DNA of 55,819 nucleotides, taken from the IMG/VR virus record IMGVR_UViG_3300017917_001130, positions 1-55,819 of that record; one strand, written 5' to 3'. Position numbers and translations under genes: made by a program. This DNA is from a virus. Positions 1-55,819 of the stretch are shown piece by piece (the stretch's first letter is position 1; the number at the start of each line of letters is the position of its first letter). Under the pieces are notes generated by a model that was given only the letters and a program-made list of their open reading frames with translations, ran no database searches and was not told the origin of the DNA.

Positions 1-960
1 GTTCGCCGTTGCAAGGAATGGACTAGCGCAATCAAAACTAATAGTAAAAGCAGGGTTGACATATTTTCTCACAGCTCGTTGAATAACAGTGAGCAACACA
101 GCCCACTCTAATTTACTTGTGCCCAAGAAGTGCATCCAATCATGCTTGCCCTCTTGTAACAAGTTGTCATAACGCAAGGCCACTAGGCGCTTTAGCACCA
201 AGTGAACGTCACACATGTTTTGTCCACCCATGGACCAACCGTTGAAGTGAGTGTCTGGATACTTCACAGGATCACAATACTCTTTCATGATCTGGTACCA
301 ATCTTCTGCCGAAGTGTGATTGTCGCCTTGCAACACATTCAAGAACTTGGCTCCACCATTGGCAACACCTTTGCGGTGTTTCATGAAATACTCGTTGTTG
401 AACTTTGTGGCATCCACTGCTTCTTGCAATGTTCTAATGCCGCAGGCTTTGCTGGCTTCTTTGCTGTGGATAACCCAAGTTGGAATATCAAGAATCATAC
501 CATAGTCAGCAACATTGTCTAACCAATTAAGAACTAGTTCTCGTTTCTTTTGAGCTCGAGGACAACCAGAGTTGGCCTTCCAATCGCCCTCCCACAAGCC
601 TTTAGCAATCTGGAAACCGCCCGAGTCTCCGAGAACAAATGTGCCAGGTTCTCGCGTTCGGACCATGTCCTCCGACCAATCTTGCTTTGCAAGATCGAGA
701 TTAGCATGTCCTCCGGAATAGAGGCTCCAACGATACGGGAATAAAGCCTTGTTGGAATTAAGCCAGTTAAGTTGCTCCATATCCGTAAGACCCTGAGGGA
801 ATCTCGCTGGATCCACGTACTGTTCATTTCGTTGTCTACCTATAAATGTAGCATAGAACCCGCTGATGGCCGGAAGAAACACAGCGTAGTCGTTCTGCTT
901 GGCAGTTAAATTATCTTGTGTCAATTCTGCCCCACTTGATTCTAAGCCAGATTCGTTCAT
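1..960 (-). CDS. dpdA: DpdA/TGT-like 7-deazaguanine transglycosylase (3' end cut by window edge)
   Basis: The reverse strand is open from an ATG at 960 to the window edge (320 codons, no stop), so only the N-terminal part is present. GDSGGFQI at residues 111-118 and SFDCASPF near 308-315 match the two catalytic aspartate regions of tRNA-guanine transglycosylases (general base and nucleophile). Phage members of this fold (DpdA) exchange guanine in DNA for 7-deazaguanines, which protects against restriction. Whether this copy acts on DNA or tRNA cannot be told from the fragment. The start overlaps the DUF2061 gene by 50 nt and has no clear ribosome binding site, so a TTG further in is possible. 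No preQ0 synthesis gene was recognised in the window. Confidence 0.75.
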   Translation of the reverse strand, partial: MNESGLESSGAELTQDNLTAKQNDYAVFLPAISGFYATFIGRQRNEQYVDPARFPQGLTDMEQLNWLNSNKALFPYRWSLYSGGHANLDLAKQDWSEDMVRTREPGTFVLGDSGGFQIAKGLWEGDWKANSGCPRAQKKRELVLNWLDNVADYGMILDIPTWVIHSKEASKACGIRTLQEAVDATKFNNEYFMKHRKGVANGGAKFLNVLQGDNHTSAEDWYQIMKEYCDPVKYPDTHFNGWSMGGQNMCDVHLVLKRLVALRYDNLLQEGKHDWMHFLGTSKLEWAVLLTVIQRAVRKYVNPAFTISFDCASPFLATAN

Positions 961-1123
961 GTATGTAATAGTCAATGCTTAAAAGAATATGCAGTGCTGT
1001 GGCAAAGCCAGTGGCACTACCGATATCTCCTGTGAACATATATGTCCACAGGATTGTAAACAACCAAGCAGTGATGCGATATGTTATCATTCGCACCACA
1101 GTTCTTTTGTGTGTCTCTATCAT
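911..1123 (-). CDS. DUF2061 small membrane protein
   Basis: This 70-residue protein has two hydrophobic helices separated by a short polar turn and ends in the HERIWLRIKWGR pattern typical of DUF2061 predicted membrane proteins. An RTVVRMITYRITAW segment precedes the first helix, also as in that family. The molecular role is unknown. The ATG overlaps the stop codon of the sliding clamp (TAATG), implying translational coupling, and its end overlaps the DpdA-like gene. Confidence 0.75.
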   Translation of the reverse strand: MIETHKRTVVRMITYRITAWLFTILWTYMFTGDIGSATGFATALHILLSIDYYIHERIWLRIKWGRIDTR

Positions 1124-1845
1124 TATTTAGACTGCGCTGGCAAGATGTAATTATAAACAGCCATGCCTGAATCCACTGTGATCTGTGCCGCGCCATCATC
1201 ACTAATGCGAATGACTTTGTCGCCAGTCAAATCCATGATGCTGGCAAACTGTTTTGCTGGCCAGGCCCATGCACGTTTCAATTGCCCACTAACACCAGGA
1301 TGAAACACAAAGTTACCTGCGTGTGTGGAGTGGTCACCAAAGAAAAACTTCAAGTCACCGTTTTCTGTCTTGGCTTGAAAATTTGGCTCTTCAACGTTTG
1401 CAGCCATTTGCCACTTCAGTCGCTGAATAGCAGCGTTGGTTGGTTCAAACTCAATGTGCCATGTAGGAGTCTTAAACTTGCTGGGCTTGAGCTTTTCAGT
1501 AACAACACCGCTGGACATAAAGCGATAGCTGTTCTTAAAGTCACCGGCTTGGTTTTCAAAGCTGATGCCATCGGGTTCACCACTGCCACCACGTGTGATA
1601 GCAAGTGTGGCGTTTTCTTTGTACTCTTGTAAATTCAGCAAAGTTTTAAGTTTGCTCAAGTTAGGCATACCAAATGTGCCCACAAAGTCTGCAACTGGGT
1701 TATGGTAGTGGCCTTTGATAACCACGCTTAGGTCTTCTGCAAGACCTTCAATTTTTGTTTCGTTAGTGTCGCCAACAATCTTAATCAAGTCAATGCAGCC
1801 AAGATCAAAAGTATGCTCTACCAAGTCTAATAGACAATCTCTCAT
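1123..1845 (-). CDS. 45: DNA polymerase sliding clamp (T4 gp45-like)
   Basis: At 240 residues it is close to T4 gp45 (228), the trimeric ring that tethers the polymerase and, in T4, also activates late transcription. The layout is two clamp-like halves, with an SDDGAAQITVDSG strand pair near the C terminus. Identification rests on size, overall pattern and the setting two genes from a gp43-type polymerase, with a gp44-type loader elsewhere in the window. A strong AAGGAG lies before the ATG, and a CTAAATA late-type box lies about 35 nt upstream, giving a normal leader. It ends in QSK followed by TAA within CTAAATA, like the methyltransferase upstream. Confidence 0.8.
   Translation of the reverse strand: MRDCLLDLVEHTFDLGCIDLIKIVGDTNETKIEGLAEDLSVVIKGHYHNPVADFVGTFGMPNLSKLKTLLNLQEYKENATLAITRGGSGEPDGISFENQAGDFKNSYRFMSSGVVTEKLKPSKFKTPTWHIEFEPTNAAIQRLKWQMAANVEEPNFQAKTENGDLKFFFGDHSTHAGNFVFHPGVSGQLKRAWAWPAKQFASIMDLTGDKVIRISDDGAAQITVDSGMAVYNYILPAQSK
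1124..1130 (-). promoter_or_regulatory. CTAAATA box overlapping clamp stop codon
   Basis: CTAAATA directly abuts the DUF2061 ATG and contains the clamp TAA stop. It is too close to start DUF2061 transcripts, but could serve the DpdA-like gene downstream. It may simply reflect the shared QSK-stop ending. Confidence 0.25.
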
Positions 1846-1877
1846 TAAAGTTCTCCTTGTGTGTTAGTATATAGGTT

Positions 1878-2822
1878 TTATTTAGATTGCACAATGATTT
1901 TGGCCAAGGTTTGTCCGCCACGCATGCTGGTTATTTCTCCAGGTTTACGCAATTCGAGCCAACTAAGGTCACCAGGTGCATCATACGACTGTTCCAATTC
2001 AAAGCCCGCAGACTCTGCATGTTGAACAATCATTCTCCGTGGGGTGTAGCACATAAAGTGCCGTTCACTCAAGCCTACACCTTGCGCACGGTCGCAGTTG
2101 TTGTAGGTCATAATCAACGTACCGCCGGGTCTCAGCTTGTCATACAGTTCTGTCAAATACTGTTGAATCACTTTCATAGGGCGATAGTTAAAATAGTTGT
2201 AGGCAAACACAAAACCAAATTGGTTTGTGGGTAACTGCCAAAAAATTGGATACCGGCCGCGGTCATCAATAATATACTCTCTGAGCCTGCGTTGGTATTC
2301 CATGGTGAATTGCGATACGCTGGGCTTTAGTAATTCTTCATGAGTGTCTACCAGGTACAATGGATCCAGCGGCACCAAATCCTCAATAAAGTTTTCAAGT
2401 CCGGGACGTATGATCATGCCTGGGCAATGCCAGTCGCTTAGATTGCGCAAGCGAGCGCGAAGTGTAATATTACTATCGTCATCGATGCCCAATCTACGAT
2501 TTAGAATATACTCATTGGTTTCAAACGGTTGTTCATGATCAAACCATCGTTGACTTTCGCGCAAGTATTCGGGCTCCAGTTCCTCTCGTTTGACATTCAA
2601 AGTGTGCTTGAGACTGTTCAATGTGCCAATGAAGTTGTGTATGCCTGAATTGATGCTTTCAAAGTTTTCTAGTAAATTTTTACCATGATTGCCCATTTGG
2701 ATTTCGTGATGAAATACCACATGCAAGATACTGTCAAGACAACGCACAGCCTCAGCTATTTCTGCATCAGCACTGAGTGTGTCTAACAAGTTTATATAGG
2801 CAACGATTTCACTTAGTTTCAT
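1878..2822 (-). CDS. Class I SAM-dependent methyltransferase-like protein
   Basis: This 314-residue protein has a helical N-terminal region (1-125) and a Rossmann-type C-terminal part. DPLYLVDTHEELL resembles the SAM-binding strand-loop and acidic end of strand 2. The later FGFVFAYNYFNYR and KLRPGGTLIMTYNNCD match strands 4 and 5 of class I methyltransferases. The glycine-rich motif I is weak, so the substrate and even activity are uncertain. Its ATG overlaps the stop of DNA polymerase (ATGA) and it sits between polymerase and clamp, an odd place for a methyltransferase and suggestive of a replication-coupled role (inference). Confidence 0.6.
   Translation of the reverse strand: MKLSEIVAYINLLDTLSADAEIAEAVRCLDSILHVVFHHEIQMGNHGKNLLENFESINSGIHNFIGTLNSLKHTLNVKREELEPEYLRESQRWFDHEQPFETNEYILNRRLGIDDDSNITLRARLRNLSDWHCPGMIIRPGLENFIEDLVPLDPLYLVDTHEELLKPSVSQFTMEYQRRLREYIIDDRGRYPIFWQLPTNQFGFVFAYNYFNYRPMKVIQQYLTELYDKLRPGGTLIMTYNNCDRAQGVGLSERHFMCYTPRRMIVQHAESAGFELEQSYDAPGDLSWLELRKPGEITSMRGGQTLAKIIVQSK
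1879..1885 (-). promoter_or_regulatory. Late-type promoter box for the sliding clamp
   Basis: CTAAATA on the minus strand, sharing its TAA with the stop codon of the methyltransferase gene. A leader of about 28 nt with AAGGAG follows before the clamp ATG. It resembles the T4 late box TATAAATA. Confidence 0.5.
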
Positions 2823-5482
2823 TCAAACTCAAACAAACTGGTAAATGTATTTTCTGTGTTGGTAGCAGATGCAAGATCCCAGTTCAACACACTCAATAAG
2901 TTATCAACTTTTTTGTCCACCACAGTGGCTTCCATGGCATCATTGTCAAACGGCAGTTCTGTAAACCACTTGGGCAATCGTTGTTCATCAGTGGGATAAC
3001 CAATTGATGTCCAACCCAGGGCATTTGATCTGAGTTTGCACACAATAGTTTTCATACCATCAACAATGGCCATCGAATAGTTGTCACTGTTCATCTTGCG
3101 TAACTGATTCCAATTCAAAGCTGCTCTAACGTGTCCAGGCATGTTGGCTTTGCCTTGTGCAGCTTCTGCGGCACCATACTTGGTCAAGTTGTTCACACGC
3201 TTGGGACTTCCTTTCTCCCAACCTGGCCGCTCCATGAACTCATACTTGAACTCACGAATACGCTCTACAATCTCTTCTCGTTCGGCACCAGCCAGCACTT
3301 TATTTAGAATTTCCAACAAGAAGTCTTGAATAACCTTGGGTGTATCACTGCGCTTCAAGTCCAAGCCAGTGGCTTTGGTTTTGCCAATCTTGCCTTCTAC
3401 ATCCAGTCGCTTGCCTTCAATGTCAATAGCGTTGACAGCATAACGTTTCTTTGTGATAAACAAGCCACGATCTGCCACAGTTTCACGACCACACTTGATC
3501 AGTGATCCCATGTCTCGGGGGCAGTGAAATGCCTGTTCCATGAATGCAGGGAAACTTGCGTTGACTTGGTCAGCAAGGCTGTCATACAACGCAATACAAG
3601 TTTCCTTGTTCCACTCCATGCGTCCTTCTTCAACTTCGGTTTTAAGGACAGGCCATGCGGAGAAGTAGCACGAATCAGTATCTCCATAGATGACAGCTTT
3701 CCCGACATGATCGTATTCGCCAGTGATGCATTCGTTAAGATAGGCGTCCATGTGTTTGGCGATAGTTCGACCAGTAAGAGTCGTTGATTGGCCAATACGC
3801 TTGTCAAAGAATCTACAGCCCGGGTTAAGAATAGCGCCGTACAAACTGTTGAGGTTAATCTTTTTAACCAGTTGTCGCTTGTCCCAGAACGCAATGTCTT
3901 TGGCATCAGTTGCTTCCTTTTTCTTGGCTTGCAGTTCCTTGCGCTCACTGTACCAACGTTCCAACAATCCAGGAATAATACCCTTCTTCTCAAAACTAAG
4001 AATAGTGCCGTTGGCAGTTAAGATCCAAGGTTGATTGCTATCAAAGATCATAGTCCAAACTTCAGCAGCCGAATGTTTGGTTGCTGGTTCGTTCTCCCAG
4101 TCAATGATAATTTCTGTACCACGTTGTTGTTCCATCACAGCAGTGTATTCTAGTGATGCAAACAATCCTTCCCATGCGTCAGCAAACTTGCCACCGTTCT
4201 TGGCCATCTTGTCTTCAATATACTGGTCAGTCATTACTTGTCGCAGTTGTCCTACCACAGTTTCTGGTCCCATGTTCATGGCACGAATAGCCGATGGATA
4301 CAGTGAGTTAATGTCAACACTTCCAATCCATTCATGCAAGCCTTTCTTGGGATAGGCAACATAAGCACCGGCGGCCTGTGTGTTTTCATCACTGAGTCGC
4401 TGTTTACGATTGGGAACAACCATGCCACGTTCATGTGCTTCATTGATAATGGCCTGTTCAGTCACAGCCACAGCACCCATTGTGGTTTGTAGCAACACAG
4501 TATTAGCATGTGCCAGTTCATTTGCTAGATCCAAGAAACGTAACTTCTTGTCAAGTCGAGCAATCAGCATGGTATCTTGGCGGTTGTATCGAATAAACGT
4601 ACCAAAGTGTTGATTGTATAACTGATCCAATGTGCCTTCAAACTGTGTCTTGCGCTCGCCCAGTTCATGCTCAGAAATAGCATCCAAACTATAGCTATGA
4701 CGTTCTTCATACGTGTACTTGCGATACAGTTGCATATAGTCCATATGCACACGACCAATCAAGTCATATGTTTCATTCTCAGCACCAAAGCGTTCAAACA
4801 TGCGCTTCTTGGGCAGTTGTCCCCACAAGCAAAATTTGCGTGTGTCATCCTTGCTCAAGACGCGAGTACATCTGTTGATAGTGTAGGGAATATCATAGCC
4901 TTCACTGTTCCAACCTGTCAATATGTCTGCGTCGTCAATGAGATCAAGAAACGTCTTGATCATGTCTGCTTCGTTGTCAAACAGGATTGTGTTTTCAAAC
5001 TCAGCAACCAACTCCTGTGCTGTTTCCCAACTTAGGCCTTTGGGAGGCACAGCCAAAGTAACCAATTGGTCCAGCCAATCAAGATACACAGAGATCGCAG
5101 TGATGGGATTGAATGGATCTTCTACAGGTGAGAAGCCACGTTCTTTATCAAAGTCAACTTCAATGTCAAAAAACGCTGTGTGTAGTTCTGGTGCGTCAAC
5201 GTCTTTGTAGTTTTCTTCTAAGCAACGAAAGATAGGATTGATATCTGATTCATAAAGTTGCTTACCGCTTTGAATGCGGACTTCTTTGCGGAACTCTTTG
5301 TTATTGCGTGTAGAAAATCTTGATACGGGTGTGCCGTAGATACTACGAAACTTGCCTCTAGGGTCATCGTAATAGAAGATGTAGTTTGCTGGGTATTCTT
5401 GATATTTGCGAACACCGCCGCGGCGTTCTACAACATGAATGCGATCGTGTTCACGATCAAAAAGTGCGTCTATGTAACTCAT
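2819..5482 (-). CDS. 43: Family B DNA polymerase (T4 gp43-like)
   Basis: This replicative polymerase with 3'-5' proofreading has 887 residues (T4 gp43 has 898). Exonuclease motifs are FFDIEVDF near 104-111, TGWNSEGYDIPY and YNRQDTMLI. Polymerase motifs are A (SVDINSLYPS), the KKINLNSLYG helix and C (VIYGDTDS), with KKRY of the palm after motif C. The C terminus, TSLFEFE, looks like a clamp-binding peptide. All catalytic aspartates are present. The start has GGAG eight nt upstream. A TATAAATA box lies in the dsbA-like stop region, and the 70-nt leader contains a GTTCC/GGAAC hairpin. Confidence 0.97.
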   Translation of the reverse strand: MSYIDALFDREHDRIHVVERRGGVRKYQEYPANYIFYYDDPRGKFRSIYGTPVSRFSTRNNKEFRKEVRIQSGKQLYESDINPIFRCLEENYKDVDAPELHTAFFDIEVDFDKERGFSPVEDPFNPITAISVYLDWLDQLVTLAVPPKGLSWETAQELVAEFENTILFDNEADMIKTFLDLIDDADILTGWNSEGYDIPYTINRCTRVLSKDDTRKFCLWGQLPKKRMFERFGAENETYDLIGRVHMDYMQLYRKYTYEERHSYSLDAISEHELGERKTQFEGTLDQLYNQHFGTFIRYNRQDTMLIARLDKKLRFLDLANELAHANTVLLQTTMGAVAVTEQAIINEAHERGMVVPNRKQRLSDENTQAAGAYVAYPKKGLHEWIGSVDINSLYPSAIRAMNMGPETVVGQLRQVMTDQYIEDKMAKNGGKFADAWEGLFASLEYTAVMEQQRGTEIIIDWENEPATKHSAAEVWTMIFDSNQPWILTANGTILSFEKKGIIPGLLERWYSERKELQAKKKEATDAKDIAFWDKRQLVKKINLNSLYGAILNPGCRFFDKRIGQSTTLTGRTIAKHMDAYLNECITGEYDHVGKAVIYGDTDSCYFSAWPVLKTEVEEGRMEWNKETCIALYDSLADQVNASFPAFMEQAFHCPRDMGSLIKCGRETVADRGLFITKKRYAVNAIDIEGKRLDVEGKIGKTKATGLDLKRSDTPKVIQDFLLEILNKVLAGAEREEIVERIREFKYEFMERPGWEKGSPKRVNNLTKYGAAEAAQGKANMPGHVRAALNWNQLRKMNSDNYSMAIVDGMKTIVCKLRSNALGWTSIGYPTDEQRLPKWFTELPFDNDAMEATVVDKKVDNLLSVLNWDLASATNTENTFTSLFEFE

Positions 5483-5530
5483 TTAACTCCGTTTGTGGCC
5501 GGTAAGCCGTGATTCATGTTCCTTACGGGA

Positions 5531-5545
5531 ACGACTCGTCTGCTG
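5531..5545 (-). promoter_or_regulatory. Hairpin in the DNA polymerase mRNA leader
   Basis: The inverted repeat GTTCC-CGTAA-GGAAC lies within about 5518-5534 of the leader between the late box and the polymerase ATG; boundaries are approximate. T4 gp43 represses its own translation through a leader hairpin, so an analogous operator is possible. The stem is only 5 bp and lies some 35-50 nt before the start. Confidence 0.3.
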
Positions 5546-5551
5546 AACAGA

Positions 5552-5559
5552 TATTTATA
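5552..5559 (-). promoter_or_regulatory. T4-type late promoter TATAAATA upstream of DNA polymerase
   Basis: An exact TATAAATA on the minus strand whose TAA is also the stop codon of the dsbA-like gene (CTA TAA ATA). It would give a leader of about 60 nt for the polymerase gene. Confidence 0.6.
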
Positions 5560-5815
5560 GTGTTTTGCCAACAGTCTCGAGAATTGTTTCAAGCAATTCG
5601 TGATTTTGTTTTTCTTTGCCAAACTCTGCTTTGTGTGCTAACTTGATAGCCTTCTTCAACACAGCTGGTTTGATTTCCAATTCCTCAGCCACTGCTTTGA
5701 TAGTATCAGTCAAGCCACCATTGAGGGTTTCGATCTCGTGGAGAACGGCCATACCCTCATTGATCATCTGAGTGAGTTTGATCTTTTGGTCGCCGTTGAA
5801 TGTCTTTGCTGTCAT
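5555..5815 (-). CDS. DsbA-like small dsDNA-binding protein
   Basis: This 86-residue, helix-rich protein has the pattern EIETLNGGLTDTIKAVAEEL followed by a Lys-rich helix. It resembles T4 DsbA, a small double-stranded DNA binding protein acting near late promoters. The match is to the layout NE-x-IKD-x-(6)-ELxV and the size, not a verified alignment. AAAGGA precedes the ATG. It lies immediately before DNA polymerase. The alternative is an unrelated small helical phage protein. Confidence 0.5.
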   Translation of the reverse strand: MTAKTFNGDQKIKLTQMINEGMAVLHEIETLNGGLTDTIKAVAEELEIKPAVLKKAIKLAHKAEFGKEKQNHELLETILETVGKTL

Positions 5816-5828
5816 ATTTTTCCTTTAA

Positions 5829-5836
5829 TATAAATA
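5829..5836 (+). promoter_or_regulatory. T4-type late promoter TATAAATA for the HNH endonuclease
   Basis: An exact TATAAATA on the plus strand, 62 nt before the HNH start codon. It faces away from all neighbouring genes, so it serves the inserted endonuclease alone. Confidence 0.6.
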
Positions 5837-5897
5837 AAAATGCCGGTCGCGATGCTACCAACATCCACCAGCTCTAATGCTACAAGGAGCAATCAGC

Positions 5898-6428
5898 ATG
5901 ATATTTATTGATAACAAGTATACACGCTGGTATTATAATATTATTAATGCCGCTGTGTCAAGGTCTATTCCAACAGATTACACCGAAAAACATCACATCA
6001 TCCCCAAATCACTAGGCGGAAGCAATTCCAACATCAACTTAGTTAAACTAACGCCAAAGGAACATTTTATTTGTCATCGGTTACTAACCAAAATGGTATA
6101 TGAGAATTCTGCCAAAATTAAAATGCACAATGCAGCATTTCAAATGACTGTCAAAAGTTCAACCCAGCGACGTTATAAAATCAGTTCGAGGACGTATGAG
6201 ATTCTTAGAAGAAATAAGTCTGCGGCAATGCTAGGTAATTCATACGGTAAACGCCCAATGTCCGAGGAGACAAAGAGAAAAATTTCCGAAGCTAAGAAAG
6301 GCGTATCGATAAACAAAGGAAAGACAATTTCCGAAGAGCAAAAGAAGAAACTATCTGTTGCACTCAAAGGAAGAATGCCGTGGAACAAGGGAAAAACTTA
6401 CACCCATAAAAGGTCCGTTGATTCGTAA
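5898..6428 (+). CDS. HNH homing endonuclease with NUMOD3-type repeats
   Basis: Residues 30-70 carry EKHHIIPKSLGG, then NINLVKLTPKEHFICH, the HNH fold of phage homing endonucleases. The C terminus has three NUMOD3-like DNA-binding repeats (SEETKRKISEAKKG, SEEQKKKLSVALKG, then PWNKGK). The start is the ATG at 5898, eight nt after AAGGAG, rather than the ATG at 5877. It is on the opposite strand to its neighbours, has its own late box and sits between the dsbA-like and 474-residue genes. This fits a free-standing mobile gene inserted between host-phage genes. Confidence 0.9.
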   Translation: MIFIDNKYTRWYYNIINAAVSRSIPTDYTEKHHIIPKSLGGSNSNINLVKLTPKEHFICHRLLTKMVYENSAKIKMHNAAFQMTVKSSTQRRYKISSRTYEILRRNKSAAMLGNSYGKRPMSEETKRKISEAKKGVSINKGKTISEEQKKKLSVALKGRMPWNKGKTYTHKRSVDS

Positions 6429-6467
6429 CTTGCAGTAGCGAATTGCTTGTTACAGGCTCAACGGAAA

Positions 6468-6509
6468 GCCCACACACCGTAAACGGTAACGGTCCTAAGG
6501 TGTGTTGGG
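6468..6509. terminator. Hairpin between convergent genes, with an I-CeuI-site-like loop
   Basis: ACACACC at 6472-6478 pairs with GGTGTGT at 6499-6505, extended by CCC/GGG after a one-base bulge. The region separates the convergent HNH and 474-residue genes, so a bidirectional terminator is plausible, although no T-run follows. Another small stem, GGCT/AGCC, lies at 6455-6470. The loop contains TAACGGTCCTAAGGT, identical to 15 nt of the 23S rRNA site cut by I-CeuI. Confidence 0.4.
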
Positions 6510-7934
6510 TCAGCCCTTGCGGGCATGTGCTCTTCGACGCTTGGCGCCAATTTGTGTCACTTGCTCAATAATGTGATTGCGTTGATCAAATGCAGCCTCG
6601 CTTACCAAACCATTGCGTGTGAATTGACGATCAACGTAATTCTTGATCTGTTGTACATCTTCTTTGGTTTCTACACGAGCCAGCATGCGATTGACTTCTT
6701 CAAGTGTTTCGGTCATAACGGATTCAGGCATTGGTGTTGCACCGATACGCTTTATATATTCGTTTGTAGACAGTGGCTTTTCGGTTGGTGCTGTCCATGT
6801 TTGGCCCAGGCTTGGAGCGGCTGGTGCCTTGGGTGCAGCAGGTGCCTTGGGCGCAGCTGGTGCAGTTGTATAACCACTGAAACCAGTTCGTGCAAAGTTT
6901 GGTGTTGCTGGTTTCGCAGCTGGTTTAGGCAGATTATATGTTATCTTGCTTGGCATACCAGGTGCTGGAGTCGAAGTCGCTGGAGTTGTAGCTGCTGGTG
7001 CAGGTTGAGCTGCCGCAGTTGCCTGTTTGTTTAATTCAGCGTAGGTATAACGTTGTCCGGTGGCTGGATTGATAGCTGTGGTAGGAACACGTTTGCTAAA
7101 CACTTTGGGAGCAGGTTCGGCCTTGGCCAATTGATCTTCAAGATCTTGAATCTCTGCTTTTTTCATGTCAATTTGTTTTTTAAGTTCAACAGGGTCTGAC
7201 TTTTGTTTGAATATGTTGGTTTGCAAACGATCAATTGCATTGCCGCCTACATTCTTTACACCAGTGTTAAACCCTTTTGCTGTGGCTCGTCCCAATCCAG
7301 TTGTAGCACCACCAACTGTGGCACCTACACCTTGGCCAACACCGCCAGCAACGTTAGCAACACCACGGCCTACAGATTGCAAACCTTTGCCAACAGCAGT
7401 TCCAGCATCACCAATATCAGTGCCAACTGCTTTCCCAGCGGCACCAACTTTTTGAACACCGGTCTTGACATCACCATAGGTATTGGCTGCAACATTGGCA
7501 GCTTTGTTTAGTCCTGATTTGGTAGCGTTGTATGTTGCGGCTACAGGATCAGCAATTGCTGTCTTACCAACTTGTTTGATGGCACCACCAACATCACGAG
7601 CAGCACCGCCAATTGCGGCACCAGTATCAGCTACGTTTTTAGTGAACTTCTGTGCGCCTTTGCCAATTTTCTTGGCACCGCGTTGGATGTCTTTCCAAGT
7701 CAACTCATCTAGTTGTTCTTCTTCTAAGTTCTTGGTACGAACATATTTTTCGTAATAAGACTCGTCATTGCCTGCGTCACTGAAGTCATCATCGTCAGGA
7801 AAATCAACGTCGTCGTCATCACCATGGTCGCCATGCAAATCATTGTAGTAATCTTCATCGCTATCATAGTTACGAGGATCAATCTCGTTTAGGTTTTTCT
7901 TTTTATTATCTTCAAATAGTTGGTCGATGATCAT
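6510..7934 (-). CDS. Low-complexity Ala/Gly/Pro-rich virion-cargo-like protein
   Basis: This 474-residue protein has a start peptide MIIDQLFE ending in LxE, the T4 capsid-targeting form. Residues 20-60 are very acidic (runs of D). Residues 75-235 are an amphipathic Gly/Ala/Val repeat region (KGLQSVGRGVANVAGG type) reminiscent of LEA or membrane-surface peptides. A short coiled coil (KKQIDMKKAEIQDLEDQL) and a Pro/Ala linker with APKAPAAPKAPAAP follow, then a helical C-terminal domain. No enzyme motif is seen. It follows the 238-residue gene by two nt and faces the HNH gene. An injected or scaffold-like internal protein is the best guess. Confidence 0.7.
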   Translation of the reverse strand: MIIDQLFEDNKKKNLNEIDPRNYDSDEDYYNDLHGDHGDDDDVDFPDDDDFSDAGNDESYYEKYVRTKNLEEEQLDELTWKDIQRGAKKIGKGAQKFTKNVADTGAAIGGAARDVGGAIKQVGKTAIADPVAATYNATKSGLNKAANVAANTYGDVKTGVQKVGAAGKAVGTDIGDAGTAVGKGLQSVGRGVANVAGGVGQGVGATVGGATTGLGRATAKGFNTGVKNVGGNAIDRLQTNIFKQKSDPVELKKQIDMKKAEIQDLEDQLAKAEPAPKVFSKRVPTTAINPATGQRYTYAELNKQATAAAQPAPAATTPATSTPAPGMPSKITYNLPKPAAKPATPNFARTGFSGYTTAPAAPKAPAAPKAPAAPSLGQTWTAPTEKPLSTNEYIKRIGATPMPESVMTETLEEVNRMLARVETKEDVQQIKNYVDRQFTRNGLVSEAAFDQRNHIIEQVTQIGAKRRRAHARKG

Positions 7935-7936
7935 AA

Positions 7937-8653
7937 TTACTTCTCTTCTATATAATCTTGATTCAGAGCCTGGCGTCGACGGTTCTGATAAATTTTTACA
8001 GCCATGTCTGCATGATCAACCTTGTTGAACTTGTTAGGCAAGCTGCGGCCATTGTGTCTTATTTCATACCCACGGTCATCATCACCCCAGCATTCCAAAC
8101 ATGTACCATCTTCCATGGTATATGTTTTAACTGGTGATTCACTGACAGGGGCAGCAGGTTGTGATACTTTTGCTGCCAATTGATCTTCAACACCATGAGC
8201 AACTTCAGTATCAGCAGCGTCGCTGGGTCCTGAAATTGGAGCAACATCTGAATCCCATGTGGCGTCATCTTCGTCTACGCCTTCTGTTTCAGGGTCATCG
8301 TCAATATTTAATTCAGCCTTGGCCTTACGTATTAGATGCTGATCAATTTTGTTTTTCTTTTCCAGCGTTTCAAGATAGTCTGCAAAGCGACCTTTGACTT
8401 TGCTCAACATATCTTCTTCAACTTCTTGCATGGCTTCAGCAAGAGCTGTTTCGCCAACCATGTAACCATCCATTGGGTGCTTTTGATAAGGCTTCTTGGC
8501 CAATGTTGGGCTGATGTCTTTGGGTTTGAACAAGGCCGGCAACTGAGGCACACGCTCTTGTTGCTTGGTCATACTACCCTTGGGACTGACTGGAACAGTC
8601 TTACCTTCAACTAGTGCCAGGCGCTCTAGTATACTTCTGATGTCGTCACTCAT
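7937..8653 (-). CDS. Phage hypothetical protein, acidic middle, compact C-terminal domain
   Basis: The protein has 238 residues. The N terminus is MSDDIRSILERLALVEGK, with IxE and LxE sequences of the prohead-protease type. A Pro/Lys-rich linker, a helical region (MQEVEEDMLSKVKGRFADYL) and a strongly acidic stretch follow. The C-terminal domain (about 170-238) has a YTMEDGTCLECWGDDD strand pair and a basic helix, KIYQNRRRQALNQ. Its ATG overlaps the Dps stop region (ATGA). No known function was recognised; a virion or cargo protein is likely from the context. Confidence 0.65.
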   Translation of the reverse strand: MSDDIRSILERLALVEGKTVPVSPKGSMTKQQERVPQLPALFKPKDISPTLAKKPYQKHPMDGYMVGETALAEAMQEVEEDMLSKVKGRFADYLETLEKKNKIDQHLIRKAKAELNIDDDPETEGVDEDDATWDSDVAPISGPSDAADTEVAHGVEDQLAAKVSQPAAPVSESPVKTYTMEDGTCLECWGDDDRGYEIRHNGRSLPNKFNKVDHADMAVKIYQNRRRQALNQDYIEEK

Positions 8654-9090
8654 GCTCGCTGCTCTTTCAGGTAACTTCTCAGCATCCAGCCATGTTTCTG
8701 ATGGGCATCGATGCGTTCAGCAATGAAGTTAGCAATACCTTGCTGGTTTTCTTCAGTTGCTACTTGGAAAGTTTTGTTGAGAAGATCAAGCATTTGACCA
8801 TTGTTGGCCAAGAGTTCTTCTAGCATGAGTCGGGCACGAGGAATCTTTGTTTGCCCTTGAATTTGTGTGAGCTCTTGAAAACGCTCAAAACTACCCGGGG
8901 CATAATCGCCCAAGGCACGGATGTATTCTGCTGTGGGATCTGTAGCACCATAAACATCATCATGAATACTGTCAAAGAAAGCGTGAAGCTGGCCAAAGTC
9001 TGGGCCTTCTACGTTCCAGTGGAACTGTTTGGCTTTAAGGGCAAAAGCCTCTTCAGTTGCCAGGAGAGTTTTTAAAGCGTCCGCTAACAT
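8650..9090 (-). CDS. dps: Dps-like ferritin
   Basis: The 146-residue four-helix protein has the Dps pattern: KAKQFHWNVEGPDFGQLHAFFD (His and Asp/Glu of the ferroxidase site at the dimer interface), then DDVYGATDPTAEYIRALG. Dps proteins bind DNA and store iron while consuming peroxide. The start is the internal ATG at 9090, preceded by AAGGAAT; the longer reading frame runs into the upstream gene. It overlaps the 70-residue gene by 38 nt. It could protect packaged or replicating DNA from oxidative damage (inference). Confidence 0.85.
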   Translation of the reverse strand: MLADALKTLLATEEAFALKAKQFHWNVEGPDFGQLHAFFDSIHDDVYGATDPTAEYIRALGDYAPGSFERFQELTQIQGQTKIPRARLMLEELLANNGQMLDLLNKTFQVATEENQQGIANFIAERIDAHQKHGWMLRSYLKEQRA

Positions 9091-9265
9091 TTTTATTCCT
9101 TTTATATTCTTTCGGAGTATTGGGTGTTGGATCCGTTGTGTATTTACCAGAAAGCAGGCTTCCGCCATTTCTTGAAACAGTACCCATGGCCATGGAAACT
9201 GGAGCTACCCCACCAGCACTTGTGCCGCCTGCTGAAGCGTTTTCCATGATTTCGTTAACCTTCAT
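9053..9265 (-). CDS. Small phage protein with capsid-targeting-like N terminus
   Basis: This 70-residue protein begins MKVNEIMENASAGG, so IME followed by N matches the [I/L]xE cleavage form. A Gly/Ser/Ala-rich middle and a basic end (NTPKEYKRNKNVSGRF) follow. GGAGAG precedes the ATG. The end overlaps the start of Dps by 38 nt and the start overlaps the 102-residue gene by 11 nt. Proteins with a PTPNTPKEYK ending are common in T4-like phages. Function unknown. Confidence 0.7.
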   Translation of the reverse strand: MKVNEIMENASAGGTSAGGVAPVSMAMGTVSRNGGSLLSGKYTTDPTPNTPKEYKRNKNVSGRFKNSPGN

Positions 9266-9563
9266 TGTGTCTCTCCGGTGTATATATTTGAATGAATCCG
9301 TCTTTGGATATTATTGCTGGGCCTGTATCTACTCGCAAGTTTCTAACTTTGAGACTGCCGTGTTCGCTGTCCACAAGTTCCACACGCAAAGGGTATTTGC
9401 CGGGTGGTGCTTGAATTTGAAACTGTTCTTCAAGATAAACATCACGCCAAATCCATGTGCGCTCAGTAAACAGCTCGTTACCGATATAGCAACGATATCT
9501 AGGTGGGTGATCTCCCCACTTCATATACACATCTGCCTTGACAATAACGAATTCAGGTTGCAT
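9255..9563 (-). CDS. Small beta-rich hypothetical protein
   Basis: The protein has 102 residues from the ATG at 9563. It is beta-rich and aromatic (VYMKWGDHPPRYRCYIGNEL, then ERTWIWRDVYLEEQFQIQ) and ends in GFIQIYTPERHNEG. It looks like a small jelly-roll or carbohydrate-binding-like virion protein, but no family was recognised. The longer frame upstream is rejected because a CTAAATA box lies four nt before this ATG and no ribosome binding site is seen, suggesting a leaderless message. Confidence 0.6.
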   Translation of the reverse strand: MQPEFVIVKADVYMKWGDHPPRYRCYIGNELFTERTWIWRDVYLEEQFQIQAPPGKYPLRVELVDSEHGSLKVRNLRVDTGPAIISKDGFIQIYTPERHNEG

Positions 9564-9567
9564 ATTG

Positions 9568-9574
9568 TATTTAG
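9568..9574 (-). promoter_or_regulatory. Late-type box, minus strand, four nt before the start at 9563
   Basis: CTAAATA on the minus strand, divergent from the plus-strand TATAAATA 13 bp away. Transcription would begin at about the start codon. Confidence 0.5.
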
Positions 9575-9587
9575 CAAAATGTACGCC

Positions 9588-9595
9588 TATAAATA
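9588..9595 (+). promoter_or_regulatory. T4-type late promoter TATAAATA for the plus-strand glycan operon
   Basis: An exact TATAAATA with five nt (TCTGC) before the radical SAM ATG at 9601. By T4 geometry (box at about -13 to -6) the start site falls on the A of ATG. Confidence 0.6.
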
Positions 9596-9600
9596 TCTGC

Positions 9601-10647
9601 ATGCTTAAACTTTCAGAAATACGCCGTGTGCATGTGGAATTGACCACACGGTGCAATGCACGTTGTCCTATGTGTATGCGCAACTATCGAGGGCTTGATT
9701 ACAATTCAGGATACCCTTTGTGCGAGCTGTCAGTTGAAGATTTCAAGAAGATTCTGCCACTTGATGTGTTGGCCAGTATCATGCAGCCTGATCCACCCAT
9801 CAACGGCAGGATTCCAATACGCTATGCATTTCAAGGGGTGCAGTTCAACGGGAACCTAGGAGACTTTGCCAGCGCTCGAGATGCTGTGGAATGCGTGGAG
9901 TATTTGGTACAAAATGGTGTGCATGTAAAGATCAACACCAATGGTAGTTTGCGTACTCCTGACTGGTGGGCTAGACTGGCCTTGCCCAATGTTGAAGTGG
10001 GCTTTGCCTTAGATGGTTTAGCCGACACGCATCACCTGTACCGCCAAGACACAGACTGGCACAAAATAATTCGCAATGCACAAGCTCTAATAGATGCTGG
10101 TGGGCGAGCCATATGGCGCTTTGTGCCTTTTGATCATAACCGCCACCAAGAACAACAATGTAGAGATTTGGCCACCAGCATGGGATTTGCAGGATTTGAA
10201 AACATCTATGATGGTCGTAGCTCTACGCCAGTGTTTACTCGCACCGGAGAGTTCAGTCATCAAATTGGCACAGACCCTAGACCAGCACACATTATTCCCG
10301 ATGTCAACGGCTTGTTACAAAGTCACATCACATGGTACGACGCAAAAAAGATTACCTTGGAAAAGGATCGTGCTGAACTAGACTTAAATTGCATACACAA
10401 ACGCAATCGAGAAATATACATAGCCGCAGATGGATCAGTGTATCCTTGTTGTTACTTGGGATTCTATCCAGAACAGATGCATCATGCTGGCAACACTGAA
10501 GTTGCTCCATTGATAAAAGAAAACAATGCACTACAGTATCCCTTGGAACAGTGCTTGTCTTGGTTTGATAGTGTAGAACAAACTTGGGACAAACCCAGTA
10601 TTGCAGAAGGTAGACTTTACATCTGCGTTAACAGTTGTGGAAAATAA
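9601..10647 (+). CDS. Radical SAM protein with C-terminal SPASM/twitch-like cluster region
   Basis: This 348-residue protein has RCNARCPMC (CxxxCxxC at residues 18, 22 and 25), which binds the 4Fe-4S cluster that cleaves SAM. The C-terminal part has DGSVYPCCYLGFYP and later Cys residues (QCLSWF, YICVNSC), like an auxiliary-cluster SPASM or twitch domain. Such enzymes modify peptides, sugars or cofactors; the substrate is unknown. It is the first gene of a four-gene plus-strand operon with a methyltransferase and glycosyltransferase-like genes, so sugar or surface chemistry is likely. No ribosome binding site precedes the ATG at 9601. Confidence 0.85.
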   Translation: MLKLSEIRRVHVELTTRCNARCPMCMRNYRGLDYNSGYPLCELSVEDFKKILPLDVLASIMQPDPPINGRIPIRYAFQGVQFNGNLGDFASARDAVECVEYLVQNGVHVKINTNGSLRTPDWWARLALPNVEVGFALDGLADTHHLYRQDTDWHKIIRNAQALIDAGGRAIWRFVPFDHNRHQEQQCRDLATSMGFAGFENIYDGRSSTPVFTRTGEFSHQIGTDPRPAHIIPDVNGLLQSHITWYDAKKITLEKDRAELDLNCIHKRNREIYIAADGSVYPCCYLGFYPEQMHHAGNTEVAPLIKENNALQYPLEQCLSWFDSVEQTWDKPSIAEGRLYICVNSCGK

Positions 10648-11228
10648 TGTATAAGCAATTTACAGCACCGCCTGTGGAGAATCGAGGCAGCAGTAGTATT
10701 CAAGGCACAGAGTATTTGAGAAGTCAACTGCCTGAACTATTTAAAAAACACAATATCAAAAGCATGTTTGATGCTGGCGCCAATGACTGTGCCTGGCAAT
10801 ATCCTACTATGCATGATATGGTTGAGTACAGTGCCGGAGATCACAATGTTGCCATGGTACGGTTAGCACAACAACAGTTTCCTGATTTAAATATCATACA
10901 ACACAATGTTGTTGTAGATCCGTTCCCATCTGTTGACGTGATATTTTTACGTGATGTGGCCATACATCTAAACAATCACAACAAAAAATTAATGTTAAAA
11001 AACTGGTTGCAGAGCAATGTGCCTTGGATACTGATGACACATATAGATAACATAAGTGAAAACAAAGACTTTGAACACAGTCCTTTGCAGTTTCCATTTG
11101 CTGAAATAAACTGGCATTTACCACCGTGGAATTTTCCCAAACCAACAGAGTCAGTTGTGGATTTATGGCCAGGTTCTTTTAGATTAATGTGCCTATGGCA
11201 CCGAAACCAAATTAAGGAGTTAGTATGA
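10647..11228 (+). CDS. Class I SAM-dependent methyltransferase
   Basis: This 193-residue protein has MFDAGANDCAWQ as SAM-binding motif I (DxGANxG-like) and VDVIFLRDVAIHL as the motif IV region. The start at 10647 overlaps the stop of the radical SAM gene (TAATG), so the two are translationally coupled. The likely target is a sugar or other small molecule made by the operon, from context only. Confidence 0.75.
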   Translation: MYKQFTAPPVENRGSSSIQGTEYLRSQLPELFKKHNIKSMFDAGANDCAWQYPTMHDMVEYSAGDHNVAMVRLAQQQFPDLNIIQHNVVVDPFPSVDVIFLRDVAIHLNNHNKKLMLKNWLQSNVPWILMTHIDNISENKDFEHSPLQFPFAEINWHLPPWNFPKPTESVVDLWPGSFRLMCLWHRNQIKELV

Positions 11229-12106
11229 GTGTAGCAAGATTGTTATTTTTAGCCAAGTATCGTGTGCCGCATGCTTGTTTTAGTATGCAGTGGGACCACA
11301 ACTTGATTGGCATAGACAAAACCATTGTGTGTAGTCCTGTGCCCCGGGATGAACTATGGCGTGCGTTTGACGCTTACAACATTGATACTAGTAAGTTTGA
11401 ATACATTAATGATAGCATTATCTTTGAACGTTATCCTGAAGTTGATAACTGGGTGTTTGAGGATGACTATCGAGGCTTTTGGCTACGCCAACAGGCAATT
11501 AAATTAAGTTACTTGGATCTCATTGACGAAGATGTCATGCTGATGTGGGACCCAGATACTTTTATGATCGAGCCATATCAGTGTTACTATCCTGAAACAG
11601 ACACACTGAATTTCATGGCGCTGTTGGACACTGAACAAGGTAGCTACAACAGAGTGTTTGAAGCTATCACAGGCTTAGACAAAGTTACCAAGCACTGTTT
11701 TGTAACAGAACTAGTTCCAGTGCGCAAAACAGACTGGCGGGCACTGCGTGGCCACCTTGATCAAAAGTGGCCTGGCAAGCACTGGTTGGATGCCATTATT
11801 GATCCTGTACCAGGATGGCCAGCACATCCACCATGGCACTTTGAAGGACACATCAAGTGGTTTTCAGAATACGAGTTTGTGGGCAATTGGGCCGCTCGTC
11901 GCGGTAATGTCACATATCAAGGACAACGTAGATATGAATATGACCGCTTGGACAAACTAGCAGATCTTGATCCCAAGCAATTCAACGCTGTGTGCGATGC
12001 TTGCCCTGACCTAAGTCTCAGCATGCAGTTTGACTGGGACACATACACTGTCAAGGACTTTGATCGTTACCGAGACATGGTGCTTCGTGCCCTGGAAAAC
12101 AAATGA
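11225..12106 (+). CDS. DUF6492-type glycosyltransferase-like protein
   Basis: The protein has 293 residues. It shows the pattern of DUF6492 proteins, which have a GT-A-like fold. There is a YRGFWLRQQAIKLS segment (the WxxQQxxKL signature), then LIDEDVMLMWDPDTF, in which WDPDT replaces the usual LDSDT metal-binding site. HPPWHFEGHIKWFSE is close to the pattern around the acceptor site. AAGGAG lies before the ATG, which overlaps the methyltransferase stop (ATGA). A second member lies at 14540-15379. Probable sugar transfer in surface glycan or glycoprotein synthesis. Confidence 0.7.
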   Translation: MSVARLLFLAKYRVPHACFSMQWDHNLIGIDKTIVCSPVPRDELWRAFDAYNIDTSKFEYINDSIIFERYPEVDNWVFEDDYRGFWLRQQAIKLSYLDLIDEDVMLMWDPDTFMIEPYQCYYPETDTLNFMALLDTEQGSYNRVFEAITGLDKVTKHCFVTELVPVRKTDWRALRGHLDQKWPGKHWLDAIIDPVPGWPAHPPWHFEGHIKWFSEYEFVGNWAARRGNVTYQGQRRYEYDRLDKLADLDPKQFNAVCDACPDLSLSMQFDWDTYTVKDFDRYRDMVLRALENK

Positions 12107-13236
12107 GATTTCGACATCCAATCTTTGATCCTTGTCAATCAGTTATCAGTGTTGCTCAGAATTGGGGCGAGCCTAACTTATTTGAGCCCACTACAAATTT
12201 AACCAGAGTACTAAAACAACCATTTAAGGTTGCTGCTGTGCATGTGTTTTTCAACGATCCCGCAACCTGGCCAGGAAGTAGGCTCGTGACAGAAAATCCT
12301 GATATTGTCAAAGTTGATTTATCACAGTTTGATCTTGTGTTATTGATGGAGGCTGAAAATAATAATTGGGAAGATATACAGAATTGGATAAAGCAACAGA
12401 ACATTAAAAACTACATTTTTGCATACGGCACCTTGGCAGACCCTGTGCAAAAAACCATGCCCAATATGTTTTACAGTAGTTGGTGGTTGAAATACTTTTT
12501 GAACAATCGTAAATTTGTTGACACCACAGAAGATTACACTCACTATACTCACAAGCCATTTCGATTCAATGCATTGTTAGGGGCTCGCAAACCGCATCGT
12601 GACTACATTATGCTGGCCATGGCGAAGTCAAAGTTGTTGTATGAAAACATTGTTACCTATCGAGACGTATTCCCTGGAGAGGTTATTGATCCGCAAACAA
12701 AAGAGTTTAAAAACTTTTTTCCCGACGTCGAGTTACAACATCCTTATGTGAGTCCACATCTACGACCTGAATGGGAAGTAGCGCCAGTGATAGACAATCG
12801 TGTGAGTTTTATTGATCCTGTGGCAATACATCGCAATACTTGGTATTCAATAGTGGCAGAATCAAACTGTGCAGGCACTAAGTTTTTCTTTACAGAAAAA
12901 ACCATGAAACAACTATGGGCCAAACGTGTGTTTGTTATGTTTGCAAATACAGGATTTTTAGGGCACCTGCGTGATTTAGGCTTTGAAACATTTGGCAGTG
13001 TGATAGATGAAAGCTATGACACTGATCCAATCTACAATCGAGATTGGAAACGATTTGAGAAAGCCTTTGAGCAAGTGATGTTCTTGAATCAACAGGACCC
13101 AGTCAAGGTGTATCAAAAACTCAAACCAGTGTTAGATCACAATCACAATCACATGCACACCTTGTTGCGCCGTCAAGAACAGCAGGCCAAAGAAATGTTG
13201 ATGGCCAACACTCCCACTTACTATTGGTTACGCTAA
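12103..13236 (+). CDS. Glycosyltransferase-like protein of unknown family
   Basis: The protein has 377 residues. The C-terminal region reads FFFTEKTMKQLWAKRVFVMF, then GFLGHLRDLGFETFGSVIDE and SYDTDPIYNRDWKRFE. This pattern is typical of GT10/GT-B-like phage proteins (TEKT-x-KPL, LRxLGFxTF, IDESYD). The N-terminal half has alternating strands and helices (DLVLLMEAENNNWED). It overlaps the previous gene (ATGA) and is the last gene of the plus-strand operon, overlapping the convergent SGNH gene by nine nt. Assignment is by motif only. Confidence 0.55.
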   Translation: MRFRHPIFDPCQSVISVAQNWGEPNLFEPTTNLTRVLKQPFKVAAVHVFFNDPATWPGSRLVTENPDIVKVDLSQFDLVLLMEAENNNWEDIQNWIKQQNIKNYIFAYGTLADPVQKTMPNMFYSSWWLKYFLNNRKFVDTTEDYTHYTHKPFRFNALLGARKPHRDYIMLAMAKSKLLYENIVTYRDVFPGEVIDPQTKEFKNFFPDVELQHPYVSPHLRPEWEVAPVIDNRVSFIDPVAIHRNTWYSIVAESNCAGTKFFFTEKTMKQLWAKRVFVMFANTGFLGHLRDLGFETFGSVIDESYDTDPIYNRDWKRFEKAFEQVMFLNQQDPVKVYQKLKPVLDHNHNHMHTLLRRQEQQAKEMLMANTPTYYWLR

Positions 13237-14037
13237 TCCAAACGCACCAGTAATTCGATTGTACCAGTTGTTGGCAATGATTTCCTGCCCACGAGCCGAA
13301 CTGTGATATCCTGGGTCTTCGCCTTCAAACGGATTGTTGCCGCATATGGCTTGGGGACTTTCCATGCTGTCAGTCAAGATATAGTGATCTGGTATCAATG
13401 ACGGAAACGCATCGCGCCACTGAGTGGGCTTGTTGGGATCAAATGGCCACAGCAAGTTAGGTGTGACAATAAACTTTATGCCATCAAGATACATCATCAG
13501 TATGCCTTCACGAATGATCCACTCGTCTTGTTGCTTTTTCCACTCGTTGTCGTAAATTGAATCAATCCAAGCACGTACACCGTTTTGTGCTTGCTTGGTA
13601 ATCTTTCCCGAGCGATAAGGATGTTCGTAATTCTCTGCCAAGGTAAAAATGGTTTCGCAGATCATGTTGTAATTGTTGTTGCCATAGTTGACATTGTCTA
13701 TGCCATCTTCTCGCTTGTAACCGTTTTTACGCTGACGGTCTTGCAAGTGGCGCTCCAAGGGAGGATTCCAACCGCCGCCTTTGATGGTCCAGTCATAGGG
13801 TGCAGCCGTTGCAGGGATTTCCATGCGATCCCAAAACGTAGGACCAATGATGGCAAAGTCTGGCTTTTGGCGTCGAATCTCTTCTATCTGTAATCTAATA
13901 CCACCGTTGCTACAGCCTTGGCGTGCTAGATTAACCAAATCCCAGCCTAGCCTTGCAGCCAATACTTCACTCCAACTAGTGCCCGGAGCGGTTTGTGATA
14001 CTGCTGAAAATGAGCAGCCTGCTACCATTAATTTCAT
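13228..14037 (-). CDS. SGNH/GDSL-like hydrolase
   Basis: The protein has 269 residues. It starts MKLMVAGCSFSAV, in which GCSFS takes the place of the GDSx nucleophile block; LARQGCSNGG matches the glycine block II. FAIIGPTFWDRMEIP corresponds to block III, and EDPGYHSSARGQEI carries the catalytic DxxH-like block V (YHxS variant). Such enzymes remove or add O-acetyl groups on glycans. The downstream PIG-L and DUF6492 genes overlap by four nt each, suggesting a decoration pathway for a surface sugar. Confidence 0.7.
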   Translation of the reverse strand: MKLMVAGCSFSAVSQTAPGTSWSEVLAARLGWDLVNLARQGCSNGGIRLQIEEIRRQKPDFAIIGPTFWDRMEIPATAAPYDWTIKGGGWNPPLERHLQDRQRKNGYKREDGIDNVNYGNNNYNMICETIFTLAENYEHPYRSGKITKQAQNGVRAWIDSIYDNEWKKQQDEWIIREGILMMYLDGIKFIVTPNLLWPFDPNKPTQWRDAFPSLIPDHYILTDSMESPQAICGNNPFEGEDPGYHSSARGQEIIANNWYNRITGAFGLA

Positions 14038-14543
14038 GTTGTTTCCTTGTAACTGTTTTGGTGTTGTGTTGTATGAAAGCCCTTGACAATGTCACCATGC
14101 ATGGGCAACTCATCTAAGCTGTATGTACCTGAAGGTATTGTGTAAGTTGTACCTTCACCAGGTTTAGCAAATGTAATCAGGCGCGGATGATGTTTTACAC
14201 AATCATGTACAAATTCATGGTGTATATGTCCGTAGTCACCTTCTTGATCATGACTCAATACTATGTCATATCGTTGTATGATATTACCTATTTCTCTACG
14301 TGCCTGCTCTTCGTTGAAACTGATTTTTTTGTTTTCAATATCTCTATAGTCATCAGTGTAACCCAAGAATATACACGTTATATCTCTGCGCTTCCAAAAC
14401 TCTTTTAGTTCTCTAGCTCTTGGTTCCCACTCACAGTAAGTCAAATAACAAATCTGCCAGTCCAAGTCGGGACGATTGTATATGTAACTATAGGCAAAGA
14501 TTACGCAATCATCAGGATGTGCTACCATGCAAAGTGCCTTCAT
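14034..14543 (-). CDS. PIG-L family deacetylase
   Basis: This 169-residue protein has VAHPDDCVIF (AHPDD zinc and catalytic motif) and SHDQEGDYGHIHHEFVHD (third zinc ligand, HxxH). These are diagnostic of GlcNAc-PI or GlcNAc-type N-deacetylases. It is shorter than the usual 200-250 residues but has both motif regions. The ATG overlaps the DUF6492 stop (ATGA). Likely substrate: an N-acetylated amino sugar. Confidence 0.88.
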   Translation of the reverse strand: MKALCMVAHPDDCVIFAYSYIYNRPDLDWQICYLTYCEWEPRARELKEFWKRRDITCIFLGYTDDYRDIENKKISFNEEQARREIGNIIQRYDIVLSHDQEGDYGHIHHEFVHDCVKHHPRLITFAKPGEGTTYTIPSGTYSLDELPMHGDIVKGFHTTQHQNSYKETT

Positions 14544-15379
14544 ATAAAGAACGCTCCTGATATATCATGTTTGATCAAATAGTCACGATAGAGATCTTGT
14601 TGTGGCCTAGTGAGCTGTGCCCAAGCCCCACGATGTATGCTCACAGTAAGTGTGTTGGGGCCAGACATTTCTTTTATTTTTCTATCAAAACTTGCAAGTT
14701 CACCGTGACAAATATTCACAGGATATATAGCACGTTGTCTTGAATACAACATATCCCACATCTTGGGTTTGCTGTACACATACCCAGAGTACAGCAAAAA
14801 CTCTGTTAACATTCCTTGCTGTTGAAACCATTGTGGAAAACTGGCATCTATTTTGAACGTAGTTTCTGCTATCATGTAACGCACTGTGTCGTTGTGAAAG
14901 AAAAACGGAACGCCGCCGGGGCCTAATTGTTCAGGCAATTCTATATCAAATACTTTGTTGACCAATTGTCTGCTGGATTCAAATACTGATGGGATTGACA
15001 TGGCGCCCGTACGCACACGACCTTGTTCATCTAGTATTTCTTCCAGTTTGACATCACGAACAAAAATAGTTTTAGCATCTAACACCATGCTCCAAGTATT
15101 GTAACTCATGCTGGCTGCAAGTATTTTTAGCACTTGTTGGCTGACCCAACCATTGTCTACATACCAAGTGCTGAATGCTGTACGTGGAATGATCAACAAG
15201 TGTGGTGCCATGTCGCCATACCAAGCAGGATCAATTTGGCTCAACAACTCGTCGCTGTCGTTTAACACCACGTAGATATTGCGAACGCCGATGTTTTTAC
15301 AATAGCGCCCAATACTTTCAGCTTGGAGTTTTAAAATAGGCAGTTCATCTCGAAATACAACTGTGACGATATCAATCAT
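14540..15379 (-). CDS. DUF6492 glycosyltransferase-like protein
   Basis: This 279-residue protein is related to the one at 11225. It begins IDIVTVVFRDELPILKLQAE, then DNGWVSQQVLKILAAS (WxxQQxLK signature) and WSMVLDAKTIFVR (LDAKT, the DxD-like metal site). PGGVPFFFHND and SIHRGAWAQLT follow the family layout. It is the first gene of the minus-strand SGNH/PIG-L/DUF6492 set. No ribosome binding site is obvious before the ATG. Confidence 0.75.
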   Translation of the reverse strand: MIDIVTVVFRDELPILKLQAESIGRYCKNIGVRNIYVVLNDSDELLSQIDPAWYGDMAPHLLIIPRTAFSTWYVDNGWVSQQVLKILAASMSYNTWSMVLDAKTIFVRDVKLEEILDEQGRVRTGAMSIPSVFESSRQLVNKVFDIELPEQLGPGGVPFFFHNDTVRYMIAETTFKIDASFPQWFQQQGMLTEFLLYSGYVYSKPKMWDMLYSRQRAIYPVNICHGELASFDRKIKEMSGPNTLTVSIHRGAWAQLTRPQQDLYRDYLIKHDISGAFFI

Positions 15380-15398
15380 GCACTTATGTATCAGTGAG

Positions 15399-15602
15399 TT
15401 ATGCTATCTGTGTAATATTTGTGATCACTGCATCTTTACCAAACTGTGCTTGCAATAGCATGCGAGCCATTTGTGGATTTTTGGCAAATATAGCAGTGTC
15501 TACACTTTGATTGTAGCCAGGGTTCTTTACTTTGACTCTGGCTTGATAAACGTTAAAGCCTGGAGCAGCGGATTCTGTGAGACGTGGTTGATATTGTTTC
15601 AC
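15399..15602 (-). CDS. Small protein with T4-IP-like capsid-targeting N terminus
   Basis: This 67-residue protein begins MKQYQPRLTE followed by SAAP. The first ten residues closely resemble the T4 internal-protein targeting peptide, including the LxE cleavage end. The rest is an alpha/beta domain (YQARVKVKNPGYNQ, then MARMLLQAQFGKD). It overlaps the upstream gene by four nt. A packaged or processed internal protein is proposed from the N terminus alone. Confidence 0.65.
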   Translation of the reverse strand: MKQYQPRLTESAAPGFNVYQARVKVKNPGYNQSVDTAIFAKNPQMARMLLQAQFGKDAVITNITQIA

Positions 15603-16003
15603 CTCACAGGCCCTCCTTCAACCCAAGCATCACAGGTACGTTTGGCCGCACATTTGAATTTTAAAAATTTGCAATAACCTAAGTGTCCAGCATCAATAGT
15701 GCTCATGGGATCCGATCCTGGCTCTGAACCAATACCGCGAGCAATACAGTCCAACATGTCTTCTGAAATGTCAAAGGCAGCACAGTTACCACACCGATTT
15801 TGTTTTACTGACTCAATGTCGTCTGTATTCCATTTGTCAGCCAATTCGGCCCAGTATTCTTCGTTAGGTTCATTGGGGTTGAGTGGTCCGTAGTGATACT
15901 CATCAATGGCTTTCTGACGATTCTTCAAGTTAAGCTCAATGCTTTGTGTAGCAGGAGGGCAACCTTGCTCAACCGCTTCTACTAGATTAATAAAGTTTCT
16001 CAT
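15599..16003 (-). CDS. Cys-rich probable metal-binding phage protein
   Basis: This 134-residue protein starts at the ATG at 16003 (MRNFINLVEAVEQG; LVE then A fits the [I/L]xE form). Seven Cys lie in the mature part: CGNCAAF, DCIARG, GYCKFLKFKC and RTCDAW. This spacing suggests a zinc or iron-sulfur site. The start overlaps the Nudix stop (ATGA). No family was firmly recognised, although proteins ending KCxxxRTCDAWxxGGP are common in phages. Confidence 0.65.
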   Translation of the reverse strand: MRNFINLVEAVEQGCPPATQSIELNLKNRQKAIDEYHYGPLNPNEPNEEYWAELADKWNTDDIESVKQNRCGNCAAFDISEDMLDCIARGIGSEPGSDPMSTIDAGHLGYCKFLKFKCAAKRTCDAWVEGGPVR

Positions 16004-16563
16004 TTCTTCTTGCCGCCCTTCATGTTGGCACACCAGTGATACATTTTGCCGCGTTCGCCGCCATACTTCCGAGCCTTGGCACGTAGAGATGTAACACTTC
16101 CATCACAGCTAGCGCCAGCACGTTTCACACGTCCGGGGCGACTCTTGCCCTTGACCTTGCCATCTGCAAAGTTTTCATTTACAGGAATGTTCTTCAATGC
16201 AGCCGCAACACCGGGGTGCATAGGACTGGGCCAGTCTCCAGCTTCTACCCAGCAAAAGTCTTTCCATTCAGGATCTGGACGTGGTTCAAACTCGTGCGGC
16301 ACAATACCAATAAATGTGACATACCGGGGATTCTCTGCCAAACGTTTTAGTTTGATAGGACCTGTGTATCCTGACTCTTCACCAAGTTCACGTCTAGCAC
16401 ATTGTTCTAATGATTCGCCGGGCTCTCTGCCGCCGCCCCATGCTGCCCATAAACCGCCGTCGTTGATACTATCACTGCGTTGTTGTAGGCCATAACGACC
16501 TGTGTCTTCAGCATACAAGATAATGCCAGCAGCACCTTGATCAGCAAATTCATGTGCTCTCAT
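16000..16563 (-). CDS. Nudix hydrolase with basic Cys-containing tail
   Basis: This 187-residue protein has a complete Nudix box at about residues 44-66: GGREPGESLEQCARRELGEE then SGY. It therefore hydrolyses a nucleoside diphosphate-X compound; the substrate is unknown. After about residue 135 comes a basic tail (KGKSRPGRVKRAG, GKMYHWCANMKGGKKK) not needed for Nudix activity and seen on unrelated phage proteins. The N terminus MRAHEFADQG resembles the tagged genes but lacks the Glu. It overlaps its neighbours by TGATG and ATGA. Confidence 0.88.
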   Translation of the reverse strand: MRAHEFADQGAAGIILYAEDTGRYGLQQRSDSINDGGLWAAWGGGREPGESLEQCARRELGEESGYTGPIKLKRLAENPRYVTFIGIVPHEFEPRPDPEWKDFCWVEAGDWPSPMHPGVAAALKNIPVNENFADGKVKGKSRPGRVKRAGASCDGSVTSLRAKARKYGGERGKMYHWCANMKGGKKK

Positions 16564-19500
16564 CAGGCTGCTCCCATCACTGGTACGACGCTAACTTCGT
16601 CACGCACCATGTTGCGTTGGGCCCACTGTGCGGCTACTCTGTTGGCATCTGCTTGGCTGTTGCCCACGCCTGAGAAGCGATATAGTTCTTGGCCGTTAGC
16701 ATCAATAACCTTCCACTCTCCAGTGAAACTGCCCTGTGCTGGCTGTTCGCCTGCCACGTCAACAATACCACCTCTCGCTGCATCGGCAGCACGAGCACGA
16801 GCTAAGTCTGCTTCCATATCAGGGAACAGATCAATATTGGCTACTGGTTCCCGTTCAGCATTAGACACTCCAGGTCCACGACGAATGCCAAACATTCTTT
16901 GTGCTTGTTCGGGATTTAATCTATGCGGACCGTGAGCACGATAATCATTCAACCGAATCATGGCTTCGTCGTCGTTGCGTAGTTGTGCAGTGTCTAAAAC
17001 TTCGCCGGTTTCTCTATTGTAGATTTCGTAATCGATATTTTGTGATGCCTGTGCTGCTCGTTGACGTTGTAGATCCATGGTACTACCAGGCACTGGAGCC
17101 CGTTGAGCACGGTATTCGCCGCCAGGATGGTCAGCACGATATCGTTCTAATCTCGCCATGGCCGCTTGGTCATCGGCAGCAACAAATGCCGCCACTATGT
17201 CATCGCGATCCAGGCCTCTATAAATTTCATAATTGCGGCCTGCCGCTTGTTGACCCGTAGCCTGTGCAGGTTCGTCGCGACCTGCCACTGTTGTGCCTTG
17301 TTGTGCGGCTCCGGGTTGGCCGAGACTTTGGTCAGGATCGTATCTAGTAGACCATTCTATTCCTGGATTGGCATCTTCCCACTGACGCAACACTGTTATA
17401 GCATCTGACATATCAGCGGCTGCATAACGATACGCAGGTTTATTGTCGTTGTTGGAATCTACGACCACGTAGTTGCCATCAGGATTGCTGGGGCGACCGT
17501 TTAGTGTTGGTCCAGCTGATTTATCATGATAGGGACGCAGGGGCTTGGCCACCACTGTGTTTCTTGTGTTGGCCCAGCTAGGGTATCCATCAGGGCCCAA
17601 GGCCTTTTCAATGGCTTCTTCTCGGCTGCTGGCAACAACTTCTATACTGGCGTAACTTTGAGGTGGATTAGAAACACTCCACCAGTATTTTTCCGTCTTA
17701 GGCAGCTCTTTCTTCAACTGGCGTTCTAGCTGTGCTTGTTTGACAAAACTGCGTAGAGCTGCCTTGGGTGTTTTGCCAGCAACATAGTCAGCAAAATATT
17801 TTATAGTATCCTTTGCACCTTTGCCAGCAATGCCGCGGGCTTCGTCAGCCACAGGTTCCAGTAACTTGTAGAGCTTCTTCAAGTATTCTTCACGATAGGC
17901 TTCGGGATTCATAGCTGCTGATAGCGCAACAGTGAATCGCATTAGAGTGTTTTCGATCTTGTCAAAGTTCTCATCCAACCAGTCGCCACCGGGGCTACGG
18001 AATTCAATGTAACCAGACTTGGTATTGATTGAAGTGTATTTGCTTGTGGTGCCTGAGTGTACGACTTTGCTGGCCAGATCTTCCATGTGCCCACGCATCT
18101 TGTCCAATAACTGTTTGGCAGAGTCGGGATTCTTCTTAACCAAGTCCTGAACTTTACCCAAGGCTGATGCAGCATAGGTATTTGAACTGCGACCATACTG
18201 ATCCAGCACATACTTGTCACCCAGCAACAATGCCAGTTTTACATAATCAAGTTTTTGTAGATCAAAGTCAGGCACTGAGATGTTGATGTGCAGGCCTGTG
18301 GAGTCATTAGTATAACAACCTGTGCGTCCGGCCCACTCTTTGACCTTGTTCAAGTCACTGAGCATTTCGTCAATGGGCATGGGCGGTGACACAAACTCCA
18401 AGCCCATGTCGTTGTCACTGTCAGGATCTAAACTGCCATCGGGTTCTACAACATAGTGTCCAGGTTCTCTACGGGCACCGTGATAGCTAGAACTTGCGTT
18501 GACAGGTTTGCCAATCATGCGACTGAAATCATCAGCAACTTGATCAATATCGCCTTCGCCACTGCTGGTGCTGGTGTAGTAAGGCCAAGTTATGTCTCCA
18601 CTGTAGTTTGATTCAACATCTGATGCATAGCGAATACCTCGGTCTTCTAACCAATCCTGTTCTGAGTAGTTGTCTGAACGGTCTTCTGAGTATTCTTCTC
18701 TGGCAGCATCAAAGTTGCCGCCTTGCTCATCCCACTGATCTTGAACATATGATTCACGTTTTTCATCTACCAATGCAAACAGCATCTTTTCAAATTCTTC
18801 TACGTCCAGTTTGTCGCCGTATTCGGCTTGCAGTTGATTGCGAGCTTCTTCTTCGGCTTCTTCTTCGTCAAATGGATCTTCGCGATCCAAATAGTCTTTG
18901 AAATATTCAAAGCCATCGCCGCTGTTCCACCAGTCGTTGTCTATACTTTCTCCGCGCCACTCCCAAAACTCTTCATACATTGCGTCTCTGAGTCTGCGGA
19001 TCATGCCTGAACTGTTGTATTCGTTGTCGTCAAAGAAGTTCACACAGTCATCAATGTCACGCACACGCTCGTCTTGATCGTAGTCAGCTTCTAGATCGCC
19101 GCCTTCATCATCCTTGATGTTGGGCACAATCATTTCAAATTCCATGCCGGCCATGGCACCTGTTTTAGCAGCTTCTGCTCGGAGGTTGCTGGGTGACATT
19201 TTGATTTCCATCAGTGCATCATCCAGAGCCTCACTGATCAATTCATCATCATCTTCTTCGCCAGGTTCATCCAAGTCATGTGTTTTCAAGCCCAGGTTCA
19301 TGAGCTTTTTACTGTACATGTTTTCTAAGTCTTCGCTACCAAAAGCAAACACAGTACTGGGAGGTCCTTTGCCTAGAGATTTTTTATCAATGCTGTCAAG
19401 ATCCGAAATCTTTTGGCCCAACTTGTACCAATCGTACATGTCACTTACGTCAACTTTGATTGTGCCTGCTGGCATTTCGGGTGGTGATTCAGGGCCCAAA

Positions 19501-20900
19501 GGTTTATTAAGGTCTTGGTACTTGCCCTGACCCTGTGACGGTTGCGGCATACGGCTTTCACGTAGATTTGCTGACTTCATCAACAACCCTGGCTCGCCAT
19601 TGCGACCAGTGTTCAGTGCTAGTTTGTTTGCTTCCTTGCCAACCTGGCCAGGCTTTATGTCCACACTCACAGCCATTGAGTAACGTGGATCTTTAGCTTC
19701 TTTTTTGTTTTTAGGAATGTAGCCACTGGCATTTTCATGCATGGGCGTTTTGCCAAATAGTTCTGGATGTGCATCAGCATAGTTACGCATGATGATGCCA
19801 GCTACAGCATGAGCTTCGTTTTCAAATCTCGAACCAGTTTCGCCCGCAGCAGGTGTCAAGGATTCAATTTCGTGTTGACGGCAGTGGCACAGTTCATGTG
19901 CCGCAGTACGCAAAATATCCAACAAGTGTCTATTGTGCAAGTTCACATGCAACACATGTGACTCGGGCTCGTACATACCAAAACTGTGATTGTCAATACT
20001 CCAATCAGGATCATCATGCAACTGAATCTCTGGCATGTTTTCAATGTCTAAACGATTGGCAGTGTCGTGAATAAAGTCCTGCACCAAGTCAGCATACTGG
20101 TGTTCGGTTTCTAAAATTTGTTTGGTACTGGGATTGACACCGTCGGGACTTTCTGTGACAAAACCATACACCACTGGCTTACGTGCTTCAGGCAAACTCA
20201 AAGACTTGTTCTTTAGTTCTTGTCTAGCTGTTTTGAGTTTTTGTATAGTACCGTTGTTTCGTAATATCTTGAATGCTAGGTTCTCTGGTGAGAACTCACC
20301 CTGCTGTTCAAGACCTTGTTGGCGCATGTTTTTTAACTTGGCCCAGGCGTCATCCATTTGATGTTCGTCGCCAGACTCAATGGCAGATTCGATTCTATGA
20401 CCAATGTCTTCGTACTTGCTTTTTACAGAAATATCTTTGACGTCAGCTCGGCGGCGCTTGGGCACACTGAGCCATTTGTTTTGTAACAAACTGTAGATGC
20501 CCTGGGAGTAGTGCGGTTGATTGGGATTTTGTACATACAACTCTACGTCATATCCGCCAATGCGAATGTCGTTTTGATCGTTGTATTGATATTTTTTAGC
20601 GTCAAACAATTCGCGAAATACTTCGCTTGTGTCAGCTTCGGGAAGATCTGCAACAATGTGCAGGTCTATGTCTGAATGCGGGGTGTAATTAAAGGCAGCG
20701 TTGCTACCACTGATGGTAATATCGCGCACTTGCAAATCGTCAATGCCCAAAAACTCCTTGAAGTCTTCAGCGATTTCCAGCAGTTTAGCATGTACATCGG
20801 GACGTAGATGTTCACGGTCGTCCCATAACCGGGGATTAAGCCGGTCATGGAACTTTACAGCGTCTGCTAAATTAAAAGCGTCCAGTTCATTGATATTCAT
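16563..20900 (-). CDS. Giant nucleotidyltransferase/metallopeptidase/amidoligase fusion
   Basis: The protein has 1,445 residues. Residues 55-125 are a MNT-type nucleotidyltransferase (GSNAAFNY, HSDIDLHIV, third acidic site GGYDVEL). Residues 310-370 hold HELCH in the HExxH context TAAHELCHCRQHEI, a zincin. Residues 440-560 are a conserved phage linker (VDVSDMYDWYKLG). Residues 580-1010 match amidoligase (COOH-NH2 ligase) motifs: GMEFEM, GLEFVSPP, STGLHINIS and GYIEFRSPGGDW. From 1070 to the end, about five 45-50-residue repeats carry YEIY or YVVV strands and a helix. An acidic insert lies at 595-790. A GTAAATA box sits eight nt before the ATG, with no ribosome binding site. It may be packaged and injected (inference). 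Confidence 0.8.
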   Translation of the reverse strand: MNINELDAFNLADAVKFHDRLNPRLWDDREHLRPDVHAKLLEIAEDFKEFLGIDDLQVRDITISGSNAAFNYTPHSDIDLHIVADLPEADTSEVFRELFDAKKYQYNDQNDIRIGGYDVELYVQNPNQPHYSQGIYSLLQNKWLSVPKRRRADVKDISVKSKYEDIGHRIESAIESGDEHQMDDAWAKLKNMRQQGLEQQGEFSPENLAFKILRNNGTIQKLKTARQELKNKSLSLPEARKPVVYGFVTESPDGVNPSTKQILETEHQYADLVQDFIHDTANRLDIENMPEIQLHDDPDWSIDNHSFGMYEPESHVLHVNLHNRHLLDILRTAAHELCHCRQHEIESLTPAAGETGSRFENEAHAVAGIIMRNYADAHPELFGKTPMHENASGYIPKNKKEAKDPRYSMAVSVDIKPGQVGKEANKLALNTGRNGEPGLLMKSANLRESRMPQPSQGQGKYQDLNKPLGPESPPEMPAGTIKVDVSDMYDWYKLGQKISDLDSIDKKSLGKGPPSTVFAFGSEDLENMYSKKLMNLGLKTHDLDEPGEEDDDELISEALDDALMEIKMSPSNLRAEAAKTGAMAGMEFEMIVPNIKDDEGGDLEADYDQDERVRDIDDCVNFFDDNEYNSSGMIRRLRDAMYEEFWEWRGESIDNDWWNSGDGFEYFKDYLDREDPFDEEEAEEEARNQLQAEYGDKLDVEEFEKMLFALVDEKRESYVQDQWDEQGGNFDAAREEYSEDRSDNYSEQDWLEDRGIRYASDVESNYSGDITWPYYTSTSSGEGDIDQVADDFSRMIGKPVNASSSYHGARREPGHYVVEPDGSLDPDSDNDMGLEFVSPPMPIDEMLSDLNKVKEWAGRTGCYTNDSTGLHINISVPDFDLQKLDYVKLALLLGDKYVLDQYGRSSNTYAASALGKVQDLVKKNPDSAKQLLDKMRGHMEDLASKVVHSGTTSKYTSINTKSGYIEFRSPGGDWLDENFDKIENTLMRFTVALSAAMNPEAYREEYLKKLYKLLEPVADEARGIAGKGAKDTIKYFADYVAGKTPKAALRSFVKQAQLERQLKKELPKTEKYWWSVSNPPQSYASIEVVASSREEAIEKALGPDGYPSWANTRNTVVAKPLRPYHDKSAGPTLNGRPSNPDGNYVVVDSNNDNKPAYRYAAADMSDAITVLRQWEDANPGIEWSTRYDPDQSLGQPGAAQQGTTVAGRDEPAQATGQQAAGRNYEIYRGLDRDDIVAAFVAADDQAAMARLERYRADHPGGEYRAQRAPVPGSTMDLQRQRAAQASQNIDYEIYNRETGEVLDTAQLRNDDEAMIRLNDYRAHGPHRLNPEQAQRMFGIRRGPGVSNAEREPVANIDLFPDMEADLARARAADAARGGIVDVAGEQPAQGSFTGEWKVIDANGQELYRFSGVGNSQADANRVAAQWAQRNMVRDEVSVVPVMGAA

Positions 20901-20908
20901 ATGAACTG

Positions 20909-20915
20909 TATTTAC
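20909..20915 (-). promoter_or_regulatory. Late-type box before the giant fusion gene
   Basis: GTAAATA, eight nt before the ATG at 20900. No Shine-Dalgarno sequence lies between box and start. Confidence 0.4.
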
Positions 20916-20918
20916 CGC

Positions 20919-21845
20919 TTAGGCTTGTGCAGTGTCCTGATCGCTAGAAACCAGCACTTCTGGCTCGGCAGCAGGTGCCAACACATCATCAGCAACTTCG
21001 TGTCCGCCTTGTGGGTTTAACACTGTTTCAGCACTGGGTTTTGCAGCCGCTTCGTTGGCTTCAGCAATGGCTTTGAGGTCAAAGTACAGTTTGTCTTGGC
21101 TGGCAGCATCAAACACATAAGTGCCCACGTGACGCAACAACACACGTTTATCCACAAACACTTGGCCACCTAGATCACGCCAGTTTTCACAGAATGTCCA
21201 GTCTTCACTGTAGTAGCGGTTTTCACGCACAGCAGTGTCAAAGTAGGTTTTCATGTAAGGGTTTAATTCAACAGGCAAACCAATGTCGTTGTTGAAAGGC
21301 TTTGTGGCAGGGTGTGCGTCTAGCTTTTCAAACACTTCGCGCTTGATCAACAAGAAGCCTGTGCCAGTTTTTGTGACTTCAATAAGGTTTGGATTTTCGG
21401 GTGTGCCGTTTTCCATGCCTGGAATGCCATTCACACACCACTTAATGGGCATGGATTTCATGGGATACAAGCCGCCGATGACGTCTTTTTGTGCATCCAG
21501 CAATACCAGCAAGTGCCAAGGTTCCCAACCAATGTCAGCATCCACAAAGAACAAATGAGTTGATTCTTTGGTGTGCAAAAACTTGGCTGTGAGTGTGTTT
21601 CTAGCACGGCTAATCAAACTTTCATTTGTCATGGTCTCCACAGTCCAATCCAACCCAAGTTGGCGTGCTGTGTTGGCCCATTTAATATAACTCATGAACG
21701 TTTGTTCTGTGAGCATACCACCATAACATGGCATACAAATATGCACACGAGTAGTTCGCAAATAGTCAAGATTGACTTGAATATTTTGCTGATTGGTGTT
21801 TGCCGGATCAGTTGGGGGCGTTGTTGTAGGTTGGGCGTCAGCCAT
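20919..21845 (-). CDS. GT-A glycosyltransferase
   Basis: The protein has 308 residues from the ATG at 21845, chosen because GGAGAA lies four nt before it. The longer frame adds MHTFKYSYIF. A Pro/Thr/Asn-rich start is followed by RVHICMPCYGG and NESLISRARNTLTAKFL. HLFFVDADIGWEPWHL contains the DxD metal site (DAD). DVIGGLYPMK and YSEDWTFCENWRDLG (the ED catalytic region) follow. These are typical of phage glycosyltransferases that act on DNA bases or surface sugars. The C terminus is an acidic, Pro/Ala-rich tail. Confidence 0.8.
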   Translation of the reverse strand: MADAQPTTTPPTDPANTNQQNIQVNLDYLRTTRVHICMPCYGGMLTEQTFMSYIKWANTARQLGLDWTVETMTNESLISRARNTLTAKFLHTKESTHLFFVDADIGWEPWHLLVLLDAQKDVIGGLYPMKSMPIKWCVNGIPGMENGTPENPNLIEVTKTGTGFLLIKREVFEKLDAHPATKPFNNDIGLPVELNPYMKTYFDTAVRENRYYSEDWTFCENWRDLGGQVFVDKRVLLRHVGTYVFDAASQDKLYFDLKAIAEANEAAAKPSAETVLNPQGGHEVADDVLAPAAEPEVLVSSDQDTAQA

Positions 21846-21896
21846 TGAGTTCTCCATAAAAATGTACGAGTATTTAAATGTGTGCAACAGGCACGG

Positions 21897-22520
21897 TTAA
21901 ATTTCGTAGTACGTATTATAGAACACTTCTTCTGCTTTTTGCAACCGTTTCGATATCGATTGCTGGCGATCAGTACATATCTCAAGTGCTGCTCGGCGCC
22001 AGGCCCGAACCTCTAACTCAGTATACGTTTTGATTTTAATACATGATTTTTGATATTGTTCAACTGCTTGTTCTGCGGCAGAATTAAACTCTAAATCAAA
22101 AATAGTTATTGAGTTCAGTTGTGCTACAAAATGCTCGGGGTTTTCGAAGATCAAGCACCAGTCAAGATTAAAATCAACTGAGTCTAACTCCCATTCCAAA
22201 AACATTTTAGCACCCTGAACCAAACTGTCTAAATCTTGAGGCATTTCTTTTTTATTGGTAAGATTTAAGAAAAAGTTAAACTGGGCTTGTTGATTCCCTA
22301 ATCGAATAGTTGCAGTTTTGTGAACTCTGTCATGAGAACAAAATTCAAAATATGGTATATATTCTGGTTCGATAGAAAGCAAATATGGCCATTCAAAGTG
22401 GGAATGATCACCTGGAATGGTACGATCATTTTTACTACACCATACAAAATAGTTTAACCACATTCCTCCTGCCCCTGGGGGATACCACAAAGTTGGGTGA
22501 TACAACGGAGATATTGGCAT
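21897..22520 (-). CDS. Sulfotransferase-like P-loop protein
   Basis: The protein has 207 residues. YPPGAGGMWLNYFVWC near residues 13-28 resembles the 5'-PSB loop of sulfotransferase-like proteins (PGxGGxWLxYL). The rest is alpha/beta with an acidic middle and a long C-terminal helix (EVRAWRRAALEICTDRQQ). No second PAPS motif is clear, so catalytic activity is uncertain. It stands apart from the other P-loop sulfotransferase-like genes at 39.5-41.4 kb. Confidence 0.45.
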   Translation of the reverse strand: MPISPLYHPTLWYPPGAGGMWLNYFVWCSKNDRTIPGDHSHFEWPYLLSIEPEYIPYFEFCSHDRVHKTATIRLGNQQAQFNFFLNLTNKKEMPQDLDSLVQGAKMFLEWELDSVDFNLDWCLIFENPEHFVAQLNSITIFDLEFNSAAEQAVEQYQKSCIKIKTYTELEVRAWRRAALEICTDRQQSISKRLQKAEEVFYNTYYEI

Positions 22521-22540
22521 CTATTACTAACAATATAATA

Positions 22541-23119
22541 TTACTTAAATCCAATCACCATGAAACGAGTATACTCAGTTTCGGGGTCTTGTAGTTCTAA
22601 TCCACCAGAGTACAACACCTTGTCAAGAGGGAATTTGTCTTGGATATCTTCGGCACTGTGAAATTGTGCGCCTGGATCATGATCTCGTGCTTGCAATGCT
22701 ACCAATGTTCCTGTGGGAATGTTGTCAAACCAATTGCGACCCTTCATGTCTGTTAGACTGGTGTTGACCACTGCACTGCGTCGATCCAACTGTCTGTAGT
22801 CCAAGTCATTGGCATTTTTCAGCATGAATTCCACGTTGTCTGCGCCACGACGAGTCAACATCTTTTTACCAACCTGCAAGAAATTCTTGTCGGTTTCCAC
22901 GTTGATTATTTTGTCAACTGTGATTTCTGGGTTCAAAGTCAACAGCATGGCCAAGTTAGAATACCAAGCACCCAACACATACATGGTGTTGATGTGATTA
23001 GTAATTTTGCTGAGTTCTCTGATGAGCCACAGTTTGCTGAATACCAAGTCAGGTGTGTAACTGCCTTCAAGGCTGTAACCTGAACTTTCCGCTAACTGTG
23101 TAAACTCATCAACAATCAT
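22541..23119 (-). CDS. Class I methyltransferase-like protein
   Basis: This 192-residue protein has TMYVLGAWYSNLAMLL as a motif I variant (VLGAWYG, as in a phage-wide methyltransferase group), KIINVETDKNFLQVGKKML (acidic end of strand 2) and NANDLDYRQ. AVVNTSLTDMKG is in the motif IV position. It overlaps the nucleotidylyltransferase gene by four nt. The substrate is unknown. Confidence 0.7.
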   Translation of the reverse strand: MIVDEFTQLAESSGYSLEGSYTPDLVFSKLWLIRELSKITNHINTMYVLGAWYSNLAMLLTLNPEITVDKIINVETDKNFLQVGKKMLTRRGADNVEFMLKNANDLDYRQLDRRSAVVNTSLTDMKGRNWFDNIPTGTLVALQARDHDPGAQFHSAEDIQDKFPLDKVLYSGGLELQDPETEYTRFMVIGFK

Positions 23120-24192
23120 TTTTTACGGCCAGCACAGTGAGCTCGTTGACTAAAGCCCCGGGGATTGGAGCAATTGATACTGCGTTTGTATTTTTCACTC
23201 CACTTTTCTTCAATGTAATCTGGGTCTTCTTCCAAGGTAGCTGCCCAACCTTGGTTTTCCATGGGAGGTTGATTTTCTCTGCGCTGATATCCAGCAGTCA
23301 TTCCTGCTCCGGCGCCGGCTGTGTTGGCGGTCATGGGGTTGATAGATTCGCCTACATCTTTACCAGCCAAGCGAGCTATTTCTTTTTTCTTTTGTTGTTT
23401 GTTAAAAAGATCACTTGTGTACCTACGAGCATTGTACATGTCTTGTCTAGTGGGATTTGAAAAATCCCCTGGCTTAGACAGAACCAAATCGCCACCGTGG
23501 TAAATTTCAAGAGCTGTAGGAGTAAACTTTACTAAATGCTTGTTGAAAACAAATTCTTTTCCAGGAGCAGGGTCATGTGGTCGATCACCAGTGCTTTCCC
23601 CTAGTTCACTGCCCATAGCTGTATCCAACATCTTGACCACGGTCTGTGCCAGTTTTAAATTCTTTTGTGTAGCAGGATACAAGCTCATGACCAAAGCTGT
23701 TTTGCGTTTTTCATTTAGTCGGGGCCAAGCTGTGCGAATCTCTGTAGCTGACGTCATTCCAGGACCAAACTCCACTGTGGGCAAGTAAGCCATGTAAGCA
23801 TGACGAGCAAATGGTTCTAACTTCTTTGCGCCTAACAAAGGTTGCAAGTATGCAGGATTGCCGTCTTTTTTGACACCGCCTGCCTGTGGTGGTTTGTCTG
23901 CGTCTTTTTCACTGCGCACAAAAATCAATCGATCTTGTTCAGGATTGAATTTTGCTGTGATTTCTTCAGCTCTAAATGGGCTCTTGACTTGTACAAAGTG
24001 TCCAGGTTCTACACCTGCCAGCTGGGCTAGTTTTTCTTTGATGGCAAAGGGAAATGGGCGTGTGCTGGTGTCATTGGTGGCAGCAACATACACTTCTGCA
24101 TCAGGAAATGCTCGGCGTGCTGAGTTATAAAGAGCTGCGTGTCCAGCATGAAAAGGGTGAAAACCCCCGGGCATAATCACTATAGTCGTCAT
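23116..24192 (-). CDS. Nucleotidylyltransferase (HxGH class) with basic tail
   Basis: This 358-residue protein has GGFHPFHAGHAALYN (HxGH site), VYVAATNDTS and MTSATEIRTAWPRL (ISxTxIR-like phosphate-binding site). These place it with the NMN/cytidylyl transferases. After residue 200 come a small domain and the tail KYKRSINCSNPRGF then SQRAHCAGRKK. That tail is basic and Cys-containing, and is found at the end of unrelated phage proteins. A CTAAATA box lies five nt before the ATG with no ribosome binding site. The substrate could be NMN, a sugar phosphate or a glycerol phosphate. Confidence 0.85.
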   Translation of the reverse strand: MTTIVIMPGGFHPFHAGHAALYNSARRAFPDAEVYVAATNDTSTRPFPFAIKEKLAQLAGVEPGHFVQVKSPFRAEEITAKFNPEQDRLIFVRSEKDADKPPQAGGVKKDGNPAYLQPLLGAKKLEPFARHAYMAYLPTVEFGPGMTSATEIRTAWPRLNEKRKTALVMSLYPATQKNLKLAQTVVKMLDTAMGSELGESTGDRPHDPAPGKEFVFNKHLVKFTPTALEIYHGGDLVLSKPGDFSNPTRQDMYNARRYTSDLFNKQQKKKEIARLAGKDVGESINPMTANTAGAGAGMTAGYQRRENQPPMENQGWAATLEEDPDYIEEKWSEKYKRSINCSNPRGFSQRAHCAGRKK

Positions 24193-24197
24193 GACTA

Positions 24198-24204
24198 TAT
24201 TTAG
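24198..24204 (-). promoter_or_regulatory. Late-type box, five nt before the nucleotidylyltransferase
   Basis: CTAAATA then TAGTC then ATG. T4 spacing puts the transcription start on the first base of the gene. Confidence 0.5.
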
Positions 24205-24205
24205 C

Positions 24206-24637
24206 TTAAAGGTTGTCTAGCAACCACTGATAAGTGGGAGTGGTAAATTCAAAGTGCGCAACACCGTTGCAGCCCATGACACCGTAGAAACGATCCATGT
24301 GTTTGGCTGTGGTTCCATTACGATCATGCCAGTACTGTGCTAGTTTTTGCACTGCTGTGTCAATCACTACACCATCCATGCTGATGTTTTCTACAGTAAT
24401 TGTGCTGTCACTAACAATGTTGCCTTGATCGTCAACTGTGGTGTGTTCGGGCAGTTTGTTGCTGAGTTCAAATTCCAGGGTGTGTTTGCCAGCATCGTCG
24501 CTTATGGACTTGGTGAATTCAACCGTTTCAGTCACTGTATTGAGTTGTAGTATGACTTCGCCGTCAAGACGCACAGTAACAGTCAAAGCACGTTCGGCGT
24601 TGCTAGGAACTATTCGAAAACTAATTGAGGATTGCAT
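24206..24637 (-). CDS. Beta-sandwich-like virion protein candidate
   Basis: This 143-residue protein starts at the ATG at 24637, overlapping the upstream stop (TGATG). Alternating strands (ALTVTVRLDGEVILQLNTVT, TLEFELSNKLPEHT, STITVENISMDG) end in MGCNGVAHFEFTTPTYQWLL. This layout suggests a carbohydrate-binding-like or jelly-roll fold in a structural protein. No enzyme motifs. Confidence 0.6.
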   Translation of the reverse strand: MQSSISFRIVPSNAERALTVTVRLDGEVILQLNTVTETVEFTKSISDDAGKHTLEFELSNKLPEHTTVDDQGNIVSDSTITVENISMDGVVIDTAVQKLAQYWHDRNGTTAKHMDRFYGVMGCNGVAHFEFTTPTYQWLLDNL

Positions 24638-24999
24638 CAATAAGTCACTGTGACAGAGTTAATGACGCCGCCACTAAAGCCCTCAACCCGGATTCGTAAC
24701 CAAGTAAAGTTGCCTATGATAGTGGCAGGATGATAGTCTGTGAGCGGGGTTGTTGATCCATCACCATAAGAGAATGTTTCGAACCAACCAGCATCAGCAG
24801 GATCACTGTCCATGGTGGCTTCCACTACCATGATGCCTTCCCAGCCCGTGACTGAAAATGTCACTGTTTGTACGCCGCCGCGCCCGCGATAATAAGCAGC
24901 GGCTTCTTGTGGGTCGCTGAACCAATCCTGACTTGAACCATCGTAGTTGCCCGATGGTGTGCCATATACTGTGGTATCAAGCAGGGTTTTGGTGGTCAT
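24637..24999 (-). CDS. Beta-rich virion-associated protein candidate
   Basis: This 120-residue protein is rich in Gly, Thr and aromatic residues and ends in NFTWLRIRVEGFSGG followed by INSVTVTY, a strand pattern seen in small neck or tail proteins. Its ATG overlaps the stop of the 54-residue gene (TAATG) and its stop overlaps the next start. No catalytic motif is seen. Confidence 0.6.
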   Translation of the reverse strand: MTTKTLLDTTVYGTPSGNYDGSSQDWFSDPQEAAAYYRGRGGVQTVTFSVTGWEGIMVVEATMDSDPADAGWFETFSYGDGSTTPLTDYHPATIIGNFTWLRIRVEGFSGGVINSVTVTY

Positions 25000-25163
25000 T
25001 ACGCTTTGTCCGCTTCCACAACAACACCTGCGCCAGCAAGCTCTTCAGCCACTGACTGCAGGGCAGCAACGATGTCAGGGGTGGCAATTTCGCCACCAGC
25101 ATCGCTATCTTTGACCAATTTTGAGAGTTTGATCACAACTACTTCTTCGTGAATTTTTGCCAT
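24999..25163 (-). CDS. 54-residue phage protein
   Basis: A short frame from ATG at 25163 encodes MAKIHEEVVVIKLSKLVKDS, then a Gly/Glu turn and a helix (DIVAALQSVAEELAGAGVVV) ending in EADKA. The reading is supported by TAATG coupling with the next gene and a CTAAATA box seven nt upstream. It is acidic and has a strand-helix-strand outline. Function unknown. Confidence 0.7.
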   Translation of the reverse strand: MAKIHEEVVVIKLSKLVKDSDAGGEIATPDIVAALQSVAEELAGAGVVVEADKA

Positions 25164-25169
25164 AGTCAA

Positions 25170-25811
25170 TTATTTAGCTTGTACAGGCAGCGTTTTGCGA
25201 ATTAAACCCGGGACCACAAGGCTCAGCATGGTAATGTCTTTGGGATCGTTGTGCTCTACAAAATGGTGCCGTTGCATCCAATGCCAACGATTTTTCTTCA
25301 AATGTGCTCTTAACGTATATGTAATTTTAAATGTGTCTTTTCGCAGGTCAATAAAATTCAGCAGCCTATCCCGATCTTCTGGCTCTATATAACGCTCTTT
25401 AAAATAGCTTCTGTACCGGAATTTGGGCGCATTGATCACTATCACGTCCCTGGGGCGATCTACCACGGCCTGCACTGCATTGTTAAATGCTATGTAGGGC
25501 AGATCAGCAAGTTGTTGTAGTATCCCAACGTCATTGCTGTAGATATACATGATGTTGAAACTGATCACCAGTTTGATCCGATCTCGCACACAATCAATTT
25601 CGTCAAACGCTGCCAGTATGTTTGTTAATACATCGCCGGCTATTTGTTCTTTCCAGGTGTAGCGGCTGCTGTTGCGATAAGCAATTGACTTTACCAGTTC
25701 TGTTTTTGTTTTTGCACGTAGCACTCCTGCTTCGGGCAAGCTAATACAGATACCGTACTCAAATTGATCATAGAACAAACGGTCTCGGCTACTGGGTTCA
25801 AATTTAAGCAT
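25170..25811 (-). CDS. Hypothetical protein downstream of ClpA
   Basis: This protein of about 213 residues uses the ATG at 25811, which overlaps the ClpA stop; an ATG at 25817 is also possible. It reads as alpha/beta with a basic C-terminal third (RWHWMQRHHFVEHNDPKD, then a hydrophobic strand) and ends in PVQAK. KLVISFNIMYIYSNDVGILQ and a DVIVINAPKFRYRSY strand lie in the middle. No family was recognised. Its stop TAA lies within the CTAAATA box of the next gene. Confidence 0.6.
   Translation of the reverse strand: MLKFEPSSRDRLFYDQFEYGICISLPEAGVLRAKTKTELVKSIAYRNSSRYTWKEQIAGDVLTNILAAFDEIDCVRDRIKLVISFNIMYIYSNDVGILQQLADLPYIAFNNAVQAVVDRPRDVIVINAPKFRYRSYFKERYIEPEDRDRLLNFIDLRKDTFKITYTLRAHLKKNRWHWMQRHHFVEHNDPKDITMLSLVVPGLIRKTLPVQAK
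25171..25177 (-). promoter_or_regulatory. Late-type box, seven nt before the 54-residue gene
   Basis: CTAAATA shares its TAA with the stop codon of the upstream gene. No ribosome binding site lies between box and ATG. Confidence 0.45.
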
Positions 25812-28074
25812 TGACATCACCAATTTGAATCATACCGTTGCCGTCAACAGGATTGTATTTGCGACTGGCAACAAACACAACTCGGTCATCAACCAAGTCG
25901 GCAGTGATGTCAGCATCACGCAACTGCTCAAACAAGATCTTCTTACTCAGTGGCACACGAATCAACTCGTCAATCTTGCGGCTTAGTGGTCGCGCACCCA
26001 TCTTTGAATCGTAGCCTTTGTCGGCCAGCATGTCGATCACTGCTTCACTCAAACTGAGCTGAATGCCTTTTGTGCTCAAACTTGTTTTGAGTTCATCTAC
26101 AAACTTTACCACAACTTTCTTCACAGCCAGTGTGTCCAGCTTGGAGAATTTAACAATTTGGTCAATACGATTTCGCAATTCAGGTTTGAAGAACTCTTTG
26201 AGTGCTCGGTCGTCCTCGCCTGTTTTCTCAAAGTTGCCAAAGCCAATGTTGTTTGTTTCACTGTCGCGAGCTCCCAAGTTAGAAGTCATGATAATGATAC
26301 AGTTCTTGCAGTTGGCTTTTTTGCCATTGCTCGAAGTAATAACACCTTCGTCCAGCATTTGCAACAGGATGTTTGTAACGTCGGGGTGCGCCTTCTCTAT
26401 CTCATCAAACAATATTACTGAGAAGGGATTCTTGCTGAGATCGGAGATTAGTTTGCCACCGCCCACGTTGCCATCTTCAAAGCCCACATAGCCTGGAGGG
26501 GCACCAATGAGTCCTGATACTGAGTGACGTTCTTGATACTCACTCATGTCATACTTCAGCAGTTTCATATCAAGATTGTCTGCCAACAGTCTAGCCAGTT
26601 CTGTTTTACCTGTGCCAGTTGGGCCTAGGAACAAGAAACTCGCCATGGGCTTTTTGTCGTTGGCAATGCCAGCAAAGTTGATGTACACACGCTCAAGCAC
26701 AGAGTCTACTGCGGCGTCTTGACCGTAGAGCTTTTGCTTGACGTTGCCTTCTAGCTCGACAATTTTTGCCGAACGTTCGTTTTGCAGTTTGTCCACAGGC
26801 ACACTGGCCACACGACTGAGTTGTTCTTCAATCATGGCTTTTGTGATAGTTACGTTGCCTTGATCTTTCACACGCTCACGAGCACAGGCCGCATCAATCA
26901 AGTCAATAGATTTGTCTGGGTTCTTGCGATCGTGTATGTAACGATTGGCCAGTTCCACTGCGGCAGTCATTGCTTCGGTATCAATCAGTACATTGTGGAA
27001 CTGTTCCAGCCTTGGACTCAATCCAATAAGGATCTGTTCTGTGGTTGCAGCATCGGGTTCGTCAATGGCCAAGCGATAGAATCTACGCATCAAAGCACGA
27101 TCCTTTTCAAAGCTCTCGTAGTATTCTTCCCAAGTTGTTGAAGCAATGACTTTCAAACTGCCTTTGGTAATAGCAGGCTTCAACATGTTGGCAAAGTCTA
27201 AACTTGAGTTGCTACCAGACCCTGCACCACGCATGGTGTGTGCTTCGTCCACAAACAAAATACAGTTCTTCTTGGCTTCCAGTGCAGAAATCACGGCTTT
27301 GAATTTTTCTTCAAACTCGCCGCGATACTTTGATCCTGCCAACAGTGAGCCAACTTCTAGACTCCATACTTCGTGCCCTTTCAAGAACTCGGGCACACGG
27401 CCTGCTTGAATTTCCTGGGCCAGGCCTTCAATGATGGCAGTTTTACCTACACCAGGATCACCTACCATGAGCACGTTGGCTTTGAAGCGTCGAGCCAACA
27501 CAGTGATCATTTCCTCAAGTTCTGTGGCACGACCAATCAAGGGCTCTAGTTGATTCTTTTTGGCACGACCACTGAGGTCAACACAGTATTCGTTAAGGAT
27601 ATCATCAGCTTGGCTCTGTGTCATGCCTGCAGACTCTGTGCTGGGTTGATAGTTCTTCTGCCAGAACTCCACAAACTCTGCTTTCTTCACCCCATACTTC
27701 AGCAAGAAGTAATGTGCATGACTGTTGGTTTCGCTCATGATAGTGAGATACAGGTCAATAATGCTCATGTTGCGGCGACCAGTAAACATCACCTGCACAT
27801 TGGCACGATTGAACATGCGTTCTAACTGAGCTGTTTTTCTAGGTTGGAGATCAGTTTTGTTGCTGACCAAATTGGCCAAGGTACTCAAGTAGTGCGATAC
27901 TTCTTGTTCCATGGCGTCTACTTCTGTACCAAATCGATCCAAGCACTTGCGAAACGGTGGATGCTGTAGCATGGCCAGCAATACATGTTCGGTTATCACG
28001 TACTCATGACTGCGTTCACGGGCCAGTTGTACTGCTTGTTCAATAATGATTTCGATTTCTTGATGATGTGCCAT
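25804..28074 (-). CDS. clpA: ClpA-like AAA+ unfoldase
   Basis: At 756 residues it has the size of E. coli ClpA (758). The N-domain is about 1-145. The first AAA+ module has GDPGVGKTAIIEG and CILFVDEAHTM. The second has GPTGTGKTELARLL and VILFDEIEKAH. Between Walker B and the sensor arginine (PELRNRIDQI) lies NNIGFGNF, in the position of the ClpP-docking loop (IGL in ClpA, IGF in ClpX). There is no ClpB-type coiled-coil middle domain. It should therefore feed substrates to host ClpP; no clpP is in the window. AAGGAA precedes the ATG, behind a sigma70-type promoter. Confidence 0.93.
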   Translation of the reverse strand: MAHHQEIEIIIEQAVQLARERSHEYVITEHVLLAMLQHPPFRKCLDRFGTEVDAMEQEVSHYLSTLANLVSNKTDLQPRKTAQLERMFNRANVQVMFTGRRNMSIIDLYLTIMSETNSHAHYFLLKYGVKKAEFVEFWQKNYQPSTESAGMTQSQADDILNEYCVDLSGRAKKNQLEPLIGRATELEEMITVLARRFKANVLMVGDPGVGKTAIIEGLAQEIQAGRVPEFLKGHEVWSLEVGSLLAGSKYRGEFEEKFKAVISALEAKKNCILFVDEAHTMRGAGSGSNSSLDFANMLKPAITKGSLKVIASTTWEEYYESFEKDRALMRRFYRLAIDEPDAATTEQILIGLSPRLEQFHNVLIDTEAMTAAVELANRYIHDRKNPDKSIDLIDAACARERVKDQGNVTITKAMIEEQLSRVASVPVDKLQNERSAKIVELEGNVKQKLYGQDAAVDSVLERVYINFAGIANDKKPMASFLFLGPTGTGKTELARLLADNLDMKLLKYDMSEYQERHSVSGLIGAPPGYVGFEDGNVGGGKLISDLSKNPFSVILFDEIEKAHPDVTNILLQMLDEGVITSSNGKKANCKNCIIIMTSNLGARDSETNNIGFGNFEKTGEDDRALKEFFKPELRNRIDQIVKFSKLDTLAVKKVVVKFVDELKTSLSTKGIQLSLSEAVIDMLADKGYDSKMGARPLSRKIDELIRVPLSKKILFEQLRDADITADLVDDRVVFVASRKYNPVDGNGMIQIGDVNA

Positions 28075-28100
28075 AAGGTTCCTTGGTTAATCCCAGTGTT

Positions 28101-28129
28101 ATTATAACTGTTTATGCATTTATTCGCAA
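28101..28129 (-). promoter_or_regulatory. Sigma70-type promoter for clpA
   Basis: The -35 element TTGCGA (28124-28129), a 17-nt spacer and the -10 element TATAAT (28101-28106) read on the minus strand, with about 20 nt of leader and AAGGAA before the clpA start. The -35 matches four of six bases of consensus. Confidence 0.65.
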
Positions 28130-28140
28130 CCTAAATAGGC

Positions 28141-28929
28141 TTACGATTTGTGTTTTTGGATAGCTTCAACAATTTCTGGTGCTATGTTGTTGGGAATAGT
28201 TGCCACCAGCTTTACATAAAGATCGCCTTGTTGCCCAGATCTTGATCTAAGTCCTTGTTGGCGTATACGCATCACTGTGTTGGGCTGTGTTCGAGCCGGA
28301 ATCCGCATGCTCAAAGTGGAATTCAAAATGGTTCGTATTTCAGCGTCGCCGCCCACGATCATGTCCCAAATGCTCACACGATGTTCTCTATGCAGGTCCA
28401 GGCCATTTCTGCGCCAGTCTGGGTGCGGGTTCACTCGGAACTGTACCACAAGGTCCAGGCCTCCCGGTGCCACACCACCATACTGCACATTGTCCCCGTC
28501 TTCGATGCCAATGGGTATTTCAATCTCCACAGTGGTCTGGCCCTGTGTGCTGCCCACTTGTACAGTGCGTGAACCTCCACGAGCAACATCTTCTAGTGTT
28601 ACCCAAATGGTCATTCGCACATGGTTTCGTCGCGGATGCTGTCCAGGAAACCCGCCCATGCCACCACCAAACATCTGGCTAAAAATATCATGGATGTTGT
28701 GCGGGGCACCACCAAAGTTTTGAAAGTTAAATGGCTGTGGTGGATTGTCGTACTCGGCTCGTTTCTGTGGATCACCAAGAGTGCGATAGGCTTCTTCGAC
28801 CTTTTGGAACTCAGCAGTGTCACCACCTTTGTCGGGATGATGTTGGCTGGCCAGCTTTCGATAAGCACGTTTGATTTCTTCTGGTGTGGCAGTTTTGTCT
28901 ACACCTAATGTTTGGTAGTGATCACTCAT
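28141..28929 (-). CDS. dnaJ: DnaJ/CbpA-type J-domain co-chaperone
   Basis: The protein has 262 residues. Residues 1-65 form the J domain, with ASQHHPDKGGD holding the HPD motif that stimulates Hsp70 ATPase. A Gly/Phe-rich region (MFGGGMGGFPG) and the C-terminal substrate-binding domain (VEIEIPIGIEDGDNVQ) follow. There is no CxxCxGxG zinc finger, so this is a CbpA-like class B protein, slightly shorter than the 300 usual. It likely recruits host DnaK. The ATG lies 17 nt after the predicted start site, with no Shine-Dalgarno sequence, below a palindrome overlapping the promoter. Confidence 0.93.
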   Translation of the reverse strand: MSDHYQTLGVDKTATPEEIKRAYRKLASQHHPDKGGDTAEFQKVEEAYRTLGDPQKRAEYDNPPQPFNFQNFGGAPHNIHDIFSQMFGGGMGGFPGQHPRRNHVRMTIWVTLEDVARGGSRTVQVGSTQGQTTVEIEIPIGIEDGDNVQYGGVAPGGLDLVVQFRVNPHPDWRRNGLDLHREHRVSIWDMIVGGDAEIRTILNSTLSMRIPARTQPNTVMRIRQQGLRSRSGQQGDLYVKLVATIPNNIAPEIVEAIQKHKS

Positions 28930-28935
28930 TAGAAA

Positions 28936-28964
28936 GCCCAGTATAGTGTTTAATTATACTGGGC
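28936..28964 (-). promoter_or_regulatory. Perfect 10-bp inverted repeat over the dnaJ promoter (operator or terminator)
   Basis: GCCCAGTATA at 28936-28945 and TATACTGGGC at 28955-28964 flank nine nt. The right arm contains most of the -10 element; the left arm lies at and after the expected start site. TTTCT follows on the minus strand, so it could also terminate transcripts from the small membrane-protein genes. Confidence 0.6.
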
Positions 28965-28981
28965 CATGGGTTGCTTGTCAA
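28953..28981 (-). promoter_or_regulatory. Perfect-consensus sigma70 promoter for dnaJ
   Basis: TTGACA (28976-28981), a 17-nt spacer and TATAAT (28953-28958) on the minus strand. This is an exact consensus with optimal spacing, upstream of dnaJ. Confidence 0.8.
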
Positions 28982-28982
28982 A

Positions 28983-29063
28983 TTATTTTTTAATTTTATT
29001 GTAGTAGTCCCAGCACCAGATGCCAGTGACCACTGCTATTACTAAAAAAACAATCCATTCCAT
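28983..29063 (-). CDS. 26-residue membrane peptide
   Basis: The peptide MEWIVFLVIAVVTGIWCWDY ends in a basic NKIKK. It is one hydrophobic helix with a positively charged C-terminal end. The ATG overlaps the stop of the 70-residue secreted protein (TAATG), which supports translation by coupling. The size suits a membrane toxin, holin-modulating or antiholin-like peptide, but nothing specific is recognised. Confidence 0.5.
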   Translation of the reverse strand: MEWIVFLVIAVVTGIWCWDYYNKIKK

Positions 29064-29275
29064 TATTTTTTCTCCGGTACTTTGGTGCCTTCTAATTTTT
29101 TATGTTGCTTGACTTCTTTACAGCTTTGTTTTGTTTTGCCTGTTTTTGGGTCTTTTACTTCTTTGCCGTCTTTCTTTACATCTACACAGACTTTTTTAGT
29201 TTCTTTAGTAGACTCATCAGCAATGACAAATTGACTACCTAGAGCCAGGGCTAACGCTAGTATGATTTTTTTCAT
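29063..29275 (-). CDS. Small exported Lys-rich protein
   Basis: This 70-residue protein has a signal peptide (MKKIILALALALGSQFVIA, cleavage expected after A19). The mature part is very basic, with two Cys (KKVCVDVKK and KQSCKEVKQ) that may form a disulfide in the periplasm. The VKDPKTGKTKQSC turn between them resembles small periplasmic proteins of host type. GGAGAAAT precedes the ATG. It follows the holin candidate by one nt. Confidence 0.7.
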   Translation of the reverse strand: MKKIILALALALGSQFVIADESTKETKKVCVDVKKDGKEVKDPKTGKTKQSCKEVKQHKKLEGTKVPEKK

Positions 29276-29276
29276 T

Positions 29277-29846
29277 TTATTTCTCCGGGAAAGGTGGAAC
29301 TACAGGTGCTGGCTTGCCGCCAAAGCCTGTGACTACTTCTGCTGTGGCCGGGGCTGAACCAAATGCGCCTCCAAAGCTGCTTGGAGACGAGCTGCTTGTT
29401 GTGCTTGATACTGATCCAAATCCTGCCGCACCAGCTGACGAATTTGTTGAGTTATTGCCAAACCCCCCTGCTGGCGAAGATATGCTAGGTGTTGTTGGTT
29501 GATTGATTGTTGATACGCCATTTTGTCCTCCCGCTGACTGGCCTGCTAATTTCTCTTGTGTACGACCATAAGCTGACACGCCTAGCACAGCACACATTGA
29601 TACGTGGAATAGACCGCCGCCTTGCAACGTAATTGGCACCCACTGACGGAATGCATCATTACTTGCTTGCTCTTCCCAAAACTGTACCACGGTAAACATA
29701 ATTGGGAATACTGCAAAGTCACATAAACAGCAAATCATGTACATAAATGCTGCACATGGACGCCAGTATTTCTGCATCCATTCGCCCTTGCTCAGTCCTG
29801 GTTCTAGTTTGACTGTGGGTAGAGTTGATTCTTTCTTCTTGAACAC
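29277..29846 (-). CDS. Holin candidate (3-TM holin-like)
   Basis: The protein has 189 residues and starts at GTG, behind AAGGAG. It has an N-terminal KGEWMQKYWRPCAAFMYMIC helix, a second hydrophobic helix (FAVFPIMFTVVQFW) and a third that ends in AVLGVSAYGRTQEK. The RPxxAxxY start and the LGxxxxGRTxEK end are the hallmarks of GTA-type three-helix holins. The C-terminal 90 residues are a Ser/Gly/Ala-rich low-complexity tail, an unusual extension. It has a CTAAATA box with a normal 28-nt leader. Confidence 0.7.
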   Translation of the reverse strand: MFKKKESTLPTVKLEPGLSKGEWMQKYWRPCAAFMYMICCLCDFAVFPIMFTVVQFWEEQASNDAFRQWVPITLQGGGLFHVSMCAVLGVSAYGRTQEKLAGQSAGGQNGVSTINQPTTPSISSPAGGFGNNSTNSSAGAAGFGSVSSTTSSSSPSSFGGAFGSAPATAEVVTGFGGKPAPVVPPFPEK

Positions 29847-29874
29847 TGTTGGCTCCTTGTTATTTGTTATCAGA

Positions 29875-29881
29875 TATTTAG
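29875..29881 (-). promoter_or_regulatory. Late-type box for the holin candidate
   Basis: CTAAATA shares its TAA with the stop codon of the 49-residue gene. A normal leader with AAGGAG leads to the GTG start. Confidence 0.5.
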
Positions 29882-30027
29882 TGCAGCCGATCTAAAAAAG
29901 CAGCCAGAGCAACCAACACAAAAAATACCACCATGGATATGCTCAATGCTGTTATAACCAAAAACACCAAGGCAAATCCCACACCGAATTCTAGTAAACG
30001 GTCTGTAAAATCAGGTTTCTTCTTCAT
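29878..30027 (-). CDS. 49-residue membrane protein
   Basis: A short frame from the ATG at 30027, which overlaps the upstream stop (ATGA). MKKKPDFTDRLLEFG is followed by a 30-residue hydrophobic stretch (GFALVFLVITALSIS, then VVFFVLVALAAF) and a DRLH end, so one long or two short membrane helices. It lies directly before the holin candidate and could be an antiholin, but there is no sequence proof. Confidence 0.6.
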   Translation of the reverse strand: MKKKPDFTDRLLEFGVGFALVFLVITALSISMVVFFVLVALAAFLDRLH

Positions 30028-30806
30028 CTTCCTATCCAGACTTTGGGTTCTGCCTCCCTTCGTCGTTGCTCTTCTGTTTTAGGAATCCAGCCTGTGCCTA
30101 AATGTGGATATTTTTCTATGCGATCCTCAATTACATACGCCATGCCTGCAATAAAAGTGCCCATTAAAAAAATTGTGCCCACGGCAGCAACACCTTCTAC
30201 AAAGTATTTGTCCATGATTTTTTCACGCTTTTTTTTGCGTTGCTCGTCAAGACGCATTTGTCTAGCAATTAACACTTGTTGCTCTGCACCCATTTCTTCC
30301 ATCATTTTACTGACTTCGGTGTAAAGAGCACCCAGTTCTGGCGGGCTTTGATACACCATGACTTCGCGTAGCTCTTTGCCCATTTCTTCCAGCTGCTTAC
30401 GCATCAACACACGTTGCAAGGCACGTTTGCCCAGGCTGGCATCGCCAGTGTAGACTTCGTTCTTGGCCCTGCGTTCTTCTTCGTCAAATATGGCTTGACA
30501 CTTGTAGAAGTTATCGTAATACGCACCTAAGTGCTCACCAATCTCTTGATAGATGCCGGTGTGGTCTCCAGCATTGGCTTTTCGGTTTAATTCAATAACT
30601 TCGTTCTTTTGCTTGATGAAATTATTTCGCTGCTCCACGGTCGCAGGTTTTTCTGGAGGATGCAGCTTCTTAAACTGCTCATCCATGTCTTTGATCACGT
30701 CCTTGACTTCACCGGCTGCACCTTTGATATCTCTATAAAGTTTGCAGCCAGCTTTGACAGCGGACACAGCCCCGTTGGCCAGGGCAAATAGCGTCATTGG
30801 ATCCAT
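30024..30806 (-). CDS. Coiled-coil membrane protein of the lysis region
   Basis: This 260-residue protein begins MDPMTLFALANGAVSAVKAG. A long charged helical region with coiled-coil character follows (KIMEEMGAEQQ type heptads, then RQMRLDEQRKKKREKIMDK). A single membrane segment near 205-230 (AAVGTIFLMGTFIAGMAYVI) and a polar C terminus complete it. No catalytic motif. It follows a terminator-like hairpin and precedes the 49-residue gene with an ATGA overlap. Confidence 0.65.
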   Translation of the reverse strand: MDPMTLFALANGAVSAVKAGCKLYRDIKGAAGEVKDVIKDMDEQFKKLHPPEKPATVEQRNNFIKQKNEVIELNRKANAGDHTGIYQEIGEHLGAYYDNFYKCQAIFDEEERRAKNEVYTGDASLGKRALQRVLMRKQLEEMGKELREVMVYQSPPELGALYTEVSKMMEEMGAEQQVLIARQMRLDEQRKKKREKIMDKYFVEGVAAVGTIFLMGTFIAGMAYVIEDRIEKYPHLGTGWIPKTEEQRRREAEPKVWIGR

Positions 30807-30842
30807 TTTATTCTTCTTATTATCCGGATCTCACTCAAGAGA

Positions 30843-30865
30843 AAGCCCCGTATTATTTACAGGGC
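30843..30865 (-). terminator. Hairpin terminator with embedded TAAATA
   Basis: GCCCTGTA, AATAA, TACGGGGC on the minus strand makes an 8-bp stem (one T-G pair), followed by TTTCT. It sits between the DUF4337-like and 260-residue genes. The loop and left arm also contain GTAAATA (30854-30860), a possible late box for the next gene. Confidence 0.55.
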
Positions 30866-30898
30866 CCGTGCTCTAGATTAAATGTGTGCTTATTATTC

Positions 30899-31441
30899 TT
30901 AGAACCAAAGCCAAATGCCTTGACTCAGCAACACAACACCAATCACCGACACACCAAGACTGACTTGGTACATGCGATTGTTCACAGCAATAATACTAGC
31001 CGATAACAGCACAATAGCCAGTTGGAATGCCATTGACGCAAATGTCAGCCATGGTGAGTGTCGAGCAGCATCGTCACGGGCTTTTTCATAGCCTTGTGCC
31101 TTAGCTAGTAATTCTTTTTTACCCTCGCCCTTATCAGGCTCACTTTCATAACGATTAATCTTAGCTTCTAGTTTTTCTGCACGGGCCCGATCGTTCATTT
31201 TCTTGGCTTCTTCTAACTGTCCTTCAGCAATGCTTTGCTTGATACTTTTGCTTTGGAAGAAAGCGTATGTGTCTGTGGCCTTTAACATATTTTTCAATAC
31301 TGCGCCAGAATAGCTGTTGGCAAAATATGTGGTTACAGCCATGAACAAGGCCATGACCACAATTACTAGGCCTGCTTTGTCTTTGATCTGTGCTTCACGT
31401 TCAGAACGTGAAAGTGGTTTTGGTTGTTGAGCTTCTGTCAT
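30899..31441 (-). CDS. DUF4337-like membrane protein
   Basis: This 180-residue protein starts at the ATG at 31441 after AAGGAAAC. One membrane helix lies near residues 25-45 (LVIVVMALFMAVTTYFAN). The SKSIKQSIAE region and an EKLEAKINRYESE coiled coil are typical of DUF4337. Two further C-terminal hydrophobic segments (TFASMAFQLAIVLLSAS and VSLGVSVIGVVLLSQGIW) follow. The role is unknown. It overlaps the upstream gene by four nt. Confidence 0.75.
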   Translation of the reverse strand: MTEAQQPKPLSRSEREAQIKDKAGLVIVVMALFMAVTTYFANSYSGAVLKNMLKATDTYAFFQSKSIKQSIAEGQLEEAKKMNDRARAEKLEAKINRYESEPDKGEGKKELLAKAQGYEKARDDAARHSPWLTFASMAFQLAIVLLSASIIAVNNRMYQVSLGVSVIGVVLLSQGIWLWF

Positions 31442-31914
31442 TTTGTTTCCTTTGTTATGTTGAATGTTAGATTGGGGTGATCGGGGTAATTCACAATCAC
31501 TTCCCCTTCGGGACATTTGTATTTAATATTGGCCAACAATGTAGCCGGTCCGGGTGCTACCTTTTTGGGATCTTGAATAGTAACACGATATCCAAACTTG
31601 TCAATCTTGTGTGACGCAGGTCCGGAAAACACACTGACAGAACTCTTTGCGTCATGCACTTGAAACTGTGAATCTTTGACTTCCAATTTGAATGACGTTA
31701 CTTCACAATCATCTCTGTGCTTTTCTCTGGCCACAACCACTGCTCGTTCTAGACCAGCAGGGCCGGATTCTATAGAAAAGTATTCTCCGTGCCAGGTCAG
31801 TATGGGTTTGGCAGGTTTGACTTTGTCCCATAAAGTATAACCGCCGCCTACCAGTGCTAGACTTGCAGTAACAGCACCTATAGTTTTGGTAATTGTTTCT
31901 AAATTTAGTTCCAT
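31438..31914 (-). CDS. Membrane-anchored periplasmic beta protein
   Basis: This 158-residue protein has an N-terminal membrane anchor (IGAVTASLALVGGGYTLWD) followed by a beta-rich domain with one Cys pair candidate (DDCEVTSF, YKCPEGE). It ends in PDHPNLTFNITKETK. It begins one nt after the 38-residue gene's stop and overlaps the DUF4337-like gene. No family was recognised. Confidence 0.6.
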   Translation of the reverse strand: MELNLETITKTIGAVTASLALVGGGYTLWDKVKPAKPILTWHGEYFSIESGPAGLERAVVVAREKHRDDCEVTSFKLEVKDSQFQVHDAKSSVSVFSGPASHKIDKFGYRVTIQDPKKVAPGPATLLANIKYKCPEGEVIVNYPDHPNLTFNITKETK

Positions 31915-31915
31915 A

Positions 31916-32032
31916 TTAAAAACACAATCCTATTGCCAGGCCTATCGCTATGCCTGCAAATACAGCACTGAGCATTTCGCGCTGTGTCCATATTTGAACT
32001 CTGTGTTGATCGCGTGTGTCTTGTTGTTCCAT
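31916..32032 (-). CDS. 38-residue membrane peptide
   Basis: A short frame encodes MEQQDTRDQHRVQIWTQREM then a single helix (LSAVFAGIAIGLAIGLCF). One nt separates it from genes on both sides, the usual spacing here. The polar start and single Gly/Ile-rich helix suit a small inner-membrane peptide. Function unknown. Confidence 0.55.
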   Translation of the reverse strand: MEQQDTRDQHRVQIWTQREMLSAVFAGIAIGLAIGLCF

Positions 32033-32033
32033 A

Positions 32034-32387
32034 TTATATACCTTGTGCTACCCAAGATTGAGTTGCCTCGTCCCAGACATATTGTTGACCGTCTGTGGGC
32101 ATGGGCACAGGTGGTTGCCACTGACAAGTTGATTCATCCAGCGTCCATGAGTCATAGGGCTTGGGAACATAAAATGCATCACGCTGTGGGTCATATATGG
32201 ATCCAATGCCTGCATAGTTCTTGCGCAGCGGAACACCGCCCAGCAGATGTTGCCCGCCATGTGTGTTGTAGCTGGTTTGGATGAATGTTGCAGGATCACC
32301 AAACAATCCAGTGTTCACAGTTTCTTGATCGATCACAAGAACTCTTGTGACAATGTTGTTTTCATCAATTTGTGCAAAATGAGCCAT
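32034..32387 (-). CDS. Widespread phage hypothetical, tail-fibre-associated type
   Basis: The protein has 117 residues. It begins MAHFAQIDENNIVTRVLVID and has GGVPLRKNYAGIGSIYD, RDAFYVPKPYDSWTLDE and CQWQPPVPMP. This aromatic, Pro-rich layout is common next to tail-fibre genes in T4-like phages and may be a small virion or chaperone-type protein. No experimentally known function is recalled. It follows the glycine-rich adhesin. Confidence 0.7.
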   Translation of the reverse strand: MAHFAQIDENNIVTRVLVIDQETVNTGLFGDPATFIQTSYNTHGGQHLLGGVPLRKNYAGIGSIYDPQRDAFYVPKPYDSWTLDESTCQWQPPVPMPTDGQQYVWDEATQSWVAQGI

Positions 32388-32406
32388 TTATTTTTCCCAT
32401 GTTTTA

Positions 32407-33279
32407 TTAGAATGTAATTGTGCCTGATGATAAAAATTTGTAGACTCGATATCCACCTTCTACAGTGTATGTCACAGAAGCTCCAGTGGTAGTTGCTTCT
32501 TTATAAGCAGTGGAGTATCGCATGATAACTATGCCCGAGCCACCTGCAGCACCTGTAATAGTTCCAACTTGTTGGGCACCACCGCCACCGCCACCACCGG
32601 TATTTGTTGCGCCAGCAGTTCCAGTGGTATTACTGACATTAGATCCGTTGCCACCCCCGCCGTTGCCACCTGCTCCAGCGGTGCCACCAGTACGGACACC
32701 TCCGCCACCGCCACCGGCGTAAAATGTACCTAGTCCATTCCAATCAAGTCCCTGTCCACCATCTCCGCCTTTGCCTGCGGTGGCTGCACTACCAGCTGAG
32801 CTTGCACCACCACCGCCGCCACCGGGGAATGGACTTGAACCAAGGCCAGTGCCGCCGTCATAGCCTTGTCTAGGCGGTCCAGCAGTACCTGAACCAGCTG
32901 TACTGTTGTAGTTGGCACCACCACCAGAGCCACCGTTTTTGGTTGAACCACCGCCACCACCTCCACCACCCAATGCAGTCAACGTTCCGTTGGATGATGT
33001 TATAACAGAATCTGAACCTGCGTTACCAAATCCTGACTGACCAGTTCCACCACCACCAACAGTGACAGTGTATGTAATAGACGGTGTTACGCTGTAGGCT
33101 GTGTCAGTCAATACGCCGCCAGCGCCGCCGCCACCTAAACCAGCACCATTGGTTGAACCACTGCTTGCTCCGCCTCCAGCAACTATTAAATAATCAACCG
33201 TTGGTGGAGGACCTGGAGGCGGTGTTATAAACGAAACTCCGGGGCCGATGCTGATTCCTGGTCCTACTTCTATTGGCAT
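32407..33279 (-). CDS. Glycine-rich tail adhesin
   Basis: The protein has 290 residues. The N terminus is MPIEVGPGISIGPGVSFITP. A Pro run then leads into VDYLIVAGGGASSG and a large glycine-rich body with runs of 6-8 Gly (LTALGGGGGGGGS, FYAGGGGGGVRT). It ends in short strands (GSGIVIMRY and VTYTVEGGYRVYKF). Glycine-rich adhesins of phage tails use such polyglycine helices to bind host receptors. A GTAAATA box and AAGGAAA give it a normal leader. Confidence 0.8.
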   Translation of the reverse strand: MPIEVGPGISIGPGVSFITPPPGPPPTVDYLIVAGGGASSGSTNGAGLGGGGAGGVLTDTAYSVTPSITYTVTVGGGGTGQSGFGNAGSDSVITSSNGTLTALGGGGGGGGSTKNGGSGGGANYNSTAGSGTAGPPRQGYDGGTGLGSSPFPGGGGGGASSAGSAATAGKGGDGGQGLDWNGLGTFYAGGGGGGVRTGGTAGAGGNGGGGNGSNVSNTTGTAGATNTGGGGGGGAQQVGTITGAAGGSGIVIMRYSTAYKEATTTGASVTYTVEGGYRVYKFLSSGTITF

Positions 33280-33296
33280 TGTTTATTTCCTTGCTG

Positions 33297-33303
33297 TATT
33301 TAC
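33297..33303 (-). promoter_or_regulatory. Late-type box for the glycine-rich adhesin
   Basis: GTAAATA, touching the TAG stop of the upstream gene, with a leader containing AAGGAAA before the ATG. Confidence 0.45.
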
Positions 33304-33956
33304 TACCATTGTTGAGTAGGCGTTCCCAACACTTGATAGAACAGGAACGATGCGGTCCAGCTGGTCCATGAAGTATAAGGTGGACCTGATGGTGAGTAGT
33401 ATCCTTGCAGTCCTGTGAATGACGAAGTATTCAGTGCCACAGTTTGGCTGTTTACTACGCCTAGGTAACTGGTTGCGAATGTGGCCGTGGCAGGTGCTTT
33501 TCTTATGTAATAATTCAGCGCAGCAGTATTAGGTGTAGTTGGACTGTTGGCAATGGCCGAGTATGATGCCGCAGAGGGCGGAAATCCTATAGAGATCAAG
33601 GGAGTAACTGTTCCTGATGTTAGACTGCCTCCTCGAGCAACAAAGCCAATGATGTATGTGCCTGCTGGGACTGTGGCCACGCTGGCAGGATGTGCCTGTG
33701 CATAGGTTGCGGTCCATCCACCGCTTGGGCTTACTGCCAACTGCGAGTCATTCATCACATACTTGGTTACACTGGACAATTGTGTGGCCACGTTGCCATA
33801 GTCTGTGGAACTCACTGCAAAGAAATTGCCTGTTGTGGCAGCATCGTAGGCTGACTGTCCTGTGGGGCTCAACACTGACCTCAACGTTGCCGACGGTACG
33901 CTAGCAATTGTTATACCTGTGCTTATTGTGATTCCTGATCCAATTTCTATTCCCAT
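33303..33956 (-). CDS. Virion protein paired with the glycine-rich adhesin
   Basis: This 217-residue protein has an N terminus (MGIEIGSGITISTGITI) matching the adjacent adhesin, so both may attach to the same virion partner. The body is Ser/Thr/Ala-rich beta sequence (AGTYIIGFVARGGSL), ending WTASFLFYQVLGTPTQQW. No enzyme motif. It starts directly after the stop of the endolysin gene (TAAATG). Confidence 0.65.
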   Translation of the reverse strand: MGIEIGSGITISTGITIASVPSATLRSVLSPTGQSAYDAATTGNFFAVSSTDYGNVATQLSSVTKYVMNDSQLAVSPSGGWTATYAQAHPASVATVPAGTYIIGFVARGGSLTSGTVTPLISIGFPPSAASYSAIANSPTTPNTAALNYYIRKAPATATFATSYLGVVNSQTVALNTSSFTGLQGYYSPSGPPYTSWTSWTASFLFYQVLGTPTQQW

Positions 33957-34574
33957 TTATGCTCCTAAGATATGTAGAGCGTGTTCTGTGTGCTTTTGAC
34001 GATCTTCAAGACCGATAAATCCACCGTTGATGGCTCGGGTTAGGCCTTTGACATCGTTGGCATCAGCAAAACGATTTAAATTGTTCTGTTCCCAGAACCA
34101 GCATGCTGATTGTGCAGCACCTTCAAACGTCTGTAGATATTCCGACGCTTCTTCTACAGAGATATCTAATGATCCTGCAAAGAATGTATAGTTGTCTTTG
34201 CCAGTTAACTGAATCAAGCCACGACCGCAGTAACGGAAACCATCGCCTGACGCTTCGTCGCCATTGCCCATTCTATTGGCATAGATTCTATTGGCAATCA
34301 TTTCAGGCCGGTTGGCATATTTTGCAGCTAATTCATCTGTGGGGAAATACTTGCCGAATATTTTTCTTAAACTAGCGGCTTTGTAATTTAAATTCTCTTT
34401 GATAAAAACAAAATTTCCCGACTCATGGGCACATTGTGCAACGAAATGTGCCACACGCAAGGGAGTATTAATATCATAATCATCCAGCAATTGTTCTAAT
34501 GCTTCATACCAGTGGTCAATGTACGGGTTCTTGACCATTTGTTTTAATTGATCTTTTGTTAATATTGTGCTCAT
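33957..34574 (-). CDS. GH19-type endolysin
   Basis: This 205-residue lysozyme-like enzyme has FVAQCAHESGNF, where E is the first catalytic glutamate of the GH19 fold. YCGRGLIQLTGKDNY is the conserved substrate-cleft motif. No signal peptide or binding domain is seen, so it needs the holin to reach the cell wall. AAGGAG lies before the ATG and a TTAAATA box is upstream. It lies between virion genes, a few kb from the holin candidate. Confidence 0.92.
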   Translation of the reverse strand: MSTILTKDQLKQMVKNPYIDHWYEALEQLLDDYDINTPLRVAHFVAQCAHESGNFVFIKENLNYKAASLRKIFGKYFPTDELAAKYANRPEMIANRIYANRMGNGDEASGDGFRYCGRGLIQLTGKDNYTFFAGSLDISVEEASEYLQTFEGAAQSACWFWEQNNLNRFADANDVKGLTRAINGGFIGLEDRQKHTEHALHILGA

Positions 34575-34595
34575 TTGGGCTCCTTGTTATTTTTA

Positions 34596-35144
34596 TTATT
34601 TAATGCCTCTAACTCTGTCAAAGAAGCTGGGCTTGGGTGCTCCTCGAACTTCACCATGTCGCTGGTGTCGGCTGGCGTAATCGTAGTATCTGCCCACAAC
34701 ATCAAATCCAGGTTCAAAGAATATAGCAGCCGGGGGCGAACTCTGCCGTAAGATACCCACACGCTTTTTACCTTCGGGTGCGGCTTGTATTTGTTTTGTA
34801 CCACGACCAACAGTTTGTAGCCAAGCCGTGGGTTTTAGTTTTACCAACCATACATAGGGATTTTCTGTGCCATACAGGCCTTCTGTACCACGTAGATATT
34901 CTTTCAGAGGATAAAACCACAATGCAGGACGGCCTTGCTTTTGTCCAATGTAGTCTACACTGAATCGGGGATCGTCTACGTCGGGTGTGCGTCCAAAGAA
35001 CTGTTTAGGACTAAAGCCCACACGATCCACGCCGGTAAAGCGAACAAAATAATCCCCGGCACCGTGCTTTTTTACATCAGCTAAGATTTGATCACGTATG
35101 CTGACACGGTTAGGACTTTCAGTCAGTACCTCATGGACTTTCAC
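34596..35144 (-). CDS. Tagged hypothetical protein (possible packaged protein)
   Basis: This 182-residue protein begins MKVHEVLTE followed by SPN, the [I/L]xE targeting form. The rest is alpha/beta with GDYFVRFTGVDRVGFSPKQF, ALWFYPLKEYLRG and YVWLVKLKPTAWLQ. This pattern recalls small enzymes such as ADP-ribosyltransferases, but no catalytic triad can be named. It overlaps the Rz1-like gene and ends in the box of the endolysin. Confidence 0.6.
   Translation of the reverse strand: MKVHEVLTESPNRVSIRDQILADVKKHGAGDYFVRFTGVDRVGFSPKQFFGRTPDVDDPRFSVDYIGQKQGRPALWFYPLKEYLRGTEGLYGTENPYVWLVKLKPTAWLQTVGRGTKQIQAAPEGKKRVGILRQSSPPAAIFFEPGFDVVGRYYDYASRHQRHGEVRGAPKPSFFDRVRGIK
34597..34603 (-). promoter_or_regulatory. 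Late-type box for the endolysin
   Basis: TTAAATA includes the TAA stop codon of the upstream gene. A leader with AAGGAG leads to the endolysin ATG. Confidence 0.4.
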
Positions 35145-35452
35145 TTCACGCCCTCAAAGATACGACGTTGAATTTCGTACCACTCGATCCAAGCATCATT
35201 TTTAACAGCACATTCGTAATAGGTACTGTAATTCACAGTGACAGTGGTGGCAACATCACTGAGTTTGGCGTTGTCTGGCAGTTTTTGTAGTTGTGGGCAG
35301 GCCTGGCCAGCAATGGCAGGCGCAGCGGGGAATTTGGCCACAACAGGAACCACTGTGCTACAACCTGCACACATGGCCAACACAAACATTAAAACAATGC
35401 CCACTACAATCGTTGTGCTGACTTGGCGCTGTGTTTGATAATCTTTTGTCAT
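35141..35452 (-). CDS. Outer-membrane spanin-like (Rz1-like) candidate
   Basis: This 103-residue protein starts at the ATG at 35452 after AGGAAA. A membrane/signal segment (TIVVGIVLMFVLAMCAGC) ends in AGC, close to a lipobox although the -3 residue is Cys rather than Leu. The mature part has LPDNAKLSDVATTV and YYECAVKNDAWIEWY, the outline of o-spanin-type phage proteins. It lies just upstream of the endolysin gene set. Assignment is by outline only. Confidence 0.5.
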   Translation of the reverse strand: MTKDYQTQRQVSTTIVVGIVLMFVLAMCAGCSTVVPVVAKFPAAPAIAGQACPQLQKLPDNAKLSDVATTVTVNYSTYYECAVKNDAWIEWYEIQRRIFEGVK

Positions 35453-36489
35453 GTCTGCTTTCCTGTTGCCCATGCAATTGAGCGTTTGAATGCTGCTTCA
35501 GCCACAGCAAACGATGGCTTTTCTTGTGTTAGGTCACCAGACAGGCCTAATTTTCTTGCTGTGGCCAGTTGCGCTGGTGTATATTTTGATTGATTGGCTG
35601 CTGTTGGTGCAGCAGGTGCAGGCTTTGGCGCAGGTGCAGGGGCAGTACTTGGTTTATTAGAGCTTACCATTTGTCCTGCATTGGCCACTGCATTCTTTGC
35701 TGCCAACTGAGTTTTCAATCTATGCACTTCATTTTCAAGATCAAACACAGTGGCATCAGTTTCTTCATAGCCAGTTTCTAAGTTATTGAGTTCACGTCTA
35801 AGACCAGACACTGTTTTCTCAACATTCTTGAGATTTGCCAGTTGAGATTCTAAGTCTTTGGTCAGCGATGTTTTGGTGTTTCGTAGATCAGTTGCAGTTT
35901 CCTGTGCGGCCTTTACTTGTGATACCAAGTCTTTGATTGCAGCATCGTCAGCAGTTTCAGCATTGCGGATCATGGCAATACTGCTTTCTAATTCTTGTAC
36001 CTTTTCTGCACTGATGCTGTTTTTTCCTAGATCTTGAATTTGTTTTTCAAGTTTATCAGCCACATCTTTATTGACTCCAGGCATGTTTTTAACAGCTTCT
36101 AACTGTGATGCCAGCCCTTGTATTTGTTCTGTGCTGGCCTTTTCACGCTCGGCATACTGTTGCCCCAGTTGCCCCACTGCGGCTTGCTGTTTTTTTCCAG
36201 CTTCGCGTTCTCGATCCAGTTCACTGCGATGCATGCCAAGTTCTTGACCTTGTAGTTTGCTACTTTGTGCAGCTTGATCAATTCTTTGTTCAGCGTCACT
36301 GAGTTCAGCACTGAGAGCAGCATTTTGTTGTTTTTGCTTTTTTAACTCTTTAAACAGGGCCAGCGCCACTTGCTGCTCAGGAGGAATACCTTGCACTCGG
36401 TTGGCGCGAACAAACGCTTGCATCTGCTCGTAGTCGTTTGACCCTGTGACATTGCCAGCATCTTCAACAATGACTTCTTTAAGTTTCAT
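35449..36489 (-). CDS. Tagged long coiled-coil protein
   Basis: The protein has 346 residues from the ATG at 36489, two nt after the upstream stop. It starts MKLKEVIVE followed by DAGN ([I/L]xE form), which argues for this start over a longer frame. Residues 50-260 are nearly continuous coiled coil (TSLTKDLESQLANLKNVEKT, then heptads). A Pro/Ala linker (APAPAPKPAPAAP) leads to a small C-terminal domain (YTPAQLATARKLGLSGDL). Likely a virion scaffold or cargo protein. Confidence 0.65.
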   Translation of the reverse strand: MKLKEVIVEDAGNVTGSNDYEQMQAFVRANRVQGIPPEQQVALALFKELKKQKQQNAALSAELSDAEQRIDQAAQSSKLQGQELGMHRSELDREREAGKKQQAAVGQLGQQYAEREKASTEQIQGLASQLEAVKNMPGVNKDVADKLEKQIQDLGKNSISAEKVQELESSIAMIRNAETADDAAIKDLVSQVKAAQETATDLRNTKTSLTKDLESQLANLKNVEKTVSGLRRELNNLETGYEETDATVFDLENEVHRLKTQLAAKNAVANAGQMVSSNKPSTAPAPAPKPAPAAPTAANQSKYTPAQLATARKLGLSGDLTQEKPSFAVAEAAFKRSIAWATGKQT

Positions 36490-36490
36490 A

Positions 36491-37906
36491 TCAGCAGTTC
36501 CAGCGGCGTAGAGCCTTGTTGATTGGGCTATTTGGGTTGCGCTTGGTCTTGGCACTTGCACGTGATTTCTTCATGCCACGCATTCTTGCACAGAATGATT
36601 TACGGCGCTTGGCAGCTTTGCCACCCTTTTTCAATTTGCTTGGCTTTGTGGTCACAGCAGTCTTTAGTTTGCTACCGGGATTTTCTCTGCGATAGGCTTT
36701 TACTGCTTTGCGGCTCATGCCATCTGTTTTGTCTTGCTTGTTGACTTTTTGCCAGTCTTCGTTAAGCTGACGCAGATGGTACTGTGCAGTTTCCCACAAC
36801 ACAGTGTCAGGCATGGCTTCAAACTGTTCCCATACTAGATCTTCACTGACACCATTTTTCTTTGCCATGGCTTGAACCAAGCGATCCATGGCTTCAAACA
36901 TGGCATCAACTTCGGGATCCACTTCGTCTGATGCTTCTTCTGAGTACATGTAATCCCACACAGCCACCAACATAGATTTAGCATTGGCAATCTTTTCTTG
37001 GCACCATTCTGGCAAGTTGTCGCCGGCATCAATCAAGTCATCAATGCCCTTGACAGCACGTTGCAGTGTTTCCAAATTGTTGTCAGCCATACCGGCTTCG
37101 TCATCGTATTCTGCGTTGTATTCGTTCATGGGTTTGTTTCCTGCTTTTTTCATTGAGACAGCAATGGCTGCTTGTTGTGCTGGACTGCTTGCTTCCGCCA
37201 TACCTTGTTCTGATCTAGGATCATTTTCTCTGCCAAATTCATAGTTTGATCTGTGTCTAATACGATCACGCATGGCGTTAAATGTATCATTCCATTCATC
37301 ATCATCTTTTTGCATTCTTGCCAAACGATGTCTTTCTCTGTCAAGAGAAATTTTATCTAACTCATCTTGATATCGTGTTCTGCGTTCTATATCAGATAAT
37401 CTGCTTTGGTGTCTTGCATCTCTTTCATCATTCCAGTTATCAGTACTTCTCTGTAATGGTACTGCATTTAACCCCAAGCGGTCTCTTGCACGAGCCAAAG
37501 TGCCAGTGGCTTCGGCCACACCTTTCTTGGCTGCGTTTCGTTGACGTTCACGCTCTAAACGAGCTTCATCACGCTTGCGTTGTTGTTCAGCACGTTTTTC
37601 TTCGTATGCTTTGAGTTCTTCCGGGCTCATTGCATTTAATGCGGCACGTCTAGCATTGCCTCGTCTGAAGTTTTGTCCAGCCTCCGCCACATCTTCGTTC
37701 TTGCTCTTGTTGCCCCAGTTGGCAGCACCTTTTTTACGGCACTGAACAAGAGCCCCCGACGCATAAGCACTGGGCCATACTTTGTAACGGCTGCGAACTT
37801 TGCTATAACAAGCGTCTTTCTTTTCGGCCAACAACAAGTCCGAAAAGGCCAGACCGCCACATTCGGGACACTGTTGATGCGATTCGTGTATTTGATTGAT
37901 TTTCAT
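36491..37906 (-). CDS. Tagged polyprotein-like cargo protein with Cys and basic domains
   Basis: This 471-residue protein begins MKINQIHE followed by SHQQ. Next come a zinc-knuckle-like CPECGG and a phage-common domain, KKDACYSKVRSRYKVWPSAY with ALVQCRKKGAANWGNKSK (30-70). A long charged coil follows. VAEA-type sites recur at about 73-76, 129-133 (GVAEA) and 235-239 (GMAEA). The C terminus is a DUF6321-like basic domain (KSFCARMRGMKK, then NKALRRWNC). It may be cut into several pieces by the prohead protease and packaged (inference). Confidence 0.7.
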   Translation of the reverse strand: MKINQIHESHQQCPECGGLAFSDLLLAEKKDACYSKVRSRYKVWPSAYASGALVQCRKKGAANWGNKSKNEDVAEAGQNFRRGNARRAALNAMSPEELKAYEEKRAEQQRKRDEARLERERQRNAAKKGVAEATGTLARARDRLGLNAVPLQRSTDNWNDERDARHQSRLSDIERRTRYQDELDKISLDRERHRLARMQKDDDEWNDTFNAMRDRIRHRSNYEFGRENDPRSEQGMAEASSPAQQAAIAVSMKKAGNKPMNEYNAEYDDEAGMADNNLETLQRAVKGIDDLIDAGDNLPEWCQEKIANAKSMLVAVWDYMYSEEASDEVDPEVDAMFEAMDRLVQAMAKKNGVSEDLVWEQFEAMPDTVLWETAQYHLRQLNEDWQKVNKQDKTDGMSRKAVKAYRRENPGSKLKTAVTTKPSKLKKGGKAAKRRKSFCARMRGMKKSRASAKTKRNPNSPINKALRRWNC

Positions 37907-38256
37907 TTCTTTTTAGTGGCTACATTGATAGCCGCTCCTTTTCTTTCGGGATTGGGGTCTTGTCTGCGTTTGCGTGCCGCTGCTGACGCACGACCTTTTT
38001 TGCCCAGGCTGTGTGCTTTTGATTGTGGCAGGCATTTTGGCTTGCCTTCTTTTTCACTGCCTCTAGCACAGGCACCGCGTATTTTTCCGTCGGGCCCAAA
38101 ACGAACCCATTTTTCTTTGAACCAGTCACGTAGGTTTTCTTCAAGGTCTTGTTCACTCACAGGCACACAGTTGGGCACCATTCTGTCACCCTTTTTCTTC
38201 ATGCCTGCTTGGCGATATCCGTCCCAACAGGCTTCTAGTATTTCTCTGTATCTCAT
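37903..38256 (-). CDS. Tagged small basic Cys-containing protein
   Basis: This 117-residue protein begins MRYREILE followed by ACWDGYRQAGMKKKG, then MVPNCVPVSE. The second half, WVRFGPDGKIRGACARG and GKPKCLPQSKAHSLGKKG, resembles DUF5872-type phage domains. The tail is rich in Lys and Arg. Four Cys suggest a metal site. It overlaps its neighbours by ATGA. Likely DNA-binding and packaged, from charge and tag. Confidence 0.65.
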   Translation of the reverse strand: MRYREILEACWDGYRQAGMKKKGDRMVPNCVPVSEQDLEENLRDWFKEKWVRFGPDGKIRGACARGSEKEGKPKCLPQSKAHSLGKKGRASAAARKRRQDPNPERKGAAINVATKKK

Positions 38257-38696
38257 TTGCGGGGCGCCTCTGCTGCGTCGTTATGCGCTCGAATAAATGG
38301 TTGGGGAATAACACATTGGTTATCGTATTTTACAATTTCACGGTCTATGTATTGTTTGACAATGACTTGACGACCTTGAATTACTTTTACCTTGGCCTGG
38401 GATTTCTTTTCTAATTCAGCTGTGGCTGCTTGAGCTTGCTGTTCAGCAGCAGCCACACGAGCTTCGACTTCAGCCACACGCTCACGCCATTCTGTTTCCA
38501 CAGCATAGCCGCCACGAAAATACACGCCCAAGGTCAACAGTGCAATGCCCAGGACCTTAAAGGGCAACTGATATTGCCATACCAGTGGTATACGGTGTGC
38601 AAAGAATCCTGCCACTGTGAGCACAATGCCCACCAGCAACAGAATATTGCAGAACCATAAGATCACTGCGTCAGGTAAAAAATGTAAGATCCACAT
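38253..38696 (-). CDS. Rz-like inner-membrane spanin candidate
   Basis: This 147-residue protein has two to three membrane helices in the first 75 residues. A coiled coil follows (VAEVEARVAAAEQQAQAATA, about 80-115), and it ends in KYDNQCVIPQPFIRAHNDAA. Membrane anchor, periplasmic coil and a Val-Pro-containing end fit i-spanin-like phage proteins. A CTAAATA box is five nt before the ATG and no ribosome binding site is seen. Confidence 0.55.
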   Translation of the reverse strand: MWILHFLPDAVILWFCNILLLVGIVLTVAGFFAHRIPLVWQYQLPFKVLGIALLTLGVYFRGGYAVETEWRERVAEVEARVAAAEQQAQAATAELEKKSQAKVKVIQGRQVIVKQYIDREIVKYDNQCVIPQPFIRAHNDAAEAPRK

Positions 38697-38701
38697 GCAA
38701 C

Positions 38702-38708
38702 TATTTAG
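38702..38708 (-). promoter_or_regulatory. Late-type box, five nt before the Rz-like gene
   Basis: CTAAATA then GTTGC then ATG on the minus strand. By T4 spacing the message would be leaderless. Confidence 0.5.
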
Positions 38709-38723
38709 TTGCCAAGCAGGGTA

Positions 38724-39521
38724 TTACTTGAGTCCTAGGCTTTGACGTATTTTTGTGGCTGAAATGTCTGTTACTGATTCATCAAAGGTTTCTTCCGCAG
38801 CAGTGTAACCTACGCCACGACCCCAGCCAATATGCACAATGTTGGGCACAACTTGTATTTCATACTGTCCTTGATAAATGGGATCTAGATCTCTGCGTAT
38901 AAATCGTTTGACTTGTTCAATAGCAAAAGGATTGGATCCTTGCCAGCCCTGTACATCACGCACTTGAATAACAACTTGTCCGGTCTTTTTTAACAGTCTT
39001 TCAAACAGCGCACGATGTCCGTCATGCCAGGGTTGCCAACGGCCCAGCATTTGCACAGTTTCCCGGCGCCAATCAAATGTGGGTCTGCGTCTATTGTCAA
39101 TGATGTGTGCAGCAATGAATTCGCCCCAGGTTTCAGCCTTTTGTTCTGTGACTCTAAAGTCATAAACTTCGGGCTCCACAAACATGGCATTGGTATCTGC
39201 ATAGCGTCCTTCTCTAATGGTGTCTACCCATACTGTCCAGTCTGCTTTGAAATTGTTGCGCATTTCCACCAGCGGCGCCACAAAGTCGCAAATCACAAAA
39301 TCCATGTCAGTCATTGCGTCTGCTAGCTCTCGCATGCGTTTTGATTGACGTATACGCCCGGCTTCGGAGAAGTCCCAGTCGTCGTATTGTTTGCGCACAT
39401 CATCAGCATTGAGCCAGCCTACCCTTTTCTTTTCGGCTTGCAAATGATCTACTATATGCTGTGCTAGATATGTTTTTCCTGCACCGGGCAGGCCCATGAT
39501 TAAAATACGTTGTGGTTTCAT
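38724..39521 (-). CDS. APS-kinase-like / nucleotidylyltransferase fusion
   Basis: The protein has 265 residues. Residues 1-150 are a P-loop kinase with GLPGAGKTYLA and LNADDVRKQYDDWDFSEAGR, the layout of adenylylsulfate (APS) kinase. Residues 155-265 are an HxGH nucleotidylyltransferase with GRWQPWHDGHRALFERLL and SVTDISATKIRQSLG. APS kinase makes PAPS, the sulfate donor, and sulfotransferase-like genes are next door. A kinase-adenylyltransferase of NAD or sugar metabolism is the other reading. It is the last gene of a seven-gene overlapping operon. Confidence 0.75.
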   Translation of the reverse strand: MKPQRILIMGLPGAGKTYLAQHIVDHLQAEKKRVGWLNADDVRKQYDDWDFSEAGRIRQSKRMRELADAMTDMDFVICDFVAPLVEMRNNFKADWTVWVDTIREGRYADTNAMFVEPEVYDFRVTEQKAETWGEFIAAHIIDNRRRPTFDWRRETVQMLGRWQPWHDGHRALFERLLKKTGQVVIQVRDVQGWQGSNPFAIEQVKRFIRRDLDPIYQGQYEIQVVPNIVHIGWGRGVGYTAAEETFDESVTDISATKIRQSLGLK

Positions 39522-40138
39522 TTCTTTTTCCTTGAAGCGTGTCGAGCCAAGTCATCTGTGGGGTGGTGATCGATGGGCTGAAAATACTTGGCATTGGTGT
39601 CGTCTGCAATGATTCCAGCCACGTGAGCATTGCGATAGTCTATGGGAAATTCCAGTTCTTGTTCTAGCTTTTGTAGATATTTGCTGCCGTAAAGATGCAA
39701 CAGCTCATAGCTCAAAAACGCAGGCTGATTGAACTGTGTGTATTCAGCTAGTGCAGCGTCAAATGTTGCACTGCCACGTACACGAGTTTCTTGATACGTT
39801 AATATATTACGATCCCGGCCCAGCACAGCTATCTTTACTCTGTAGCCTAGGTTTTGCACGCCAGTAACAAAGGCCTTGAAGTCTGGCACAGTGGCTACAC
39901 CGTTGTTCATATAAGGCACTGATATGCTTGTAACGTGCCAATCACTGGCGCCCCAGGGTGCTGAACGTAGATCTTCAGGATGCTGCCAGTAGTGTGCCCA
40001 GGGTTCTTCATCGTGTCCGATCCAATATTCGTTTAGCAACGCACGCCAGCCCTGTACTTGTGGATGCAAAGCAAATATCTTGCTCCATAAATGATTGCCT
40101 GACCCTTGCGGGCCTGTTAATATCAATAGTGTTTTCAT
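39518..40138 (-). CDS. P-loop sulfotransferase-like protein
   Basis: This 206-residue protein begins with LILTGPQGSGNHLWSKIFAL, a phosphosulfate-type P-loop followed by HPQVQGW. Strand and helix order fits the sulfotransferase fold, but the second PAPS-binding Arg/Ser motif is not clear (VAVLGRDRNILTYQETRVRG is a candidate). It overlaps the genes on both sides by four nt. Position beside the APS-kinase-like gene supports the call. Confidence 0.55.
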   Translation of the reverse strand: MKTLLILTGPQGSGNHLWSKIFALHPQVQGWRALLNEYWIGHDEEPWAHYWQHPEDLRSAPWGASDWHVTSISVPYMNNGVATVPDFKAFVTGVQNLGYRVKIAVLGRDRNILTYQETRVRGSATFDAALAEYTQFNQPAFLSYELLHLYGSKYLQKLEQELEFPIDYRNAHVAGIIADDTNAKYFQPIDHHPTDDLARHASRKKK

Positions 40139-40779
40139 AGTGTGCGTAAAAATTCCCGAGTTTGATCAGTAATGATGCCAGTTAATTGAAACGTAACTCT
40201 GGGATGATGGCCAGCATTGGCAGTTGAGTGCGGCATATTGGCCCAGTCAAATGTGCTGACATCGCCTGCTGACCACTGACGCCAGTGATAGTTGCCGTAT
40301 TCCCAGAACTGCCCAGGTTGCCAGTCTGTTAATTGAATGAAATAACGACCCACACGGCTGGGATCTTCCGGGCACCATTTTTGCAGTTTGTCTATGTGCA
40401 AATTCCACACTTCACCGGGCCACTGTACGTGTATGCGTTCCATGCAGTCCTCTAGGCCAAATGCCTGAGAAATGGCCTTTAAACTAGCAGGAATGTTCCA
40501 GTTCAAATGTGTGATAATCATTTTGGGATCAGCACCCACACGAGAAATATCGTATTCTTCTGCCAGCAAATCTTCTCTGGGCGGTGGCACACCCTCGCCC
40601 TTGTAGCCACGTGTTTCCCAGGTAGCAGGGCGACTGTTGTCTACAATGGCCTGCAGATCCTGCTGCCATGTGGGTTCAATGCGCCCTAGCTGTGTAAACA
40701 CAGATTCCGGTGTGTCTGTTCGTGTGCTATCAAAATGATAGGTGCTGTGTTGTTTTGTATAGTCCCAACTGGATTTCAT
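40135..40779 (-). CDS. 2-oxoglutarate/Fe(II) oxygenase-like protein
   Basis: This 214-residue protein has a double-stranded beta-helix pattern in the C-terminal half. WNLHIDK gives the HxD iron site and ANMPHSTANAGHHPRVTFQL the distal His and 2-oxoglutarate-binding Arg, as in aspartyl/asparaginyl hydroxylase relatives. It probably hydroxylates a small molecule, peptide or sugar. It is inside the APS-kinase/sulfotransferase-like operon, which suggests that it acts on the same product. Confidence 0.72.
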   Translation of the reverse strand: MKSSWDYTKQHSTYHFDSTRTDTPESVFTQLGRIEPTWQQDLQAIVDNSRPATWETRGYKGEGVPPPREDLLAEEYDISRVGADPKMIITHLNWNIPASLKAISQAFGLEDCMERIHVQWPGEVWNLHIDKLQKWCPEDPSRVGRYFIQLTDWQPGQFWEYGNYHWRQWSAGDVSTFDWANMPHSTANAGHHPRVTFQLTGIITDQTREFLRTL

Positions 40780-41402
40780 ATAACTGTTACCTTTACATCT
40801 GCGTATTCATAAACCTGCTGATAATCCACTGGGGGAGTTTCTATGTTTAACAATCGACACAGCTCACGATTGTCATAGGGTGTGCTGCCAGGGTACTGCA
40901 ATGTGGCATTGACAATACCGTTGTTTTGACTCTTGATAATCTTGGCCATGGTTTTCAAGTCTCGATAATAGCTGTGATACAGCGGGTATGTGATATCAAA
41001 GTGTCCGCACTTTACCCACCAACCCAGGCAAGCATCGTCACTACGATGCACCAAAACAATGGGTGCATCAGGCCAGGTGGCACGTAGGAAATCAATGTTG
41101 TTGCTGAAGATATGACTTTTGATAATTCTAGTTCGTTCTGTATCTTTAATGGTAAATGGCGCATCGAATATAGTCTCTATTTCTGCTTTGCCAAGGCTGG
41201 CAAAATCCTCGGGCAAGTCACTTTCCATGCCAGGGTCAAAGTATGCGCCCAAGTGCATGAGTTCTCGGCGGCCCGAAGCGTCATGGTAGTAAGTCCAGCG
41301 ATCGCTGTAATCACTGCGATCAATGCTGGCACTGTAGTAAATGTTTTTGCACACCGAGCTCCATTTAGAGCCCGGGGCGCCTGCTACAAAAATATATTTC
41401 AT
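40776..41402 (-). CDS. Sulfotransferase-like protein
   Basis: The protein has 208 residues. KYIFVAGAPGSKWSSVCKNI is the N-terminal P-loop (GAPGSxWSSV), APIVLVHRSDDACLGWW matches the strand with the Arg/Ser 3'-phosphate site, and GIVNATLQYPGSTPYDN follows. This fits the sulfotransferase fold better than its neighbour at 39518. It overlaps its neighbours by four nt and follows the TctC-like gene. Confidence 0.6.
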   Translation of the reverse strand: MKYIFVAGAPGSKWSSVCKNIYYSASIDRSDYSDRWTYYHDASGRRELMHLGAYFDPGMESDLPEDFASLGKAEIETIFDAPFTIKDTERTRIIKSHIFSNNIDFLRATWPDAPIVLVHRSDDACLGWWVKCGHFDITYPLYHSYYRDLKTMAKIIKSQNNGIVNATLQYPGSTPYDNRELCRLLNIETPPVDYQQVYEYADVKVTVI

Positions 41403-42373
41403 TCTTTACTTAAATCAATTTTAGATAGCACAGGAATAAAAGTATCGCGCAGTTCTTTCATTTGAGCACGTAGGCCTGCGGGTGTTAGTTCATCTTCTAC
41501 ATAGAAAATAACGTTGGCATCCATGTACTCTCGGTATTCTTGTGAACGTACTGCTGCGGCAAATTCACGTTGATACCATTCAACAATGTCTCGACCAGTG
41601 CCCGGGGGCAATTGAATACTCCAGGCTGCGTAGACGTTGATTCCCGGTGCCACTCCATTTAACAATGGAACGTTGGGAAACTGTGCCATTTTTCTTGTGC
41701 CTGTAAAGCCAATGGGTTTCACTTTGCCAGCGTCTACCAATGTTTTGGCCACTGCAATGGGCATGATACCAAATTCTGTCCCTACCTTACCATCCCACTG
41801 TGCTACACTTTGTACAGCAGGTGCAGGGCCATTGAATTTCACTGGTTTCACAGCATCTCTATTGCCGCGTCCTTTTTCTACTAGATATTCAAAAGCAGTG
41901 CGATGTGCGCCGCCACCTACAGCAATGTTAATAGTTCGGCCCGACTGAATATACTTCACAAACTCCTGCGGTGTGTTGATGCCGCTTTTGACGCTGGCAA
42001 CCAGCACCAAGGGTGATTTTCCCATTGTGAGCACATCAACAAATGAATCATAATTGTATTTCTTTATGTTCTTTTCCCAGATATCATTGGTAACATAGCT
42101 TGACATATGACTGGGCAAGTTAATGGTGTAACCATCGTTGGGAACTTCCAAAAACTTATTGTTGGCAATAACCGAATCTGCACCGGGAATGTTTTGTACC
42201 ACGTACACAAAGTTGGGATTCTTTTTCTGTACAATTTCGGCCAGTTTGCGATAGGCCATTTCGTTACCAGCCCCGGGGCTGTTACCAATCATCACTGTGA
42301 CAGGCTTTGTGGGTTCCCAGGCATGTGCAGCCATACCCACTGCAATCAATAATGTTGCTAAAAGTTGTTTCAT
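41399..42373 (-). CDS. Bug/TctC-type periplasmic solute-binding protein
   Basis: This full-length protein (324 residues, as in the family) has a signal peptide (MKQLLATLLIAVGMAAHA). PVTVMIGNSPGAGNEMAYRK is the ligand-loop region; VVQNIPGADSVIANN, TINIAVGGGAHRTAFEYL and KPIGFTGTRKMAQFPNVPLL are characteristic of the tripartite tricarboxylate transporter receptor family. These capture organic acids in the periplasm and are hugely expanded in Burkholderiales. No membrane permease genes are present, so it would have to use a host TctAB. An unusual gene for a phage. Confidence 0.92.
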   Translation of the reverse strand: MKQLLATLLIAVGMAAHAWEPTKPVTVMIGNSPGAGNEMAYRKLAEIVQKKNPNFVYVVQNIPGADSVIANNKFLEVPNDGYTINLPSHMSSYVTNDIWEKNIKKYNYDSFVDVLTMGKSPLVLVASVKSGINTPQEFVKYIQSGRTINIAVGGGAHRTAFEYLVEKGRGNRDAVKPVKFNGPAPAVQSVAQWDGKVGTEFGIMPIAVAKTLVDAGKVKPIGFTGTRKMAQFPNVPLLNGVAPGINVYAAWSIQLPPGTGRDIVEWYQREFAAAVRSQEYREYMDANVIFYVEDELTPAGLRAQMKELRDTFIPVLSKIDLSKE

Positions 42374-42924
42374 TTTGTTTCCTTTAATAAATTTTCTATT
42401 TCATCTGGAATCCAAGGACGTTCCATACGTTCTGGATGCCATACAATCCCTGCCACTTTGCCGTCAATCCAGGATTCACAATATCCTTCTGTATCAACTG
42501 CCAGCACTGTGGCCTGTTTGTGTGGTGTAACTATTTGCAGTGAGTGATGGCTGTTTACCATGCGCTCTTCACCAAAGTAATAAACACTGTGACAAGTGTC
42601 CATGTGTGTTATTGCTTCTCCTATTTGCCCGCCCATGATATCTGTCAACAAAAAACAACCATGGCAAATGCCAATTACTGGTTTGTTGCGTTGAACCATG
42701 TGTCGTGCTAGTTTTATTTCTACTGCGCGGCGTAACGTACTGTCATCGCCTCCTGTTATTATCAATGCATCTAGCGTGTGTGCCAGAGTTTCAAAATCCT
42801 GATCTGTTCTGTTTGACACAAAAGACAGCGTATGATCCTTTAAGTATTGATACCATCCATGCTCGATTGAATCATACGCCCTCCCTTTATGATACAGAAC
42901 TCTTTGTGTGAGTCCTATATGCAA
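42370..42924 (-). CDS. Class I glutamine amidotransferase-like / peptidase C26-like protein
   Basis: This 184-residue protein has GICHGCFLL with the nucleophilic Cys in the elbow, LIITGGDDS (oxyanion-region strand) and GIVWHPERME with the catalytic His and Glu. The class covers gamma-glutamyl hydrolases and amidotransferases. It could supply ammonia or hydrolyse a gamma-glutamyl product. It overlaps the TctC-like gene (ATGA) and follows the ferritin-like gene by one nt. Confidence 0.85.
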   Translation of the reverse strand: MHIGLTQRVLYHKGRAYDSIEHGWYQYLKDHTLSFVSNRTDQDFETLAHTLDALIITGGDDSTLRRAVEIKLARHMVQRNKPVIGICHGCFLLTDIMGGQIGEAITHMDTCHSVYYFGEERMVNSHHSLQIVTPHKQATVLAVDTEGYCESWIDGKVAGIVWHPERMERPWIPDEIENLLKETK

Positions 42925-42925
42925 A

Positions 42926-43624
42926 TTACCATCCGTAGGCTTCGGCCACTAGTTGACGTCCAGATTCAGCAGCAGTGGTGTTCTTACATGAAATTTCATA
43001 CAAGTCTTTTCTCATTGCTTGAACCAACGCTTCAACACGAGCTTGTTCTTCAGCAGAGCCAACTAGCTTTTCTAGTGCGCGGGCACCAATCTTGCTGTGG
43101 AAGCCTTCGTCCCGGGCAATTTTAGCATAAGCACCAGAGACAAACTCATCTTCAATGCACTCGGCCATTTGATTCCAAACAGCTTCAGCACGGCCTTCTG
43201 CAACCAATTGATAAGCAGCTAGAGCAGCAGCGTCATCTTGTGCGCCGTACTTCTCCAACAAACCTGCACCTTTTGCTGTGGGCTGGGCAGCTTCACGAGC
43301 AATAGCAGCAGAAACATCAACAGGTGCGCCTTGGATGTGTTCGATGACTTCTTTGACAAGACGGAAGTGTACTGCTTCGTCGTGTGCTTGCTGTGTAAGC
43401 AACTGTAGTTCCACAGGATCAGCATCAGCAGGCATTTGAGCAATGGCTTGGCTGATTTCAACCATGTTCATGCGCTCGTTGACCATGCGACCAATAAAGT
43501 GTTCTACCAGTTCTTCTTGAGCTGGTTTTGAATCAAAGTAAGCCTTGACATTGTGTTGGCTGGCTTTGAAAAGGGCTTGGTTGTCTTGAACCAATTTTTC
43601 TACAAACTGTTTTCCTGTAAGCAT
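42926..43624 (-). CDS. Ferritin-like di-iron protein
   Basis: This 232-residue all-helical protein has EELVEHFIGRMVNER, QAHDEAVHFRLVKE, ECIEDEFVSGAYAKI and ARDEGFHSKIGAR. Four Glu-containing helices with two ExxH-like pairs suggest a ferritin-like di-iron carboxylate centre. It may be an oxygenase or oxidase for a metabolite rather than a storage protein, as it is not Dps-like. AAGGAGAC precedes the ATG and it is the first gene of the seven-gene operon. Confidence 0.75.
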   Translation of the reverse strand: MLTGKQFVEKLVQDNQALFKASQHNVKAYFDSKPAQEELVEHFIGRMVNERMNMVEISQAIAQMPADADPVELQLLTQQAHDEAVHFRLVKEVIEHIQGAPVDVSAAIAREAAQPTAKGAGLLEKYGAQDDAAALAAYQLVAEGRAEAVWNQMAECIEDEFVSGAYAKIARDEGFHSKIGARALEKLVGSAEEQARVEALVQAMRKDLYEISCKNTTAAESGRQLVAEAYGW

Positions 43625-43720
43625 GCTGTCTCCTTGGATATATACTTAACTAAAAACAAAGGAAGCAGCAAATTTTTCTGCTCTCTTTGTAAAATTTATT
43701 TATCTAATCAAAATTTTTAT

Positions 43721-44440
43721 ATGAATACCAAAATTTTTAACTTGTTGCAAAAAAATCTCAAGGACTCTTTTAGTCTCCCCAAGTATGCTGGCATTGCAAT
43801 AGATGCAGACACAGTGGTGCAGGACTTGCCTTGGACTCCAGCACGTTATCGCAAATTCAAAGACGCTGTGGAAGCTGAACTCAGCTTGCCCTGTGACTAC
43901 ATGGGAACACTGCGCGACATCACACACGATCTAAGCGAGCGTTACATACATAGATTCTTTGCTGAAATCTGGAAACCCCGAACCAATGACTATGATTACA
44001 CAGGCTGGCAACTGGCCGACGAAATTAACTCTCTTAGCCCAAGAAGTGTGCTTGATGTTGGTTGTGGGTACCATCCTTTTAAAGGACGCATCAATAACCT
44101 TGTTGGTATTGACCCTTATAATAATTGCGCTGATTACATGGTGGATATTTTGGACTATGTTGGGAATCACGATGTCATTATTGCTTTAGGAAGTATTAAC
44201 TTTAATAGCCGTGATGAAATTGAAAGTCGCTTTGCTAAATGTGTAGAGTTATTGGATCGGGGCGGGCGTTTCTATCTACGTGCCAATCCTGGCATTACAC
44301 ACAAAACTGGACCCTATGTTGAAATCTTTAATTGGACTTTTGAAGTTGTAAAAGAGTTTGAACAGAAGTATAATTTAAAATTGGAAACCTTTAAAAAGGA
44401 TGCCAATGATAGACTGTACTTTGTTTATACCAGACTTTAA
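43721..44440 (+). CDS. Class I SAM-dependent methyltransferase
   Basis: The protein has 239 residues from the ATG at 43721; the longer frame lacks a sensible start. SVLDVGCGYHPFKG is a clear SAM-binding motif I, LVGIDPYNN the strand 2 end, HDVIIALGSINF motif IV and LLDRGGRFYLRANPG the strand 5 region. It is divergent from the ferritin-like operon and its stop overlaps the convergent gene at 44437. No ribosome binding site is clear in the AT-rich upstream. Target unknown. Confidence 0.85.
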   Translation: MNTKIFNLLQKNLKDSFSLPKYAGIAIDADTVVQDLPWTPARYRKFKDAVEAELSLPCDYMGTLRDITHDLSERYIHRFFAEIWKPRTNDYDYTGWQLADEINSLSPRSVLDVGCGYHPFKGRINNLVGIDPYNNCADYMVDILDYVGNHDVIIALGSINFNSRDEIESRFAKCVELLDRGGRFYLRANPGITHKTGPYVEIFNWTFEVVKEFEQKYNLKLETFKKDANDRLYFVYTRL

Positions 44441-44808
44441 TAGCCAGCTCGTGCTATTTCTGCACCTTTGTTGAAGCTGTCGCTCCAGCTGGCAGTGCTG
44501 ACCCCACCGTGACGTTTGCTGTATTCATAGCCGGCACGGTGCCCTGAACAGTCCTTGGTACACTGACTCAAGCCCATGAATGTGAGTTCGTTTAGTTGTT
44601 CGTCATTGACTTCATGGGCTTCGCCGCCAGCATCAAACGCTGTGGCTTCTATAGCGGGCCAGTATCTGCGGGGTACAACCATGTAGTCCCCTGACCACTC
44701 AATCACATGCCCAAAACGATCCATGACATGATTGTAGGCGTTTTCACTGTTGATTTCAAACACTGTATAGTTGTCAGTGCTTTCAGTGATGATATCAGAT
44801 ATTTTCAT
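44437..44808 (-). CDS. Tagged phage protein with SxCTKDCSGHRAGYE motif
   Basis: This 123-residue protein begins MKISDIITE followed by STDN. The middle is alpha/beta (YNHVMDRFGHVIEWSGDYMV). The end carries SQCTKDCSGHRAGYEYSKR, a short Cys-Lys-Cys motif common in large-phage cargo-like proteins, then SWSDSFNKGAEIAR. It overlaps the 374-residue gene by four nt. A packaged protein is proposed from the tag. Confidence 0.65.
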   Translation of the reverse strand: MKISDIITESTDNYTVFEINSENAYNHVMDRFGHVIEWSGDYMVVPRRYWPAIEATAFDAGGEAHEVNDEQLNELTFMGLSQCTKDCSGHRAGYEYSKRHGGVSTASWSDSFNKGAEIARAGY

Positions 44809-45929
44809 TTCTTGGGCTGTACTGCTGTGGGCATGTTACGATACACACGCTTGTTAGGATCGTAAACAGTTTTCAGTGGGCCAAGACCTGCTAACTTTTT
44901 AACTCTTGCTACCATGTCCTGATAGTCGGCACCGTAGTCTGCTTCTTTTTCCTTGGGCTTGCCTTCTTCTAGATCGAATGCTTTTTCGTTGCTGGCCACA
45001 GTTGATTGATTGTGGGCAAGAGTTTCTGCCCCAGGAGCTTCCGCCACACCTTGCTCATTATCACTTGTCTTTAGTTGACTACGCAATTGGTCTGCCATCT
45101 TCAAGTGGTGTTGTTGCTTTAAGTCTTTGGATTTCTTAGCAGCCTTTTCGTGTGCTGTAATCTGTGCCCATAGAGCATTTTGCTTGCGCTCATCGGTATC
45201 TTCCGCCACACCTTGCTCTTTATCCTTCTTTGCTTTCTCTATTGCGTCCCATTCGGCTCCGGTCTTTTCGCCTCGTTTTTTCTTCACAGGAGGTTTAGAT
45301 GAGCGAACACCAGTGTGTTGATTTATATAATCGCCGCTTGGAGTTTTTGTAAAGCCTGCTTCTGTCACACCTTCATCCAAGGATAATTCACTGTGGCCAA
45401 AAGCAATGGTATCTCTGCCGTCATCGTCGCCAATGCGATACACATATACTCCAGCATCATCATCACCGGATTCGTCTGGGCCAATTTCCCAGCCCATGGC
45501 TTCCAATGTTTGTTGGGCCCGGGCCATTTGTTGTTCTGAGCCTGACCACCATTGTGCGGCTAAGCGTCTAAGAATTTCTTCTTCGTTGGGCTCGCGATCA
45601 TCACCGTTGCCAGGAGCAAATTCCATTAAACCTTCTGCTCCAGCAACTTGTTTGAGTTCCTGTGCAATTCTAATCAAATTCTTGGGACTTAATTCAGCAA
45701 TGATACTTTCTATGTCACCTTCGTATTGATCCCAGTATTGTGCAAACAACGGGGCTTGAGTATTCAAATACTCCAAGGCATCGTCGCCTTGATCGTAAAT
45801 CTGTTGATACAAGGCGCGAATAGTATCGCCCACTGAACCTATGCTTTCCATTATGTGTGTGCAGTTGCAAGGCGTTTGCCCGCATACTGTACACATGTCT
45901 CGTGACTCAAGAATCTGATTTATTTTCAT
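44805..45929 (-). CDS. Tagged polyprotein-like cargo protein with zinc-knuckle start
   Basis: This 374-residue protein begins MKINQILE followed by SRDM, then a Cys cluster (CTVCGQTPCNC). A folded helical part and a DDDAGVYVYRIGDDDGRDTI strand region follow. From about residue 187 the sequence alternates short basic segments with GVTEA (187-191), EQGVAED (238-244) and EQGVAEA (292-298). These look like repeated cleavage sites. The start overlaps the upstream stop (TAATG). No enzyme motif. Confidence 0.7.
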   Translation of the reverse strand: MKINQILESRDMCTVCGQTPCNCTHIMESIGSVGDTIRALYQQIYDQGDDALEYLNTQAPLFAQYWDQYEGDIESIIAELSPKNLIRIAQELKQVAGAEGLMEFAPGNGDDREPNEEEILRRLAAQWWSGSEQQMARAQQTLEAMGWEIGPDESGDDDAGVYVYRIGDDDGRDTIAFGHSELSLDEGVTEAGFTKTPSGDYINQHTGVRSSKPPVKKKRGEKTGAEWDAIEKAKKDKEQGVAEDTDERKQNALWAQITAHEKAAKKSKDLKQQHHLKMADQLRSQLKTSDNEQGVAEAPGAETLAHNQSTVASNEKAFDLEEGKPKEKEADYGADYQDMVARVKKLAGLGPLKTVYDPNKRVYRNMPTAVQPKK

Positions 45930-46510
45930 TAACGTAGCCCTGCCATGCTTTGTAAGGCCTTGACGTCGTCACGAACTTCGTGAATACGCTTGGTTTTTAA
46001 TCCAGCAGCCACACGCCACTCATTGAGTTCGCTGTCGTATTTGGCTCTGTAGGCATCTGGGGTAGTGGGCACAGCCTGTGCAAATGCTTCTTCGCTCCAG
46101 GGAAACTTGCCTTCTTTGTAGTGTACTTGCCAGTCACTGGGTTCAAATTCTGTTAGAGTAGAGAGATCATCCAACAGTGTTTCAATATGCACCGGAGCCG
46201 CACTGCGTCTGCGTATTTCTACATACACTAGATAACGGCTGGGCTTGATTTCACCAGGGCTACGGTCAGCGTCTAAGATAAAATCATAGCCTTTTTCAAA
46301 CCAACCCACTAGATCTTTAGCAGCCTGTGCATCACGCACAAAGAAGCTGAGCACAATGATGTCATCGTCATCGCCCATTTTGGCTGAGAATTCATCCACG
46401 TGAATAGTGGGCTTCATCAAGCCATCAAGATCTTTGTACTGTAGACCCTCAAGCAGCAGGGGCTGCGCCGGGTTGAACGGGTTCAGGTTGTTCGAGGTTT
46501 TGTTGCGCAT
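45929..46510 (-). CDS. T4-like phage conserved hypothetical
   Basis: The protein has 193 residues. The start at 46510 has GGAG nine nt upstream but still overlaps the previous gene by 62 nt. KPTIHVDEFSAKMGDDDDII and SFFVRDAQAAKDLVGWFEKG, then DADRSPGEIKPSRYLVYVEI, are a conserved layout in T4-like phages. Function is not known; the paired upstream gene is conserved with it, suggesting a joint structural role. Confidence 0.7.
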   Translation of the reverse strand: MRNKTSNNLNPFNPAQPLLLEGLQYKDLDGLMKPTIHVDEFSAKMGDDDDIIVLSFFVRDAQAAKDLVGWFEKGYDFILDADRSPGEIKPSRYLVYVEIRRRSAAPVHIETLLDDLSTLTEFEPSDWQVHYKEGKFPWSEEAFAQAVPTTPDAYRAKYDSELNEWRVAAGLKTKRIHEVRDDVKALQSMAGLR

Positions 46511-47045
46511 CTTCAGCGGCTCCATCACTTTGGTTTGCTTCTTTGTCTAGATCCTGCTCGTATGCTTGATCCAATTCGTCGAGGTCAATGTCCTCGTCTT
46601 CCATTTCAATTGATCCTGTGCGGATATCATTCATCAGTGCCTTGGGCATGGTAATTTCCACTAGCCAGACCTTTTTGGTCATTAGCTTGGCCTTTTTGGT
46701 GCCGGGAATGTAGTCCGAAGGATCTGTGATCTTTACAGGAATCTTTATTTCTTTTTTGAGATATTCTACCTTACAGTCAAATGGCAACAAGCGTCTAGCG
46801 CCACGGGGATCGGGCATGAGCTTTTCAGGCCACATAAATGTAGCACTCACGCGATACTTGCCAATTTCGGGACCAGCAACTAGCTCGCCAATTTCCCAGT
46901 TTTTAAATGCGTAGATATCTACTTCGTCTAACACACGCTCAAAGTCCAACAGCGTGGTCAAACTTCCCTCGCTCATGTAAATGTCGCGGATGTTGTCGGC
47001 AACTTGCCAGTAGTCTGTGTGGTCTTTGAATATCTCTTTGTCCAT
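46449..47045 (-). CDS. T4-like phage conserved virion protein candidate
   Basis: This 198-residue protein has FERVLDEVDIYAFKNWEIGE, YRVSATFMWPEKLMPDPRGA and PFDCKVEYLKKEI, a layout conserved beside the 45929 gene in T4-like phages. A strongly acidic C-terminal tail ends in Pro/Ala. The ATG at 47045 is used because the CTAAATA box at 47053 would start transcription near it; an in-frame ATG at 47051 abuts the box. Confidence 0.65.
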   Translation of the reverse strand: MDKEIFKDHTDYWQVADNIRDIYMSEGSLTTLLDFERVLDEVDIYAFKNWEIGELVAGPEIGKYRVSATFMWPEKLMPDPRGARRLLPFDCKVEYLKKEIKIPVKITDPSDYIPGTKKAKLMTKKVWLVEITMPKALMNDIRTGSIEMEDEDIDLDELDQAYEQDLDKEANQSDGAAEDAQQNLEQPEPVQPGAAPAA

Positions 47046-47052
47046 GGTCATA

Positions 47053-47059
47053 TATTTAG
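47053..47059 (-). promoter_or_regulatory. Late-type box, seven nt before the 46449 gene
   Basis: CTAAATA followed by TATGACC then ATG. No Shine-Dalgarno sequence lies between them. Confidence 0.45.
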
Positions 47060-47076
47060 TTCAAAGACCAAGAGCT

Positions 47077-47118
47077 GAAGTTTTGTCGAAACTTCCTCCA
47101 GGTCAGTATTTAGTGACC
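47077..47118. promoter_or_regulatory. Two perfect inverted repeats in the divergent region before phoH
   Basis: GAAGTTT/AAACTTC (47077-47095, 5-nt loop) and GGTCA/TGACC (47101-47118). The second encloses a minus-strand CTAAATA box at 47107-47113. The pair lies between the minus-strand operon and phoH and looks like operator or RNA-hairpin structure. Confidence 0.45.
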
Positions 47119-47205
47119 TGTGCTGCAAAATCAGTGTCCATATAACTGTAATGTTTGCTCCGTAAATATTGTTGTCCAACATAGGACACAAAGGAGAAAG
47201 AAACT

Positions 47206-47943
47206 TTGAGTAGAAATCGCGCTGCAAAAGCACAAGCAAAACGTATGAATCAGGTAGTAGAAAACACCATAGCCTTTACACAGGCACCTAAGGCGGCACA
47301 ACGCCGCATAGACTTGATCCCTCGAACACGAAATCAAGAAGCCTTGGTATTGGCTCTACAAAATCCTGATGCCCACATAGTAGTGACAGCGGGACCCGCA
47401 GGGACGGGCAAAACTTATCTAGCTATGCAGGCTGCAATTAAGGCACTAAAAGAAGGAGCATGTGATCGTATTGTAATGACACGACCAGCAGTGGGAGTAG
47501 AGGGAGAACAACATGGTTTCCTCCCTGGCAACTTAGTTGCTAAAATGGAACCATGGACCCGTCCCTTGCTAGACGTCATGCGGGAATATTACCGCCCTCA
47601 GGACATTGTAGCCATGATAGAAGATCAAGTTGTGGAGATTGCGCCTCTGGCATTCATGCGCGGCCGAACTTTTAAAAATTCGTGGATTATAGCTGACGAA
47701 ATGCAAAATGCAACACCAGCACAGGCAAAGATGCTCATGACTCGAATAGGGACAAATTCAAAGATTATCATAACAGGTGATGTTGAACAAGCCGACCGCC
47801 ATAGCGGTGAAAACGGCCTCCTTGACCTGTGTGAACGACTACAGGCTCATCCAGTGTGTGGCATAGAAGTATGCCCCATGGAAGCTAGAGATGTGCAGCG
47901 TCACAAGATAATTGGATCAGTGTTGAAATTGTACTCAGATTAG
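47206..47943 (+). CDS. phoH: PhoH-like ATPase
   Basis: This 245-residue single-domain P-loop protein has TAGPAGTGKTYLAMQA (Walker A) and WIIADEMQNATPAQAKMLM (Walker B and PhoH signature). IIITGDVEQADR follows. PhoH is an ATPase common in phages and linked to phosphate stress or RNA metabolism in bacteria. The start is TTG at 47206, supported by AAGGAGAAAG just upstream. It is alone on the plus strand between two minus-strand blocks and ends in a strong hairpin terminator. Confidence 0.93.
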   Translation: MSRNRAAKAQAKRMNQVVENTIAFTQAPKAAQRRIDLIPRTRNQEALVLALQNPDAHIVVTAGPAGTGKTYLAMQAAIKALKEGACDRIVMTRPAVGVEGEQHGFLPGNLVAKMEPWTRPLLDVMREYYRPQDIVAMIEDQVVEIAPLAFMRGRTFKNSWIIADEMQNATPAQAKMLMTRIGTNSKIIITGDVEQADRHSGENGLLDLCERLQAHPVCGIEVCPMEARDVQRHKIIGSVLKLYSD

Positions 47944-47981
47944 GAGGTGATTATTGAGTAAATTTCCCGCCAATTAAATTC

Positions 47982-48011
47982 AACAGGACACTTAATTGTG
48001 TCCTGTTTTCT
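47982..48011. terminator. Strong hairpin terminator after phoH (overlaps the radical SAM stop)
   Basis: ACAGGACAC at 47983-47991, loop TTAATT, GTGTCCTGT at 47998-48006, then TTTTC. A T-run follows only on the plus strand, so it mainly ends phoH; the minus-strand radical SAM stop codon lies in its loop. Confidence 0.85.
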
Positions 48012-49038
48012 TCAAGTTGTTGGCCAAGTCAGCTGATAACTTTATTCGATCTTGATACAAATTTTGTACCAACTTTAAACTATCTAACACAGCATCATAA
48101 GACTCAGTGCCTCGACGCATGGCATTGTTGTCTTTCCACCACTGAATGGTCCAGTGACCCCAGTCCAGTAAATTACTGTAATAAACCCAAGCATTGTATT
48201 TTGCAGCCAGTTCCGCAAACTTCACTATTTCATGCCAGTTTTTTTGTTGTACTACAAATCGCAAATTCATAGGACGACCCATTGAGTGTATAAAATCCAA
48301 ACCTGCTTGAAGTGTGTGCCAGTCTGCACCACGAACTTGTGAGTAGGTTTCTGCGGTGGCAGCATCAACACTGATACTCCAAGAACCAATAAGATGTTGA
48401 ATCTTGGCAATGAGCTCTTTGTTTTTTGTTATCAAGGTACCATTGGTAGTGACATTTATTTTTAAATTTTGATAAGGATAATCTACCAAAGATTCCAAGA
48501 ACTTGATAGCACTGTGACTGGCAAAGATTTCACCACTGCCCATGGGCACGACTTCAATTATGGTATTGGGATAATCAAGTCCTCGCTGTTTGATTTCTTG
48601 ATACAGTTCTATCTGTTTTTGTATTTTCTGTGAATTCTTTTCAATTATCACTGTTTCCCTACAGCTGGCACACTTGAGATTGCAGCTTAGATCAAGATCA
48701 AGTTTAATGACTTTGGGGAAACTTCTTGCAGCCGGCAACACACTGGGTCGTCCAGGTAACACAGATAACTTGGCACAGTCCCAATTACAGTAAGTGAAAT
48801 CGCCGTCAACTACAGATTGTCTTACCAAGTCAGCCTGATGATTTAGCCAAATATCTTGCAATGAGTCTTTAAAAATATTGCCAATGGTGTAAGGCATGTG
48901 CAATTGACAGTCGCACAGATGCACATCACCATCGTTATCAATTTGCACAGTGGTAAAGGGCAAAGAACAAAACCTGTCTTGATAAACAGGTTTCTTGATG
49001 GGAATGTATTTGTAAAATTTCAGTGTGTCAGCATGCAT
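47992..49038 (-). CDS. Radical SAM protein with N-terminal twitch-like domain
   Basis: The protein has 348 residues. SCNLKCASC gives CxxxCxxC at residues 119, 123 and 126. Before it lies a Cys-rich region with RFCSLPFTTVQID, GDVHLCDCQLHMPYTIGNIF and FTYCNWDCAK (Cys 24, 42, 44, 84, 88), like a twitch auxiliary-cluster domain placed N-terminal. This is the order seen in N-twitch radical SAM proteins, not the usual C-terminal SPASM order. The substrate is unknown. It is the last gene of the replication/early cluster, next to a HAD phosphatase and SGNH-like gene. Confidence 0.85.
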   Translation of the reverse strand: MHADTLKFYKYIPIKKPVYQDRFCSLPFTTVQIDNDGDVHLCDCQLHMPYTIGNIFKDSLQDIWLNHQADLVRQSVVDGDFTYCNWDCAKLSVLPGRPSVLPAARSFPKVIKLDLDLSCNLKCASCRETVIIEKNSQKIQKQIELYQEIKQRGLDYPNTIIEVVPMGSGEIFASHSAIKFLESLVDYPYQNLKINVTTNGTLITKNKELIAKIQHLIGSWSISVDAATAETYSQVRGADWHTLQAGLDFIHSMGRPMNLRFVVQQKNWHEIVKFAELAAKYNAWVYYSNLLDWGHWTIQWWKDNNAMRRGTESYDAVLDSLKLVQNLYQDRIKLSADLANNLKKTGHN

Positions 49039-49042
49039 CTTC

Positions 49043-49651
49043 TTACTTATTATCTACAATAATTGTGTAGAGTTCTCGCCAGTTTTTTACCACTGGATAC
49101 GGGCACTGATGATCCATGTTGTGTCCATGTTCCATCAAAACACTTTTAAGTCCCATGCTAAACCCAACTTCGGCATTTTCCGGTTTGTCTTCTACCCACC
49201 AGCATCCTGAATCTCTGTAGGGCTCCAAGGCTTCGTTTTTGTCTGCCCCGGTATCCAAACATATCACTGCTTCAAACGCAGTGTCACCAAACAATTTTTT
49301 CAAATTCATTTCACGCAGTTTTTGCGCATTGGGATCTCGGCTCAAACTAGTAATGCAGTGAAACACATAGCCATGTTCTTCGTGCAGGCGTTTTACATAG
49401 TACATAGCATCACGCAGGGGAGGCAAAAAGCCAATGGCTGCTGACTCATTGAACATGCGAATCAGCTTTTTACTTTGCTGTCGGTCTATGTTGTAACGCT
49501 CACCGATGTCGTAAACAAACTGTCCACCATCAACTTTGGAGAAGCCATGTTCCTCCATCCAAATAGCAAACGCATACTCCCAGTTAAGCAGTACGCCATC
49601 AGAATCAACTAGGATTAGGCTCTGGGGGTTGTATTTCTGTGTCTTTGTCAT
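49043..49651 (-). CDS. HAD-superfamily phosphatase (5'-nucleotidase-like)
   Basis: The protein has 202 residues from the ATG at 49651, preceded by GGAAAAAA. ILVDSDGVLLNWEYAFAIW gives DxDG (nucleophile and general acid). HCITSLSRDPNAQKLREMNL (motif II Thr/Ser) and CWWVEDKPENAEVG (motif IV acidic residues) complete the HAD core. The pattern is closest to small nucleotidases. It overlaps the previous gene by 47 nt. Confidence 0.82.
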   Translation of the reverse strand: MTKTQKYNPQSLILVDSDGVLLNWEYAFAIWMEEHGFSKVDGGQFVYDIGERYNIDRQQSKKLIRMFNESAAIGFLPPLRDAMYYVKRLHEEHGYVFHCITSLSRDPNAQKLREMNLKKLFGDTAFEAVICLDTGADKNEALEPYRDSGCWWVEDKPENAEVGFSMGLKSVLMEHGHNMDHQCPYPVVKNWRELYTIIVDNK

Positions 49652-49919
49652 TTTTTTCCAGGTCAACTTCGTAACCGTTTTCGTTGAACAATCTTGTGAT
49701 GATTTTTTCGTAATGTTGCATGTAGTACTGAACAATAGTGTCAAAGTTCTTGGGCACTTGTACACCACCCATGGTAGCTTTGACAACTTCTAGCTTCTTA
49801 AAATCTAAGATAACATTGGCCATTTGGATGTCGCGAGTTTTTAAGTTCTTACTCACTGCCATGGCTTCGTCAGTTTGCCCATTGGCTTTTTTGTAATAAG
49901 TTAAAATTAAATATCTCAT
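49605..49919 (-). CDS. Small replication-cluster hypothetical
   Basis: The protein has 104 residues from the ATG at 49919. MRYLILTYYKKANGQTDEAM, LKTRDIQMANVILDFKKLEV and IVQYYMQHYEKIITRLFNEN form a strand-helix-strand-helix outline with an acidic tail. The start overlaps the SGNH-like stop (ATGA). It is in the clamp loader region where T4 has gp62, but size and sequence do not support gp62. Confidence 0.6.
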   Translation of the reverse strand: MRYLILTYYKKANGQTDEAMAVSKNLKTRDIQMANVILDFKKLEVVKATMGGVQVPKNFDTIVQYYMQHYEKIITRLFNENGYEVDLEKNDKDTEIQPPEPNPS

Positions 49920-50482
49920 ACCTTGCTTCTTTCTATTAGACTTTTGATTTTTTTCGCCCACAGTTGATATGTTTTAGGTCCGGGGTGTGTTCCCGATACA
50001 TCATTATCAATTTTTGGTCCTAAATCAACTGCTGGATCTGATGTAATTGCACCACTATATGTTTTGTCAAATCTTATGTGTATAACATTGGGGACCATTT
50101 GATCAACTTGTTGCACCATTTGTTCTATTGATTCAGTGCGTTTGGCCCAACCAAATATTATTCTAGTATTGCTAGTAAACAAATCACTGTTTACAAATTG
50201 TGTTAGATTTGTAACGCTGTGGTGGTTCATATACCAACCAGCCAATCCGTAGTTTTGACTGAGATCAAAATGAGATGACAGTGTTTCAGTTACCGGAACT
50301 CCAACACCAAAAATAAAACTGTTGCCAAAAAATGCGTAACTAGGACTATCAACATAATCGTCTGCAGATCTAAAACCTTGATTGTTAATTTGATATGTGA
50401 TCAGACCTGTTCGATCCTTGCCCCATTTATTGACTGTTTGTCCTTGACATTTCCATGCAGACGTAAGACAATTTTGTATCAT
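49916..50482 (-). CDS. SGNH-hydrolase-like protein
   Basis: This 188-residue protein has YAFFGNSFIFGVGVPV, in which GNSF takes the position of the GDSx nucleophile. DNDVSGTHPGPKTYQLWAKK at the C terminus supplies the block V His (and Asp). Blocks II and III are weak (NYGLAGWYMNH, RIIFGWAKR). It starts four nt inside the stop of the clamp loader gene. A sugar-ester hydrolase in a replication cluster is odd; the role is unknown. Confidence 0.6.
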   Translation of the reverse strand: MIQNCLTSAWKCQGQTVNKWGKDRTGLITYQINNQGFRSADDYVDSPSYAFFGNSFIFGVGVPVTETLSSHFDLSQNYGLAGWYMNHHSVTNLTQFVNSDLFTSNTRIIFGWAKRTESIEQMVQQVDQMVPNVIHIRFDKTYSGAITSDPAVDLGPKIDNDVSGTHPGPKTYQLWAKKIKSLIERSKV

Positions 50483-51402
50483 GCAATTTGGCTTAATTCA
50501 ATCAGTGTCGCGCTCAAGTTGATTTCTTGATCTGCAATCAGTGGAATATTTACAAGTCCATTGCGAATAATAACAATGGCTTGGTCTTGCTGTTCTGGAG
50601 TCGAGCCAAACAATTCCAAGTTGTCGTACATCCAACGAAAAATTTCGTCTGCTTCTTCAGGAGTAGCACTTTGACACAGTAGAGTTCTTGCTTCACGTAC
50701 TCGTCCATGTTTGAACAAGTCTACACAATCCAGCTTCCAATCACGTGTGCTCTTGTCTGATGCGCTGGGCGCATTCAATGTGCCGGTTTGTGAATTAGGT
50801 TGTACAAGATTTAAACACTTGCGCAAGTCGGGGTAGGTGGCTTTGACATAGGTATCCAACACATCCAAGTCAAACTCCACGCCTTCTGTCACTAGCACAG
50901 TTGCCACTCTGGCAGTGAACTCTGTATGATCTGTTTTTGTGATGTGAAAGCCTTGACAACGACTGTGTATAGGTGCAATAATCTTGTTGGGATAGTTGCA
51001 GGTAAGAATAAACCGCACAGTTTGGCTATAGTCTTCCATTAAGTTACGCAATGCAGGCTGAACTGAGTTTGGATTCATGTAGTCTGCTTCATCAATCAGC
51101 ACAACCTTGAACTTACCAAAAGGCATTGTTTGACAAAACGAGATCAGCTTGTCTACCCACTCAACTTTGCGAGCTTCTTTCGAACCATTGGCATACATCA
51201 CATCGTATTCGTCCACGCCCAGTTCGTTGATCAGCAGTTTGGCAAGAGTTGTCTTGCCTGTGCCTGCTGAACCACTCAACATCAAGTGCGGAATAGTTCC
51301 GTCCTTGATCCACTGTGTGACCTGTTCGCGTTGGCTGTCATCTACAAACACATAACCGTCTACTGTGTTGGGACGGTACTTTTCTACCCATAATTCTTTC
51401 AT
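50479..51402 (-). CDS. 44: Clamp loader ATPase (T4 gp44-like, RFC small subunit)
   Basis: This 307-residue AAA+ protein (T4 gp44 has 319) has SGSAGTGKTTLAKLL (Walker A), VVLIDEADYM (Walker B), LTCNYPNK (sensor 1) and IHSRCQGF (SRC arginine finger). Its C-terminal collar is helical. It loads the sliding clamp at primer ends. The partner gp62 was not recognised. The ATG overlaps the stop of the zinc-ribbon gene. Confidence 0.95.
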   Translation of the reverse strand: MKELWVEKYRPNTVDGYVFVDDSQREQVTQWIKDGTIPHLMLSGSAGTGKTTLAKLLINELGVDEYDVMYANGSKEARKVEWVDKLISFCQTMPFGKFKVVLIDEADYMNPNSVQPALRNLMEDYSQTVRFILTCNYPNKIIAPIHSRCQGFHITKTDHTEFTARVATVLVTEGVEFDLDVLDTYVKATYPDLRKCLNLVQPNSQTGTLNAPSASDKSTRDWKLDCVDLFKHGRVREARTLLCQSATPEEADEIFRWMYDNLELFGSTPEQQDQAIVIIRNGLVNIPLIADQEINLSATLIELSQIA

Positions 51403-51620
51403 CCGTATATACTTCCTGGTTGGCCTGGCTCGTTTGAGTTAGTACAGGCATTGTTGTGATCAGTTGCATGTGGGCACCGTTTGTTGCCGCATGTAGGGCA
51501 CACTACCATACCGTAGAACCCTTTATTGGGTCCAGGCATGTTCATCAAGGCGCTGCCTACACTGTATGATAACATTTCGCCGCGTTCTTGTAAACACTTT
51601 CGGCAATTACAGTTGTTCAT
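51399..51620 (-). CDS. Zinc-ribbon small protein
   Basis: This 73-residue protein has CNCRKCLQERGE and GFYGMVVCPTCGNKRCPHAT, then NACTNSNEPGQPG. The CxCxxC and CxxCxxxxC clusters should bind one or two zinc ions. The motif GNKRCPHATDHxNACT is widespread in phages beside replication genes. It overlaps neighbours on both sides by four nt. Confidence 0.8.
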   Translation of the reverse strand: MNNCNCRKCLQERGEMLSYSVGSALMNMPGPNKGFYGMVVCPTCGNKRCPHATDHNNACTNSNEPGQPGSIYG

Positions 51621-51811
51621 GTTCGACCTGGTGGAAGTTTGTCTATACCCAATTGCTGTTCAAATGAACTTTTGATACCTTGCATATCTTCAGGTAGTGG
51701 CGGCGGCACCCAACGTTCTTTTTTAGGCTTCTCACCAAAGATGGTATCTAATCTTTTGTTAAGCTCATCAATAGGAATGCTTAACGGGCGCGGTCTTGAT
51801 CCTTTACTCAT
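51617..51811 (-). CDS. Small Pro-rich protein
   Basis: The protein has 64 residues from ATG at 51811, after GAGGAAT. MSKGSRPRPLSIPIDELNKR leads to IFGEKPKKERWVPPPLPEDM. It is a type common in phages, with a short basic N terminus and a Pro-rich end. The frame upstream of this ATG is rejected because of the ATGA overlap with the next gene. Function unknown. Confidence 0.65.
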   Translation of the reverse strand: MSKGSRPRPLSIPIDELNKRLDTIFGEKPKKERWVPPPLPEDMQGIKSSFEQQLGIDKLPPGRT

Positions 51812-52083
51812 ACTAATTCCTCTAAAATACCTAGCAACTCTGCTACCATAAACATGCCACCCGAGACCATAAGCCAAGTGGTCATGAGAGTTGGGTCTGT
51901 TCCTGCTAGCACAAGTGTGATGCCGGCGGTGATGCGAATAAAACTTTTAGCAAGGCTAACATAAAAATGTCCCTGGCTTGTGTCTCGAGGTTGAATTTCT
52001 ATCATGGGTTTTCTGTGTGGGCAACGACCTTGACGCCAGTCGCAGTCTGGAGTAATTTCACTTCTGCACGTTTCGCACTTCAT
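51808..52083 (-). CDS. Zinc-knuckle membrane protein
   Basis: This 91-residue protein has an N-terminal MKCETCRSEITPDCDWRQGR with CPH, giving four Cys for a metal site. Two membrane helices follow (RITAGITLVLAGTDP and TTWLMVSGGMFMVAEL). Cytosolic metal-binding head and membrane tail are likely. It overlaps the 82-residue gene by 26 nt. Confidence 0.7.
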   Translation of the reverse strand: MKCETCRSEITPDCDWRQGRCPHRKPMIEIQPRDTSQGHFYVSLAKSFIRITAGITLVLAGTDPTLMTTWLMVSGGMFMVAELLGILEELV

Positions 52084-52306
52084 TTAAAGCCTTCCAAACT
52101 TGTTCTTTATTATGTTCTAGTAACCATTCTTCTTCGCCGGCAAATTTGCTGGTTTTTTTCAGCATTTCGTCTACAGCAAATTTTACACGATATAAATCTT
52201 GTTTGCAAGGCCAATTGTTCCAACCTGTCACATATGGGTCATTAGCGCCTTGATACATTTTTTGACAGTCAGAGATGACTTTGTCTACGTTCCAATTTTT
52301 TATCAA
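52058..52306 (-). CDS. Small helical hypothetical
   Basis: This 82-residue protein contains VDKVISDCQKMYQGANDPYV, NWPCKQDLYRVKFAVDEMLK and EEEWLLEHNKEQVWKALNEV, a helical bundle outline with Trp and Cys. It starts four nt inside the gp31-like stop region. No family function is known. Confidence 0.65.
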   Translation of the reverse strand: MIKNWNVDKVISDCQKMYQGANDPYVTGWNNWPCKQDLYRVKFAVDEMLKKTSKFAGEEEWLLEHNKEQVWKALNEVRNVQK

Positions 52307-52704
52307 TTGTGTTGCATCCAGCTAGGTTTGGCTTCAACATGAATAGCTTCAGAGAAAGTCATGTCATTTGGCAATTCGTCTGATTCCATCATGATGTCTT
52401 TTGGGTCCACACGGCGCAGAGTTTGTTTACCATTCTCGTCTTCAATATCCAAGCCACGTGTCCAACGACCGTGTTCTACACAGATCCATGTGCCCACTTT
52501 GATGTCATGTTGCTCGGGGCCCACAGCATAGACCTTGCCCCAGCGTGGGCGAATACCTGAGCTCTTGCCATTGTCTTTGACCAGTACAATGCCGCCGGAA
52601 CTCAGGCGCTCTTCAAAGTTCATGTCTGAAACAATCACAGCATTACGCAAAGGTCGGAGTTGATTTCGTAGTATCTTGTGAGGTGAAAAGGCTGCTTTGG
52701 TCAT
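52303..52704 (-). CDS. 31: Co-chaperonin (T4 gp31/GroES-like)
   Basis: This 133-residue protein has a beta-barrel layout with the mobile loop MNFEERLSSGGIVLVKDNGK followed by SSGIRPRWGKVYAVGP. The order LRNAVIVSDM, then SGGIxL, then GKVxAVGP is the GroES fold, as in gp31, which works with host GroEL to fold the major capsid protein. It is longer than GroES (97) by a C-terminal extension. The ATG overlaps the previous stop (TAATG). Confidence 0.85.
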   Translation of the reverse strand: MTKAAFSPHKILRNQLRPLRNAVIVSDMNFEERLSSGGIVLVKDNGKSSGIRPRWGKVYAVGPEQHDIKVGTWICVEHGRWTRGLDIEDENGKQTLRRVDPKDIMMESDELPNDMTFSEAIHVEAKPSWMQHN

Positions 52705-52904
52705 TAGGGTTTCCGTGTTTGTTTGTTGTACTGTTGAGTAACTTGTTTGTTCTTGGCAGCAATTACTTTGTTGCCATCATCCAGCAAGTCTCCACGTGCG
52801 TTGACCTTCATGTTGCCCACAGCACGAGTTTTTTCATTTTGCAAACGCAATGCGCCCATGTCAACAGTTTTGCCCATGGCTGATTTGTAAACTTCTCTTG
52901 TCAT
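52704..52904 (-). CDS. Small basic conserved phage protein
   Basis: This 66-residue protein contains MGKTVDMGALRLQNEKTRAV, GNMKVNARGDLLDDGNKVI and QVTQQYNKQTRKP. The sequence is widely conserved in T4-like phages and basic overall. TAGGAGAT precedes the ATG. A late-type TTAAATA box lies upstream. Likely virion-associated or DNA-binding; no known role. Confidence 0.75.
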   Translation of the reverse strand: MTREVYKSAMGKTVDMGALRLQNEKTRAVGNMKVNARGDLLDDGNKVIAAKNKQVTQQYNKQTRKP

Positions 52905-52922
52905 AGCAATCTCCTAAAACAG

Positions 52923-52929
52923 TATTTAA
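52923..52929 (-). promoter_or_regulatory. Late-type box overlapping the DnaE-like stop codon
   Basis: TTAAATA contains the TAA stop of the upstream gene. A leader with AGGAG leads to the 66-residue gene and then gp31. Confidence 0.35.
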
Positions 52930-53438
52930 CGTAGAAATTCTTCAGGATCTAATTCGTAGTGCAGGCTGTCAATTCTGTGAACACCTAATTTGTATAACAC
53001 AAAGCTGGCTACCGAGCTGCCACGACCTACACCCCAGATAACGCGATTCTCACGCATCAAGTCTACCAAGAACACAAGATAGCGTAACAAGTTAAACAAG
53101 TCACGCTCTTGGAACATCATTAGTTCTTGGCCACACCGCTGTAACTCTGCGTCGCTGTTGCACAGGCTTAACACATGTTCAGCAATGTCTAGTTCTTTGT
53201 AGTGCCGTGGCATGAGCCACGTTTCTTGGCAACGATGGTCAAACTCTTCTACGCTAATGTTCGCTAAATTGTTGTACTGAATAAACTTTGGTATATTTTC
53301 AATTATCGTGGCTGCGTTCTCTAATAGATTACCATCAACAATTAAGCCATCAAATTTGCCAAGGTCATGACCTTGCATTACAAGGCCACACAAGTCCTCT
53401 TCGTTGTAGACAATTTGTCCGTATTGATCAACTCTCAT
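52926..53438 (-). CDS. DnaE-like (Pol III alpha) fragment lacking the catalytic aspartates
   Basis: This 170-residue protein ends in NLLRYLVFLVDLMRENRVIW, then GVGRGSSVASFVLYKLGV and DSLHYELDPEEFLR. These correspond to the bacterial DNA polymerase III alpha segment before the PDxDxD active site (GxGRGSxAxSLVAYxLGI, DPLxYDLxFERFL). The gene stops exactly there, so the catalytic aspartates are missing. The ATG at 53438 is used instead of a TTG further up. It sits in the early operon of a phage with a complete family B polymerase. Confidence 0.75.
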   Translation of the reverse strand: MRVDQYGQIVYNEEDLCGLVMQGHDLGKFDGLIVDGNLLENAATIIENIPKFIQYNNLANISVEEFDHRCQETWLMPRHYKELDIAEHVLSLCNSDAELQRCGQELMMFQERDLFNLLRYLVFLVDLMRENRVIWGVGRGSSVASFVLYKLGVHRIDSLHYELDPEEFLR

Positions 53439-54024
53439 TCTTGGGAAAATTAGCAAATACCACAGTGTTTCCTGTGGCAGGTTTATCTTCAGGCCAATCT
53501 AGACCCATCTCAGTCCAGCCTGTACTCATTACTTTTACAACATTGTCGGGTATGGGTTCGGATTCCAATGTCTCATGTTGTATAGATGCCTTGTGCCACC
53601 AACCGTCTTTGGTAAAAGGTCCGGCGCTGTCTTCTTCATCGTGCATGTACCAAACACTGTCGCCCAGGGTGCTGGAAATATCCAAACCTGATACAATCAT
53701 ACGTCCTTCCATTATGGCATTTAGTTTGTAGTATAACATCATACCTATGATTTGATCAACTGGTTCTTCAGGTAATGTGGTAATATTCACGCCCATGATA
53801 CCAAGCATTTCGGCACGTTCCATGTTGGCTTGATTGATAAACACTGTGTTCTGTAAAACGCCATGAACAAAGTATTTCAAACGTTCCATGGCAATGTTTG
53901 AGTTCAACGCATCTTTGCTGGCAGTTAGCAAGTTAATGCTGATTGAATAGGAATTGATTTGTAATTGGTCTTCGTAGTAAATTCCAGCCAGGAAGTCACA
54001 ATCGTATTGTAAGCGGACGTTCAT
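53428..54024 (-). CDS. Conserved hypothetical of the early operon
   Basis: This 198-residue protein is alpha/beta with DCDFLAGIYYEDQLQINSYS, MERLKYFVHGVLQNTVFINQ and MEGRMIVSGLDISSTLGDSV segments; FANFPKNES is the end. It overlaps the DnaE-like gene and the 78-residue gene (ATGA), so the three are coupled. Conserved pairing with DnaE-like fragments suggests a linked replication role. No catalytic motif. Confidence 0.65.
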   Translation of the reverse strand: MNVRLQYDCDFLAGIYYEDQLQINSYSISINLLTASKDALNSNIAMERLKYFVHGVLQNTVFINQANMERAEMLGIMGVNITTLPEEPVDQIIGMMLYYKLNAIMEGRMIVSGLDISSTLGDSVWYMHDEEDSAGPFTKDGWWHKASIQHETLESEPIPDNVVKVMSTGWTEMGLDWPEDKPATGNTVVFANFPKNES

Positions 54025-54257
54025 TTGATATTGATTTTATCTTCAAAGTTGCGGCCATCCATTTGCTTTTTGTAGGAATCTTCTAGTTTTTCTCTGTACT
54101 TGGTTTGATAACTTTCCATGGCCATACGTATTTGATTACACAAATGGCCATTTCCAGTTCGCATTGCAATAGTGAGTTTGGACGAAAGCTCGTTGACTTT
54201 GGCAGAGAGCTCGTCTTCGGTAAGATGATCTAGATTTCCTACTAATGGATGTTCCAT
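54021..54257 (-). CDS. Small helical early protein
   Basis: This 78-residue protein starts MEHPLVGNLDHLTEDELSAK and continues as amphipathic helices (ELSSKLTIAMRTGNGH, IRMAMESYQTKYREKLEDS). The layout is common in T4-like phages. It is the first gene behind a perfect sigma70 promoter whose -10 element ends five nt before the ATG, with only AAGGC between. Confidence 0.7.
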   Translation of the reverse strand: MEHPLVGNLDHLTEDELSAKVNELSSKLTIAMRTGNGHLCNQIRMAMESYQTKYREKLEDSYKKQMDGRNFEDKINIK

Positions 54258-54262
54258 GCCTT

Positions 54263-54291
54263 ATTATACCAGGAACCTAGATCATTGTCAA
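54263..54291 (-). promoter_or_regulatory. Perfect-consensus sigma70 promoter of the early operon
   Basis: TTGACA (54286-54291), a 17-nt spacer and TATAAT (54263-54268) on the minus strand. It is placed between the tail-fibre stop at 54301 and the first early gene. The start site should fall on or next to the ATG at 54257. Confidence 0.85.
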
Positions 54292-54300
54292 CCATTATGG

Positions 54301-55803
54301 TTAACTCCAGTTACCAACCGATGCCACAGTGTCGCTACCAATTGGGGTCAATTTGAAGTAGCTACCTGCTAGAATAGTTGGAGCACCGCCAGGGGCCGAG
54401 CTGTATTGGATTTGTGGAATAAGAGTAGTAGCTGAACCAGTTCGGATAACGCCTTTGAGTACCACAGTGATGTTTTCGTTTGTGGTAGTTGACGCACCTG
54501 TGACTACTGTAGCACCTGCACCTGTGGCATAAATTCTGCTGACAGTACCAAGAATGTTGCTGGCTGTGCTTGTGGTATCCGCAGTATATGAACATGCGGT
54601 CAATGCAGAACTCACTGCAAACAATGTGCTTAGAGTATGACTAGTTGAGCCAACTGAACGTGTGATGTAGTACACAGCCTCAAAGAAATATGAAGTTGAA
54701 GCCGGTAATGTCACAGTACCATTGGTTGGAGAGTTGAATACTTTTTGTGCAGAAGAACTGTCGTTGGCTGTGTAGTTGTTTACTAAGCATATAAAATGTG
54801 ATGAATTTAACACACCACGTTGTTGTGCTTGTGGGGTACCGTAAAGTACTACGCCATCGTATTCAAGTGCGCCTGCGGCTGGAGTTGAAAGATTTGTTCC
54901 GCTGGTAAATTGCAATGGTGCCACAGCAGCATTACCACCAGTAGGGCGTACAAGACCCACAATGTTGCCACCTGTGACGTTGCCAGTTGCTGTAACTAAT
55001 CCAGCAGTGACCAAGTTACCACCTGTGACGTTGCCAGTAATTGAAACTAATCCGCCACTGAGAATGTTACCACCTGTAATGTTGCCAGTTGATGTGACAG
55101 TGTTGGCAACCTGTACAGTTCTAAACCATGCAGTTTTGCTAGCAGTGTTGGCAACAATATTACCAGTAGCAGTAATATCATCAATACTCAAGTCAGCACC
55201 AGAGAAGTTTGTCAGCGCACGATTCAAGTCAAAAATAGTAACAGTGCTACCACCATCATATGTACCAAATCCAAATTCATAATAACCAGTTGAGCCAAAT
55301 GTTATTGTACCGCTGGCACCGCTTACAGCACTGTAGCCTTGTATACCAGCAGTGCCCAACAATGAGCTGCCGGCAGATACTGTGAATGTGTGTGCGGTAT
55401 TGGTGATGTTTAGTTGTAGCTTGATATAACCATATGAACCAGTGGGCGGGAAATTGCTAAAACTTACGCTGATACTACCTGATGTTGTGATAGCTTGATA
55501 GTGTCCTGAAGAATAGTTAACTGTGATTGACCCTGAAGTTTCAGCTACGCTTATCTTGGTTGCACTGAAGTCTTGTATCTTGGCAGCATACAGCAGCGCA
55601 TCATTCATGTTGTTGTCCAGACTAGATCCGGTCAACGCTGCTTTGAGCACTACTTTGTTCTGTAAGTCAGTGATTTCATTACCTGCATAGGTAAAATTTG
55701 TCTTGATGTTGGTGAAGTTATCACGAAAACCTTGACTGTTGTTGTCTTGTCCAGCAACTGGGTAGCTGCCGTCGATGTCATTTGGGTCAATATTACTTGC
55801 CAT
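54301..55803 (-). CDS. Tail-fibre-like virion protein
   Basis: This 500-residue protein has an N terminus with DNNSQGFRDNFTNIKTNF, a virion-attachment pattern in T4-like phages. Ser/Thr/Gly-rich beta repeats follow, then a block of VTSTGNITGGN/ LVTATGNVTGGN repeats (about 235-285) as in trimeric fibres. A C-terminal beta domain from about 300 may bind the receptor. The gene starts with ATG at 55803, and only 16 nt of upstream sequence are in the window. Confidence 0.85.
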   Translation of the reverse strand: MASNIDPNDIDGSYPVAGQDNNSQGFRDNFTNIKTNFTYAGNEITDLQNKVVLKAALTGSSLDNNMNDALLYAAKIQDFSATKISVAETSGSITVNYSSGHYQAITTSGSISVSFSNFPPTGSYGYIKLQLNITNTAHTFTVSAGSSLLGTAGIQGYSAVSGASGTITFGSTGYYEFGFGTYDGGSTVTIFDLNRALTNFSGADLSIDDITATGNIVANTASKTAWFRTVQVANTVTSTGNITGGNILSGGLVSITGNVTGGNLVTAGLVTATGNVTGGNIVGLVRPTGGNAAVAPLQFTSGTNLSTPAAGALEYDGVVLYGTPQAQQRGVLNSSHFICLVNNYTANDSSSAQKVFNSPTNGTVTLPASTSYFFEAVYYITRSVGSTSHTLSTLFAVSSALTACSYTADTTSTASNILGTVSRIYATGAGATVVTGASTTTNENITVVLKGVIRTGSATTLIPQIQYSSAPGGAPTILAGSYFKLTPIGSDTVASVGNWS

Positions 55804-55819
55804 TTTTTTGTCCTAGTTA

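Follow-up and report, generated by a model that had tools for sequence, protein, structure and literature searches.

Two kinds of described protein come closest to the one analysed here. Polyvalent proteins, known from phages and conjugative elements, string unrelated enzyme domains together in one chain, with a zincin as hub domain and Pol-beta nucleotidyltransferase (NTase), GNAT and ParB-like modules among the others; their delivery with the DNA has been inferred, and their metallopeptidase domains have been proposed to process the chain or its targets (Iyer et al. 2017, PMC5512222). DdrB, from the darA operon of phage P1, is a large protein that is processed, packaged in the head and equipped with a metallopeptidase domain (PMC5512222). 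The second kind comprises the internal head proteins IPI-III and Alt of T4, which have a leader ending in L/I-x-E, are packaged in the prohead core, cut by gp21 and ejected; leaders of ten residues (capsid-targeting sequences) suffice for packaging of the internal proteins and are removed by gp21, which cleaves after L/I-X-E, and Alt is an injected modifying enzyme whose C-terminus is processed too (PMC9026906). The giant phages phiKZ and SPN3US, which belong to another lineage and use other proteins than those described below, likewise eject many head proteins that a diverged prohead protease cuts after glutamate, with 14 cleavage sites identified in nine SPN3US proteins (PMC5694885, PMC10052503).

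The window, which is the whole stretch of 55,819 nt of viral DNA that was analysed, encodes a 1,445-residue fusion protein that by analogy appears to combine two themes, that of the polyvalent protein and that of the internal head protein of T4. The fusion resembles polyvalent proteins in its unrelated enzyme domains, zincin hub and Pol-beta NTase, in the GNAT and ParB-like modules of its relatives, and in a presumed delivery with the DNA; it differs in having prohead-protease-type sites at its junctions, and whereas the survey reports the Pol-beta NTase only from polyvalent proteins of conjugative elements, the carrier of the fusion is a T4-like phage. The word amidoligase has no match (0) in that survey (PMC5512222), which describes neither an NTase nor an amidoligase for DdrB, unlike the fusion. 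The T4 proteins IPI-III and Alt have terminal propeptides, whereas the fusion strings several enzymes together with internal sites. Within the literature searched, we found no paper describing a fusion of nucleotidyltransferase, zincin and amidoligase. We consider it probable (about 0.68) that this protein is a head-packaged polyprotein, which the prohead protease would split into its individual enzymes and which would enter the host along with the DNA.

The ORF was confirmed on the minus strand, running from 20900 to 16563, and it (16563..20900) divides into a nucleotidyltransferase (NT), a zincin (ZN), a module that we call TAG, a module MID, an amidoligase (AL) and small C-terminal domains; all features given below lie on the same strand. 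The motifs and residues named in the original prediction of a three-domain protein are all present and in frame, namely GMEFEM (585-590), GLEFVSPP, STGLHINIS, GYIEFRSPGGDW, D77/D79, which sit in S-D-I-D, and E336, which sits in HELCH. NT (residues 1-238; 20187..20900) is an AadA/MNT-like Pol-beta nucleotidyltransferase, with residues 10-236 matching phrog_36119 in PHROGs (E=2e-45). Its score against Pfam NTP_transf_2 (18.9 bits) lies below the 21-bit cut-off, so that it is not filed under that family, though the fold is present and it is a member of phrog_36119. Across the NT alignment, G65, S66, D77, D79 and E120 show little or no variation, and the GS...DxD motif, third acid and Pol-beta fold that mark ANT/MNT-like enzymes are all found. 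In an AlphaFold2 model of residues 1-470 (56-row alignment, mean pLDDT 80.4), the NT core is well ordered from about 20 to 235, with pLDDT mostly >90. Foldseek matches it to CdnE, AadA, ANT and MNT nucleotidyltransferases, and VIA aligns it with 2rff (Z 7.3) and AadA (Z about 6.4), scores below 8 being weak alone.

The zincin (residues 265-389; 19734..20108) carries H335-E336-xx-H339. In its alignment these three residues vary little or not at all, and the same holds for E360, which probably provides the third zinc ligand; the domain has the HExxH motif (HELCH), downstream glutamate and fold of a zincin, the same kind of metallopeptidase that serves as hub domain in polyvalent proteins. The match of residues 257-374 to the phrog_87 metallo-protease family reaches E=0.0019 only (PHROGs); the core is well ordered at about 267-382 in the AlphaFold2 model, with pLDDT mostly >90. 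Foldseek and VIA group it with the small zincins abylysin, selecase, Wss1, IrrE and ArdC: Foldseek returns the minigluzincins abylysin (probability 1.0) and jannalysin, and VIA gives Z-scores of 9.0 to 1oz9, 8.7 to Wss1 and 6.3 to ArdC, the last in the range below 8 that is weak alone. The amidoligase (residues 566-1040; 17781..19205) has a glutamine-synthetase fold, as indicated by Amidoligase_2, alignments and VIA. Residues 786-973 match Pfam Amidoligase_2 with 29.7 bits against a cut-off of 22 (7.6e-7), and E587, E589, E819, E835, H871, R968 and R988 are conserved in the alignments. The core is well ordered in a second AlphaFold2 model covering residues 557-1445. Each of the 50 matches that VIA lists is to a glutamine synthetase or a close homolog of one (Z 10.4-11.2), and neither PafA nor another specific amidoligase relative is among the fold matches listed. 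AL thus resembles the GS-like COOH-NH2 ligases of Amidoligase_2 (PF12224) in Pfam match, fold and conserved acids and arginine, and differs from them in being fused into a polyprotein and in a large helical insert between conserved motifs 1 and 2. HMMs, conserved active-site residues and AlphaFold models therefore agree for all three domains, and the presence of at least two unrelated enzymatic domains in one polypeptide, typical of polyvalent proteins, is borne out by NT, ZN and AL. Since each shows the expected fold together with invariant or near-invariant catalytic residues, the objection that two or more of them lack active-site geometry falls away, confirming that the ORF joins three intact enzymes.

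Beyond these three enzymes, the original prediction had not included a fourth conserved module, the MID module, the C-terminal repeats or the putative cleavage sites. The fourth module, TAG (residues 390-448; 19557..19733), is short and basic (ASGYIPKNKKEAKDPRYSMAVSVDIKPG...); it also forms the C-terminal tail of phage cytidylyltransferases. It has no match in cultured phage records by tblastn and no convincing family in PHROGs. MID (residues 449-557; 19230..19556; MPAGTIKVDVSDMYDWYKLG...), found by sequence comparison, is mobile in relatives: it is conserved in locus L062, and its sequence recurs within inserts and tails of L240, L273, L308 and L337. The C-terminal small alpha/beta domains (residues 1041-1445; 16566..17780) are ordered at about 1066-1126, 1286-1345 and 1387-1445 in the second AlphaFold2 model, with disordered linkers between them.

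Relatives of NT (at least 472), ZN (at least 557) and AL (at least 396) were found in IMG/VR, 80 of each were kept, and architectures were counted with purpose-built HMMs, run against the ORFs in the loci retrieved. NT, ZN, TAG and AL occur in exactly that order in 76 distinct ORFs, the window's ORF included, with lengths of 976-2,560 aa, the shortest being ended by the end of its locus. This recurrence indicates that the fusion is more than chance and no sequencing artefact, although the relatives are not independent observations and the motif counts below are not probabilities. Other ORFs hold NT-ZN-TAG (n=22), AL alone (n=33) or ZN alone (n=24). The modules also occur as neighbouring genes: a stretch of 9 kb holds three genes, for NT+TAG, for AL and for ZN, in L046-L049, AL and ZN genes are close neighbours in L050-L059, and NT and AL genes are adjacent in L006. 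Within the fusions, the spacing between the four core modules varies from 0 to about 500 residues, and inserts and tails contain extra modules, including dCMP deaminase, GNAT, ParB_N, M48 peptidase, GDSL-like and unknown ones. One unknown module, 'FDQPYP..WE', recurs at differing positions, always directly behind a triplet ending in E (NVNE/A, PVTE/A, TVDE/A and PITE/A, where the slash marks the predicted cut).

The gene block around the fusion is conserved. The gene directly upstream (20919..21887, minus strand), a member of phrog_1574 of unknown function (1.7e-34, PHROGs), has a homolog upstream of the fusion in 73/76 loci, a cytidylyltransferase gene is conserved in 69/76, and the genes at 24206, 24637 and 25170 and a ClpB-like gene are each found in 55-65 of the 76. 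Downstream, a Nudix gene (16000..16563, minus strand), with a homolog in the same position in 28/76 loci, ends in a C-terminal basic module identified by sequence comparison (VNE/NFADGKVKGKSRPGRVKRAG...KMYHWCANMKGGKKK) that also ends the L240 polyprotein and is present in L180 and L138. The neighbours include cytidylyltransferase, Nudix and PIG-L-type deacetylase genes, and some may be structural (a weak phrog_2175 Ig-domain match, E 0.027). One alternative is that the fusion acts uncut in the infected cell, as a multi-enzyme encoded by a late or middle gene whose domains share a pathway, for example one that makes or attaches a modified peptide or sugar, with any linker motifs incidental. This would fit the conserved domain order and co-occurrence and the three neighbouring enzyme genes, but the inserts are very variable in length, the linkers are disordered, and both the export signals behind E sites and the separate-gene relatives with head-targeting-like leaders (see below) argue against it, making it rather improbable. 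Of the idea of a single three-function protein, we therefore retain the three functions but not the one uncut protein, as the evidence favours a precursor cut into separate enzymes.

For such a precursor, the junctions between modules carry candidate gp21-type sites. At the N-terminus, a blind column scan of the alignment picked out the conserved I-x-E of MNINE/L, ending at E5 (20886..20888). The predicted site J1, LPE238/A (20187..20195), follows the family pattern L-S-[LIVM]-x-E: among the 76 fusions, P3 is L, I, V or M in 76/76, E is present in 69/76 and absent in 7/76, and P2 has an entropy of 3.2 bits. A further candidate, ILE264/T (20109..20117), precedes the zincin. J2, MHE389/NASGYIP (19734..19742), stands before TAG and has E in 76/76, P3 L/I/V/M in 66/76 and a P2 entropy of 3.3 bits; its P3 admits V, M, Q and A, which is wider than in T4, so the prohead proteases of fusion-carrying phages may tolerate V and M there. 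J3, LRE448/S (19557..19565), has LRE, LQE, LLE or LFE equivalents in many relatives. J4, before AL (19206..19238), consists of the tandem predicted sites ISE557/A and LME565/I, with P3 L/I in 75/75, E in 75/75 and a P2 entropy of 2.05 bits among the 76 fusions; its sites match the leaders of stand-alone AL proteins, the linker ISE557/ALDDALME565/IKM resembling the leader end FLNE/TQVLDE/IDM. The background frequencies for these statistics are 0.195 for LIVM and 0.078 for E. The sites at 264, 389, 448 and 557 lie in segments with pLDDT<50 (for the first three, 242-264, 384-393 and 440-470 in the model of residues 1-470), and E238 and E565 lie at domain edges, not deep in disorder. The blind scan required a conserved column with a hydrophobic residue at -2 and a variable one at -1, and returned nine columns, of which three are E (5, 238 and 565), all at module boundaries; it found no such E inside a domain, and the J2 site lies outside its thresholds. 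Together with the J1, J2 and J4 statistics, this places L/I-x-E sites at functional boundaries, as in gp21 substrates. Since L/I-x-E also occurs inside ordered domains, for example LLE42 and IAE45, the motif alone is weak, and E565, which is conserved as strictly as the active-site residues, could have a structural or catalytic role. As a separate marker we considered the tetrapeptide [VIM]AE[GASN], which occurs 13 times in the window against 3.4 expected; it was dropped, the enrichment being absent genome-wide in two long relatives (G004/G005).

An S77 prohead protease (gp21) is encoded in the fusion-carrying contigs of L042, L043 and L060; the contigs of the longest relatives encode this protease and a gp23 whose N-terminus holds LxE sites, and relatives encode gp22 as well. 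No gp21 was seen within the window, itself a 55.8-kb fragment. The main rival explanation makes the fusion a self-processing polyvalent protein, in which cutting of the chain (or of another host or phage substrate) would fall to the internal zincin instead of the prohead protease. Every full fusion has a zincin, always after NT, and such metallopeptidases are the hub domain and proposed processors of polyvalent proteins (PMC5512222). Against self-cutting, however, proteins that lack a zincin (stand-alone AL, TAG-bearing cytidylyltransferases, and gp23) share these E sites, and the motif fits the gp21 consensus; we regard this explanation as unlikely.

Export signals within related proteins point to cleavage at the same kind of site. 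By pattern, the loci contain 12 distinct Tat-type signals, and in 12/12 the E of an [LIVM]xE lies 3-4 residues before the RR; 7/7 Sec-like signals stand directly behind an [LIVM]xE glutamate, and 16/16 lipobox-type modules have a site within 5 residues of the hydrophobic stretch, although in L183 only via the weaker VKE. In L153 and L307 a leader and a site come first, then the Tat signal and the protein, as in the L153 sequence MRAIEFLTE/AVAQNQQGVAE/GSLEE/VDRRGFLKG..., followed by an M48 domain. Because signal peptides need a free N-terminus to function, these internal signals make sense if the chain is cut at the E sites in front of them. The window's own protein has no Tat, Sec-like or lipobox-type signal; RREAAKTG at the start of the amidoligase was a false match of a loose Tat pattern, for which a stricter one was substituted. 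The placement of the signals supports the cleavage rule in the family and is not a claim about the window's protein.

Relatives encoded as separate genes suggest a route into the head. Nearly all of the stand-alone AL proteins (n=33) begin with a short leader of the T4-like capsid-targeting type that closes with a single or double [LIVM]xE (for example MRALEFLNE/TQVLDE/IDM), and some zincins also start with such leaders. The amidoligase of the cultured Agrobacterium phage Atu_ph07 (AUZ94978.1) begins MRWQDISSKKLTE/LKM, the nucleotidyltransferase of Caulobacter phage Cr30 begins MRKFSQLLE/D, and that of Synechococcus phage S-B68 ends ..DLSLR, at the position of J1 in the fusions. The fusion itself starts MNINE/LDAF, a stub of 5 residues versus about 10 in T4-type leaders, and N-terminal leaders show a genuine though modest enrichment when all ORFs are counted (4 vs 0.7, 12 vs 2.9 and 11 vs 3.6). 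In S-SM1, the cytidylyltransferase T4-GC190 of cyanophages has been detected in the virion (PMC3037559); its orthologs start MKKFSAFLKE/A, MKKFSAFLTE/A and MKNFHQFITE/A, and its relatives carry the TAG module. The head-targeting-like leaders of the stand-alone relatives, the cut sites and the published virion detection of this sister enzyme favour the earlier idea of an injected effector, for which packaging and ejection would follow the T4 model. The leaders, and the possible structural neighbours with the Ig-domain match, could also suit a structural component of the virion, or a protein that modifies those of the capsid, whose enzymes would act in head assembly rather than in the host. No capsid-type fold was found, however, the active sites are intact, and the relatives' export signals imply action in a cell, not in the capsid; this explanation is very improbable, and the proposal that the fusion modifies capsid proteins found no support.

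For the preferred reading, that of a head-packaged polyprotein, we infer the packaging, cleavage, ejection and substrates of the fusion. Three or more independent enzymes would be translated as one chain in a large T4-like phage, and the chain would enter the prohead core whole, where a gp21-type prohead protease would cut it at the (L/I)-x-E sites of linkers that are for the most part disordered. The freed NT, ZN, small basic TAG peptide and AL would then be ejected into the host with the DNA and would modify host molecules early in infection. The target of NT is most likely a host protein, RNA or small molecule, which would be nucleotidylated; ZN would act by proteolysis, and AL would form amide bonds, probably at a glutamate. 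More tentatively, and with somewhat less than even confidence, the heads of large T4-like phages may hold a modular cargo cassette that takes up effector domains between its prohead-protease sites, so that the cut that matures the capsid frees the enzymes and, in some, also N-terminal Tat or lipoprotein signals that would direct the injected enzyme to the host envelope. Going further still, we speculate that the amidoligase might attach the small basic peptides to host proteins: glutamate is the residue activated by glutamine-synthetase-fold ligases such as PafA, and each cut would leave a glutamate-ended peptide.

The logic of a polyprotein precursor is known from animal viruses. If the reading proposed here is true, then among the largest T4-like phages there are some that bring in several enzymes for early host take-over within a single precursor, which the capsid protease matures, a maturation not described for phage enzymes within the literature searched. 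A sequence rule, namely that a leader or linker closes with [LIVM]-x-E, would then predict packaged and injected proteins among those now called 'hypothetical' in large aquatic phages, and some of the injected enzymes would be predicted to move to the host envelope once they have been cut free.

The genes that flank the polyprotein, the nucleotidyltransferase-zincin-amidoligase fusion, include a Nudix hydrolase (16000-16563, minus strand) that ends in a C-terminal lysine-rich module, NFADGK...KMYHWCANMKGGKKK, which we also observed in polyprotein tails and in unrelated proteins. Another gene, for a ClpB-like AAA+ protease/chaperone (in the window at 25804-28074, minus strand; phrog_4871, 1.6e-240), precedes the polyprotein gene in 55 of the 76 relatives that share its domain order. 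In the related contig L057, three amidoligase paralogs (2211-4385, 5982-7940 and 7962-10025, plus strand) are found inside 8 kb. Small proteins at two other related loci, L153 (about 9860-10710, plus strand) and L307 (about 12340-12913, plus strand), carry a capsid-targeting-like leader followed by a predicted cut site and then a Tat signal, and the L153 protein additionally contains an M48 peptidase.

The phage also encodes, all on the minus strand, a Dps/ferritin-like protein (8650-9168; PF00210, 1.2e-23), a periplasmic solute-binding protein of the TctC family whose N-terminus is signal-like (41399-42373; PF03401, 2.2e-18) and a class I glutamine amidotransferase/peptidase C26-like protein (42370-42924).

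Predicted prohead-protease sites (the bar marks the predicted cut) recur elsewhere in the window. The protein at 44805-45929 (minus strand), for which Pfam comparison returned no match, starts with MKINQILE|S and contains internal GVAE sites, both resembling the polyprotein linkers in style. A modular basic protein (36491-37906, minus strand) has several predicted [VM]AE|A sites and short modules, namely DACY.KV.SRYKVWPSAYASG... and, at its C-terminal end, DUF6321. These modules are recurrent across many PHROGs, matching 491 phage records, mostly of cyanophages, and the protein is possibly a further head-internal precursor.
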